DNA of 64,000 nucleotides from Diprion similis (taxonomy: Eukaryota; Arthropoda; Insecta; Hymenoptera; Diprionidae). Positions 1-64,000 of the stretch are shown piece after piece (position 1 is the stretch's first letter; each line of letters starts with the position of its first letter). The notes below the pieces were generated by a model. The model did not search any database and was not told where the DNA came from. It was given only the letters and a program-made list of their open reading frames with translations. A program made the translations under genes and the position numbers. Where the stretch lies: assembly GCF_021155765.1 (NCBI RefSeq), contig NC_060114.1, forward strand, positions 19,512,501 to 19,576,500, given 5' to 3'.

Positions 1-160
1 AGGTGACAGAATTTTCTCGGTATTGTATAAATATATTTATATTGTTCATAAATATTCATATTCACATTTAATATCAGAATATTATATTATAATATATAAA
101 GTTTTGTTAGGTTCCCACTGAGCGTTGGAAGAAGAACCGCTCCGGGAGACGGAAGTAGAT

Positions 161-202
161 ATGTGTGTATATATATATATATATAAAGAGAGAGAGAGAG
201 GG
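161..202. repeat. Compound TG/TA/GA microsatellite
   Basis: A short TG run passes directly into a TA run and then a GA run, followed by gene-free sequence. It is an ordinary compound microsatellite. Confidence 0.9.
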
Positions 203-1691
203 ATAAAGTTTTCAAGGAAGTTTTCATGAAACAACAGCAGCTCTCTACAGGACGAAAAAGTCCTCCGTCTACCAAATCGTTCAAAAATTAAACCCCCGTG
301 TATCCAGTAGATTAAAAAACATCCATCAATTTGGAAGTGAAAGTTTTTGGTCTTTCATGTTATTCGATTGGATTTTATTAGAGGGAAAAATTGAGGAAAA
401 TTGAGAAAGCAAGAATTTGTTGTTATTGAGAATTACAAAGTCAAAGTCGAAGAATCATCAGGATTTTCCCGATTCTATACTTTAGTCTTTTTTCATACTT
501 TACCTTTTTACATTTTTACATTTCGTTCCCGCAGTGCGACGCTTCTATTTTCTAACATTTCTACATTTCTGCCTCTAACAATTGGCGAGAAAAAATAAAT
601 AAATTAATAAATAAATAAAATCTCATTCACCGAATGAGTTTATTGAAAAGCTCTTCAGACCTCGACGATAATTAAAGAGCTAAACCAGAGTGTCCAGTAT
701 TCGTGGAAATTGTATTTGATATCCCTTGGAAAAAAATTGGGAATCTCGGGAAATTTCACATCGTATCTGGAATGTAACTATTTTCATTCTAGGTTCATAA
801 AAATTCAGCCATTTGGTGATGGAAAAAAAAATGTTCCTCAAACTTCCAGGCAATGGTCATCAACCAAGCTCTGATTTCTTAAAAATTCGCCTCGCAATGA
901 GCTGTGCTCTAGTCAAATATAGAACACTCTTGGATTTTTAATTTATTGTGTACCCGACAACAAACTGGATAAATAACGATTCTTGTCTGAAAAACCTGAA
1001 ATTCTCAAAGAATTACGCTTTCAAAAATAACTGGACACTCTGTAAACGATTCCTAACTAACAACAAAATTATCGCCGTGGAATGAAAAAACGACGGGAGA
1101 TTCTGTTTGTATCGAAACAAACTGATCGGTGATTTTAATGCCCGCCGTGCAGTGGGGCAGTAGAATAACTCCCGGATTCTCCTGGGGGGGTTGATTTGGG
1201 TTTGGGCATCAAGAGGAAAGTGGTCCATGGAATAAAGAGGGAGGAGGCGATGTATTCTTGGTTGTTTACTCGATCGCGGACGTAAAAAGGCGACGGCCAA
1301 AGGCTGCCGATTGGCCAAAGGCGGCCAGAAGCAAGGAAGGGGTGGCGATGCTCATCTATCACGGATAAATCTAGAGGAGAGATGATGATATACCTATTAT
1401 TGTTCAGCTCTTTTCGGGGGTGGCCGCCCAGTCTAAGCTGCTTTTTCATGGAAATTCTGTTGTGCCAAGGATCTGCCTGCCGCTACGGAAGTTGCGGTGT
1501 TTTGATGACGTCGTACGAAACCTTGTATAACAGCAGTCCTCCCACGTGGCTGTGGACGCGACGATGACGTCGCGTTTATGCCACGCAACATCATGCTTTA
1601 CCGATATTTCCGAATTTCCAAAACAAATTTTGTGAAGACCAGCAGTCTCGACGCGGCGCCTTGGATTATCGAGGAATCAAATTAAGAAGGA

Positions 1692-2116
1692 GAGGGTCAG
1701 GTGCGTGCGTCACCGATTCGATCCATCTTTTTTACACGTGTAGTTCGTGACCAGAAGTATAAGAGGTGTAAGTAGTAAGATGCACTTCTCAGCCGTTTTC
1801 GAGAAATTAATTGAATTAATTATCGGTTGACCAGTAATCGAAATTAAAAATTAAATTTGATTATAGAAATTTTAGTGCCTTCATGGACAACAATTAGTAG
1901 CTTGACGTTAACGTGAAATGCTCTTGAACGCACTAAAATTTTGATCATCAATTTTAATTTTTAATTTTGATTATTGATCAATTGATAATTCATTTAATTA
2001 ATTTCTCGGAAATGGCTGAAAAGTGCACTTTACGACTTGCACCTGTTATACTTTTGGTCATGATCTACACGTGTAAGAAAGATGGATCGAATCGGTGATA
2101 CACGCATCTGACCCTC
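1692..2116. mobile_element. Foldback/MITE-like inverted repeat, about 425 bp
   Basis: Two arms of roughly 190 bp are inverted copies of each other with scattered mismatches. The outer ends read GAGGGTCAG (1692-1700) and CTGACCCTC (2108-2116). Inside, both arms share CACCGATTCGATCCATCTTT and, further in, a GAGAAATTAATT segment. The loop is only about 35 bp near 1890-1925. There is no internal coding capacity, so this fits a non-autonomous foldback element; I could not define a target-site duplication. Confidence 0.75.
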
Positions 2117-2195
2117 CCCTTGTAAGTCGAATTGAACTTTCATTTAAATATTGAAATTTCAATTCTGTATATATCACGGTAAAAAATTGACTATT

Positions 2196-2212
2196 AAAAA
2201 AAAAAAAAAAAA
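2196..2212. repeat. Poly-A run (17 A)
   Basis: Homopolymer directly after a short AT-rich stretch, about 80 bp beyond the foldback element ending at 2116. No linked retroposon body could be recognised. Confidence 0.8.
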
Positions 2213-3785
2213 GAAATCATACTGCACGGTTATTCAGAGCGAAATGAATTTCTCAGTTGCAATTTTGACGAATTAAAGCGGATACACTCGACTCGAAATT
2301 CTTGTTAACCTAGTGAGAATATGAAAATAAAAACGCACGAAAAATGCCGCTTATTTCGTTGGTCGCAGAATGAAGCGAAGTGAACTGATATATAAATAAA
2401 TATAATAACGTTATGTACACCGATTACACCCAAGACACAGATAAAGACGAGAGGGTTAAGTCGGAGGCGAGAGGGTTAATTTACGACCGCAAAATGCCAG
2501 GACGAAGAATCCCCCGCGTACTTTACTGCAAGGACGTGCTGCACGCGGGTGAAAATTTAGGCCAAGAGAGAAAACACCCTCCGCTAATTTTTTGCCAAAG
2601 AATTGGGGGAGCGACTCCTTAGCTCCGAAATTATTCTGCAAGGCCACCTATTGTCGCTGCTTATTACGTGAAATACGTTGTGAACGAGTCAAAATTCTTA
2701 TCCGGGTTCAAAGACCCCGCTGGACCGGGGCGTTAATTATTTCGAAACGCGGATGACGAAAAAGTAGCTCTCTGGAGAAACGTGGCCGTCTAGTAAGCTA
2801 GATCAAGACTGGTCATAACAGATTCCGTATCCGCTGGATATGGTCAGAACCAATTTTCTATTCACAAAGGGGTTGAAAATTGTCAAGGTTTTGCCCCGGT
2901 TCGTTTCGCGTGACTGTCTCGTTTTTTCTTCTCCTTTTTTCATCTAACTTTAATAATTCCTTCTGTCTTTCCTATCCCTTTTTCTAGCTTTCCTCGTCCC
3001 AGCACCCCTTTGCAACACATTCGCTCTCTCGCAATGAACTGTATCACATTTTTTTTTGTGAAGGTACTTGAAGCAGCAGAAAAGCCGAAGGCCTGGTTAA
3101 TCACTTGAACAATTTGTCGAATTCGGAATCGATTGACACTTTTTTCTCGAATCTTATGCTCGTGCTGTTCGATTTCAACGAGAGGCGGCCACAGCTGGGA
3201 AAAGAGGGGCGCAATTAAAATGTGACAATCGTTGAAATTAATTATCGGTACAAAGGGTGGAGCACCGTTGGTGAAAAAGACGAATAATAATAAGAAAAAG
3301 AAGAAAAGGAGGAGGAGGAGGAGCACCAGTTGTGCTGTGCAAAGCTGAAAACTTGAAAGACATTAAAAGACAGGGGGTGAAAAGAAGGGCAGCGAACCGC
3401 GTAGCTCTTCGTCTACACTCGGCTCGCAAATCTTGTCCTTAGTGTAACGAAGGTGTATATAACAATAAAATGAAAAATCTTCCGAATCATTTATTACGCC
3501 ACAGTAGCACCTTTCTCATTCAATGCCCATAATAATGCTTATTATACCTCCCTTATCGGTCGGCCGAGAAGCGGCCCCCATCAAATATTAACCAGCCTCG
3601 CGTGCGACGACGTGTACCTATAGAGACCTTTGTGTTCAGCCGGAAAGAACAGCGAGGTTTCTCCCTTCCGCCAATTATTCAAAACCGTAAGGTAATTAAT
3701 AACATTCCTTTGATTCAATATTGACCGAACTGGCGCCTGGCGACTTTCTATCATCATGCAGCTTGTACGATTTTTCTGACCAAAG

Positions 3786-4098
3786 TATACAGGATGTTTC
3801 CAAGTAAACGCCGCGGTATGTTTGGTTGCCTACCACTCAGGGGAACAAATATCGGTAACACAGAATCACTGAGTTATCGAGTTATTCGTACGTGGTGCGC
3901 TTAAAGTTCTCGCGACTTGCCAAGTTTTGTAGATTTGGCCAAGCCAAGTTGTTTCGTTGTTTATAACCTGAAAGTCATTATATGACTTGACTTAACTAAG
4001 GTGCTGATGACTCGGTAGATCTGTTTTACCGATATTCGTTTCCCTAGTGGTAGGCGACCCGACATACTGCGGCGTTTACTTGGAAACGTCCTGTATAT
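3786..4098. mobile_element. MITE with TA-flanked terminal inverted repeats, about 310 bp
   Basis: The left end reads TATACAGGATGTTTCCAAG and the right end is its near-exact reverse complement. The inverted arms continue for about 95 bp on each side (left to about 3880, right from about 4005) and share AAACGCCGC, CGCCTACCACT-like and AATATCGGTAA segments. The flanking TA on both sides fits a Tc1/mariner-type target duplication. It has no coding capacity. The superfamily assignment is an inference from the TA flanks. Confidence 0.75.
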
Positions 4099-7000
4099 CG
4101 ATAATACTTGTTTTGAGACCAGAAGACAGAGACGAAGGGCGAGTCTGATTCCGGCATGACTAAAATTTCCCGGTAACTCTCGCTGTTATTTTCCAGTGTC
4201 GCACCGAGTTAAGCCGCGCATCCTCAGGGTTATCAAAGTTGCTAAATAGACAGGCACCCGGGTGAGACGAACTGGTTGACTGACGATGAAACAGACGAAT
4301 TTGGCTCCTCCTTGGGGTTATGGGAAGCAGTAGTGCCGCGACATCAACAACGACGTCAAGTTTTCTCCCCGCAGAGGGTGAACGGGGGTTGACGGTGGTG
4401 AGCCTGTGAGAATATCTAACTTGCAGGACGCAAACGTACTTAAAAACTTTTTAAATTTAGAACCAGGCCGCAACGGGCTGCCCCTGGATTCCAAGGTATG
4501 TAGTAGGTGTAGGTACCGCGTACTCTGCTTACTCCAAAGATATTTCTAAATGTAATATACATGCCGGGAAAAGCTCCCCAGCTCCTTCATCATCCCCCGT
4601 GAACACCGCTAACTCTCCTCTCTTCTTCTCCTCGCCCGGAACTATAGTATGACCTCTTTTATTCAAACCTCCTAGTGCAGCCTCTCACAATTTTTCGAAA
4701 CCTTCAACCGCTAGAGTGAGAAATTTCATGAAGGGACCTTTTCTGATCAGCCAGCGTCATGGATTTCCTCGAGGAACCCGAAAAAGAAGCTTTACTTCAG
4801 TTCCTTTAACAGCTAGAGTTTGCCGGAGTTTGTTGCTCATGATCGGTATCAGGATCTGCGATGGGGCCACGCTGTTGGATCAGACAGAAAAGCGGGGTAA
4901 AAAGTATACCAAACATTTGTTATACGGCTCGGGGAAAAGCACTTTGTGTATTTGTATCCCCGGGGATAGGAGAAGAAACGGGAATACCTATACCCTTGTT
5001 TATTCGTATCCTGCAGGATAGAAACTGGCGCGCAAAGTATAATGGCGCAATTTGGATTCAATATTACTGTCGCTGACAGATACATACATACATTTATATA
5101 TGTACGTGTAGATGTACATGTATAACACTTTATACGTTATATCGTTCGATTGGATTAGTATATCAGCTACTTTCCTCGCTGCTAGCTGGTTGATCCCACT
5201 TAGTACCAACCATCAAGACTTTCCCAGTTCCAATTCCTCTTTCCATCCTATATATACGTGACGTTAGTGATCATCCCGGCAACTCCATCAGCTCGGGGTA
5301 AAACCTTGCACAATACATTATCATCTGTACATATATATATTCTTGTTTATCAAAGTTCGCCAACAAAAATGGTGAGTTTCCTTTTCACGATTCGAACACA
5401 ACATGTTATCAAAAATTTTCTTTACAGAGATGGTTTGATTTTGATTCTGCGGTGAAGACTATGGCTCGCACACCTACCTCATTCATCTACTGTATAAAAT
5501 CGAGCGGATGAAGGTGTATAATAAATTAATGCAGACGCCAACAGACTTGCTTAAGGCGACTTAACGAATATAGATTAAAAGTTTGAGGGTTGGTTCGAGT
5601 CAGTTTGTTTGTATTTTAATGAAGGGGGATGGGCAGCGGAGGCCGGGTTATGCTAATCCTAGCCGTTGCAGAGTAGCGAGTGACGAGAGGGATGCTGGGG
5701 GAAATCGTTGCAGTTTTTGATTTTTAAATTTTTCCGAAAATCCATGAGCCGAGGGTGGCTCGCTTGTTTCGCGTTTAACGGCCTTTACAGCCCGCAGTTC
5801 TTCGCCGAATAAATTCACGCCTCACTCTTGTATTTTGCAAATTTAAGGGAAACAGCGCGGCCTACAAGGTCTGATTGTTTTAATATCAGCCTCGCTTTCG
5901 CTCGGTTTTGCTCGAGGGTTAAAGCCGGGCATTCAAAAAGAGCCGCGGGACGGGGGACGCCAACCGGGACAGGGCGAACATTTTACATCCCCAGACTATC
6001 TCGTACTACTCGACGAGGGAAACCCCGCTTTGACACACTGCCATAATTCCGACGATCGATAGATTCTCAGCCCCCATTGACTTCCCGCTTCGGTATTGGC
6101 AAAAAAATTTAACCATTTTCTTTTTTTTTTTTTCTCATTCCTTATCAATTTCGTACATCGACAGGATTTGATTTTGTCTCAAATCACTTTTACACACCAA
6201 TTTATTGTCAAAAGTAAATCTAAACCTACCATAAACAATAGTTCACTCTCTAATCGTTTTTTACATTTTCCAAATGATCATGAAGCTAAAAACAATCCAG
6301 AGTTCAAGGAAAGATTCATTTTGTTCTTTGACTAATCCAACTGTTAACCTGAAATTCAAATTTGTTTTAAGGATTATTTGTTACGTGTCGTGTGTATTTC
6401 TTATTTTCTAGCCTGCCAATTTAGGCGAGCACTTGAACAGCCAAGCAAGGACTGGTTTATAGTCGGATGAAATAACTAAACACATTACACGGAATCAATG
6501 GGGATCATTTGTAAGGCGGTCGCGTCGCTGGATGGCCCATCATGGCGATGCTACGAGGCTCTATAACCTCACTTTTCTCTTTCGCGCCTCATCCCTTTCC
6601 TCCTCTTTATTCCCTAGAAGAGCAGCAGCTATCCTGTTGTGATACACCCGTTCAACTTTGTCGATGCAAAGAAAGAGAGGGAAGGGGAAAAAAAAGAAAA
6701 ACTCGCCGCTACTTCGCCTAATAACATCCCCGCTTTGCATACACTTGCTTCTTTTTCCCTTCTCCTTACAAGTTTTTCCCTTTTTTAAGCTTCCATCTAT
6801 TTTTAGTAATATAAGTATGCCACTTAAAAACATTTCCAAATTCTTTATGAATAAAATTATCCACTGAATTATTTACAGTATATAAGAGAAGAAGTGTACA
6901 GATAAATTCGATGTATCATGTAAATAGTAAATAAAACAGGGTGAATTTTGGTATAGGCCAGCCGAAACTCCGGGGTATTATATAGCTGTGTCAGCAAATA

Positions 7001-8399
7001 ATGTGGAAGCCGATGGACAGACGAATCGGGCCTGAGGGTTGGTTAGGAGTTATTGACCGGGAAGAAATCGGTGCCGTAAACAACCACCCTAAACACCCTT
7101 CCGCAAAAGCAGGAGAGAGAGGAGGAAGAGTAGGAGGGGTAGTTTTTCTTCAGAATAGCCCCAACAACCAACACATACCAACGTCGACACTTTCTCACGG
7201 TTACAAATTGATCTGATATCGTGTAATATTCCTAAGAATATACCAGCGTCCGGAAATAAGAGATTAAAAAGATTTTTTAATCAGTTTTTGTTATGATTAT
7301 TATCATGGTTGAAGGAAAGAAACGAAGAAGTACATTTTTCCAAGCCCTTTGATGATGAGGAAAGAAAAAAGAAAAAAATTCATGGAAACACATATGCAAC
7401 GATGAATGTGAATGTTGCTGTGATAATTTCGTACAACTGATGGTACAAATATGTACGTTACATGAGCATAACAACTTGGGGATGGTCTGGTTCGGCGAGG
7501 CGATACCCAGAGGCGATCGCTTTGTAAAGATACACGAGAAGAGGATGAAAGGGTGTATAATTTCTGGTGTACCCCCGACGTATGTAACGTTCTAACTCGG
7601 TGCGGTGAGACGAACTTAACAGGGCAACCTTGTGCCACAAATCGTGTCTCTGATATCATAATGCCACGTCGAGTGAATCATCGTACCTACAGCACTGAAA
7701 ATAACGCACGCCATGCCAGTCAAATGCAGCGATCACATAAACCCGCGAAGACCAAGTCCCGATTTGCGAAAGCATAATTTGTGATTCGATGAAAGAAGGG
7801 AAGAAAACGGGAGCGAGATGCTCCAGGCGTTCACTTGACAGAGTGAGACAAAATAGGGCTTACAAGATCGAGATATTGCGGTTTCAAATTACCCACGATT
7901 TTTGTTATCTCGAATAGCCGAAGAAGCTGCGACAGCAGCAGTCGCGGTAGTCCTTAAACACGAGAGAATAACCATCCGAGATATCGACTTCCATGCATAC
8001 GTTTGAATTCGGTAGAATGCGAGACAAGCCTGCAGTGTAACGGGGGGATAGTGTCGATACTTGATAAAACGGCAGTGAGGGAAAAAAAACTGCGCAGGAA
8101 CGATTCTCTTCCCTGCAGTGTGTCTTATGCGCGGTGCAACGCTCTTTATCTTACAATTCCTTTCCCGCTTCTTCTCCTCTTTTTTTTCCGCCCCTATATT
8201 CCGCTCATCGGCAAACACAACCAATGATCACCGCCGACTCGGTCGGTAAGGACGGAAATGGAACGGTGCTGAACCTAATTCCGCGCAGTCCACACTTTTT
8301 ACGCACCGATTTGGGACCCCGATTAAATCAAAGAACCATTAAAGTGACCATCCAGATGACCTCGGGACTTGCCCGCGATCGTTTGCTGTTTTTCTTCAG

Positions 8400-8425
8400 G
8401 CAGAGAGAGCGAGAGAGAGAGAGAA
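8400..8425. repeat. GA microsatellite
   Basis: Interrupted GA run. It lies inside a 220-codon open frame and makes an Arg/Glu run there, one reason that frame is not called a gene. Confidence 0.8.
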
Positions 8426-9140
8426 AGAAGGAGATACCGGGTCACTTGTCCTATCCTGAAAAAGGGATAATCTCCAACATAACCAAGGCTTACCGAGTTG
8501 CCCTTCACCCCGGGAATCCCCAAGTCCGCGAAACTCTCGTAAACACCGGTTTATTTCGGAACACACCCGGCGAAACGGTCGTGTCATCTAGTGATCGATA
8601 TAGAAACGTCGCTCTGTACCTCGTCTCGTCTGCAGCTGGGAAAAATGAAATACCAATTTTTTGCAAGACCACATTCGAGCCCGCCGCCGGTATAACAGCT
8701 GATCGATTTCATCCCCCGCCCCTAAACGATCCCAAACCCATCCCGTATTTGTCAGATCATACGTGCCTCGTCCTCGGGATGGGGTCTAACAAATAGGGCG
8801 AAGGACCCAGTCGCCGAAGCGCACTTTCACCGAACTTCCAGCCGCTGTACAAGCTTTGGGCGGAAACCAATGATGACCGTACAGAAAAGCGGTCAGCTTC
8901 GTGGTCAGCGTAAACAGCCGGCAAAAACGGGGGCAAAATCCTTTCTCGCGCAAATTTCTGGCCCTGCATTCAGAGTCGTTCAGGAGATGGGAATTGCAGA
9001 GGAAAGTTTGAAGGGCCGATTACAAGTCGTGATCCTCGTTATAAAAATTTAACCCGTTTCCGAGCCATTGGTAAGTAGGTGCAAGTTCCTGAGTACTGGT
9101 GCAGATGCAGATTTCCCGTGACGTAGAATCAAAAGGATCA

Positions 9141-9197
9141 AGGAGGAGGAGGAGGAGGAGGAGGAGGAGGAGGAGGAGGAGGAGGAGGAGGAGGAGG
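9141..9197. repeat. GGA trinucleotide microsatellite
   Basis: About 19 uninterrupted GGA units in gene-free sequence. The purine-only strand could form G-rich secondary structure. Confidence 0.95.
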
Positions 9198-10879
9198 GAT
9201 GGAGCGGCGGGAGAAAAATACTAATAATAAAAGTAAAATAAATATCCTGACTGGGCAGAGAGTTTTGTCCGAGAGTGTTTTTCTCCTATGGTCCTGTTAC
9301 GGTTACTGCTTATGGCCGCTACACATCCGAACTAGCCAATGTAATAGTGGTACGTTACTATCTGACCCTCATCGGCTTATCCCAATCTCTCAGAAGGATA
9401 TCGGAACTCGCGTCTTCCGATGTTATTTTGAATTGCCTATCCGATTGGCCGTCAGAATTCCGCCGAGAGAGTTTCGTGTAGTAATCTTTGCTCTCCGGGA
9501 CGTTACGGCGAAAAAAAAGTTTCCGCTTAATTCTTGTATTTATTTCTTATCGCCGTGCAATAACCTTCCGATCGAGAATGACCTGTCTGTTGGCTGTATA
9601 AAGGAAATCATTGGAAAGTCATTCAGATCACAAAAGAAAACTATATCCAAATTTTTAAATGCTTCAAGAACTATTCAATCCATTCAAAGGAGTCCAGTTT
9701 TTCATCAAGTCGAAGCCACGAGATGGTGAAATAACACCTTTCTCTTTCTCTCTCTATTTCCCTCTCCCTGATTCGAGATACGTTATTTACTATTCTCATT
9801 CTTATTTGAAGGGTGGCGATGTGGCGAGGATTTTCCACCACTCTTATTATCGCGTCTCTCTTTTTCCCGGCAGTTCGTTTGCCCGTTTTGCGGCTCAAAG
9901 AGAAGCGTTTGAGTCAAGCCCTGCGCAGTAATAGCTTTGTGCATTACGAAGTGTATCATCCGGAAATGCGGCCAGGCCTCATCTCATCGAGAAACTCGAC
10001 TGGTATCGTTGAGTATTTTATTTGCAAGTGGTGAGCGGGGACCGAATTACGAAGGTAAAGTTTCGACGGTAACGGTCTTCTGACCTTAAGAGTAACCCGG
10101 CGTTCGGCAACTGTTTTCTTGAATTACGGTTCGAGTGATTAGAGCCGGAGAACTTGAATCTCATCAGAAGAGCCATCAGCGGCAGCCCAACCTTGACCTC
10201 AGCCACCCTAAATCACAGTCATTAAACCCTTGCAGGGTTCTAATCTAATCTAATCGTAGCTGCAAATTCGAATGAAAGAAAAGTGATACGGGCTCTCGCA
10301 CCACGTGTTCAGCTGTGACAGAGACGCGAAACCTGATGCATGGCATGTAACACGGGGGTGTAATTAAACACTAATCAACCGGATACAGCAGGAAAGTTAC
10401 AGAGACGACGATCATGCGTAGGATTTTCAGGGATGTTTGTTACATGAATTCCGGAGGGATGAGAGCCGAGAATACGACGCGTGTAACTTCTTGCGCCAGA
10501 GTTTGGTGTACCTAATGCTTCCCTCGGCAACGATAAACACTATCAGTAGTCTGCAGGGAGCCGACTCGAAGGTATGATGCAGGTGTTGTCGAAGATTTAT
10601 TGGCCGCCAGACGTCTCAGGCAATTAAATACTTACCAACGCGCGAACGCGATCCAACCAACCTCGAGGGGGATGCCAGCTGATGTCGTCAGTCTCACCAC
10701 CCATCCGTAAGTACCGGAGAAACCTACACCCTGTACCCATCCTCCAGTCCTTCCTAATTATACGAAGACCCCGTTACACACACGCCGTTTTTTGCCAACG
10801 TGTCACTATTCCCGCAAAGGGTTCGAGGATTCGGGGATAAGGGTGCCCCTGGCGAAGGTGCGGAGCCCCCTTCTCGCTG

Positions 10880-10920
10880 TCTCTTTCTCTCTCTCTCTCT
10901 TTCTCTTCCTCTTTCTCTAG
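10880..10920. repeat. CT-rich microsatellite
   Basis: Interrupted CT/TTCT run on the plus strand in gene-free sequence. Confidence 0.85.
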
Positions 10921-11064
10921 CTCGGAGGCGACAGAAGGCTCTAAGATTAATGGGACGGTTTTGGCTTCTCCACTGTCTCGCCGGGGCTCAATATTGTCGA
11001 CGGCATGAACAATGCCCTAATAAATAGACGCACATTGTTGCGGTTGGCTTAATTTACTAGTAAC

Positions 11065-11097
11065 CTGCTGCTAATGCTGCTGCTGCTGCTGCTGCTA
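11065..11097. repeat. CTG/CTA trinucleotide repeat
   Basis: A CTG run with a few CTA interruptions. No coding frame can be supported around it. Confidence 0.85.
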
Positions 11098-11594
11098 CTT
11101 CTACTGCTACTCATTCTCATGGTTAACATTCGTACAAAAGGTAAGAAGACGCGTTTGCCGATTTGCATTTCTTACTTCCGAATAAACCGTGGTCTCAGAC
11201 TTTAAAAGCAGCCCGAACGATAGCAAAAAAATTCAACGATGCTTCGAGACTCTGAAAAAGCTACTAAAAGGTATAATATTTGAATTCGGTAGTACATTGC
11301 GTACGTGTTTAAAATTGGATAACTCGCGAAATTTTCACCAAACAAATAATGCGAATAACGGTTTCTAGGTACGATTCTTATGAAATCTCAAAATTGTATA
11401 ACCATCAGATTTTTTCAGAACAAAACTATGCTTCGAATGCTCTTTTGTTCACCGAATTCAAAGGAACCACTTCAAACGATTAAATTATGGTTCAGAATTT
11501 GAGGATAAAGTTTTACACCATTTTGTTCGGAGCCTCGGAATCGCAGATTTTATACAATCTGAACTATCTAAGCATTTGGAACTAGTGCCAAATC

Positions 11595-11776
11595 CGCCTG
11601 CTTTTATGCAATTCAAAGTACATTTTCATTGAAACCCGCCTGCATTGCGGCAACCGATGTTAGAATTAACCGATCGACATTTGTTTCATAGTTCACGATT
11701 GGCTGACTCCCCCTCCCTAACGAACGAAACAAATGCCGATGCGTAAAGTGTACGCTGAATTCCATAAATGCAGGCG
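11595..11776. mobile_element. Degenerate inverted repeat, possible old foldback element
   Basis: The left end has CGCCTGCTTTTATGCAATTC. The right end carries a near reverse complement (CGCCTGCATTTATGGAATTC read on the minus strand). An inner CATTTGTTTC motif also occurs on both arms in inverted order. Arm lengths are unequal, so either one arm gained about 50 bp or this is a decayed element. Confidence 0.4.
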
Positions 11777-12034
11777 AACTCACCCTACATATGTTAAATT
11801 GCCGATGTAACATTTCCGCTAAATAATCCTGTGATAACTGTGAGATTGAAAATTCTTTAGTACGTTATTCCCTCATTTTTCGCGCCGTTAAAGTGGCCAG
11901 ACTCGCAATTGAAGGAGCCGACGGTATGTATCTGAAAAAAGTGTGAGTAAATTCGACGGACATTTATCCAATTAACCAATTCCAGTACTGGTTCAGGCCC
12001 TGCACCCCTTAGGAGTAGTGAGAGGGACTGCGAC

Positions 12035-12052
12035 GGGGGGGGGGGGGGGGGG
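12035..12052. repeat. Poly-G run (18 G)
   Basis: Uninterrupted run of 18 G in gene-free sequence; a likely length-error hotspot in sequencing. Confidence 0.9.
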
Positions 12053-15000
12053 AATAATGTTGATCTGTTATGTTTAATTACACCAGACTGATATTGACGG
12101 CTGGTATGTGCCGCGAGCCGGAGAGGGAGAGGAGCTACTGGATGCTTGTTACCAAAGTTACCCCGTTTCTCGGTAGCAGGTTTGAACGGGGGAGGGAAGG
12201 GGGTTGAGGGCTTCGGGCGAATGGCAAGAGTCCCACCGCTAGGATTCTGTCGAACGAAATGGCTAGCAATATTGTCCGTCGAGATGCTCTGACAAGGGGG
12301 ATTAATTAGAACAACCAAAAACTTTCCCTGTCCGCCTGCCTGCATCCTTCGACCCGGCTAACAAAGGACACACGTCGAACCCTTTTTAACCTGAAATGCG
12401 TATTGCCTCTCGACTATTCGTAAAAATTTTTTACAGGAGTCCCGATTTTTATTTGGCCTGGCTTTCGTCCTGTTGCTTTATTGTTGACGATAAGGTGGAG
12501 TATCGAAGGAATTATATTTTACATTTTACCTACCTTGCGGTCAACAGTGACCATTCCGGTTCGCGTTCGAAAGAAGCTATCCCTATGACTAACGAGCGGG
12601 ACTTCCTGCAAACAATTAAACCTTACGACCTCGACTTAAGACTGACTAATGACGTATATTAAAACTAATACCAGCCCATCTCATCGACGATTTCTCACCG
12701 ATGGATTCACTTTCAGGCCTCTTCCCTGATGGGCCGGCCGCGAGGCGTGGTGCAGCTCATTCCGCATTTACATCTAACAATATTCCGGCCTTTTTTGGCC
12801 CATCCTTCTGCCCCCAAAAATCGTTTTACGCAAACGACTTCGGCGCCGGCTTTAAAGGGTTGAGGAAAATTTTAAATACACCACTTTAATCACCTGACAT
12901 TAATATGAACAGATGTTCGCCTTTTTTCTCTCTCCTGTTTCGGCAAAAAAGCCTTCGTGAATCATTTGTCTCCACCGAAATAAGCCTCCCTTCCTCCCGG
13001 CGTCATGATCATACCTCCCTTGTCTCTCTAAGGCTCCAGATTCTCGGGGATATAAAGTGTTGAGTTCGGCTGCGGGGCGAACGCCTTGACGATCGATTAC
13101 GTTATCTCTCGCCTTGCTCGAGAGCAGGTATCCTTGTCCTGAAACTAAGACACGATCCGTCTATGTGGATCCCTTTGCTCAGGACTATAGGAAAGAAAAA
13201 ATATTAGCGACGAATAAATCAACCGGGCGGTTTGGATTCAATACCATTTTTTGATCTGAACAATATTTTACTTCGAGTCAGCCGTGTCTGATGTTGTTTT
13301 TTGCTTTTTGTTCTTCAAATTTTCTTTACCTTTGCACAGACTGCGAGATGACGACAGGGATGAATATTTCCCAGTACAAATTATATTCCGGTGCAATTAA
13401 GGAAGACAAATCGTGCAAATAAGAAGGAAGGAAGAAAAGGAAAGGGGGGGAAAGTGAAGGTGACAGGATTACAAGAGAGAAAAATCTGCATAACTTTCTT
13501 TCGACGCCCGGTCCCTAGAAGCACCGCCCCATGCACACGGAGACGAAGTAAAGAGAACAGAAGAGAGCAGAACGGAACAGATGAAATACTTTCTGGCGCA
13601 GAAAATCAAATTAGGAATGCCGCGAAGGACTTCGCTCCTCCCGCCACCGCGGCTTCTTCGTTCTCTGTATTCCTGTCTTTTTTTCAAGCGCTTCCCCGCA
13701 GTGTTTCCTCGCCTCAACTAAGAAGTAGAAATCAGGAATATTCAGAGGGTATTGACGCGAAATGGTTAAAAATAAAATCACGTCCTTACAGCCCCCGCGG
13801 CCCCCGGCGCATATCGGATATTCAAGAAGACGAATTGTAATTGGTCTTCCGGTAAGTTAGACTCCGGATTTTACCAACACCACGGTATGGCGCTTCGTCA
13901 AGTTGGTCCAAAGGATGAATCGGCTGCAAAAGAGAGAAAATAACCGTTAAGAAAATCTCCATCAACATCATTTGTGTCGAAAATAGTCAATACGAATGAA
14001 ACATCATTCCTGATACGTCGTAAAAACGAATCGGAGCAAATTCGAATAGCACAAACTGAGATATGATAGCTCAAGAAACGCTTCTAGTATTAAAATCTTC
14101 AAAACCATTGGACGCTGGTGCTTTGAATTCCATTCTAAAATTTTTGGCCGCATTTTGCTCGCTGACCAATTTCCCACAAATCTTCTCGAAAACATTCAAG
14201 AAATATAACATTGCGCCATAACTATAACACGCTGTTGCAAAATATCTCCATTCGATCTCGAAATGGTGCAAAAAATTAGCCCAACAAGATCAGAATCAAT
14301 AACCCCAAAGTTCGATCATTTAGAATGTTTATAACAAATTTTTATAATTTCGCTCGCGATGTCTTACAGCTTGCGTGTAAACGTTTCTTATCTCCTTTCC
14401 TGCCTTTGATTCAGACGGCCCGACGGATTGATCCTTGAAAAAAAATCACACCACCTGCACATCGGCTTAAGAAGAAGATATACCCACACAAGTGGTATAG
14501 AAGACTCGCCCCTAATCCGTGTCGGAACTTCTCCTTCGATTGCTGTGAATCTTTCTGCGGGTCTTGGATCGTTGATTTTTTGGGCTAATAGTCCCTAATG
14601 GATCCCCGGATGTATCGGTCGATTGATCGTCGGTCCAAGGCTCCCTTCCACCCACGTAACTCCACGGACTAAGCACTCGTCGGGATTTATCGGTGGGGAA
14701 TTGGCGTTCTTCGGTGGCTGCGTGGGATACCTTATACACCAGGTTTCCGCGTTTTGAGGGAAAAAGCCTTGTTTCGAAGCACGAATTTTCACCGAGGAAA
14801 AGTTAAAATGATCGGAGGTGGCAACACCGGCCGCGCTGCAGCCACTTCTCTCAAGCTGAGCCCAACGCTAGAGCGTGTGAACTACTCCGCAAGATGTTGC
14901 ATCCCATTACAATCTCCGGAGAAGGAGGCGAAGAGCTTCTATTCTCATCGCCCCATGTATCCGTGTGTCTCCTCGCACCATGGATGTAAGGGTTGGAGCC

Positions 15001-16040
15001 GCGGGCCGAGAAGAGGGGTTGGTCGAGGTACTACACCCTGATCGGAAAGGCATAGCCGTCGCTCCTCTTGAATACCAAACGAAACAACTTAAGGGAATAC
15101 ATTTACGTTACACAACTCGGATGCCGAGGAGGTGAAGTTTTGTCTTTGGTGAACTGTGAATTCCCGCGTTTTAGATGTTATAAAAAACGAGGAATTTATA
15201 CCCGGACAAGGAAAGTATGAATGAGTACGCGAGAAACTCGATAAGTTTACTATATGTACAACGATCTATTGAAAAACGTCCTCATGACGTCAGAGCCTGA
15301 TTGTCGGCGCCATTTTGTTACCAGATAACCTCACTTTTTAATGTTAATGGTGACAAATCGTGATTCTTGGGGTTTCAAATTACTCATGTCACATGTATTA
15401 GTGAAACGTGACCAATGATATACTTGTTCTATTATCCACACGAGAAGTCAGCCTGTTCGCATCAGTTTTTTTTTCCACTAGATGAGGTATCGTAAAGTGA
15501 TAATCCCAATAATAAGTGAATAAACAAACGACATAGAGGAGTAGTGATAACGATTGTGTAAGGAAAATAGCTCGTTTAGGTTCCGGGAAGATTAAGGGAA
15601 GTTGCGGTCTTAATAGCTCACTTAAACCCCACAAAGTGGTGATAATAATTAAAGTTTCATATATACAAGCGATATAACCCCCAACCCACCGGTGTGGAGG
15701 TGGAATTACCTAGCCGCCTTGGAAAACAAGATATTATCTAGAACCACAAGAATTAGGGAAGCAGGTTAAACCGAGGATTTGTCGCGGATGGCGTAAAGCG
15801 AATTACGCACTGTGTAATACACAAACTATGGAGGATAAAGGTAAGAAAAAGTATCTCATACGGGGTTTTAACTAAAAAAGTGTTCACCAATAAGCGGCAA
15901 ATAGTGATTCGAAAAGTCAACTAGTAAGCAATAAGGTTTCAATCTGAACTCGACGATTTATGGAACTTTTGCTACAGCAACGCCATCTCAATTGTACTCT
16001 ATTCTATGGACACTTTCTATACACAGAGATAGTCCTCCTG

Positions 16041-16410
16041 TGATGTGAGTATACATGGTGTGCCTATGAGTGCAGCTTCTTTCTCTAAAAAAGATTCTCT
16101 CTCGCGCTGAACTGGACTTAAATAAGATGTGTACCAACGGCGCCAAAATACCCTAAATCAGTGGTGGTTAATTGTTGTGACGTTGAATCTGCGTGGGGAA
16201 AAATAAACGGGATTTTAAATAACTCACACCACAACTATACATGATATGATGGCGTTACCGAGCAGGGTAGCGTTCACCAGAAAAATAATTCCCTAACAAT
16301 ATAGGGATTTCTTTGAACAGTTGGTACACATCTCACTTAAAGGCTTTAACCTCGAAGAAAAGAAAAGAGCATGTCGTAGGAGTTCTAGGCACACCATGTA
16401 TACTCACACC
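16041..16410. mobile_element. Foldback element with about 25-bp terminal inverted repeats
   Basis: The left end at 16041-16066 contains GTGAGTATACATGGTGTGCC; the right end at 16386-16410 is its reverse complement. A second inverted pair lies inside: AGATGTGTACCAAC near 16125 and its reverse complement near 16321-16335. Total length is about 370 bp with no coding capacity. It looks like another non-autonomous inverted-repeat element, more diverged inside than at the ends. Confidence 0.6.
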
Positions 16411-18183
16411 ACGACATATACCCTCCATAGCACAAACCTACGACTGTGAGTAAGATGCAGAAATCGCACCATGGTACCTATAAGTCACATTTTTCTCTCG
16501 TTATGCAGGTTTAATTGCGCCCCGGATTCGATCTTCAGGGGATAAAACTGAGAATTGAAACGTTTCGCTGGGATCTTACAGCTTCTGTATTCGAAGCTAC
16601 GATTTTTTCATTATATTATGGTAACAAATTACGACTAACAGTTATTGCTTACGATACCCTCAAGTCATTCTAGATTGCCTTATACATTGTCTGGCTCGGG
16701 GTGAGACTAGTTTCTGTTCTTTCAATGGATTATTATTATCGACATTATTACGTTACTTTTTCACGAAGGTGATAAATTTTTATCGACCTATCGTAAACAG
16801 CTCGAGGGATGGTACCATTTTAAAGAATGCGAATTAATCTCCGAATCGGCGTGTTAAAAACATCATCAAGTTGATCAGGGGCCGAGATGAGGATCGTTGA
16901 GTTTGATGGTTAGGCAGAAAAAAAGTTGCGAGAATTTGTTCAAGTTCGGGGTGAAAACGACCGTGACGTAGAGGAGACGGGGGAAAGAGGAGAATGAAAA
17001 ATTCCGTCGTCAATACTGAGCAGATATTTAAGAAACATGCGTTATTTCTGAAATTTTCAGCCCGCGAGGGTGGCGGCAAGGCGACATTGTGTTTCGAGTT
17101 TATTGGTCGTTTAGACCCTCAGATTTAAAAATATATTTTATTCGGGAAATATATGGGCTTTATATATCGTTATGGAGCTTAGGCACATACCCATGCACGC
17201 ACACACACGCCTCCACGTAGCAGCAGACGCATAAAACTCTGGAGGCAGGTACGCGCCATGTTCACCCCAAAAACTTTCGAACTACACGTACGCGGAGGGG
17301 GAAAGATATTTATTTTTATTGCAAGGTATTATGTATTATTTTTTGCAAACGACGCTTGTAACTCTCTGCACAGCTTCGATCCTAAAGAGTCAACAGATTC
17401 CTTATCGCGGTTTGTATTGGAACTCGGATCGATTTCGGTGGGGGTAGAAATGTGAAAGGATCAGAGAATGGAAGGGTCTCAATATCGAATTTTCAAGTAC
17501 AAGAAAATCCATTTTATAGGACTTCAAAACCTAGAAATTCGACGTCTGAATGAGTCAAAGTATAAAAACCAAAACATAAATTCGTAAGATTGAGTAAGAC
17601 TATATTTTCTAATCTTTAAACTTTCTCACGCCCAGCCAATCAATTTCAATGTCGTTTAATCCACCGAACGGAAAGAAATCGTGTGGGGAGAAAAAAAAGG
17701 GTGACCTTGAGATGTGGAATTTTTGTTAAAAAACTCAGTGTCGCGTTTTTCTTTTAATTTGGTTTTTTTCATCATCTCCAGCATCGCTAACGGCTCGTTC
17801 CGGAGAGACTGGCGAGAAGTTGCCGGCTAGTGGAGCGTCCACTAAATCTTAAAAACGTTGGCGGGTAACCATCCCCCAGGCCGAAAAAGCCCATTCTTAT
17901 TCCCTCGTTACTCGCAGCCCAGTTTCTGGAAGCGGGCATGGAAGCTGAGGCGAGCTCCTCCGCTCCTTATTATATCGTCTTTCCACACCATAAAATCGGA
18001 AAAGAATTTCTTCACCCCCAAGACAATAGAAACTAATAAATTTGATTACTGATTACACGAGGCAAGCCCCCCTCGTGGCCTTATAATCCCCGAGAAAACG
18101 GGGCTGAGGGTCGACTCGCTCGCTTCTGCAGACTTTCAAAATCCCCCCTCAATACCAATCCTGCTCAATTCCTCTAAAAATTG

Positions 18184-18200
18184 CCCCCCCCCCCCCCCCC
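18184..18200. repeat. Poly-C run (17 C)
   Basis: Uninterrupted C homopolymer in gene-free sequence. Confidence 0.9.
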
Positions 18201-20140
18201 GTATCGCTCGCTCTCTTTATTTTCAGATACGTTATCCGCGATTGCGATTCTCGAAGAGCCCGATACTTTGCATAACGGAAGTGCGAAGTGCGTCTGCGGA
18301 GTGTTTTTTTTTTAAGTTTTCCAAAACATGTCCGTAATTCTTCTCCACCCCCTTCTTGCCAATTTTCGAGCTAAGGGCTCGGTGTTGCTGGGATCGCGGC
18401 TACGCGGTTACCCGCTTGTGTTTTGGAAGCGAACTTCGGATCTACTTGGCGCAATCACCTCGGGCTGTTTAAAAGACACTTTCGCTTTAATTATACCCCA
18501 ACTGGTGCGATATTATACGATATTACGAAGCATAAGCCAAGGACTTGAGATTTAGGGTTCCCAAAACTTTGCGCCGCTTCGCTCTGCTGATCTTGCCGTG
18601 TCGTTTTGTTGTCTGAACATCTCGATCCCAGGACGATAAAACTGTACTACAACAGTATTCCTCCCCCTTCGTCTTATATGTGTACAATTATTGTACTCTT
18701 TAGGTTTACAGGCAATTTCACGGAATTCCTTTGAACTACACCCTTATTAAAATCCTCGCAGTGTTCCCACCGATCATGACTAATCTTCGCATTTCAGGTA
18801 AAAGTCGCATCATGAAATCGCGCAAAGGAGGATGAAATGGCGACATTCGCGCAAGGGTAGCGGGTATATTTTTATTTGCGTTGAATACGGAGCCTGCAAT
18901 GTTCACCCCACAACCCAAGGGATCCCGTACACGCAAGGTCCGTCCGTATACCTACCCATACACAAAGTGAATACAAGAATCAGACGACATAGAGGCGAAA
19001 TCCCTTCGCCGTTTTCGGATATTCTTCCCCCTCGCGCTTTTCTATATTCATATATCGATAATATAATATGTAATATATAGTGGACGACGAGTAGAAGTGC
19101 GACCAAACTTTTTATCAATTCGGAAATCCAGCCCTCGGACGTGACTGGCGTCGCAACAACTTTCCCGGGCTTTTCTTCCAGCCGGCGTGGCTGCCTGCAA
19201 AGACGAAGAAGCGAGCTTCGAGGTGCAAAGAAGCGTTTTTGATCAGCTATTAAACCATTTTCCACCTTCAGGTCAATCTGAAAATTTTTCTTTTTTTTCG
19301 TACAAAGATTTTGCTGCGAGAACTGTTTCTAGGATTGAAAATTCGATTGTGTTGGATTTTTGAAAATATAGGGAAGAAACTGGCTTGGACTATGAAGAAT
19401 AAGGCATTGAGCTTATGGGAGCTGTGTAGACGGGAGACGAACGTAAATGAAGAAAAGTAGACAGAGAGACTGGAAAATGTATAATTACTCGAAAATTAGA
19501 GGGCTGGGATCGCACCGGATATTACAACCCTTTTCACCCCTTCGCCTACTTGCTTCGAATACCGCCCTCTGTCTCAGACCTTTTATTTTAACTTCCCGCA
19601 GGCAGTTATTCTTCGGTTTTTCTTTCATTGAAAGTACAGTAAACCGAAGCCGATAGAACGATGTTTTTCTTCAAAGTTTTCTTTAAATTCAGTGGTTCTA
19701 CAACTTGAAATAGCTTCCAACGTATAGTTATTGTTTGTTACTTATCCCAGTGTACGTGAAAATTTTCACATGTGTTTCGCAAATTTGTTTAACAAAGTTC
19801 GAATTCGATTGATATTTTCAAAAGACCTATAGAAACGCAGAGATTTCGCTTTACCATTAGATGCTAATATTTTGTGTCTATCGGTAAGTGAAAATACGTG
19901 AGACCTCGGTACGGTAGATTGCCTCTGCATTATCCACGGCTCACGTGATGATAAATTCTTACCGGTAACCGACACGCACTTACCATGAAAAATTAATTTC
20001 AAAAACCCATGTCGAATCAGTAGACGCTAGTATTCCGGGAACACGAATATGCGTCGGCATCTCTGAACTCTTTAGACTGCCGGTTGATAAATTAAAATGA
20101 AGAACCTGATATACAAAATGTGTATTTAAATAAATTTCGT

Positions 20141-20146
20141 TTTATT
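20141..20146 (-). terminator. Candidate poly(A) signal of the minus-strand ADGF gene
   Basis: TTTATT on the plus strand is AATAAA on the gene strand, about 40 bp past the stop codon at 20186. It is the nearest canonical signal. Confidence 0.55.
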
Positions 20147-20185
20147 AGTAGATTCATTAATATACATATTCACTAGGAAGTTATG

Positions 20186-22291
20186 CTATGTAACAGTTAG
20201 GGCTTCTGATCGTTGACCCAAGTCTGTGATGAACTTCGCCCATTTGTCCTTCCAAATTGCATAAGCACGAATCTTCTCTTCATTTGGCATCGCGCTATAC
20301 TTTATGGAGTTTATGGCAAGTTGCTTGAGAGCTCGAATGTCGGTGGAGCGCGACATGATGCCGACAAAAGCCTCGTAGAAGTCGTGGCTAAGACCAGACG
20401 CCCCCCAAATCCCAGGGTCATCAGAGGAAACCACGACCGGATAGTTTCGGGCGAATAGGAAGCTTGCGGGATGATTCCGCATATCATCTACGAGAGAGAG
20501 GACCTGGTTCGATATCGGATTCACTTCGATCGCCACTTCACGATCCGCTACCAGTTCTAATACTCTCGGGTGCTTCAATAAAGCGAATCTGAAACGATGA
20601 AAGAATTCTTAAATAATGGTTAGGAGAGTATCAATCAAAAACAAACCTTACAAACGTTAAGAAAAAAAAAAAAAAAAAAATCATTCATTAGATGGTATTA
20701 AATCAGTTCAAAATGAAGTTTGTATGTCACTAACGTAAAAGTCTCCCAAGAGAACTCTCACTACAGGCACAAGTTCCACCAACTTGCGAACTTCAAAGTT
20801 CTTGCAAAGTGAATAAATTTTTTACCCGTGACCGATTCTCGTCGCGTTGAGAAGAATAGCATCGATGAGGTTTTCATCGGGGCTTAAACCGTTCCAGTTT
20901 GTCTCGCCCGCGTGGAGGAAAAATCGGCTGCTCGGAGCAATGGTTCTAAGCTCCTCGAGAAACCATGTTAAGGGTTTACCTTTATCCTCTTGGCCAACCA
21001 AATCGAAGCCGGCCACAAAATCTGGAAATTCATTCTGAACGCTGGCAAAGGTGGCAAAGTACTGTTCCATTGCCTCTCTTCTCGTACTACCCGATCTCCG
21101 CAAATTGAAGATTAGTCTAGCACCGATAAAATCCGGGTGATCCCTGATAAACCTTTGAACAATAACAGGGGACGCAATGTGCTTGTAGTACACAGTAAAT
21201 ATACTTTAAAATTGTCGTTCAAACTCAGAAACAAGGCCCTGTTTTCGGAAAAATGATTCAACGAAACGACTACGACGTTGAAGAGTTATTCATCGGAAGT
21301 ATAACCTTTGAGAACATTTCAAATGACTTTGTACTTTTATCCTGAAAAGAATGATCAAAAAGTATTTCGCAGGGGACCTTCTTTTACTACCAGAGAACAG
21401 AATATATAAATAAAGGTATCTGAACATCTACCTGTCGGTGGTGTTTTTGTATAATCGAACTACATCGAGGGGGCCATATGCATTCCCGTCAAGGTCATAA
21501 AGGCTGTGGAAACTGCCGCGGATCTCGACGTAGAGAACATTGTCTCTGTAGAGCTCTGCAAGACCCTGGTATACGTAGTCCTCTAAAACGGGTTTGTAAG
21601 TGAGAAGTGGTGCAAGGGTCTGGAAGGCATTCTCTAAGGCTGTCCAGGCAGCATTTGTGTCATGGTAAGCTTTGGTGGTGTCCGGGACTGTCAAGGTCAT
21701 GGCATCACGAATACGAGTGTTAATGTCTTTCACGATGCTCGCATTCGCCCTGAGCTCTGCAAGTAGCACCCATCCATTGGAAGAGGCGCAAGTGACGTCT
21801 GAGCCCCCTGAGCGACGGAACTTCAACCGGAATGAGCCATCGGGGGGTCGACAAATGTAGAGGTTATCGCGGAAGGTGACGTTTCCGAAGACAAAGTCCA
21901 ACGAGACTATCCCGAGGTTGTGGATGTGGAGTGCGGCCCCTTTCGGCATCGCCTGGATCATTTGAAACGTCGGCGAGCGCCGGATCTCGTCGGCAACGGA
22001 GAGGAAGTTCCGGGCCGGTAAGAAGCTTGACGGGTCACGAAACCCTAGATCGATCGCCGCCCTCTTTGCCGCCATTAGGACATCGTTCGCTTCCCGTTCT
22101 CCATATTCGAAATTCAGCCGCCCTCCCAGCGACATCTGCGACTCTTCAACCAGGATTCGATCTCGCTGGGACCAGTAGTTGGCATCGGGGCTTGATCGCA
22201 GTGTCGGCAACTCTTCGCTCGAGACCAGGCTCCGACAAATGAATAGCAAAAGACAAACGCACCGCACCCTGTACATGATTGTCGTCAGCAT
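20186..22291 (-). CDS. ADGF: Adenosine deaminase-related growth factor (ADA2/CECR1 type), copy 1
   Basis: Predicted secreted enzyme that turns extracellular adenosine into inosine. Three exons: 22291-21432, 21152-20826, 20588-20186, with GT-AG introns (the first phase 2), giving 529 residues, normal for the family. A hydrophobic signal peptide lies at residues 10-18 of an N-terminus ending near residue 25. A cysteine pair at 147 and 168 matches the disulfide of the ADA2 PRB domain. Zinc and catalytic motifs seen are H122-x-H124, HAGE (H367, E370), GHG (H395) and SSDD (D452, D453). Odd: the residue after H124 is N125, where the family and the neighbouring copy have D, so activity or substrate range may differ. 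It is divergent from copy 2 (start 24501), with the same intron positions and phases. Met6 is an alternative start. Confidence 0.93.
20662..20680. repeat. Poly-A run in intron 2 of ADGF copy 1
   Basis: Nineteen A on the plus strand (T on the gene strand), inside the intron between 20589 and 20825. It is too far from the acceptor to be its pyrimidine tract. Confidence 0.85.
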
Positions 22292-24500
22292 ACAGTAGGA
22301 TCCTTACAAGCAGGTTGAGAGAGAAGGTCACGTGATCAGCGATCTCTTCACTGTGTCAAAAATCTGTGCAAAGAGTGCTTCTGATTGATATATCTTCTGA
22401 TCTCTGACGTACTTGATTCACAATCAGAAAAATTTGCAGCAAAGAGTTGTGTTAATGCGAATATAAGTAATGAGAAAAAAATTAGCGTGTTGGAACAACA
22501 GAGCCAATTTCAAAGCAAACGTCAAAACCTGTGGAAAAATTATGGTGGAAGCTAGTTTGAAATTTTCTTATACGATAATAACGCAATACCAAACACCCAC
22601 GTCGTCTTACGTAACAGGAAATTGAGGAATCTATATATTTTATTTTCACTTACTGCTACAAAATGCCTCGGAGACTATAGGATTCGCGCTGTAGATGTTG
22701 CCGAAACTGGTCTGGTAGTTTGACTGTCTATTTGTGGGTTCGGTATTTATATTTGATCCTTCGACAAACACCAATTGCGACGCGTTTCGGGGCCTTCTCT
22801 TTTGCGGTGGTTATGGTACTGCTCAGCGATAATATTCTATAACGATATATATTTGGAATGGATTCTGAATTTTGTTGGAAGCGCTGACTATAATGACTGG
22901 ATGTTTCATGATTAGTATATAATAAATTTCATGTCTATGAAATACAATTTTGTCAATTAAAACCCTTTCTTTCGATTTTTCTTACTTCGAGGTTGATATG
23001 AATTAATTTTTTTTTCATAATAGTGAATTCTTTTCATCAATTTCTTGCATTCCATACCGAGTATTGTAACGTTCTATGTTGGATTCGAGATAAAATAAAA
23101 TATAGACAAATAAACAAATATGCACCAAAAACAGTTGAGAGTAGCGCAAAAAAATTATTAAATCGGTTATTCGAATAATTATTCATAATTTTATGTATTC
23201 AACTTTACAAAAAAAAAAAATCGATAAGAAGAAATATCCCTACTCGTTGCAATTTTATTATTGAAATACGATATCCGGAATTTATAGTTTCGCACAAACT
23301 TAAATTCGGATCATGCGGTGTTGTTTCGAAATTTTTACACTATATTTTCACTGTAATTCCATTAAGAGCGTACCAAAGTCCCGTTAAAATAAAAATTTTC
23401 GATAATTAATCTTTAATTTAGGAAATATAAAAATCAGTCAACTTTAACCATGAAATTTTATTTGTAAATTTTAAAGGAAAAGAAATTATTTTTACACGTT
23501 ATCCAAAATGTGCGTAATTTGATAAATAACAAATATTTTATAAAAGTAAAAGCAACTTGTTTTAATTAGAAAGTATTGAACTTTAAAAATAGAAAAAACA
23601 GATGTTTAATTAAAAAGTTGAATTACATCGTAAATTTGCATCTGAGCAAATTTATGTAATTTTTATAAATAAAATTTTCTCTTGAAAAATTATTTGATGG
23701 GACACAGTCAAATCCGTAAGTATTGAACATAGATTAAAATACTGATATTGTAGTGATAAAACTGCAGTGGAAAAATATCACAACTACACCAAAGATTGAG
23801 TGGATCCACTGAAGAAAAACTCCAATAATAATGTTCAACTTTAAATCCGGTAAAAGCACTTCGCTCATTTTTTCACCCATGACTAGCTTTGGTGGCTGCG
23901 ATGAAAATATAATGCATAGGCGCTATTGGCGGGTGTGCAGTCAGTGTGTATAATATAAATATACATATAGGACTGTACGCCAACACTATCTGTTTCGGTT
24001 CAATGTAACTGGGGTCAGAGGTTACATTAGATACCGCAGCAACAGTGGCACATTCCTTAGTTTACTAAAATGCGCAAGTAGCCGCCTACAGTGTTGATCG
24101 TCGTCAGGATTGTTGCTATCCATCATCGTGAACCCATCGTGAATAACGTCACGATTAGAACATTGACATGTGCAGCATAAAAAATTATGACAGCCGTAGA
24201 TCAAGCGTCAAGATCGAATGGATATCATTCTTCTGATTAGACTGTAACGCATTCGGGAGATATGAGTAGATATTTAATCAAACCCGTGTTGCTCGAAACA
24301 TGGCGTACAACCAGCATACCAAACGATTCGTCGATATTTTAGCTAGTTGGATGCGGCGCCAAGGCCACGACTCAGTGGTCACAACCAACAAACCGTTGGA
24401 CTTCGGAGGCTCAGTAACCGTCGAGCGTTTACCGACGAAGGAATCCAGCCTGCGGTCTGTCCTTATCTCTGCGAACCGACCGGACGTGGGTTAAACAACG
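22292..24500. other. Divergent intergenic region between the two ADGF genes
   Basis: 2.2 kb without a supportable gene. The part from about 22,900 to 23,850 is strongly AT-rich compared with the coding exons on either side, with A and T runs. Both ADGF promoters must lie here if neither gene has a distant 5' exon. A short open frame at 24300-24494, just upstream of copy 2, has no family similarity that I recognise and is closed by a stop before the ADGF start. Confidence 0.6.
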
Positions 24501-27217
24501 ATGAACGGACTATGGTGGCGGTGTCTTTCGCTCTGCATATTCATCGGCACGAGCAAAGGGGCGCCGGCCTCGCAGCCAAATTCCGATGACAATTACTGGA
24601 CACAACGAAGTCGAATCCTGATCGAGGAGTCTCAGGTGTCGCTGGGCGGGCGGTTGCATTTCGAGCACGGGGAGCGAGCGGCGAACAACATCCTAATGGC
24701 GGCTAAGGAGGAGGAAGTCGACCAAGGCTTCATTGACCCGAGCACCTTCTTGCCGGCTCGGAACTTTCTCACAGTTGTCGACGAGGTTCGCGGCTCCTCG
24801 ACCTTCCAGATCATCGAGAAGATGCCGAAGGGCGCCGCGCTCCACGTTCACGATACGGCGCTCACCTCGGCCGACTTCGTCTTTGAGAACATCACCTTCC
24901 GCGAGGATCTCTACGTTTGTCGACCCGATGACGGTTCGTTCCAGTTCAGGTTCCGCCGTCCGGCGGACAAGAATGTTACGTGCGGTTCTTCCGAAGGGTG
25001 GGAGCTGCTCGCAGACCTCAGAGCGAACAGCAGCGTAAAAGATGAGGTGGACACTCGCGTTCGTCAGGTCATGACCATGATAGTCCCCGACCCTGCTAAA
25101 GCCTACCCAAACGTCAACGTCGCCTGGATCGCGTTTCAAAATATCTTCATTACCATCGAAGGAATGCTCACGTACTTGCCGGTTTACGAGGACTACTACT
25201 ATCAAGGACTTACCGAGCTTTATGATGACAATGTCCTGTATCTCGAGCTGCGCACTACACTTCCCACTCTCTATGACCTTGATGGGAACCAATATGGCCC
25301 TGTCGAGGTTGCTCGTCTGTATAAGAGGACGACCGAACGGTAGGATTTCTCCAGAATTATGATGCCATTATAAGAATGTGGTATTTATAAGACGTTCTAC
25401 CCCGTTTCAGCCAACGGTTGACACTCGTTTCGTTTAGACTTTGACCTTTTTTATATTGTAGTGTTAGTCAGAGTAAGATGCCACCGTATTTTACATTCTT
25501 CCAGCCATCCATGTGTGAGAAATTAATTTTGTAATTTTTTTTTTCATCTTCATGGTCCTGACAAGCCTGTAACTTGCAATATTTACGCGGTATCGTGAAA
25601 TCTCACGTAACAGTAACGCTGCGACATTGAACGACCATTCCACTGAACGGAAAAAGAAAACTTTTTGTGGTTGAAAACGCACTTTTGCTGTTCAAAAATC
25701 AAAAGTATAAAACTCCGTCTTACCTACAATAACACACGTTCGATTAGTTTTCAAAAAATTGTCATGTATTCTGTAACTGAAGGTACGAATCTTAAGACCT
25801 TGTCAGAGGTAATAATTCTGCAACGACATATGCCGGCGCAGAGATATCATTATAGAAATTAAGGTTTGCCTCAGGAACATTTGGTAATTTTGTGAAGAAG
25901 ATCGGAGGTATGTTATTGGGGATAAACTGCAATTTCAGATTTTTTTTTCCTGCACAAGTCCTCCGTATTTCTGGGAAAATTTCAACTGGTAGTTTTATCT
26001 CTAATACAAGTGCCACAAGTAATAGATAATACCACTAATACCATGATCACATTACTACGGAAAAAACCCTCAACTTGGGTGTCAATTCGTACCCTCAATT
26101 TTTTTCTCTTAGGAATTTAGCATTACCTATGAGTTGGGGTAAGAATATACACCTAAGTTGAGAATTTTCTTCCGCGAGGGTTATATATTCTTTTCCATCT
26201 CTTCAAGGTTCGTCAAAGATCATCCAGACTTCATCGGTGCTAGACTAATTTATGCCCCTCTGAGAAAAGCGAATGAGGCACAGTTGGATGAATATCTCGT
26301 CACCTTTGCTGCTCTTCGGAAAGAATTTCCCGATTTCGTGGTAGGATTCGACCTTGTCGGCCAGGAGGAGAAGGGTGAAACGCTTGCCCGATTCGTTGAT
26401 AAGCTTAGAGCTGTCTCTCCGAGCATCCGACTCTTCCTCCACGCCGGCGAGACCAATTGGAACGGTCTGAGCACTGATGAAAACCTGATAGACGCTGTCC
26501 TCCTCAACGCAACAAGAATCGGTCACGGGTAAAACATATTTCGTTAGCATTTATATGAAAGTGTATCGATTTTGGAAAGTTTACTTTTCAACGAGTTTCC
26601 TTGTCTTTGGGACCTTTCGTGTAAGCATAATGGAACTTGAACGTTTTAACCCTACGAGGAAAGCTAAAAGATGTAACCGTTATTGAATCTTCCGCGTTTT
26701 TTCGTTTCAACGTTCGCAGAGGTCACAGTTTTTGATTATAACTTTCCTCAGCAGTCTTCAAGACTTCTTCCATTATTTCAGATATGCATTGCTGAAGCAC
26801 CCGAAGGTCTTAGAGCTGGCAGTGGAACGTCAAGTTGCAATCGAAGTGAATCCGATCTCAAACCAGGTTCTCACGCTGCTTGGAGATATGCGGAATCATC
26901 CGGCGAGCCTTTTGTTCGCTCGAGATTATCCCGTCGTTCTGTCTGCAGACGATCCCGGACTTTGGGGCGCCCGCGGTCTCAGCTACGACTTCTACGAGGC
27001 ATTCGTGGGCATAATGTCACGCTCCGCTGATATTCGGGCGCTGAAGCAGCTTGCCTTAAATTCTATAAAATACAGCGCGATGCCAGACGAAGAGAAGGTC
27101 CGCGCTTACAGACTATGGACGGAAAAATGGGCCAAATTCATTACGGACATGACGTATGAATACTCGATTGTATCGCGTTCAAAGAAGAGCTGCAAAGCTG
27201 ACTTCATTCCCACGTGA
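24501..27217 (+). CDS. ADGF: Adenosine deaminase-related growth factor (ADA2/CECR1 type), copy 2
   Basis: Predicted secreted adenosine deaminase of the ADGF family, acting on extracellular adenosine. Exons 24501-25339, 26208-26528 and 26782-27217 (GT-AG) give 531 residues. The first 20 or so residues form a signal peptide with a hydrophobic core. Active-site motifs are complete: H115-x-H117-D118, HAGE (H358, E361), GHG (H386) and SADD (D443, D444). The PRB cysteine pair is C140/C161. The start follows an in-frame TAA a few bases upstream. The introns sit at the same codons and phases as in copy 1, so the pair arose by inverted duplication after the introns were in place. Exon 1 is visibly GC-rich. 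Intron 1 is three times longer than in copy 1 and holds a small foldback element. The last 20 residues differ from copy 1 and the C-terminus is less certain. Confidence 0.93.
26069..26162. mobile_element. Small foldback element in intron 1 of ADGF copy 2
   Basis: CTCAACTTGGGTGT (26069-26082) pairs with ACACCTAAGTTGAG (26149-26162) with one mismatch. An inner pair (TACCCTCAA near 26090 and GTTGGGGTA near 26132) continues the stem. It ends about 45 bp before the exon 2 acceptor. Confidence 0.55.
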
Positions 27218-27332
27218 TTCGCAAATATTAACAACTTCGATGGGGGGGCGCAGGGGAAGGGAGGCATCAAGTATTATATCTTCGATAGTTTGTCTAAGCT
27301 ACCTAGCTCGACTGAAACAAACCGAAAGACTG

Positions 27333-27338
27333 ATTAAA
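27333..27338 (+). terminator. Candidate poly(A) signal (ATTAAA) of ADGF copy 2
   Basis: A variant signal about 115 bp after the stop codon; no AATAAA is closer. Weak evidence. Confidence 0.3.
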
Positions 27339-27541
27339 GGGTAACTTTTTCTACACGAGCACTGAGAGAAAACAAATTTTGCGATGTTGGTGATCGTTTT
27401 TAATATAATTACGCTGTATTTTCTTTCTGGCCCTCCTTATGCATCAGTACATATAAGATGTATTCATGAATCGTCACGTATTGATCATTAAATCATTTAA
27501 ATTAGCACAAGTAATCAATTAACTGTCTAATTTTGCATTTA

Positions 27542-28835
27542 TTATCCCTCGACGGTAACTTCGTCGGTTTTACTTCTTTTTGCTTCCATTCCATCCTCTT
27601 GGTTTGATCTCCTTTTTCGTTCAGCCTTCCTTTCGCCCATAGTTTTCTTCAGACCCTTCATTTTCCTCGTCTGGATTGATTGGATCCTCTGTTTACCCAT
27701 ATGAATCTTTCCGTGCGTCGTGCCCAAAGTGTCCTTAGAAATATTCTTTTTCTTTTTGACCTGTTGACAAACATAAAAAATGGAAATAATTTGTGCACAA
27801 GCAATACGATGAACACGCAGACGAGTTCTAGAACATCGAAGCTTACCTTGAGTTCCTTGGGTTTCTTGCAGGCCTGTTTGTACAGGTCATCAGAAGCCAA
27901 TTTTGTGCGTCTTACAATTAACTCCATACGTGGGCCGATCTCCTCTAACTCGATCCTGGGTATCCTGCTTCCAGATTTCTTCAAAAGTATTCTGCGGATT
28001 TGGAATAAATTTATTGATGTTTGAAAAGGTATGCTGAACAATTCAAAATATTCTCTCACCGCATATCACCTACCTGTAACTCCGAACTTGTATTTTATTA
28101 TCTATAGCGGTAAAACTGAGTGTATGTTCAAGCCCCTGTAATCTGATGTTCTCAACATTATCACGCTGGAATAAATCTACTAAAAGACTCTTGATCCTGG
28201 AATACTCTCGATTGTGCTCAAACAGTTCGCCATTGAAGATGAGGATCGGTTTAATCCCCATGGAAACTTTGTCTACTTTAAACTGTGCCAGACCTTCGTA
28301 TTCCTGGATTCCGAACTCAACCATGTCAAGCAAACTGTTGTCAAACATCCTGCCAACTATGAGGCTATTTGGGTGCTTTTTATTGTGCGAAGTAAAGACA
28401 AAGAGAGAGGAGCTCAGTTTCCTAGAAAACTGTTCCAACGGCGTAACATCTTCGAACGGTAGAATATTGTTCTTCTTCTGCATCATCCTAGCATCTGGTT
28501 TTTTCAAGTCGTACTGAAAAATATGCAAAATTGACAAGAATCATAATCACCATGGATGAAAATTAACAGCATAAGCAATATTGCTCACCAAATCCTTCAC
28601 GCAACTGTTGAGGATTTCGCTACTACGACTCCCCTTAATGAACAAAGTTTGTTTAGCATCTTCTATGATTTTGGGCTCCTTACTCAGCAGCGCCTTCTTT
28701 CCTTTCCGTGTTTTTGGTTTACTGAAATAGAAAATATCTCATATATTTCAGGTTATATTTGCTTGCACGAGTTTTCGGGAGGTATTGAACGCCAACATAG
28801 ATTCGTACTTACACGACCCTTTGTATCACCGGCAT
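27542..28835 (-). CDS. RPF2: Ribosome production factor 2 homologue (Brix domain)
   Basis: RPF2 works with RRS1 to load the 5S RNP into the pre-60S ribosome in the nucleolus. Five exons: 28835-28813, 28721-28589, 28513-28074, 27991-27847, 27760-27542, all GT-AG, total 319 residues (human about 306). The N-terminus has the family's VVKPKT followed by basic residues. The Brix domain fills most of exons 2-4, with SHNKKHPN, GRMFD, RLQGLEH-type and KKSGSRIPRIELEE segments. The C-terminus is the basic tail with KKKKNIS, TTHGKIHM and QTRKMKGLKK. The start ATG has an in-frame TAG shortly upstream; exon 1 encodes only seven full codons. AATAAA overlaps the stop codon, which seems too early to be the real poly(A) signal. 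An NRF-1/Ewg-type palindrome lies about 145 bp upstream. Confidence 0.95.
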
Positions 28836-28977
28836 CTTTGAAGACTAACAGTCACATGCACTTCTAATTTTTGGTCAAATTTACCAAACTCGTCAAGAAT
28901 TAATCTATTTCATGTGTTTCTAGGTTATATTACGTTACGATCCGTTCAAAACACGTGCAGCACGTTCGATTCTCTTG

Positions 28978-28987
28978 GCGCATGCGC
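28978..28987. promoter_or_regulatory. NRF-1/Ewg-type palindrome upstream of RPF2
   Basis: GCGCATGCGC, a perfect palindrome matching the core of the NRF-1 (insect Erect wing) consensus. It is placed about 145 bp before the RPF2 start codon and 500 bp after the end of REXO2, so RPF2 is the likely target. Confidence 0.55.
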
Positions 28988-29296
28988 AAAGCGTAGTTGA
29001 GTGGTAACACCGTGGTTGTAGATCCAGTTTATCTAACGGTATACACATAGAAACTTGATATGAAAAGAAGGCAGGCGAGAAGCACGGAATTCTTGGGTTC
29101 AAATTAGTGAAAGTTCTGAAAGTCGCAATCACCAGATAATTAGAAACATTGAAGTTCTTGAAATTTTCTGAGATTAACTACGGGGGCGAAAATTTTCATT
29201 AATTATATCGTGAAACTGAAAAAAATCATAAATTTTATTCCTATCGTATTATAGTGAAATACCCAGAAATTTAACGATATTGGCTTGTAAAATTCA

Positions 29297-29302
29297 TTTA
29301 TT
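29297..29302 (-). terminator. Candidate poly(A) signal of REXO2
   Basis: TTTATT on the plus strand (AATAAA on the gene strand), about 190 bp past the REXO2 stop codon. Confidence 0.45.
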
Positions 29303-29490
29303 TAAATTAAATATATGTACATATTATGGTTTCGATTTTGTATCTCGCTCTCTCTGTAAATAAGTAAAGGAAAGCTGTTCATCTTCACAATTTGAATTTA
29401 CTATATGGAGAGAATATTAACTGCTGCAAGAATGTAGCTCCAATTTACTAATTTCAAATAAACGATGTATGTATGTACATTCTGTGCCTG

Positions 29491-30369
29491 TTACCGATCC
29501 TGAGAATTTTCCGATTGCACCAGCATATTTGCTAAATTCGAAACATCGAATAACTGAGATTTGTAATACTTGAGCTCATTTATACTCTCTTTAATATCGT
29601 CAAGTGCTCGATGGTTGTACTTCTTGGCCGGTACACGGGCATATTGATCAGGACACCAGCGTCTAAAAATTAACATAAGATAAAGAACTATAACTGATTG
29701 ATGGGATAAAAAAACAACGTGAGTTACCAGAATCTACAATTCACCTCATGAGCTCCTTGATAGTCGAAACATCGATGATCCTGTAATGCAGGTAATCGTT
29801 TACTAGAGGTAAATATTTGTTAATGAACACCCGATCCATCCACACGCTGCTTCCGGCTACAGGACACTGTTTCTCCAGTATGTAAGACTTTAAAAATTGC
29901 AGTGTAAGCTTTTCAGCTTCTTGCAATGAAACCTTACTGGCGCGACACTCGGCAGTCAACCCAGTCTGGAATAATCAAAGTCGTTTGTTGGTTGTTTTGC
30001 TTATTTTGTTTTAGAGTTCTTCCGCTTTCCTGCTAGTTACTCCGTGCTACCTTGCTATGCTGAGCTGTGCACCAGTCGTCCATGGCCAGGAGAATGTCAT
30101 CTGGCTGATGTACTACGAGGTGCAAATCTTTACTGACGATGTCAAGATTGGAGTCGGTGATGAGGCAAGCAATTTCCATTATATGGCACTTTTCTACATC
30201 CAGCCCAGTCATCTGAAACAGACGAAAATTGTCGTTGACTGACAATGGTAATTTTTTTTTTCCGTGAATTTGACACGAGATCAAAATATGACGTTTCAAT
30301 CTTGTAGAAGAAAATATGAAAATCTGTAGTACATACTTCCATATCAATCCAAACCAAATGATCGGCCAT
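29491..30369 (-). CDS. REXO2: Oligoribonuclease (REXO2/Orn family, DEDDh exonuclease)
   Basis: 3'-5' exoribonuclease that degrades the last 2-5-nucleotide RNAs, in mitochondria and cytosol in animals. Four exons: 30369-30337, 30212-30051, 29965-29745, 29662-29491 (GT-AG); 195 residues from this start. The DEDDh catalytic set is complete: D9 and E11 (WIDME), D109 (SVWMD), H156 and D161 (HRALDD). Other family segments are MTGLDVEK, ACLITDS, HYRIIDVST and RRWCP. The chosen ATG has the context ACCATGG. An in-frame ATG eight codons upstream (30393) is possible, and that exon starts at an acceptor (30404/30405), so a further 5' exon encoding a mitochondrial leader cannot be excluded. Confidence 0.94.
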
Positions 30370-30405
30370 GGTCAATTTTTGTAAGATGTTCATGTTAACA
30401 GTATC

Positions 30406-31698
30406 TGAAATAATGTGGTACATGAAATACATTGTTAAATATATTAATAGCAAATTTACAATAGAAAAACTATGAGAAGAGATTTTTTTGAAAAATATAC
30501 GAGCCAATTAAACTGTATAGATGGCAGTGAACATGTTTAATAATACTACAAAAATTAAATTGCGTAAATAGTTGCAAATTTTTTTTATTCTAAACATATT
30601 CAGATCGTTCTTCTAAATCACTTATAAATTTCTTACAACACATAATTCATCAAATACATTCCGATAAATGCCATGAAAAATTGACAACGATTCACCGATA
30701 ACGAAACTATCACTGTTTTAATGTTATTTACCGAAAATTGTCGTAGAGGAAAAATGTGCGCATCCTCCACCTACGTTTAGAGAAGCGCATCTGTGCCGAT
30801 GAATGGATTTGTCAAAATTACAGCGCAGCGTGTTCCACGCGGCTGAAAGGAAGTCTTTACCACTCAAGGAGCGTTGTAGACCTCGCTGTATGACGTACAT
30901 TGGTAATGAGAAAGCGTTATTTACAATGGAATAGGGGCCCGTGGCTTACAGGTTAGTTCAAGTTGTTGATAGTACACTGCTCTCATATAAGAGAAGAAAA
31001 CTCCGGAAGACCAGACATACGTACTCATAGATATTACGTATATACCGTCCTATATTAGATGATGGACGCCATAGTTGATAGTATAGGGAATTTGCAATAG
31101 ATACTAGAATTATATTTCCCTGGCTACGCTCGGTGAGTACTTAAGTGAGATTTCCGGTTTTCAACCAATAACAGATGCTAGATCCTAGGAAAATTGAACT
31201 TGAATTAGCCAATGAAAAACGCTACAAGCCAGCTGATATAGCAGCGTTACCAACACTGTACTTTTAAATAACTAGAATTACAGAAGTCAATATCCCTGAA
31301 AAGTGGAAAATCGAAGATAAATGCGCATGAGTGATGCGCGGTAGAGGGGATATCATGTAACTTTTCACATTTCCCACCATACAAGCATTCTGATTGGTGA
31401 CTAAACTTTGCAAACCAATCAGAATTCTTGGATGGTCGGAAATGTGAGAATGGAAATGTGAAACGTTGAATGATAGCCTTCCAGGTGCAACGTTTGCAAA
31501 AAAAAAAAAAAAAATCCCAACCAAACCCGGCATTTTCAAAGTTTAGTTCCAAAAAAAATCTTACAAAACAATACGATGAAAAATTCATCAACGGTTCGCA
31601 GAAAATTCACCAAACTGGATAAATGAATAAACGAAGACGGCGGAACGGCAGTCAAAATCTTCCTGTCAACAGGGCAATCACATACAGCTAATCTTCGT
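30406..31698. other. Intergenic region between REXO2 and LRR1
   Basis: No coding gene seen. It contains the 5' side of REXO2 (promoter and perhaps an untranslated or leader exon), a hairpin at 31365-31447, an A run at 31500-31514 and the 3' side of LRR1. No clear AATAAA for LRR1 was found. Confidence 0.5.
31365..31447. repeat. Inverted repeat / hairpin with about 34-bp arms
   Basis: The left arm TCACATTTCCCACCATACAA (continuing to about 31398) and the right arm ending at 31447 are reverse complements with few mismatches, around a loop of about 15 bp. Each arm contains CTGATTGGT or its complement. A third partial copy of the outer sequence follows at 31448-31463. Confidence 0.7.
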
Positions 31699-33402
31699 TC
31701 AATGCCACCTATACCTACAACGTTCGGAGCAGAAAATGCATCGCAATGGGATACGAGGATCCATTGACAACACGCATTTTTCGGCAATAGCGCGAAGATC
31801 GAACATCATAATAGAGCGAAGACGATATTTGAAGCATGCCTCTCCGCATTCACAGTAAAGAGCTTCGTCGAGGTACTTCACAAGTCCTCGGGGTATTGTC
31901 TCAGGGCCATACCTCAATCTGCCAACAAAATTGATGATTTAGTGAACGATTTATCCAAAAAATCAATCAATTTTCATTGATAATTTATATTTCGAATACT
32001 ATTTCCTCTAATTATTTATAATAAATTTACCTTGATCTGAGAACAGTCTTAGCTGCGATCTCGACAAGATCAGGTACTTCTAATATATTCGGATCGATTT
32101 CACATCCCTCGAATCCTTGCGGCTTGAAAGTATTTCCAGAAACATTGATAGTTTCTAAACGTAATCGCCGCACGCATCCAGGGAGCATGTCAAGTAAATT
32201 TTCATGGAGACTGAAGAACCTGTACAAGGAACACAAAATATCCTGAGATAAATAATCACCTAAAAAATATCTTAAATGCCTACCTCAAACTAGACAAAAA
32301 GCCGATGTTGAGTGGTAGCGATGAAAGCAGGTTATTATTGAGACTCAATGTCCGTAAAGCAGTTAATTTTCCAAGATATGGTGGCAGCCACGTTAGCTGA
32401 AAAAGTAAAAAACATTTAGAAACAATAATCATCAGCAGTCGAGACTCTGAAAAAATTTTTCTTGTAAAAAAAAATTCACCTCATTTCTTCCAAGGTCCAA
32501 GGTGATCAAATTTTTTTTTATTGCATCTCCATTCAGCCATGCCCATGATTTGGGAGGTGATTTTCCAAGCTGATTTTCAGCAAGGCAAAGCTCTGCAAGG
32601 TTCGGAAGAGAGCCAAGCTCCACAGGCAGGCTACGTATGCAGTTCTTAGACAAGTCTAAGGAGCGAAGCTGATTGAGTCTAAGGATCTGGCGATCGAAAG
32701 ATTTTCTCTGAAGATCGACAATAGAGAGATGCTGCGTGGTACGAGGAAAACCCTGGAGAGTTGGGTATTCTGCATTAGACGTAACGGAATATTTGGTCTG
32801 GACCTTAGGCCGAAAGTACTTTTCGTTCAGGACTGGCACTTTGACTGCTGGCTCAGGGGAATTCTTGCCGAAGGCCAGTTTGATGACACGCAGAAAGCTC
32901 TTTAGCAGAAGCGCGTCTGCTTGAATTATCAAGTCATGAGCGGGCTCTTTCAGACGTATAGTGCATTTTCCTTCGTTGATAAATTTTGCAAATATCTGCG
33001 TTATGTTGTCAACCACCTGCATCAATAACAATGGTATTAATTACATTCGGTATGTCAAAATTTAGTTGACGCACAGTTTTAGTACATCGATCATAATTCA
33101 GATCTGGTATGCGATATCGTAAAATCTTATAAGTAAAATCAAAGCTGAATCAGCCAGCTTAAACAAACAACAGAATTTTCTGATTCTCTTTTATTAAAGT
33201 GGAGTTATGGGATTCCATATCTTGCCTTATATCTGATCCCCTTTGTGTCCTGAGCAGACTGCAGGAGCAGGCACATTTCGTCCTTGTGATCGGGCCGCCG
33301 TCCAAAAGACAACGTAGAAGCACGCGGCCGTTGTACGGTGCTCCGGTTGGCTCCAGGACACATGCGACTCGCATCTACTTTGACAGTGCAAACTAACCTC
33401 AT
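31699..33402 (-). CDS. LRR1: Leucine-rich repeat protein 1 (LRR1/PPIL5), CUL2 ligase receptor
   Basis: LRR1 is the substrate receptor of CRL2, known in animals for ubiquitylating the CMG helicase so that replisomes unload at termination. Exons 33402-33226, 33016-32480, 32396-32284, 32219-32031, 31918-31699 give 411 residues (human 414). The N-terminal part (1-150) is the LRR1-specific domain with INEGKCTIRLKEP. Leucine-rich repeats run from about residue 165 to 310 (LRSLDLSKNCIRSLP, LAELCLAENQL, LRTLSLNNNLLSSLP, LETINVSGNTF). The C-terminus is cysteine-rich (CECGEAC, CIFCSERC), likely metal-binding. Intron 1 uses a GC donor (AAG|GCAAG) with a CAG acceptor; using it makes the protein collinear with the human one, and no GT donor fits. 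An in-frame TAA lies two codons before the ATG. It is divergent from WDTC1. Confidence 0.94.
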
Positions 33403-33710
33403 TCTTTATTTCTTTAGTTTCACTCGCTTTTCGAGCGTACGGTAGTCCCAGCCTTTCATTATCTTAGACCTGCTCAATCGCTATTTTCATTAATTCTATC
33501 GAAACAGAGGTCACATCATGCCCAAAAACATAATGTTTTGTAAACAGACTTCAAACAGAAATCTCTGGCGCGTTGCCGCTTGATTTCACACTTGTGAGTC
33601 AATCACGTGTTTAAATACATATATATTACAATTTTCCATTTCCAGTAATAGCCTATCAGCGAGTCGCTTTTCCGAGTACTCCCGCGACTGGTTGGAAAAG
33701 CAGCATTTTC

Positions 33711-33758
33711 ATTGGCTCGTGTAGCGAAGCGGACATTTAACGTTCAACGACAGCCAAT
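33711..33758. promoter_or_regulatory. CCAAT-box pair in the LRR1/WDTC1 divergent region
   Basis: ATTGG at 33711-33715 (CCAAT on the minus strand) and CCAAT at 33754-33758 (plus strand) lie in opposite orientation, about 40 bp apart. They sit roughly 310 bp upstream of LRR1 and 650 bp upstream of WDTC1. Paired CCAAT boxes are typical of NF-Y-driven divergent promoters; that this one works so is inferred. Confidence 0.45.
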
Positions 33759-34406
33759 CAGAGCGCTCCTTTCATTGCATTACCTCAGAACACCGTTCTG
33801 GACAAAAATAATATTTTTCTCACTTATTATTAGATTCGCATGTTCGTCCATAAAGGCCGCTTTCCTTTTACGCCAATTTTCTGGCACAACACAACACTTT
33901 GTGATTTTGTTGGCCCATTAAAGCTTACGTTACCAAAGGTTAAATGGCCTGACAATTCATGACGATGGAACAGATGTCGCATTGCGTTCCGCAATTTTCC
34001 GACTGACGGTGTGTCTGTATTTTCCCTATGGACACCGATGGTGTTCATTGGTGTATTAAACTGGTTTGAAACGTCAAAACTCCGTTTGTAACACGATATA
34101 CATCAAGATTGTCTGAACTTAATGGAAAAACCGCTTCGGCATTGACTGCCGGCTCCTAATTCCGTTTAAAAAGGCAATCAAGATAGTCTAACTATCGCCC
34201 GAAGTTTTCCATAAAAGTTGCCAGTTTTTCTAACCAAAAACAAATCATACAAAGTCATCAACGTCTTCACTATCGTCTTCGGGCACAATCAGCCTTCAGT
34301 CTGGTGAAACGGTCATGGGAATCCAGACGAATGTTTCACGTCTCAAGATATCTTGATTAAAAAAACGTTGTACTGTTAAAATCATAACACCAATATTCAG
34401 AGCAGA

Positions 34407-37400
34407 ATGAAGATGTTTTCCAGGGAAAGTCCCAGAGTTGTTGACCTGGTCCGCCAAAGGGAGTTATCGGTAAGTCTAGTTGACTTTCTATGAATTTAGA
34501 TTTACCTGACGTGGAAACGCAAACTAAAAAGTAAACCGAAGACACGTATACAATGTAAATATTGTTTTCTCTTGTCACAGGAATCCTGTGCCGCTTCTCT
34601 GCCGAGAAAACTGCAGGTGACTGACAATTTGGTGGCCCGTTTGGGCTTGGAAAAAGAGCTTGAGGGTCACGGAGGTTGTGTCAACTGTTTGGAATGGAAT
34701 GAATCCGGGGAGTGAGTATTTTTTCACCAAATTAATTTCACATTAATGTCAGTCGATCAATAATTATGTTTTTTATTGCAGAATTCTTGCATCCGCTTCA
34801 GACGACACACATGTCATACTGTGGGATCCGTTTACATATACAAAGAAGAAGGTATTTCGCACGGGACATAGTGGAAATATATTTTCTGTCAAGGTATTTG
34901 CTATTTTCTTCATTCATATTTACCGATGTTGTATCGGGTTAAAAGTTTAGCTGATAACGCTGTGTATTTTTTTTCTTTTTTAACGACCCAGGTAATAGTA
35001 ATCATTATTATGTAACACTTTTAGTCAGAGGGCAAAGGTGAAGAAGAAAAAGTCAATTTAATATCCATATCCTTCTGCCACGATTTCATAACTCGAAAAA
35101 ACAAGCTTTTTTTAGTTTGTCAGTGCCTTGAGAAAACGTAGAAATATCACCTGAATCTTGAATAAATGATATAAAATAAAATTTCCAACTCCAGTTGTTC
35201 CACAATTAATTATTCGGCAAAGTCAACTCCACGTTTACAATGTGCCGAACCATTAATTAAATAAAAAAAATTAACAAGATACGCAAAGATAGAATACCCC
35301 TCAATTCTGGTCGTTTTAGTTTATGCCAAAATCAAACGATGGCATTTTGGTAACCGGAGCGGGGGACTGCTGCATTCGTGTTCACGATATCACAGTCTCA
35401 GACACGATATTAGTATGTAGTTGCCATAAAGGTCGTGTGAAGAGGATCGCGACAGCACCAAGTGTACCGTTTATGTTTTGGACTGCTGGAGAAGACGGGC
35501 TAATACTGCAATATGACACAAGGGTTCCACACAGTTGTACATCCCAGGACCGAAGGGGAGTCCTTATTAACCTGGTCAATCACCTTGGACGTCTCGCAGA
35601 AGCGAAATGCATCGCGATTAATGCTCGCAGACCGGAACTCATTGCTGTCGGTGCCAATGATGCCTATGTCAGGATGTACGACAGAAGAATGATCAAACCA
35701 TCTACTTGCCAGGTAAAGACGAAAAAATGACGACATCGAAACATCGTCTTGCATTTATTAATGACAATCTTGTATCGCGCAGGCCACGCCAGCCTCTAAT
35801 GTTGATGCGGCGAATGAAAACTCAGAGGGAATCGACGCGCAAGCCCACTTGCAGCGTGCTGGAAAAGGCGACTCAGATGATAACATTCCCTTAGGCTGTG
35901 CTCGGTACTTCGTTGCCGGTATGTTCGTCGGTGAACCATAGGTAGTGTGCATCAATTGAATAGAATTTGTGAACGAAAGAAGGAGCGAGAGAAGCGGAAA
36001 AACATTGAATATTACACGGAATTTGCTACCCCAAACTGGCAACCGCTTTGACTAAATTTCATCATTTAATAATTTGTAACGTACTTCCAGGACACTTGCG
36101 ATCGCGGCTTCAAGACCAAAAGAGAAATAGAAGCCTAGCTGCAACTTATCTTACATTTAGCGCCGATGGAAACGACCTTCTTGTCAATATGGGTGGCGAA
36201 CAAATTTATCTCTTCGACGTTAACAAGGGCAGTAGCTCAAAGTTCCTCCCTAAGTGGAAGAACGGTACGAGATATTCAGGTGAGTAAAATGAGTGCCTTA
36301 GTTGACCTAAGTTTCATCTAAAATCTTTAATTATCAACAGTGCCTGGTGATCAATGGTGCTCGGATCAAAAGCAGGATGAGGGAATTCGGCTAGAGACTT
36401 ACTGCAAGCATACCGACCCTTTGATCCTGCCCATACACATTGAGAACATCAAAGAAGAAGTGAGCTTTTCCTGGTAGTTAATTTAATCCCATCGAATTCT
36501 GTACTCGTTCTGTTACATCCTCGATTTGGCAGAATAGGGTGCATAAAAAAGACTTCTCCAAATTAACGGCTTAAAAATATCAGAATTTCACTTTCAACCA
36601 AATCGCGAAAATTGCGCTAACGCTTTTGATTTGTTTCACATGGATTCACCGTATTCCGTTTGGTCTTCGCAGGCAAACACAGCCTTTCAGAAGCAGAAGT
36701 ATACAACGGCGATAAACTTGTACAACAAGGCTATAGCTTGGTGCCCTCACGGAGCTGTGCTCTACGCAAATAGAGCTGCATCCTTTATGAAGCGTGCCTG
36801 GTAACTATCCATATCTTAATGTTTTCAATAACCGTTCAACATGTTCATAAACGCCTCGTTTCAGGGATGGCGACATCTATGCAGCTCTTCAGGACTGTCA
36901 AACGACAATTGTTCTCGATCCAAGACACGTCAAAGCTCATTTTAGGTGAGTACAGCAATCCATAGCTTGCACGCGCCCAAGAGGTAGAGCAGACTGTAAC
37001 CCTTCTTGTATTCCATTACTTTTCATACCCAATTCTCACTCTCCAGACTAGCCAGATGTCTTTACGAACTAAACCGAGCCGCGGAAGCTCACAAAGTAAT
37101 AAAAAACTTCCAGCAGAATTTTCCTGAATTTGCAACAAACTCAGCTTGTCGGGCTTTGTACAAAGACATCAAGAAAGCACTCGGCTCTGGTTCGTATCGG
37201 TATTCCAAAACTTGTCTCGTAACTTTTATTCAACATTTTATAATGCCAATTGTGTATTCTTCTCAGAGGAAACCAACCAAGAAGAAATGGACGAGGTTGA
37301 AGAAGAAGAGGACAAGGATCAGGTGGAATATCCTGTACGCCAAATTGTCTTGCAGGGTGTGTCAGCACACGAGCTGTACTGGCAACGTAACAGCGTTGAT

Positions 37401-38157
37401 TACAATATCCGATTCTGTGGTCACTGTAATACAACGACTGACATAAAAGAGGCAAATTTCTTTGGCAGGTATGGGAGTATGAAGGCATCTACCTGTTGTC
37501 TATCAAATAATTGAAAAACGATATTTCGTTGGCTCAGCCAGACAACCAAAAGCAACTATTGTTCTGATTCATTTCATTTTTATGCAATAGCGATGGGCAG
37601 TACATTGTGGCAGGATCCGATGACGGATCTTTTTTCATATGGGACCGTGAGACAACAAATATTCTTAGAGTGCTACGCGGCGATGAAAGCATCGTTAATT
37701 GCCTTCAACCACATCCATCTTCGTGTCTCCTGGCCACTAGTGGTATCGACCCAGTTATTCGGCTGTGGAGTCCTCGGCCAGAGGTAAAACAATGAAATCA
37801 ACCAAATTTGCTGTAGAGTGAGGAATCAAAATTACCGTAATCAAGAAATTCAATTGTTACAAAAAAAAGCCGAAAATGAGAGATGAGTTTCCTAGGATGA
37901 ATATTACGTTTTTTTCCCTACTCATTCAGGATGGGAGCCAGAACGAGCGAGCTATAGAAAATCTGGAGGATGCAGCGTCAGCAAATCAATTGCGGATGAA
38001 GAGCAACACATTTGAATTGATGCTGTTGAATATGGGATACAGGTTTCCAGGGCAACAGGATCACAACCAGGATCAGTCAGGCGATGACGGAGATGATCGT
38101 GAGCGACCAATGAGTCCATCACAGACGTCACAACCGCTTAATTGCCGCCAGAGTTAA
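34407..38157 (+). CDS. WDTC1: WD and tetratricopeptide repeats protein 1 (WDTC1/adipose)
   Basis: WDTC1 (Drosophila adipose) is a DDB1-CUL4 substrate receptor that limits fat storage. Thirteen exons: 34407-34469, 34581-34711, 34782-34893, 35320-35712, 35783-35918, 36091-36279, 36341-36459, 36673-36800, 36865-36945, 37047-37189, 37267-37468, 37591-37783, 37930-38157. Frames stay open through all GT-AG junctions, giving 705 residues (human 677). N-terminal WD repeats fill about residues 45-330 (GHGGCVNCLEWN, VILWDPF, MFWTAGEDGLILQYD, VRMYDRRM, LLVNMGGEQIYLFD). TPRs follow at about 380-480 (ANTAFQKQKYTTAINLYNKA, YANRAAS). An acidic stretch lies near 510. The C-terminal WD part is at about 545-630 (RFCGHCNTTTDIKEANFFG, GSDDGSFFIWD, ATSGIDPVIRLW). 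An in-frame TAA precedes the ATG. Confidence 0.95.
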
Positions 38158-38288
38158 GAGATGAAGCACAGGCAGTCGGATGAGAGTAATAAGAATGAAA
38201 GAGGAATAAGGTTGTTGTATAATTTGTTTGAATTATAATAATATACAAATTACAGAGTTTTATCACGATTCTTTCGCGGCATTTGTTG

Positions 38289-38294
38289 TTTATT
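38289..38294 (-). terminator. Candidate poly(A) signal of ADCK1
   Basis: TTTATT on the plus strand (AATAAA for ADCK1), about 270 bp past the ADCK1 stop. It lies 5' of the WDTC1 signal at 38366, so the two 3' untranslated regions would overlap. Confidence 0.4.
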
Positions 38295-38365
38295 TCGTGT
38301 TCATATTTTTAATGAGAATATTACGGCTGTAACACCCATCTCTTCGTTTAATGATTAATTATTTA

Positions 38366-38371
38366 AATAAA
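38366..38371 (+). terminator. Candidate poly(A) signal of WDTC1
   Basis: AATAAA about 210 bp past the WDTC1 stop codon; AT-rich variants occur earlier, near 38235. Confidence 0.45.
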
Positions 38372-38563
38372 TTAACTACAAGTTTGTACTCTGTGGTGGC
38401 CGCACTCGGCCGTCCCAAATGTACACAAGAATACTTTGTCTTCTCGGAGATTGGAGAAAAACATTCTTTATGCGAAAAAATACGCACTGTGCATGAGGAT
38501 GCCTGTCGATCTTGGCCGTGCATAAAGCCGGTGACATAATTTATGCTAATAATTGATATTTTT

Positions 38564-41178
38564 TCAGAAGCTGTAAAATTCATTTGTCCATAAAGCCTCG
38601 ATGCTTTTATGAAGATCAAAATTAATGACGCCGAGGTACACATAGTAGACCGATAATCTAACTAGCGACCACTGTCTCTCCAACGAAACCAACCACCTCG
38701 ACAGCGACGTTTTACACAACTTCTGCTTCTCGTCGTATACTGAATGGACACAGCATTTCGACATTTCTATGAATGCAGACATTCTGGAAAAGAAATACAG
38801 TAATTGAGATATCAAAGACGCTCCAATCTCCTGACCTGAAATAAGGATATCCGTAATCCTTACACATGCTTAGGAGTTTTGATGGAATTACCTGGCCTGA
38901 GTTTTGAGAGTGTGTTCTATGCCCCGCATCAGATCATTGGTTTTTAAAACAAGGAGCATTTGCCTATTAACTCGTTCGAGCACTTCGCTAATTTGGGGTA
39001 AAACGTTGGGAAGTTCCTCCTGAAAAGCGTCTCTCTGAAAGATTAAAAAATCGGTGGTAAAATTGATCCGATAGATTGGTAGAATAACAAATCAGCAATC
39101 AAATCCATATCACATACCTCGCTATCGGTGAACTTCGTCTTTTGAATACCCGCCATTATTGTATCCCAACTTCGCCCAGATACCATGCAAACAAGTAGTC
39201 CGTACAGATCGCCGACGCCAAGAGTCTCTGCGTATTTCCGCATCTGTACTCTGTCACCGTTCAATATTGCGAGCCACAGCTTGGCATACTCCCACCGGAA
39301 TTGATCAGAAAGTGTCTGGAACAGGGAATGAAACGGAAGATAGGACAACATATTTAGGACATATGACGACAGAGTCAAGTGGCGCTTACCGCGTATAAGC
39401 CGTGATCCAGCAGCACAATTTCTGCCTCGTGATCCTTGTTTCTTATCAGGATATTTCCGGGGTGAGGATCGGAGTGGACGAAACCGTCAACAAATATCAT
39501 ACGACTATAGAGCCGTCCGAGTTTACCGCTAACTTCGTACGGGTTCACGTTATGCTCCTTAAGGTAGTTGACGTCGTTAACGTGCCCACCTTCGAGAAAT
39601 TCCATTGTCAGAACTCTAGATGACGATAACTCCCAGAATATGTTTGGAACCTGAGGATGAAATTTGTGAAAAAACAGTCGATATTGGAGCGCACTGAGAA
39701 AATTTTTGAAGAAAAAATGGCAAGTTTCTACCTTCAGCCAATGGAAATCCTTGAAGAGACTCTTGACCTTCTCTGCATTTCTTCCTTCAAGGGTGAAGTC
39801 TAGTTCCTGAGGTATATTTTTTTTTGATTCATCCACTATCCAGTCAAACTTAAAGTCTGGGAAGACCCACGACGTTATCTTCACGAGAGCTGCCATTGTC
39901 TTGATGTCGATGTAAGAGTTGGACTTTACAGCTCTGAAAAGATCAATGTCGATAATGAAAATTAAGATCGCTAAACTCATTCGTTACATTCTTAATTTTT
40001 CTCACCTGTGCTGCACCTTTACCGCAACCAATCTTCCATCGCGAAGCACGGCTTTATGAACTTGGGCAAGACTGGCCGTACCCAAGGGAACAGGTTCAAT
40101 CGATTCAAATATTTCATAAGCCTAAAACAGATGCAAGAGATGTTTATACCTGTTAGAAAAGCATTAAATAAGCATTAAATACGCATATTCTACTCACGTC
40201 CTTTTTGAAATCCTCTTCTATCACAATCAGGACATCGGAAAAGGAAGACTGGGGAGCTGAGCTGTGTAATATTCTCAGCGTATTTACGTATTCAGTAGGC
40301 AGCAGATAATCCAGTGCTCCAATGTGTTGCCCCACCTGTATAACAGAACTAGCGTTATAATCGCTGTTGCATTGCTGCTAAATACTTGGTGCTCACCTTA
40401 ATGTAGACACCCTTGTTAGCACAACAGAGATCCAGAAGTTTTTGAGCACCGTATAGATGGACTTGAGATTTAAGCTTTGCATACTCAGGAGACTCTTTGT
40501 CAAGTTTGCCTGAATAGAGCTTTTTTTTGTAATGTGTTCCAATTTGAAAAACCTGGAACAATGAAAATCTAGAATTATGATTATGACTATTCCTGTTCTC
40601 AAAAAGAATGATATCGCACAGCCACATATTCTGGCTAAACTTTGAAGGGTTTAAACCTTTGGAAATAGATTCTCCTAAAGATGGAGGACGTGTTAAAAAT
40701 TTGTTGTTACTGCTATACGTTACAGCATCTTTTTTTCTACTTTATACAAGCATTCGATAGTTTTAATTCAAAATCAAACGCGAAGAAAAAAACATTAGAT
40801 ACCTAAACTGAGGAGAAAGTTAGAAATATTTACGCACTCGGAATTCCTTCAAGACCTCTACATTTGAATTTAACGGATCGGAATTTCTGTTTCAGGCATA
40901 CATTACAATTACAAATACTTCCATAGATTTCATACAAGATATTCCACTAATTGCTAGTACCGTAAGGATCAAGTACTCCGTTTCTTTCCCACAATATTCC
41001 GTGACACCCTTTCCCGCGCATTGGCGCGCATACCAATCATACTTACGGTAAGTGCAGCTCTCGTAAGTCGAACGACGCCGATCGCCCCCACATCGTATTC
41101 ATTGGCCCTGAGCGAGGCTAGAGTGCCGATAACAGCGCCCCCGGTGGCAGTGAGGGTAACTAAGCGGCGCATAGACAT
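38564..41178 (-). CDS. ADCK1: AarF domain-containing kinase 1 (ADCK1, UbiB-type atypical kinase)
   Basis: Mitochondrial atypical protein kinase-like protein of the ADCK/COQ8/UbiB family; animal ADCK1 affects cristae and lipid homeostasis. Nine exons: 41178-41047, 40552-40397, 40335-40198, 40121-40006, 39933-39732, 39650-39390, 39315-39118, 39034-38892, 38783-38564 (GT-AG), 521 residues (human about 525). A hydrophobic N-terminal segment (about 6-24) probably anchors or targets it. Family motifs are KxGQ (K96-Q99) with GALDYLLP, the Ala-rich-loop equivalent GTASLAQVH (156-164), VAVK (K177), the catalytic loop HSDPHPGN (D309, N314) and DHG (D330) in place of DFG. It is tail-to-tail with WDTC1. 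An acceptor-like TTTCAG just 5' of the ATG suggests a 5' untranslated intron. Confidence 0.95.
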
Positions 41179-41204
41179 GACTCTGGTTCTGAAATTGAAA
41201 GCGA

Positions 41205-41214
41205 CGCATGCGCA
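41205..41214 (-). promoter_or_regulatory. NRF-1/Ewg-type site upstream of ADCK1
   Basis: TGCGCATGCG on the gene strand, about 30 bp upstream of the ATG, either in the promoter or in the probable 5' untranslated intron. Confidence 0.5.
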
Positions 41215-41687
41215 CGGTGACGTATTTAGGAAACGAGATATGCACGTGGACCAGAATCAGAGGGGAAAAGGCGAGTCGAGGGATTGACAATTGGCTATCG
41301 AATAAAATTACCTCAACATTACAGCTCTGTGTTAATTGTTTCAGAAGCACACTACGACGTTCTTTTTCTGGCCGGAACGTTCCTCAACTGTGACGAACTC
41401 GACGACACACGGCATAACTATGAAAACTTTCCTCAAACTTGACTTTCCCCGCCGCCCTGTTCTAACCCCCCCCACCGAATTTCACTTGTGATGCAACTGT
41501 GTCGAGAAACGACTCATCGCCGAACCGCGTCTATAAATCTATACATATTTCATTTCTATGTCAGTGGTGCCAACGCTTGGACATTGGCCTTGAAATTCCG
41601 TACTTGGTGCTGGAAAAACTCGACAGATGACACTTGCACAAACTTGAATTTAGAGATACTGTATGTGTGTACTTGAATTAAAATAAA

Positions 41688-41748
41688 TTAAGAACCTCTT
41701 TTTTGGCGGGGTAAAAATTTCCTCATTGAGAGTTGAAGAGGTTCTTAA
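41688..41748. repeat. Short perfect hairpin
   Basis: TTAAGAACCTCTT (41688-41700) and AAGAGGTTCTTAA (41736-41748) are exact reverse complements around a 35-bp loop. It may be a tiny foldback remnant. Confidence 0.7.
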
Positions 41749-42210
41749 GTTTGATAATCATTAACATCAGTTTTGATTTAAGATGAGACAAAGATTTCCA
41801 ATTTGTTCCTGATTATGTTATAATGATCATACATTAAGGGGAGAATACAATCGCAGTAGATATGTAGAAGAATATATATTATATATTTAAATGAATGTAT
41901 ATTCAGTTATCTATATTTATAATCAATAATGATAATAATAATAATACACGTAAGAAGTTCTCATTTGTGAAAAGATAAATCATCATATGTTTTTCTTGTC
42001 TTGCTTATCATGAAGATCAATAAGTTTTTATCGGACTTAGAAAACATCAAATTGATAAGAATGACTGTGTGTTACACCTTACAGACAGCAAAAGGCCCAT
42101 ACAATATGCACATAAGAATTTTTCGCCTTATAAATAACAATACAATATCCTATAATAAAGTATAAAAAATATTCTGGTCGCTGAGAAACATTTGCTGTTC
42201 TCCATGCCTG

Positions 42211-44297
<2,087 letters not shown>

Positions 44298-44467
44298 GAT
44301 CAAGCCTAGATCAATATATTGATTTTTGGTCGCACCGGTTGTAATCAAGTCCCAGGTATTTTGGAGTCACGAATATCCCTGATATGAACTGAAAAATAAT
44401 TATTATTTACATTATCTAATCCAGATAACATAACCCCGTCTAACACGTTGACGATATGGAACCGGCA

Positions 44468-44479
44468 GCGCAGGCGCAG
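44468..44479. promoter_or_regulatory. NRF-1-like GCGCAGGCGCAG upstream of CPOX
   Basis: Imperfect match to the NRF-1/Ewg consensus, 170 bp before the CPOX start codon, between the gene and the satellite. Possible core promoter region. Confidence 0.35.
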
Positions 44480-44650
44480 TGATATACTCTTTGGGTAAAA
44501 TCAAGAAACGGTTTCTTTCCATCTACCAGGAGATAGATCGAATTCTTAGAAACCGAAGATGAACGTGCTGGGTTGAGTCGGTCAATTTGAATGCATTAAT
44601 TGGTGTCGGTAAGTAAGAAACACTGACTACAAACAGATATAACTTTCTAT

Positions 44651-45138
44651 CTCGAGAAACGTTGAAATTTTGATTTCTAGGAGATCCCAGTTGTCTTCTT
44701 TGATTTCCCAAGGGTTCAATTGACCTGGAAAGGGTCGTACAGATCCATTCTGAGATGAAGAAGTTTGCTCTTAAAATGGCGAAAGATGTAATCAAGGCTG
44801 ACCCTTTTGGTTGAAGCTTATCTTCGTAACTCCTCTGTTGTTAGCCCTACGATCTTTTGAATGTCTTTCTCGCGTTCCTGGGGGTCCAATTAGTGGGAAC
44901 TGGGTCCTTCAAAACGATTCTGAGATAGAAAATTTCCGAACTCTGAAACTCGTAAAAAAGCACGGCTAACCGCTTTGGATTTTTCAGTCAAAATTTGGCC
45001 GATTTGGAAAAGTATTAGAAGTGACTTTGTAATGCACTATATCGACGTAATTTCGCGAGAGGAATCGACTATGCACAGTCCAAATACGCTGCGAGCAACG
45101 TATCAAGAGTTACGGCCAAAAAATGAAATATTTTCTTT
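44651..45138. repeat. Diverged left edge of the satellite array
   Basis: Two degraded monomers precede the regular array. The first (about 44651-44820) matches only the first half of the consensus (GGGTTCAATTGACC, TGATGTAATC-like, AAGGCTGACCC) and then stops. The second (44826-45138, 313 bp) aligns along its full length with many substitutions. Similarity to the array rises from left to right. Confidence 0.8.
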
Positions 45139-46242
45139 GTAATTCCTCTGCTGTTGGTCTCACGATATTTTCGATGTCTTTTTTGCATTCCTGAGGGTCT
45201 AGTTAGTCGGAAAAGGGTCCTGCAAAACGATTCCCAGACGGAAAGTTTGGAGCTCCAAAAATCGCAAAAAAGGAAGGCTAACCCCTTTGGATTTTTTCAG
45301 TCAAAATTTGGCCGATTTCAAAAAGTATTAAGAGTGACTTTGTCATGCACTATATCGACGTAATTTTGCGAGAGGAATCGACTGCACGCAGTCCGAATAC
45401 GCTGCGAGCAACGTATCAAGAGTTACGGCCAAAAAATGAAAAATTTTCTTTGTAATTTCTCTGCTGTTGGTCTCACGATATTTTCGATGTCTTTTTCGCA
45501 TTCCTGAGGGTCAAATTAGTCGGAAAAGGGTCCTGCAAAACGATTCCCAGACGAAAAGTTTTGGAGCTCCAAAAATCGCAAAAAAGCAAGGCTAACCCCT
45601 TTGGATTTTTTCAGTCAAAATTTGGCCGATTTTAAAAAGTATTAAAAGTGACTTTGTGATGCACTATATCGACGTAATTTTGCGAGAGGAATCGACTGCG
45701 CGCAGTCCGAATACGCTGCGAGCAACGTATCAAGAGTTACGGCCAAAAAATGAAAAATTTTCTTTGTAATTTCTCTGCTGTTGGTCTCACGATATTTTCG
45801 ATGTCTTTTTCGCATTCCTGAGGGTCAAATTAGTCGGAAAAGGGTCCTGCAAAACGATTCCCAGACGAAAAGTTTTGGAGCTCCAAAAATCGCAAAAAAG
45901 CAAGGCTAACCCCTTTGGATTTTTTCAGTCAAAATTTGGCCGATTTTAAAAAGTATTAAAAGTGACTTTGTGATGCACTATATCGACGTAATTTTGCGAG
46001 AGGAATCGACTGCGCGCAGTCCGAATACGCTGCGAGCAACGTATCAAGAGTTACGGCCAAAAAATGAAAAATTTTCTTTGTAATTCCTCTGCTGTTGGTC
46101 TCACGATATTTTTGATGTCTTTTTCGCATTCCTGAGGGTCAAATTAGTCGGAAAAGGGTCCTGCAAAACGATTCCCAGACGAAAAGTTTTGGAGCTATAA
46201 AAATCGCAAAAAAGCAAGGCTAACCCCTTTGGATTTTTTCAG

Positions 46243-48407
46243 TCTATTTATAACAGATTTCGGAAAATACTGGAATCGATTTGTTCATACCCTATTTCGA
46301 CGTAATTTTGCGAAAGGATTTCATTGCGCACAGTCATGACACACTGCAAGCAATGAAACCGAACTCACCGCTGAAAAACATCAAATTTGCACTGGGTTTT
46401 CATAGAGATGGAGAACAAAAATTACAAACTCATAACTACAAAGTTTCAGTTTCCGTTTATTTATCATGTCTTAGTCATAGTACAAGTGATCAGGTGTCAG
46501 TGTATACTACTCTACCAAGTTTCTAAATAGTATGATATAATATCTTATTCTAATACATTGTACTGATAATGATATATTATACCAAAAATTATTATAATAT
46601 CATATAATATATTGGTGCTACTATTTCATGTAATCTGGATTAAAATGAATAATAAATAAATTTCTCCGTATTTTCTGCGTATCTTCTCAGCTATTGGTCC
46701 TATTATTCTTTGAATGCCTTCCTCACAATCCATAGGATTCAATTAGCATAGAATTAAAGAGTCGTTTGAGTCGATTCCGAAACGGCAAGTCTTTCGCTCG
46801 GAAAAGAACGAAGGCTGACCCCTTTGGATTTTTTCAGTCGAAATTCGGCCGATTATGAGAAATATTTAGAGTAACTTCGAGATGCACTATATCGACGTAA
46901 TTTTGCGAGAGGAATCGACTGCGCACAGTCCGAATACGCTGCGAGCAACGTATCAAGAGTTACGACCAAAAAATGAAAAATTTTCTTTGTAATTCCTCTG
47001 CTGTTGGTCTCAAGATATTTTCGATGTCTTTTTCGCATTCCTGAGGGTCAAATTAGTCGGAAAAGGGTCCTGCAAAACGATTCCCAGACGAAAAGTTTTG
47101 GAGCTCCAAAAATCGCAGAAAAGCAAGGCTTACCCCTTTGGATTTTTTCAGTCAAAATTTGGCCGATTTCAAAAAGTATTGAAAGTGACTTTGTGATGCA
47201 CTATATCGACGTCATTTTGCGAGAGGAATCGACTGCGCACAGTCCGAATACGCTGCGAGCAACGTATCAAGAGTTACGGCCAAAAAATGGAAAATTTTCT
47301 TTGTAATTTCTCTGCTGTTGGTCTCACGATATTTTCGATGTCTTTTTCGCATTCCTGAGGGTCAAATTAGTCGGAAAAGGGTCCTGCAAAACGATTCCCA
47401 GACGAAAAGTTTTGGAGCTATAAAAATCGCAAAAAAGCAAGGCTAACCCCTTTGGATTTTTTCAGTCAAAATTTGGCCGATTTCAAAAAGTATTAAAAGT
47501 GACTTTGTCATGCACTATATCGACGTAATTTTGCGAGAGGAATCGACTGCACGCAGTCCGAATACGCTGCGAGCAACGTATCAAGAGTTACGGCCAAAAA
47601 ATGAAAAATTTTCTTTGTAATTTCTCTGCTGTTGGTCTCACGATATTTTCGATGTCTTTTTCGCATTCCTGAGGGTCAAATTAGTCGGAAAAGGGTCCTG
47701 CAAAACGATTCCCAGACGAAAAGTTTTGGAGCTCCAAAAATCGCAAAAAAGCAAGGCTAACCCCTTTGGATTTTTTCAGTCAAAATTTGGCCGATTTTAA
47801 AAAGTATTAAAAGTGACTTTGTCATGCACTATATCGACGTAATTTTGCGAGAGGAATCGACTGCACGCAGTCCGAATACGCTGCGAGCAACGTATCAAGA
47901 GTTACGGCCAAAAAATGAAAAATTTTCTTTGTAATTCCTCTGCTGTTGGTCTCACGATATTTTCGATGTCTTTTTCGCATTCCTGAGGGTCAAATTAGTC
48001 GGAAAAGGGTCCTGCAAAACGATTCCCAGACGAAAAGTTTTGGAGCTCCAAAAATCGCAAAAAAGCAAGGCTTACCCCTTTGGATTTTTTCAGTCAAAAT
48101 TTGGCCGATTTCAAAAAGTATTAAAAGTGACTTTGTGATGCACTATATCGACGTAATTTTGCGAGAGGAATCGACTGCGCGCAGTCCGAATACGCTGCGA
48201 GCAACGTATCAAGAGTTACGGCCAAAAACTGAAAATTTTTTTTTGTAATTCCTCTGCTGTTGGTCTCACGATATTTTCGATGTCTTTTTCGCATTCCTGA
48301 GGGTCAAATTAGTCGGAAAAGGGTCCTGCAAAACGATTCCCAGACGAAAAGTTTTGGAGCTATAAAAATCGCAAAAAAGCAAGGCTAACCCCTTTGGATT
48401 TTTTCAG
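46243..48407. repeat. Higher-order repeat unit H1 (2165 bp)
   Basis: Spacer block 46243-46988, then full monomers at 46989, 47303, 47617 and 47931 and a 163-bp half monomer. The spacer block has a diverged second half of a monomer, an AT-rich core of about 290 bp (roughly 46390-46670) and one diverged full monomer. The spacer is of the normal (N) type. Confidence 0.95.
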
Positions 48408-50572
48408 TCTATTTATAACAGATTTCGGAAAATACTGGAATCGATTTGTTCATACCCTATTTCGACGTAATTTTGCGAAAGGATTTCATTGCGCACAGTC
48501 ATGACACACTGCAAGCAATGAAACCGAACTCACCGCTGAAAAACATCAAATTTGCACTGGGTTTTCATAGAGATGGAGAACAAAAATTACAAACTCATAA
48601 CTACAAAGTTTCAGTTTCCGTTTATTTATCATGTCTTAGTCATAGTACAAGTGATCAGGTGTCAGTGTATACTACTCTACCAAGTTTCTAAATAGTATGA
48701 TATAATATCTTATTCTAATACATTGTACTGATAATGATATATTATACCAAAAATTATTATAATATCATATAATATATTGGTGCTACTATTTCATGTAATC
48801 TGGATTAAAATGAATAATAAATAAATTTCTCCGTATTTTCTGCGTATCTTCTCAGCTATTGGTCCTATTATTCTTTGAATGCCTTCCTCACAATCCATAG
48901 GATTCAATTAGCATAGAATTAAAGAGTCGTTTGAGTCGATTCCGAAACGGCAAGTCTTTCGCTCGGAAAAGAACGAAGGCTGACCCCTTTGGATTTTTTC
49001 AGTCGAAATTCGGCCGATTATGAGAAATATTTAGAGTAACTTCGAGATGCACTATATCGACGTAATTTTGCGAGAGGAATCGACTGCGCACAGTCCGAAT
49101 ACGCTGCGAGCAACGTATCAAGAGTTACGACCAAAAAATGAAAAATTTTCTTTGTAATTCCTCTGCTGTTGGTCTCAAGATATTTTCGATGTCTTTTTCG
49201 CATTCCTGAGGGTCAAATTAGTCGGAAAAGGGTCCTGCAAAACGATTCCCAGACGAAAAGTTTTGGAGCTCCAAAAATCGCAGAAAAGCAAGGCTTACCC
49301 CTTTGGATTTTTTCAGTCAAAATTTGGCCGATTTCAAAAAGTATTGAAAGTGACTTTGTGATGCACTATATCGACGTCATTTTGCGAGAGGAATCGACTG
49401 CGCACAGTCCGAATACGCTGCGAGCAACGTATCAAGAGTTACGGCCAAAAAATGGAAAATTTTCTTTGTAATTTCTCTGCTGTTGGTCTCACGATATTTT
49501 CGATGTCTTTTTCGCATTCCTGAGGGTCAAATTAGTCGGAAAAGGGTCCTGCAAAACGATTCCCAGACGAAAAGTTTTGGAGCTATAAAAATCGCAAAAA
49601 AGCAAGGCTAACCCCTTTGGATTTTTTCAGTCAAAATTTGGCCGATTTCAAAAAGTATTAAAAGTGACTTTGTCATGCACTATATCGACGTAATTTTGCG
49701 AGAGGAATCGACTGCACGCAGTCCGAATACGCTGCGAGCAACGTATCAAGAGTTACGGCCAAAAAATGAAAAATTTTCTTTGTAATTTCTCTGCTGTTGG
49801 TCTCACGATATTTTCGATGTCTTTTTCGCATTCCTGAGGGTCAAATTAGTCGGAAAAGGGTCCTGCAAAACGATTCCCAGACGAAAAGTTTTGGAGCTCC
49901 AAAAATCGCAAAAAAGCAAGGCTAACCCCTTTGGATTTTTTCAGTCAAAATTTGGCCGATTTCAAAAAGTATTAAAAGTGACTTTGTCATGCACTATATC
50001 GACGTAATTTTGCGAGAGGAATCGACTGCACGCAGTCCGAATACGCTGCGAGCAACGTATCAAGAGTTACGGCCAAAAAATGAAAAATTTTCTTTGTAAA
50101 TTCTGTGCTGTTGGTCTCACGATATTTTTGATGTCTTTTTCGCATTCCTGAGGGTCAAATTAGTCGGAAAAGGGTCCTGCAAAACGATTCCCAGACGAAA
50201 AGTTTTGGAGCTCCAAAAATCGCAAAAAAGCAAGGCTAACCCCTTTGGATTTTTTCAGTCAAAATTTGGCCGATTTCAAAAAGTATTAAAAGTGACTTTG
50301 TCATGCACTATATCGACGTAATTTTGCGAGAGGAATCGGCTGCACGCAGTCCGAATACGCTGCGAGCAACGTATCAAGAGTTACGGCCAAAAAATGAAAA
50401 ATTTTCTTTGTAATTCCTCTGCTGTTGGTCTCACGATATTTTTGATGTCTTTTTCGCATTCCTGAGGGTCAAATTAGTCGGAAAAGGGTCCTGCAAAACG
50501 ATTCCCAGACGAAAAGTTTTGGAGCTATAAAAATCGCAAAAAAGCAAGGCTAACCCCTTTGGATTTTTTCAG
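48408..50572. repeat. Higher-order repeat unit H2 (2165 bp)
   Basis: N-type spacer 48408-49153, then monomers at 49154, 49468, 49782 and 50096 and a half monomer from 50410. The monomer at 50096 carries private changes (GTAAATTCTGTGCTG, and ATCGGCTGC near 50334) that recur 7437 bp later in H5. Confidence 0.95.
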
Positions 50573-53365
50573 TCTATTTATAACAGATTTCGGAAAATAC
50601 TGGAATCGATTTGTTCATACCCTATTTCGACGTAATTTTGCGAAAGGATTTCATTGCGCACAGTCATGACACACTGCAAGCAATGAAACCGAACTCACCG
50701 CTGAAAAACATCAAATTTGCACTGGGTTTTCATAGAGATGGAGAACAAAAATTACAAACTCATAACTACAAAGTTTCAGTTTCCGTTTATTTATCATGTC
50801 TTAGTCATAGTACAAGTGATCAGGTGTCAGTGTATACTACTCTACCAAGTTTCTAAATAGTATGATATAATATCTTATTCTAATACATTGTACTGATAAT
50901 GATATATTATACCAAAAATTATTATAATATCATATAATATATTGGTGCTACTATTTCATGTAATCTGGATTAAAATCAATCATAAATAAATTTCTCCGTA
51001 TTTTCTGCGTATCTTCTCAGCTATTGGTCCTATTATTTTTTGAATGCCTTCCTCACAATCCATAGGATTCAATTAGCATAGAATTAAAGAGTCGTTTGAG
51101 TCGATTCCGAAACGGCAAGTCTTTCGCTCGGAAAAGAACGAAGGCTGACCCCTTTGGATTTTTTCAGTCGAAATTCGGCCGATTATGAGAAATATTTAGA
51201 GTAACTTCGAGATGCACTATATCGACGTAATTTTGCGAGAGGAATCGACTGCGCACAGTCCGAATACGCTGCGAGCAACGTATCAAGAGTTACGACCAAA
51301 AAATGAAAAATTTTCTTTGTAATTCCTCTGCTGTTGGTCTCAAGATATTTTCGATGTCTTTTTCGCATTCCTGAGGGTCAAATTAGTCGGAAAAGGGTCC
51401 TGCAAAACGATTCCCAGACGAAAAGTTTTGGAGCTCCAAAAATCGCAGAAAAGCAAGGCTTACCCCTTTGGATTTTTTCAGTCAAAATTTGGCCGATTTC
51501 AAAAAGTATTGAAAGTGACTTTGTGATGCACTATATCGACGTCATTTTGCGAGAGGAATCGACTGCGCACAGTCCGAATACGCTGCGAGCAACGTATCAA
51601 GAGTTACGGCCAAAAAATGGAAAATTTTCTTTGTAATTTCTCTGCTGTTGGTCTCACGATATTTTCGATGTCTTTTTCGCATTCCTGAGGGTCAAATTAG
51701 TCGAAAAAGGGTCCTGCAAAACGATTCCCAGACGAAAAGTTTTGGAGCTCCAAAAATCGCAAAAAAGCAAGGCTAACCCCTTTGGATTTTTTCAGTCAAA
51801 ATTTGGCCGATTTCAAAAAGTATTAAAAGTGACTTTGTCATGCACTATATCGACGTAATTTTGCGAGAGGAATCGACTGCACGCAGTCCGAATACGCTGC
51901 GAGCAACGTATCAAGAGTTACGGCCAAAAAATGAAAAATTTTCTTTGTAATTTCTCTGCTGTTGGTCTCACGATATTTTCGATGTCTTTTTCGCATTCCT
52001 GAGGGTCAAATTAGTCGGAAAAGGGTCCTGCAAAACGATTCCCAGACGTAAAGTTTTGGAGCTCCAAAAATCGCAAAAAAGCAAGGCTAACCCCTTTGGA
52101 TTTTTTCAGTCAAAATTTGGCCGATTTCAAAAAGTATTAAAAGTGACTTTGTCATGCACCATATCGACGTAATTTTGCGAGAGGAATCGACTGCACGCAG
52201 TCCGAATACGCTGCGAGCAACGTATCAAGAGTTACGGCCAAAAAATGAAAAATTTTCTTTGTAATTTCTCTGCTGTTGGTCTCACGATATTTTCGATGTC
52301 TTTTTCGCATTCCTGAGGGTCAAATTAGTCGGAAAAGGGTCCTGCAAAACGATTCCCAGACGAAAAGTTTTGGAGCTATAAAAATCGCAAAAAAGCAAGG
52401 CTAACCCCTTTGGATTTTTTCAGTCAAAATTTGGCCGATTTCAAAAAGTATTAAAAGTGACTTTGTCATGCACTATATCGACGTAATTTTGCGAGAGGAA
52501 TCGACTGCACGCAGTCCGAATACGCTGCGAGCAACGTATCAAGAGTTACGGCCAAAAAATGAAAAATTTTCTTTGTAATTTCTCTGCTGTTGGTCTCACG
52601 ATATTTTCGATGTCTTTTTCGCATTCCTGAGGGTCAAATTAGTCGGAAAAGGGTCCTGCAAAACGATTCCCAGACGAAAAGTTTTGGAGCTCCAAAAATC
52701 GCAAAAAAGCAAGGCTAACCCCTTTGGATTTTTTCAGTCAAAATTTGGCCGATTTCAAAAAGTATTAAAAGTGACTTTGTCATGCACTATATCGACGTAA
52801 TTTTGCGAGAGGAATCGACTGCACGCAGTCCGAATACGCTGCGAGCAACGTATCAAGAGTTACGGCCAAAAAATGAAAAATTTTCTTTGTAATTCCTCTG
52901 CTGTTGGTCTCACGATATTTTCGATGTCTTTTTCGCATTCCTGAGGGTCAAATTAGTCGGAAAAGGGTCCTGCAAAACGATTCCCAGACGAAAAGTTTTG
53001 GAGCTCCAAAAATCGCAAAAAAGCAAGGCTTACCCCTTTGGATTTTTTCAGTCAAAATTTGGCCGATTTCAAAAAGTATTAAAAGTGACTTTGTGATGCA
53101 CTATATCGACGTAATTTTGCGAGAGGAATCGACTGCGCGCAGTCCGAATACGCTGCGAGCAACGTATCAAGAGTTACGGCCAAAAACTGAAAATTTTTTT
53201 TTGTAATTCCTCTGCTGTTGGTCTCACGATATTTTCGATGTCTTTTTCGCATTCCTGAGGGTCAAATTAGTCGGAAAAGGGTCCTGCAAAACGATTCCCA
53301 GACGAAAAGTTTTGGAGCTATAAAAATCGCAAAAAAGCAAGGCTAACCCCTTTGGATTTTTTCAG
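50573..53365. repeat. Higher-order repeat unit H3 (2793 bp)
   Basis: V-type spacer 50573-51318 (TCAATCATAAAT instead of TGAATAATAAAT, and a T in place of C in TATTATTCTTTG), then monomers at 51319, 51633, 51947, 52261, 52575 and 52889 and a half monomer. The second monomer has TCGAAAAAGGG. Confidence 0.95.
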
Positions 53366-55844
53366 TCTATTTATAACAGATTTCGGAAAATACTGGAATC
53401 GATTTGTTCATACCCTATTTCGACGTAATTTTGCGAAAGGATTTCATTGCGCACAGTCATGACACACTGCAAGCAATGAAACCGAACTCACCGCTGAAAA
53501 ACATCAAATTTGCACTGGGTTTTCATAGAGATGGAGAACAAAAATTACAAACTCATAACTACAAAGTTTCAGTTTCCGTTTATTTATCATGTCTTAGTCA
53601 TAGTACAAGTGATCAGGTGTCAGTGTATACTACTCTACCAAGTTTCTAAATAGTATGATATAATATCTTATTCTAATACATTGTACTGATAATGATATAT
53701 TATACCAAAAATTATTATAATATCATATAATATATTGGTGCTACTATTTCATGTAATCTGGATTAAAATGAATAATAAATAAATTTCTCCGTATTTTCTG
53801 CGTATCTTCTCAGCTATTGGTCCTATTATTCTTTGAATGCCTTCCTCACAATCCATAGGATTCAATTAGCATAGAATTAAAGAGTCGTTTGAGTCGATTC
53901 CGAAACGGCAAGTCTTTCGCTCGGAAAAGAACGAAGGCTGACCCCTTTGGATTTTTTCAGTCGAAATTCGGCCGATTATGAGAAATATTTAGAGTAACTT
54001 CGAGATGCACTATATCGACGTAATTTTGAGAGAGGAATCGACTGCGCACAGTCCGAATACGCTGCGAGCAACGTATCAAGAGTTACGACCAAAAAATGAA
54101 AAATTTTCTTTGTAATTCCTCTGCTGTTGGTCTCACGATATTTTCGATGTCTTTTTCGCATTCCTGAGGGTCAAATTAGTCGGAAAAGGGTCCTGCAAAA
54201 CGATTCCCAGACGAAAAGTTTTGGAGCTCCAAAAATCGCAAAAAAGCAAGGCTAACCCCTTTGGATTTTTTCAGTCAAAATTTGGCTGATTTCAAAAAGT
54301 ATTAAAAGTGACTTTGTCATGCACTATATCGACGTAATTTTGCGAGAGGAATCGACTGCACGCAGTCCGAATACGCTGCGAGCAACGTATCAAGAGTTAC
54401 GGCCAAAAAATGAAAAATTTTCTTTGTAATTCCTCTGCTGTTGGTCTCACGATATTTTCGATGTCTTTTTCGCATTCCTGAGGGTCAAATTAGTCGGAAA
54501 AGGGTCCTGCAAAACGATTCCCAGACGAAAAGTTTTGGAGCTCCAAAAATCGCAAAAAAGCAAGGCTTACCCCTTTGGATTTTTTCAGTCAAAATTTGGC
54601 CGATTTCAAAAAGTATTAAAAGTGACTTTGTGATGCACTATATCGACGTAATTTTGCGAGAGGAATCGACTGCGCGCAGTCCGAATACGCTGCGAGCAAC
54701 GTATCAAGAGTTACGGCCAAAAACTGAAAATTTTTTTTTGTAATTCCTCTGCTGTTGGTCTCACGATATTTTCGATGTCTTTTTCGCATTCCTGAGGGTC
54801 AAATTAGTCGGAAAAGGGTCCTGCAAAACGATTCCCAGACGAAAAGTTTTGGAGCTATAAAAATCGCAAAAAAGCAAGGCTAACCCCTTTGGATTTTTTC
54901 AGTCAAAATTTGGCCGATTTCAAAAAGTATTAAAAGTGACTTTGTCATGCACTATATCGACGTAATTTTGCGAGAGGAATCGACTGCACGCAGTCCGAAT
55001 ACGCTGCGAGCAACGTATCAAGAGTTACGGCCAAAAAATGAAAAATTTTCTTTGTAATTTCTCTGCTGTTGGTCTCACGATATTTTCGATGTCTTTTTCG
55101 CATTCCTGAGGGTCAAATTAGTCGGAAAAGGGTCCTGCAAAACGATTCCCAGACGAAAAGTTTTGGAGCTCCAAAAATCGCAAAAAAGCAAGGCTAACCC
55201 CTTTGGATTTTTTCAGTCAAAATTTGGCCGATTTTAAAAAGTATTAAAAGTGACTTTGTCATGCACTATATCGACGTAATTTTGCGAGAGGAATCGACTG
55301 CACGCAGTCCGAATACGCTGCGAGCAACGTATCAAGAGTTACGGCCAAAAAATGAAAAATTTTCTTTGTAATTCCTCTGCTGTTGGTCTCACGATATTTT
55401 CGATGTCTTTTTCGCATTCCTGAGGGTCAAATTAGTCGGAAAAGGGTCCTGCAAAACGATTCCCAGACGAAAAGTTTTGGAGCTCCAAAAATCGCAAAAA
55501 AGCAAGGCTTACCCCTTTGGATTTTTTCAGTCAAAATTTGGCCGATTTCAAAAAGTATTAAAAGTGACTTTGTGATGCACTATATCGACGTAATTTTGCG
55601 AGAGGAATCGACTGCGCGCAGTCCGAATACGCTGCGAGCAACGTATCAAGAGTTACGGCCAAAAACTGAAAATTTTTTTTTGTAATTCCTCTGCTGTTGG
55701 TCTCACGATATTTTCGATGTCTTTTTCGCATTCCTGAGGGTCAAATTAGTCGGAAAAGGGTCCTGCAAAACGATTCCCAGACGAAAAGTTTTGGAGCTAT
55801 AAAAATCGCAAAAAAGCAAGGCTAACCCCTTTGGATTTTTTCAG
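53366..55844. repeat. Higher-order repeat unit H4 (2479 bp)
   Basis: N-type spacer 53366-54111 with a private TTTTGAGAGAGG change, then monomers at 54112, 54426, 54740, 55054 and 55368 and a half monomer. The monomers at 54426 and 55368 are of the same variant (AAACTGAAAATTTT near their ends), 942 bp apart. Confidence 0.95.
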
Positions 55845-58009
55845 TCTATTTATAACAGATTTCGGAAAATACTGGAATCGATTTGTTCATACCCTATTTC
55901 GACGTAATTTTGCGAAAGGATTTCATTGCGCACAGTCATGACACACTGCAAGCAATGAAACCGAACTCACCGCTGAAAAACATCAAATTTGCACTGGGTT
56001 TTCATAGAGATGGAGAACAAAAATTACAAACTCATAACTACAAAGTTTCAGTTTCCGTTTATTTATCATGTCTTAGTCATAGTACAAGTGATCAGGTGTC
56101 AGTGTATACTACTCTACCAAGTTTCTAAATAGTATGATATAATATCTTATTCTAATACATTGTACTGATAATGATATATTATACCAAAAATTATTATAAT
56201 ATCATATAATATATTGGTGCTACTATTTCATGTAATCTGGATTAAAATGAATAATAAATAAATTTCTCCGTATTTTCTGCGTATCTTCTCAGCTATTGGT
56301 CCTATTATTCTTTGAATGCCTTCCTCACAATCCATAGGATTCAATTAGCATAGAATTAAAGAGTCGTTTGAGTCGATTCCGAAACGGCAAGTCTTTCGCT
56401 CGGAAAAGAACGAAGGCTGACCCCTTTGGATTTTTTCAGTCGAAATTCGGCCGATTATGAGAAATATTTAGAGTAACTTCGAGATGCACTATATCGACGT
56501 AATTTTGCGAGAGGAATCGACTGCGCACAGTCCGAATACGCTGCGAGCAACGTATCAAGAGTTACGACCAAAAAATGAAAAATTTTCTTTGTAATTCCTC
56601 TGCTGTTGGTCTCAAGATATTTTCGATGTCTTTTTCGCATTCCTGAGGGTCAAATTAGTCGGAAAAGGGTCCTGCAAAACGATTCCCAGACGAAAAGTTT
56701 TGGAGCTCCAAAAATCGCAGAAAAGCAAGGCTTACCCCTTTGGATTTTTTCAGTCAAAATTTGGCCGATTTCAAAAAGTATTGAAAGTGACTTTGTGATG
56801 CACTATATCGACGTCATTTTGCGAGAGGAATCGACTGCGCACAGTCCGAATACGCTGCGAGCAACGTATCAAGAGTTACGGCCAAAAAATGGAAAATTTT
56901 CTTTGTAATTTCTCTGCTGTTGGTCTCACGATATTTTCGATGTCTTTTTCGCATTCCTGAGGGTCAAATTAGTCGGAAAAGGGTCCTGCAAAACGATTCC
57001 CAGACGAAAAGTTTTGGAGCTATAAAAATCGCAAAAAAGCAAGGCTAACCCCTTTGGATTTTTTCAGTCAAAATTTGGCCGATTTCAAAAAGTATTAAAA
57101 GTGACTTTGTCATACACTATATCGACGTAATTTTGCGAGAGGAATCGACTGCACGCAGTCCGAATACGCTGCGAGCAACGTATCAAGAGTTACGGCCAAA
57201 AAATGAAAAATTTTCTTTGTAATTTCTCTGCTGTTGGTCTCACGATATTTTCGATGTCTTTTTCGCATTCCTGAGGGTCAAATTAGTCGGAAAAGGGTCC
57301 TGCAAAACGATTCCCAGACGAAAAGTTTTGGAGCTCCAAAAATCGCAAAAAAGCAAGGCTAACCCCTTTGGATTTTTTCAGTCAAAATTTGGCCGATTTC
57401 AAAAAGTATTAAAAGTGACTTTGTCATGCACTATATCGACGTAATTTTGCGAGAGGAATCGACTGCACGCAGTCCGAATACGCTGCGAGCAACGTATCAA
57501 GAGTTACGGCCAAAAAATGAAAAATTTTCTTTGTAAATTCTGTGCTGTTGGTCTCACGATATTTTTGATGTCTTTTTCGCATTCCTGAGGGTCAAATTAG
57601 TCGGAAAAGGGTCCTGCAAAACGATTCCCAGACGAAAAGTTTTGGAGCTCCAAAAATCGCAAAAAAGCAAGGCTAACCCCTTTGGATTTTTTCAGTCAAA
57701 ATTTGGCCGATTTCAAAAAGTATTAAAAGTGACTTTGTCATGCACTATATCGACGTAATTTTGCGAGAGGAATCGGCTGCACGCAGTCCGAATACGCTGC
57801 GAGCAACGTATCAAGAGTTACGGCCAAAAAATGAAAAATTTTCTTTGTAATTCCTCTGCTGTTGGTCTCACGATATTTTTGATGTCTTTTTCGCATTCCT
57901 GAGGGTCAAATTAGTCGGAAAAGGGTCCTGCAAAACGATTCCCAGACGAAAAGTTTTGGAGCTATAAAAATCGCAAAAAAGCAAGGCTAACCCCTTTGGA
58001 TTTTTTCAG
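55845..58009. repeat. Higher-order repeat unit H5 (2165 bp), copy of H2
   Basis: N-type spacer, monomers at 56591, 56905, 57219 and 57533 and a half monomer. It matches H2 at an offset of 7437 bp, including the private variants; one difference seen is CATACACTAT near 57111 instead of CATGCACTAT. Confidence 0.95.
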
Positions 58010-60802
58010 TCTATTTATAACAGATTTCGGAAAATACTGGAATCGATTTGTTCATACCCTATTTCGACGTAATTTTGCGAAAGGATTTCATTGCGCACAG
58101 TCATGACACACTGCAAGCAATGAAACCGAACTCACCGCTGAAAAACATCAAATTTGCACTGGGTTTTCATAGAGATGGAGAACAAAAATTACAAACTCAT
58201 AACTACAAAGTTTCAGTTTCCGTTTATTTATCATGTCTTAGTCATAGTACAAGTGATCAGGTGTCAGTGTATACTACTCTACCAAGTTTCTAAATAGTAT
58301 GATATAATATCTTATTCTAATACATTGTACTGATAATGATATATTATACCAAAAATTATTATAATATCATATAATATATTGGTGCTACTATTTCATGTAA
58401 TCTGGATTAAAATCAATCATAAATAAATTTCTCCGTATTTTCTGCGTATCTTCTCAGCTATTGGTCCTATTATTTTTTGAATGCCTTCCTCACAATCCAT
58501 AGGATTCAATTAGCATAGAATTAAAGAGTCGTTTGAGTCGATTCCGAAACGGCAAGTCTTTCGCTCGGAAAAGAACGAAGGCTGACCCCTTTGGATTTTT
58601 TCAGTCGAAATTCGGCCGATTATGAGAAATATTTAGAGTAACTTCGAGATGCACTATATCGACGTAATTTTGCGAGAGGAATCGACTGCGCACAGTCCGA
58701 ATACGCTGCGAGCAACGTATCAAGAGTTACGACCAAAAAATGAAAAATTTTCTTTGTAATTCCTCTGCTGTTGGTCTCAAGATATTTTCGATGTCTTTTT
58801 CGCATTCCTGAGGGTCAAATTAGTCGGAAAAGGGTCCTGCAAAACGATTCCCAGACGAAAAGTTTTGGAGCTCCAAAAATCGCAGAAAAGCAAGGCTTAC
58901 CCCTTTGGATTTTTTCAGTCAAAATTTGGCCGATTTCAAAAAGTATTGAAAGTGACTTTGTGATGCACTATATCGACGTCATTTTGCGAGAGGAATCGAC
59001 TGCGCACAGTCCGAATACGCTGCGAGCAACGTATCAAGAGTTACGGCCAAAAAATGGAAAATTTTCTTTGTAATTTCTCTGCTGTTGGTCTCACGATATT
59101 TTCGATGTCTTTTTCGCATTCCTGAGGGTCAAATTAGTCGAAAAAGGGTCCTGCAAAACGATTCCCAGACGAAAAGTTTTGGAGCTCCAAAAATCGCAAA
59201 AAAGCAAGGCTAACCCCTTTGGATTTTTTCAGTCAAAATTTGGCCGATTTCAAAAAGTATTAAAAGTGACTTTGTCATGCACTATATCGACGTAATTTTG
59301 CGAGAGGAATCGACTGCACGCAGTCCGAATACGCTGCGAGCAACGTATCAAGAGTTACGGCCAAAAAATGAAAAATTTTCTTTGTAATTTCTCTGCTGTT
59401 GGTCTCACGATATTTTCGATGTCTTTTTCGCATTCCTGAGGGTCAAATTAGTCGGAAAAGGGTCCTGCAAAACGATTCCCAGACGTAAAGTTTTGGAGCT
59501 CCAAAAATCGCAAAAAAGCAAGGCTAACCCCTTTGGATTTTTTCAGTCAAAATTTGGCCGATTTCAAAAAGTATTAAAAGTGACTTTGTCATGCACCATA
59601 TCGACGTAATTTTGCGAGAGGAATCGACTGCACGCAGTCCGAATACGCTGCGAGCAACGTATCAAGAGTTACGGCCAAAAAATGAAAAATTTTCTTTGTA
59701 ATTTCTCTGCTGTTGGTCTCACGATATTTTCGATGTCTTTTTCGCATTCCTGAGGGTCAAATTAGTCGGAAAAGGGTCCTGCAAAACGATTCCCAGACGA
59801 AAAGTTTTGGAGCTATAAAAATCGCAAAAAAGCAAGGCTAACCCCTTTGGATTTTTTCAGTCAAAATTTGGCCGATTTCAAAAAGTATTAAAAGTGACTT
59901 TGTCATGCACTATATCGACGTAATTTTGCGAGAGGAATCGACTGCACGCAGTCCGAATACGCTGCGAGCAACGTATCAAGAGTTACGGCCAAAAAATGAA
60001 AAATTTTCTTTGTAATTTCTCTGCTGTTGGTCTCACGATATTTTCGATGTCTTTTTCGCATTCCTGAGGGTCAAATTAGTCGGAAAAGGGTCCTGCAAAA
60101 CGATTCCCAGACGAAAAGTTTTGGAGCTCCAAAAATCGCAAAAAAGCAAGGCTAACCCCTTTGGATTTTTTCAGTCAAAATTTGGCCGATTTCAAAAAGT
60201 ATTAAAAGTGACTTTGTCATGCACTATATCGACGTAATTTTGCGAGAGGAATCGACTGCACGCAGTCCGAATACGCTGCGAGCAACGTATCAAGAGTTAC
60301 GGCCAAAAAATGAAAAATTTTCTTTGTAATTCCTCTGCTGTTGGTCTCACGATATTTTCGATGTCTTTTTCGCATTCCTGAGGGTCAAATTAGTCGGAAA
60401 AGGGTCCTGCAAAACGATTCCCAGACGAAAAGTTTTGGAGCTCCAAAAATCGCAAAAAAGCAAGGCTTACCCCTTTGGATTTTTTCAGTCAAAATTTGGC
60501 CGATTTCAAAAAGTATTAAAAGTGACTTTGTGATGCACTATATCGACGTAATTTTGCGAGAGGAATCGACTGCGCGCAGTCCGAATACGCTGCGAGCAAC
60601 GTATCAAGAGTTACGGCCAAAAACTGAAAATTTTTTTTTGTAATTCCTCTGCTGTTGGTCTCACGATATTTTCGATGTCTTTTTCGCATTCCTGAGGGTC
60701 AAATTAGTCGGAAAAGGGTCCTGCAAAACGATTCCCAGACGAAAAGTTTTGGAGCTATAAAAATCGCAAAAAAGCAAGGCTAACCCCTTTGGATTTTTTC
60801 AG
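58010..60802. repeat. Higher-order repeat unit H6 (2793 bp), copy of H3
   Basis: V-type spacer, monomers at 58756, 59070, 59384, 59698, 60012 and 60326 and a half monomer. Private variants of H3 (GACGTAAAGTT, TGCACCATATCG) recur here exactly 7437 bp later. Confidence 0.95.
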
Positions 60803-63281
60803 TCTATTTATAACAGATTTCGGAAAATACTGGAATCGATTTGTTCATACCCTATTTCGACGTAATTTTGCGAAAGGATTTCATTGCGCACAGTCATGAC
60901 ACACTGCAAGCAATGAAACCGAACTCACCGCTGAAAAACATCAAATTTGCACTGGGTTTTCATAGAGATGGAGAACAAAAATTACAAACTCATAACTACA
61001 AAGTTTCAGTTTCCGTTTATTTATCATGTCTTAGTCATAGTACAAGTGATCAGGTGTCAGTGTATACTACTCTACCAAGTTTCTAAATAGTATGATATAA
61101 TATCTTATTCTAATACATTGTACTGATAATGATATATTATACCAAAAATTATTATAATATCATATAATATATTGGTGCTACTATTTCATGTAATCTGGAT
61201 TAAAATGAATAATAAATAAATTTCTCCGTATTTTCTGCGTATCTTCTCAGCTATTGGTCCTATTATTCTTTGAATGCCTTCCTCACAATCCATAGGATTC
61301 AATTAGCATAGAATTAAAGAGTCGTTTGAGTCGATTCCGAAACGGCAAGTCTTTCGCTCGGAAAAGAACGAAGGCTGACCCCTTTGGATTTTTTCAGTCG
61401 AAATTCGGCCGATTATGAGAAATATTTAGAGTAACTTCGAGATGCACTATATCGACGTAATTTTGCGAGAGGAATCGACTGCGCACAGTCCGAATACGCT
61501 GCGAGCAACGTATCAAGAGTTACGACCAAAAAATGAAAAATTTTCTTTGTAATTCCTCTGCTGTTGGTCTCAAGATATTTTCGATGTCTTTTTCGCATTC
61601 CTGAGGGTCAAATTAGTCGGAAAAGGGTCCTGCAAAACGATTCCCAGACGAAAAGTTTTGGAGCTCCAAAAATCGCAGAAAAGCAAGGCTTACCCCTTTG
61701 GATTTTTTCAGTCAAAATTTGGCCGATTTCAAAAAGTATTGAAAGTGACTTTGTGATGCACTATATCGACGTCATTTTGCGAGAGGAATCGACTGCGCAC
61801 AGTCCGAATACGCTGCGAGCAACGTATCAAGAGTTACGGCCAAAAAATGGAAAATTTTCTTTGTAATTTCTCTGCTGTTGGTCTCACGATATTTTCGATG
61901 TCTTTTTCGCATTCCTGAGGGTCAAATTAGTCGAAAAAGGGTCCTGCAAAACGATTCCCAGACGAAAAGTTTTGGAGCTCCAAAAATCGCAAAAAAGCAA
62001 GGCTAACCCCTTTGGATTTTTTCAGTCAAAATTTGGCCGATTTCAAAAAGTATTAAAAGTGACTTTGTCATGCACTATATCGACGTAATTTTGCGAGAGG
62101 AATCGACTGCACGCAGTCCGAATACGCTGCGAGCAACGTATCAAGAGTTACGGCCAAAAAATGAAAAATTTTCTTTGTAATTCCTCTGCTGTTGGTCTCA
62201 CGATATTTTCAATGTCTTTTTCGCATTCCTGAGGGTCAAATTAGTCGGAAAAGGGTCCTGCAAAACGATTCCCAGACGAAAAGTTTTGGAGCTATAAAAA
62301 TCGCAAAAAAGCAAGGCTAACCCCTTTGGATTTTTTCAGTCAAAATTTGGCCGATTTCAAAAAGTATTAAAAGTGACTTTGTCATGCACTATATCGACGT
62401 AATTTTGCGAGAGGAATCGACTGCACGCAGTCCGAATACGCTGCGAGCAACGTATCAAGAGTTACGGCCAAAAAATGAAAAATTTTCTTTGTAATTTCTC
62501 TGCTGTTGGTCTCACGATATTTTCGATGTCTTTTTCGCATTCCTGAGGGTCAAATTAGTCGGAAAAGGGTCCTGCAAAACGATTCCCAGACGAAAAGTTT
62601 TGGAGCTCCAAAAATCGCAAAAAAGCAAGGCTAACCCCTTTGGATTTTTTCAGTCAAAATTTGGCCGATTTCAAAAAGTATTAAAAGTGACTTTGTCATG
62701 CACTATATCGACGTAATTTTGCGAGAGGAATCGACTGCACGCAGTCCGAATACGCTGCGAGCAACGTATCAAGAGTTACGGCCAAAAAATGAAAAATTTT
62801 CTTTGTAATTCCTCTGCTGTTGGTCTCACGATATTTTCGATGTCTTTTTCGCATTCCTGAGGGTCAAATTAGTCGGAAAAGGGTCCTGCAAAACGATTCC
62901 CAGACGAAAAGTTTTGGAGCTCCAAAAATCGCAAAAAAGCAAGGCTTACCCCTTTGGATTTTTTCAGTCAAAATTTGGCCGATTTCAAAAAGTATTAAAA
63001 GTGACTTTGTGATGCACTATATCGACGTAATTTTGCGAGAGGAATCGACTGCGCGCAGTCCGAATACGCTGCGAGCAACGTATCAAGAGTTACGGCCAAA
63101 AACTGAAAATTTTTTTTTGTAATTCCTCTGCTGTTGGTCTCACGATATTTTCGATGTCTTTTTCGCATTCCTGAGGGTCAAATTAGTCGGAAAAGGGTCC
63201 TGCAAAACGATTCCCAGACGAAAAGTTTTGGAGCTATAAAAATCGCAAAAAAGCAAGGCTAACCCCTTTGGATTTTTTCAG
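60803..63281. repeat. Higher-order repeat unit H7 (2479 bp), mosaic copy of H4
   Basis: N-type spacer, monomers at 61549, 61863, 62177, 62491 and 62805 and a half monomer. The last three monomers correspond to H4, but the first two match the beginning of the V-type units H3 and H6 (TCTCAAGATA, then TCGAAAAAGGG). Confidence 0.93.
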
Positions 63282-64000
63282 TCTATTTATAACAGATTTC
63301 GGAAAATACTGGAATCGATTTGTTCATACCCTATTTCGACGTAATTTTGCGAAAGGATTTCATTGCGCACAGTCATGACACACTGCAAGCAATGAAACCG
63401 AACTCACCGCTGAAAAACATCAAATTTGCACTGGGTTTTCATAGAGATGGAGAACAAAAATTACAAACTCATAACTACAAAGTTTCAGTTTCCGTTTATT
63501 TATCATGTCTTAGTCATAGTACAAGTGATCAGGTGTCAGTGTATACTACTCTACCAAGTTTCTAAATAGTATGATATAATATCTTATTCTAATACATTGT
63601 ACTGATAATGATATATTATACCAAAAATTATTATAATATCATATAATATATTGGTGCTACTATTTCATGTAATCTGGATTAAAATCAATCATAAATAAAT
63701 TTCTCCGTATTTTCTGCGTATCTTCTCAGCTATTGGTCCTATTATTTTTTGAATGCCTTCCTCACAATCCATAGGATTCAATTAGCATAGAATTAAAGAG
63801 TCGTTTGAGTCGATTCCGAAACGGCAAGTCTTTCGCTCGGAAAAGAACGAAGGCTGACCCCTTTGGATTTTTTCAGTCGAAATTCGGCCGATTATGAGAA
63901 ATATTTAGAGTAACTTCGAGATGCACTATATCGACGTAATTTTGCGAGAGGAATCGACTGCGCACAGTCCGAATACGCTGCGAGCAACGTATCAAGAGTT
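63282..64000. repeat. Higher-order repeat unit H8, start only
   Basis: Spacer block cut by the window end. It carries the V-type markers (TCAATCATAAAT, TATTATTTTTTG), although a strict 7437-bp period would put an N-type spacer here. Confidence 0.93.

What the first reader, a model, noticed from the sequence alone, without database searches (positions are those of the whole stretch)
45139..64000. Three-level nested satellite: 314-bp monomer, 2.2-2.8-kb HOR, 7437-bp super-repeat
Spacer starts fall at 46243, 48408, 50573, 53366, 55845, 58010, 60803 and 63282, so HOR lengths are 2165, 2165, 2793, 2479, 2165, 2793, 2479. The sizes differ by exactly one or two monomers. The triplet 2165-2793-2479 repeats, and private mutations (GTAAATTCTG at 50096 and 57533; ATCGGCTGC at 50334 and 57771; CACCATAT at 52157 and 59594) repeat exactly 7437 bp apart. 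Multi-monomer HORs are best known from primate centromeres; a nested HOR in an insect, if centromeric, would be notable.
Basis: seen in the sequence. Interest (0 to 1): 0.75.

Follow-up and report, generated by a model that had tools for sequence, protein, structure and literature searches.

The report
Transposon-seeded satellite array between genes
The nested tandem repeat is real, but it is a 28-kb array lying between ordinary genes, one of many scattered through this genome that grew from the inside of an old mobile element, so it is very unlikely to be a centromere.

Summary
Reading 60 kb past the window changes the meaning.

The array stops after about 9 kb (44.7 to 73.0 kb, about 28 kb). 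The triplet does not continue; the next lengths are 2793, 2793, 2165, with a second recent duplication of 5272 bp. So the "third level" is two recent overlapping tandem duplications, not a regular super-repeat.

The array lies between an ADCK1-like gene and a galactosyltransferase-like gene about 0.8 kb beyond it. I read 20 array loci of the family on eight contigs.

Two arrays lie complete inside an element with terminal inverted repeats (TIRs). The monomer/TIR junction recurs at six loci, the window's right edge among them. The HOR "spacer" is that element's core between two half-monomers.

Best reading: a euchromatic satellite grown in place from a non-autonomous DNA transposon, as described for Tetris in Drosophila virilis. 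The centromere reading is not supported. New member of a known kind.

The parts
44692..44961 (+). Degenerate monomer fragments at the left edge of the array (69% and 77% to the reference monomer)
   Evidence: blastn
44964..46244 (+). First four 314-bp monomers (93-97% to the reference monomer) plus the first 29 bases of the split monomer
46245..46810 (+). First copy of the 566-bp spacer: two diverged half-monomers flanking an AT-rich core; the core is the internal sequence of the inverted-repeat element. Eleven copies in the whole array, differing from each other by 0 or 3 bases
46245..48409 (+). HOR 1, 2165 bp, monomer types D E A A F
48410..50574 (+). HOR 2, 2165 bp, D E A G H
50575..53367 (+). 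HOR 3, 2793 bp, D E A I A A F
53368..55846 (+). HOR 4, 2479 bp, D A F A A F
55847..58011 (+). HOR 5, 2165 bp, D E A G H
58012..60804 (+). HOR 6, 2793 bp, D E A I A A F
60805..63283 (+). HOR 7, 2479 bp, D E H A A F
63284..64000 (+). HOR 8 (cut by the window end; full length 2793, D E A I A A F). HORs 9-11 and the array end at 72985 lie beyond the window, followed by an inner terminal-inverted-repeat remnant at 72991-73053
47295..54253 (+). One copy of the 7437-bp tandem duplication (matches 54732-61690 with 6 differences in 6959 bases)
57839..63052 (+). One copy of a second tandem duplication, 5272 bp (7 differences in 5214 bases; the other copy lies mostly beyond the window)
39375..39983 (-). 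Exon-sized open frame with ABC1 atypical kinase domain (ADCK1-like by my reading), nearest recognised coding sequence on the left, about 4.7 kb from the array
   Evidence: Pfam PF03109, E 1.2e-46

Best explanation
This is a short euchromatic satellite array that descends from a non-autonomous DNA transposon with terminal inverted repeats (TIRs), whose inside held about one copy of a 312-314-bp unit between its core and its right TIR. After insertion the unit was amplified in place; how the first duplication arose is open, the later growth most likely by unequal crossing-over or replication slippage. Here a stretch holding the element's core plus 5-7 monomers was amplified too, making the 2.2-2.8-kb HORs. 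Steps of one or two monomers gave the three HOR lengths. Two very recent tandem duplications of 7437 and 5272 bp then produced the apparent third level. It most likely has no centromere function. Shown: the anatomy, the dispersal, the gene flanks, the TIR-monomer junctions. Inferred: the direction (transposon to satellite), the mechanism of growth, the lack of function.
For: (1) Flanks are genic: ABC1-kinase frame on the left, a glycosyltransferase-7 frame on the right starting at about 73753, some 770 bp past the last monomer of the array. (2) The family is dispersed: 2956 motif copies with up to 3 mismatches and 0 in the reversed control; 1023 exact copies of a second form of the motif, 0 in control. 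The first 100 of these 1023, the only ones listed, fall in 22 clusters on C1-C4: 12 single places and 10 with two or more, always on one strand, and in 9 of those 10 spaced by whole multiples of 312. (3) Complete TIR-array-TIR elements: L025 (9.3 kb, 26 monomers) and L035+L036 (10.3 kb, 23 monomers, core on the right, spacer remnant on the left). (4) The inner end of the right TIR meets the monomer at position 125-139, within 0-18 bp, in the window array, L034, L035/36, L045 and L046, besides L025, which defined the query. At the window array the monomer runs to position 130 and the TIR inner end begins at 72991. (5) TIR family: 41 places with up to 2 mismatches, 0 in control; 20 of 35 matches to a longer TIR query start at the same point, query base 36-40. 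(6) The core or a piece of the spacer around it lies beside or inside 10 of the 11 arrays on C10 and C3 (the window included) that were found by similarity to the window's repeat. (7) In L025 the monomers differ by 1.9% while its two TIRs are only 81% alike over 81 bp, so the array was homogenised after insertion. (8) Duplications are recent: 6/6959 and 7/5214 differences.
Against: Of the 18 array loci examined because of monomer or spacer similarity, only 3 (window, L025, L034) show any TIR match at E up to 1e-3 in the flank read, and only L025 on both sides; flanks read were from under 0.1 to several kb, and at seven loci (L028-L034) one array end was not reached. The window keeps only about 60-140 bp of diverged inner TIR (73% over 63 bp) and no outer terminus. 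Exact 3-bp target-site duplications were seen, by eye, in 2 of 7 TIR pairs. No transposase was found in 10 of the 14 open frames listed for three elements, and the genome-wide transposase search did not complete. One TIR element read whole, L044 (585 bp), has no monomer, and in L037 the junction is interrupted. The reverse order, a transposon that captured a satellite unit, is not strictly excluded.
Confidence: 0.8

Rival explanations
1. The array is, or is part of, a centromere: a centromeric satellite with HORs as in primates.
For: HORs with near-identical repeats (spacers differ by 0-3 of 566 bases) recall alpha satellite. Some other clusters of the family span 31-38 kb.
Against: Only 28 kb, coding sequence on both sides within 5 kb and 1 kb. 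Eight other arrays were read on the same contig between 14.36 and 21.98 Mb and others on seven more contigs. Of fifteen unplaced contigs sampled for 130 bp each, eight read N; the seven that gave letters showed no monomer, and the sample of a 2.66-Mb contig resembles, by eye, that of another unplaced contig. Samples this small do not exclude monomers elsewhere in those contigs.
Confidence: 0.03
2. An ordinary satellite that arose independently and was captured by an inverted-repeat transposon, which then spread it.
For: Capture of a pre-existing tandem repeat by a MITE was proposed for miDNA4 in Xenopus (passage in PMC12628747). 15 of 18 array loci show no TIR in the flanks read.
Against: Elements with about one monomer (L045) or two thirds of one (L046) next to the TIR exist. 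The junction phase is the same at the six loci where it was read, L037 being interrupted there. The core is shared by 10 of 11 arrays on C10 and C3.
Confidence: 0.15
3. The 7437-bp super-repeat is an assembly artefact (duplicated contig ends or haplotig).
For: The copies are almost identical (6 differences in 6959); no reads available.
Against: The copies do differ at several sites, the array is gapless, and a different 5272-bp duplication overlaps it; a second array (L019) has its own 3417-bp duplication.
Confidence: 0.07

Closest known systems
Tetris / TIR-220 satellite of Drosophila virilis (PMC4079207; abstract and two sections read)
   Same: Non-coding DNA transposon with inverted repeats that holds internal tandem repeats of a few hundred bp, which expanded into kb-size satellite-like arrays.
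   Different: Tetris has 8-10 bp target duplications, repeats inside its TIRs, and its amplification is placed in beta-heterochromatin. Here the TIR is about 230 bp, the flanking triplet is often TTA or TAA, the unit lies inside next to the right TIR, the window array lies among genes, and the element core joins the repeat to make HORs. Sequence homology to Tetris was not tested.
MITE-borne tandem repeats: Xstir and miDNA4 in Xenopus (passages of PMC12628747); terMITEs (title in its reference list)
   Same: Internal tandem repeat of a miniature inverted-repeat element grows into arrays; for miDNA4 the arrays are said to lose the inverted ends later.
   Different: miDNA4 is described there as Tc1/mariner. 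HORs including the element core were not mentioned in the passages read.
Euchromatic satellites of insects: 1.688 in Drosophila, the major satellite of Tribolium (passages of PMC10048060)
   Same: Short satellite arrays among genes; homogenisation less efficient among distant, shorter arrays.
   Different: The Tribolium copies are described as a small fraction of a large pericentromeric satellite; no such block of this family was seen, though it was not searched exhaustively. Euchromatic 1.688 arrays are mostly of up to six repeats, here often tens.
Higher-order repeats in insects: Tribolium (passage in PMC7598501), Pyrgomorpha conica (title only)
   Same: Multi-monomer HORs, in Tribolium combined with extraneous sequence elements.
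   Different: Here the extraneous element is identified as the core of a TIR transposon, and the flanks hold genes.

Membership tests
Centromeric HOR satellite | HOR copies more alike than neighbouring monomers | tested here: met
   Spacers 0-3 differences in 566; monomer types differ by 4-36 of 314
Centromeric HOR satellite | Long array in a gene-poor, heterochromatic region, one main locus per chromosome | tested here: not met
   28 kb, coding sequence on both sides, nine arrays read on C10
Centromeric HOR satellite | Bound by CENP-A / CENP-C | not testable with these tools
   No ChIP data; the search for CENP-C (PF11699) in the genome did not complete
Inverted-repeat transposon with internal tandem repeats (Tetris-like) | TIRs on both sides of the array | tested here: inconclusive
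   Met in L025 and L035+L036; in the window only an inner remnant on the right, none on the left
Inverted-repeat transposon with internal tandem repeats (Tetris-like) | No coding capacity in the elements seen | tested here: met
   No transposase among 10 of the 14 open frames listed for L037, L045, L046; the only Pfam hit, TMEM62_C at E 0.0019, is below its cut-off
Inverted-repeat transposon with internal tandem repeats (Tetris-like) | Target-site duplications at the element ends | tested here: inconclusive
   Exact 3-bp direct repeats (AAA) in 2 of 7 TIR pairs (L037, L044), read by eye
PIF/Harbinger superfamily | 3-bp TWA target site (recalled from general knowledge) | tested here: inconclusive
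   TTA or TAA precedes 10 of 27 termini, background 4.0%, binomial P 4.9e-8; but no duplicated TWA was seen at both ends of one element
PIF/Harbinger superfamily | Harbinger-type DDE transposase in the genome | not tested
   Search with PF13359 was sent six times and never answered
Euchromatic satellite DNA | Tandem arrays dispersed along chromosomes among genes, more homogeneous within than between loci | tested here: met
   Genes on both sides shown for the window array only; dispersal. Mean distance 0.078 within a stretch, 0.128 between stretches on one contig, 0.259 between contigs; 21 stretches, 370 monomers

The most novel reading that the evidence does not exclude
The satellite is itself mobile: an inverted-repeat transposon that carries a multi-kilobase array as cargo (9-10 kb elements with 23-26 monomers between TIRs exist), so whole arrays have been planted near genes on many chromosomes, where some then grow their own HORs.
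Probability: 0.15. Interest if true: 0.55.

Novelty: new member of a known kind. Interest (0 to 1): 0.33.

Why it matters
It gives an assembled series in one genome, from a transposon with about one repeat unit, through TIR-bounded arrays, to a 28-kb array with HORs and no complete TIR left. HOR structure is shown to arise in a short array among genes, so HORs in an assembly should not by themselves be read as a sign of a centromere. The window array also records two recent duplications that could be used to time unequal crossing-over.

Tried and rejected
Centromere reading: rejected on size, gene flanks and dispersal. Regular third-level repeat: rejected after reading beyond the window. Structured RNA or tRNA origin of the monomer: Rfam gave 0 matches at gathering score and ARAGORN 0 genes over the window. 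A conserved protein-binding box in the monomer: a column-shuffle test gave P 0.16 for the best 20-base stretch and 0.048 for the best 36-base one, among 11 locus majority sequences, so not claimed; the significant feature is a variable stretch at monomer positions 288-307, P 0.001. Recurrent exact TSD: not established. A pattern typed for a C3 variant was wrong and found 0. Pairwise alignments failed (score 2) and were not used. Shared flanks of L017/L018 and L019 (88% over 211 and 251 bp) were seen but not resolved between segmental duplication and transposition.
Full report
What was checked. Monomers are 314 bp, the spacer starts at 46245, 48410, 50575, 53368, 55847, 58012, 60805 and 63284, and the private motifs recur 7437 bp apart. 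A structure of this kind (about 19 kb, whole monomers 93-100% identical to the reference) is far beyond chance, so no further test was made.

What lies beyond. The window is G000:C10:19512501-19576500 of a 269-Mb genome in 60 contigs. I read 60 kb further. Three more spacers follow at 66077, 68870 and 71035 (continued coordinates), and the last monomer fragment of the array ends at 72985. The HOR lengths are therefore 2165, 2165, 2793, 2479, 2165, 2793, 2479, 2793, 2793, 2165.

Structure of the array. 67 whole on-phase monomers fall into 13 types at a threshold of 3 differences. As strings the HORs read DEAAF, DEAGH, DEAIAAF, DAFAAF, DEAGH, DEAIAAF, DEHAAF, DEAIAAF, DEHIAAF, DJGGH, DKLM. Spacers are of two types, three bases apart, in the order a a b a a b a b a a b. 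The 7437-bp shift matches HORs 2-4 to 5-7, with 6 differences in 6959 bases over 47295-54253. A 5272-bp shift matches 57839-63052 to its copy with 7 differences in 5214 bases. So the third level is best read as two recent, overlapping tandem duplications; the spacer order does keep a trace of an a-a-b rhythm with one unit missing. The edges are degenerate (69-77% on the left; 79-82% for the last fragment on the right), as expected for an array homogenised from within.

Surroundings. Left of the array lie frames with adenosine deaminase domains (two frames with A_deaminase_N and one with A_deaminase), Brix, LRR1-type and ABC1-kinase domains. To the right, a frame with Glyco_transf_7N and 7C begins at about 73753. 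The array is thus intergenic, within about 4.7 kb and 0.8 kb of recognised coding sequence. Gene neighbours of the other arrays were not examined.

Distribution. A query with a HOR unit found 63 matches on C10 and C3 (8 of 1960 first-look candidates scored); with the spacer, 43 matches on C2, C3, C4, C6, C8, C9, C10 and C13 (40 of 431 scored); with a monomer, 284 matches, of which the listed ones are all on C10 (26 of 1713 scored); with a monomer of a C3 array, 71 matches on C3 and C10 (3 of 1693 scored). These counts are lower bounds by the tool's own statement. A 36-base motif with up to 3 mismatches occurs 2956 times, against 0 for the reversed control. An exact form typical of the other chromosomes occurs 1023 times (0 in control); the 100 places listed form 22 clusters on C1-C4, 12 of them single places, the two longest spanning 37.8 and 30.9 kb. 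One of the 10 clusters with more than one place, on C1 at 2.45 Mb, has a spacing that is not a whole multiple of 312. Neither motif covers all copies: the first recognises only 1 of 71 monomers from the nine loci outside the C10 and C3-terminal lineages. Twenty array loci were read in part or whole, on C2, C3, C4, C6, C8, C9, C10 and C13; the middle of one (C10:18.51 Mb) and the far ends of others were not. Fifteen unplaced contigs were sampled for 130 bp each: 8 read N, and the other 7 showed no match beyond a 14-base one.

Local homogenisation. Among 370 monomers from 21 stretches, the mean distance is 0.078 within a stretch, 0.128 between stretches on the same contig (52 pairs) and 0.259 between contigs (158 pairs). 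The same-contig figure is dominated by the ten C10 stretches (one array counted as two, its left and right ends), and C3 is mixed: its two terminal arrays are 0.062 apart but about 0.29 from the array at 14.8 Mb.

The transposon. L025 has an inverted pair just outside its array (81% over 81 bp). A search with its left TIR gave 35 matches, 20 of them starting at query base 36-40, the mark of an element end. A 20-base terminus with up to 2 mismatches has 41 places and 0 in the control. Fetched elements show the order TIR, core, monomers, TIR in L025; TIR, monomer fragment, spacer remnant, 23 monomers, spacer with core, monomer fragment, TIR in L035+L036; TIR, core, monomers in L038; about one monomer, in two pieces, beside a TIR in L045 and about two thirds of one beside a TIR in L046. 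L044, a 585-bp element, has TIRs and no monomer. The junction of TIR and monomer lies at monomer position 125-139, within 0-18 bp, in five loci other than the one that defined the query, the window among them; L037 is interrupted there. The alignment of the window's right edge with five other TIRs runs, by eye, over about 140 bp of the inner part and then gives way to degenerate monomer pieces at 73140-73291.

How often TIRs are seen. The elements in L035/36 and L037-L046 were fetched because of the TIR, so they cannot show how often arrays have TIRs. Of the 18 loci fetched for monomer or spacer similarity, or being the window, 3 show a TIR match and only L025 on both sides. Seven of the 18 (L028-L034) were themselves picked by similarity to the spacer.

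Superfamily. TTA or TAA precedes the terminus in 10 of 27 termini (background 4.0%, P 4.9e-8; if only triplets ending in A are considered, 10 of 21, P 1.8e-4). One badly mutated terminus (L039 left), one duplicate (L050) and spurious internal matches in L035 were left out. This hints at PIF/Harbinger, whose TWA target I recall from general knowledge; exact 3-bp duplications were seen in 2 of 7 pairs and were AAA. No transposase was found in 10 of 14 listed frames, and the whole-genome search did not complete. The superfamily stays open.

How it works, most likely. The basic element would be TIR, core, one unit, TIR. Once the unit was doubled, by a step not resolved here, out-of-register pairing could lengthen the run by unequal exchange. 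In the window the exchange took in the core, so that core plus 5-7 monomers became the repeating unit. Further exchanges changed HORs by one or two monomers and duplicated blocks of 7437 and 5272 bp. Another array, L019, shows its own 3417-bp duplication including the core (99.2%). In ten other arrays tested there, some only over their monomer part, no long shift was near-identical (best 0.98); L017/L018 has two cores 5929 bp apart without such a period. HOR formation is therefore occasional in this family. In L025 the monomers are 98% alike while the TIRs are 81% alike, so homogenisation came after insertion there.

Comparison with the literature. Tetris of Drosophila virilis is the nearest case (PMC4079207: abstract and the sections on its characterisation and on large arrays). 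A review describes MITE-borne repeats that become satellites (passages of PMC12628747) and another euchromatic satellites (passages of PMC10048060). HORs in Tribolium are mentioned in a passage of PMC7598501; the original paper was not held. The listings of four searches (HORs in euchromatin of insects; Harbinger with internal tandem repeats; MITE and Tetris; foldback with HOR) showed no title or abstract opening describing HORs built from a transposon core; this is not proof of absence.

Verdict. Observation confirmed; nested HOR partly supported; centromere not supported. A well-preserved example of a known process, of modest interest.

Noticed in passing
window 21428-22303 (-) and 24495-25343 (+): Two open frames with the adenosine deaminase N-terminal domain lie divergently, 2.2 kb apart, probably a duplicated growth-factor-type adenosine deaminase pair.
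   Followed up: no
window 9141-9197: A perfect AGG microsatellite of 19 copies.
   Followed up: no
L017:1131-1341 and L018:1591-1840; L019 (both array flanks): The arrays at C10:16.73 Mb and 17.29 Mb share both flanks (88% over 211 and 251 bp), so they look like copies of one block, in opposite orientation.
   Followed up: partly
G000:C1:4512582-4531301: Exact motif places in this array repeat with a shift of 9983 bp three times, suggesting another block duplication.
   Followed up: partly
L058, L060 (C15, C17); L059, L062 (C16, C19): 130-base samples of unplaced contigs suggest two other repeats, each shared by two contigs, one of them 2.66 Mb long; candidates for the real pericentromeric satellites. 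The sharing was judged by eye.
   Followed up: no
window 42001-44000: A local GC-skew dip of -0.158, the strongest in the 2-kb table, just left of the array.
   Followed up: no
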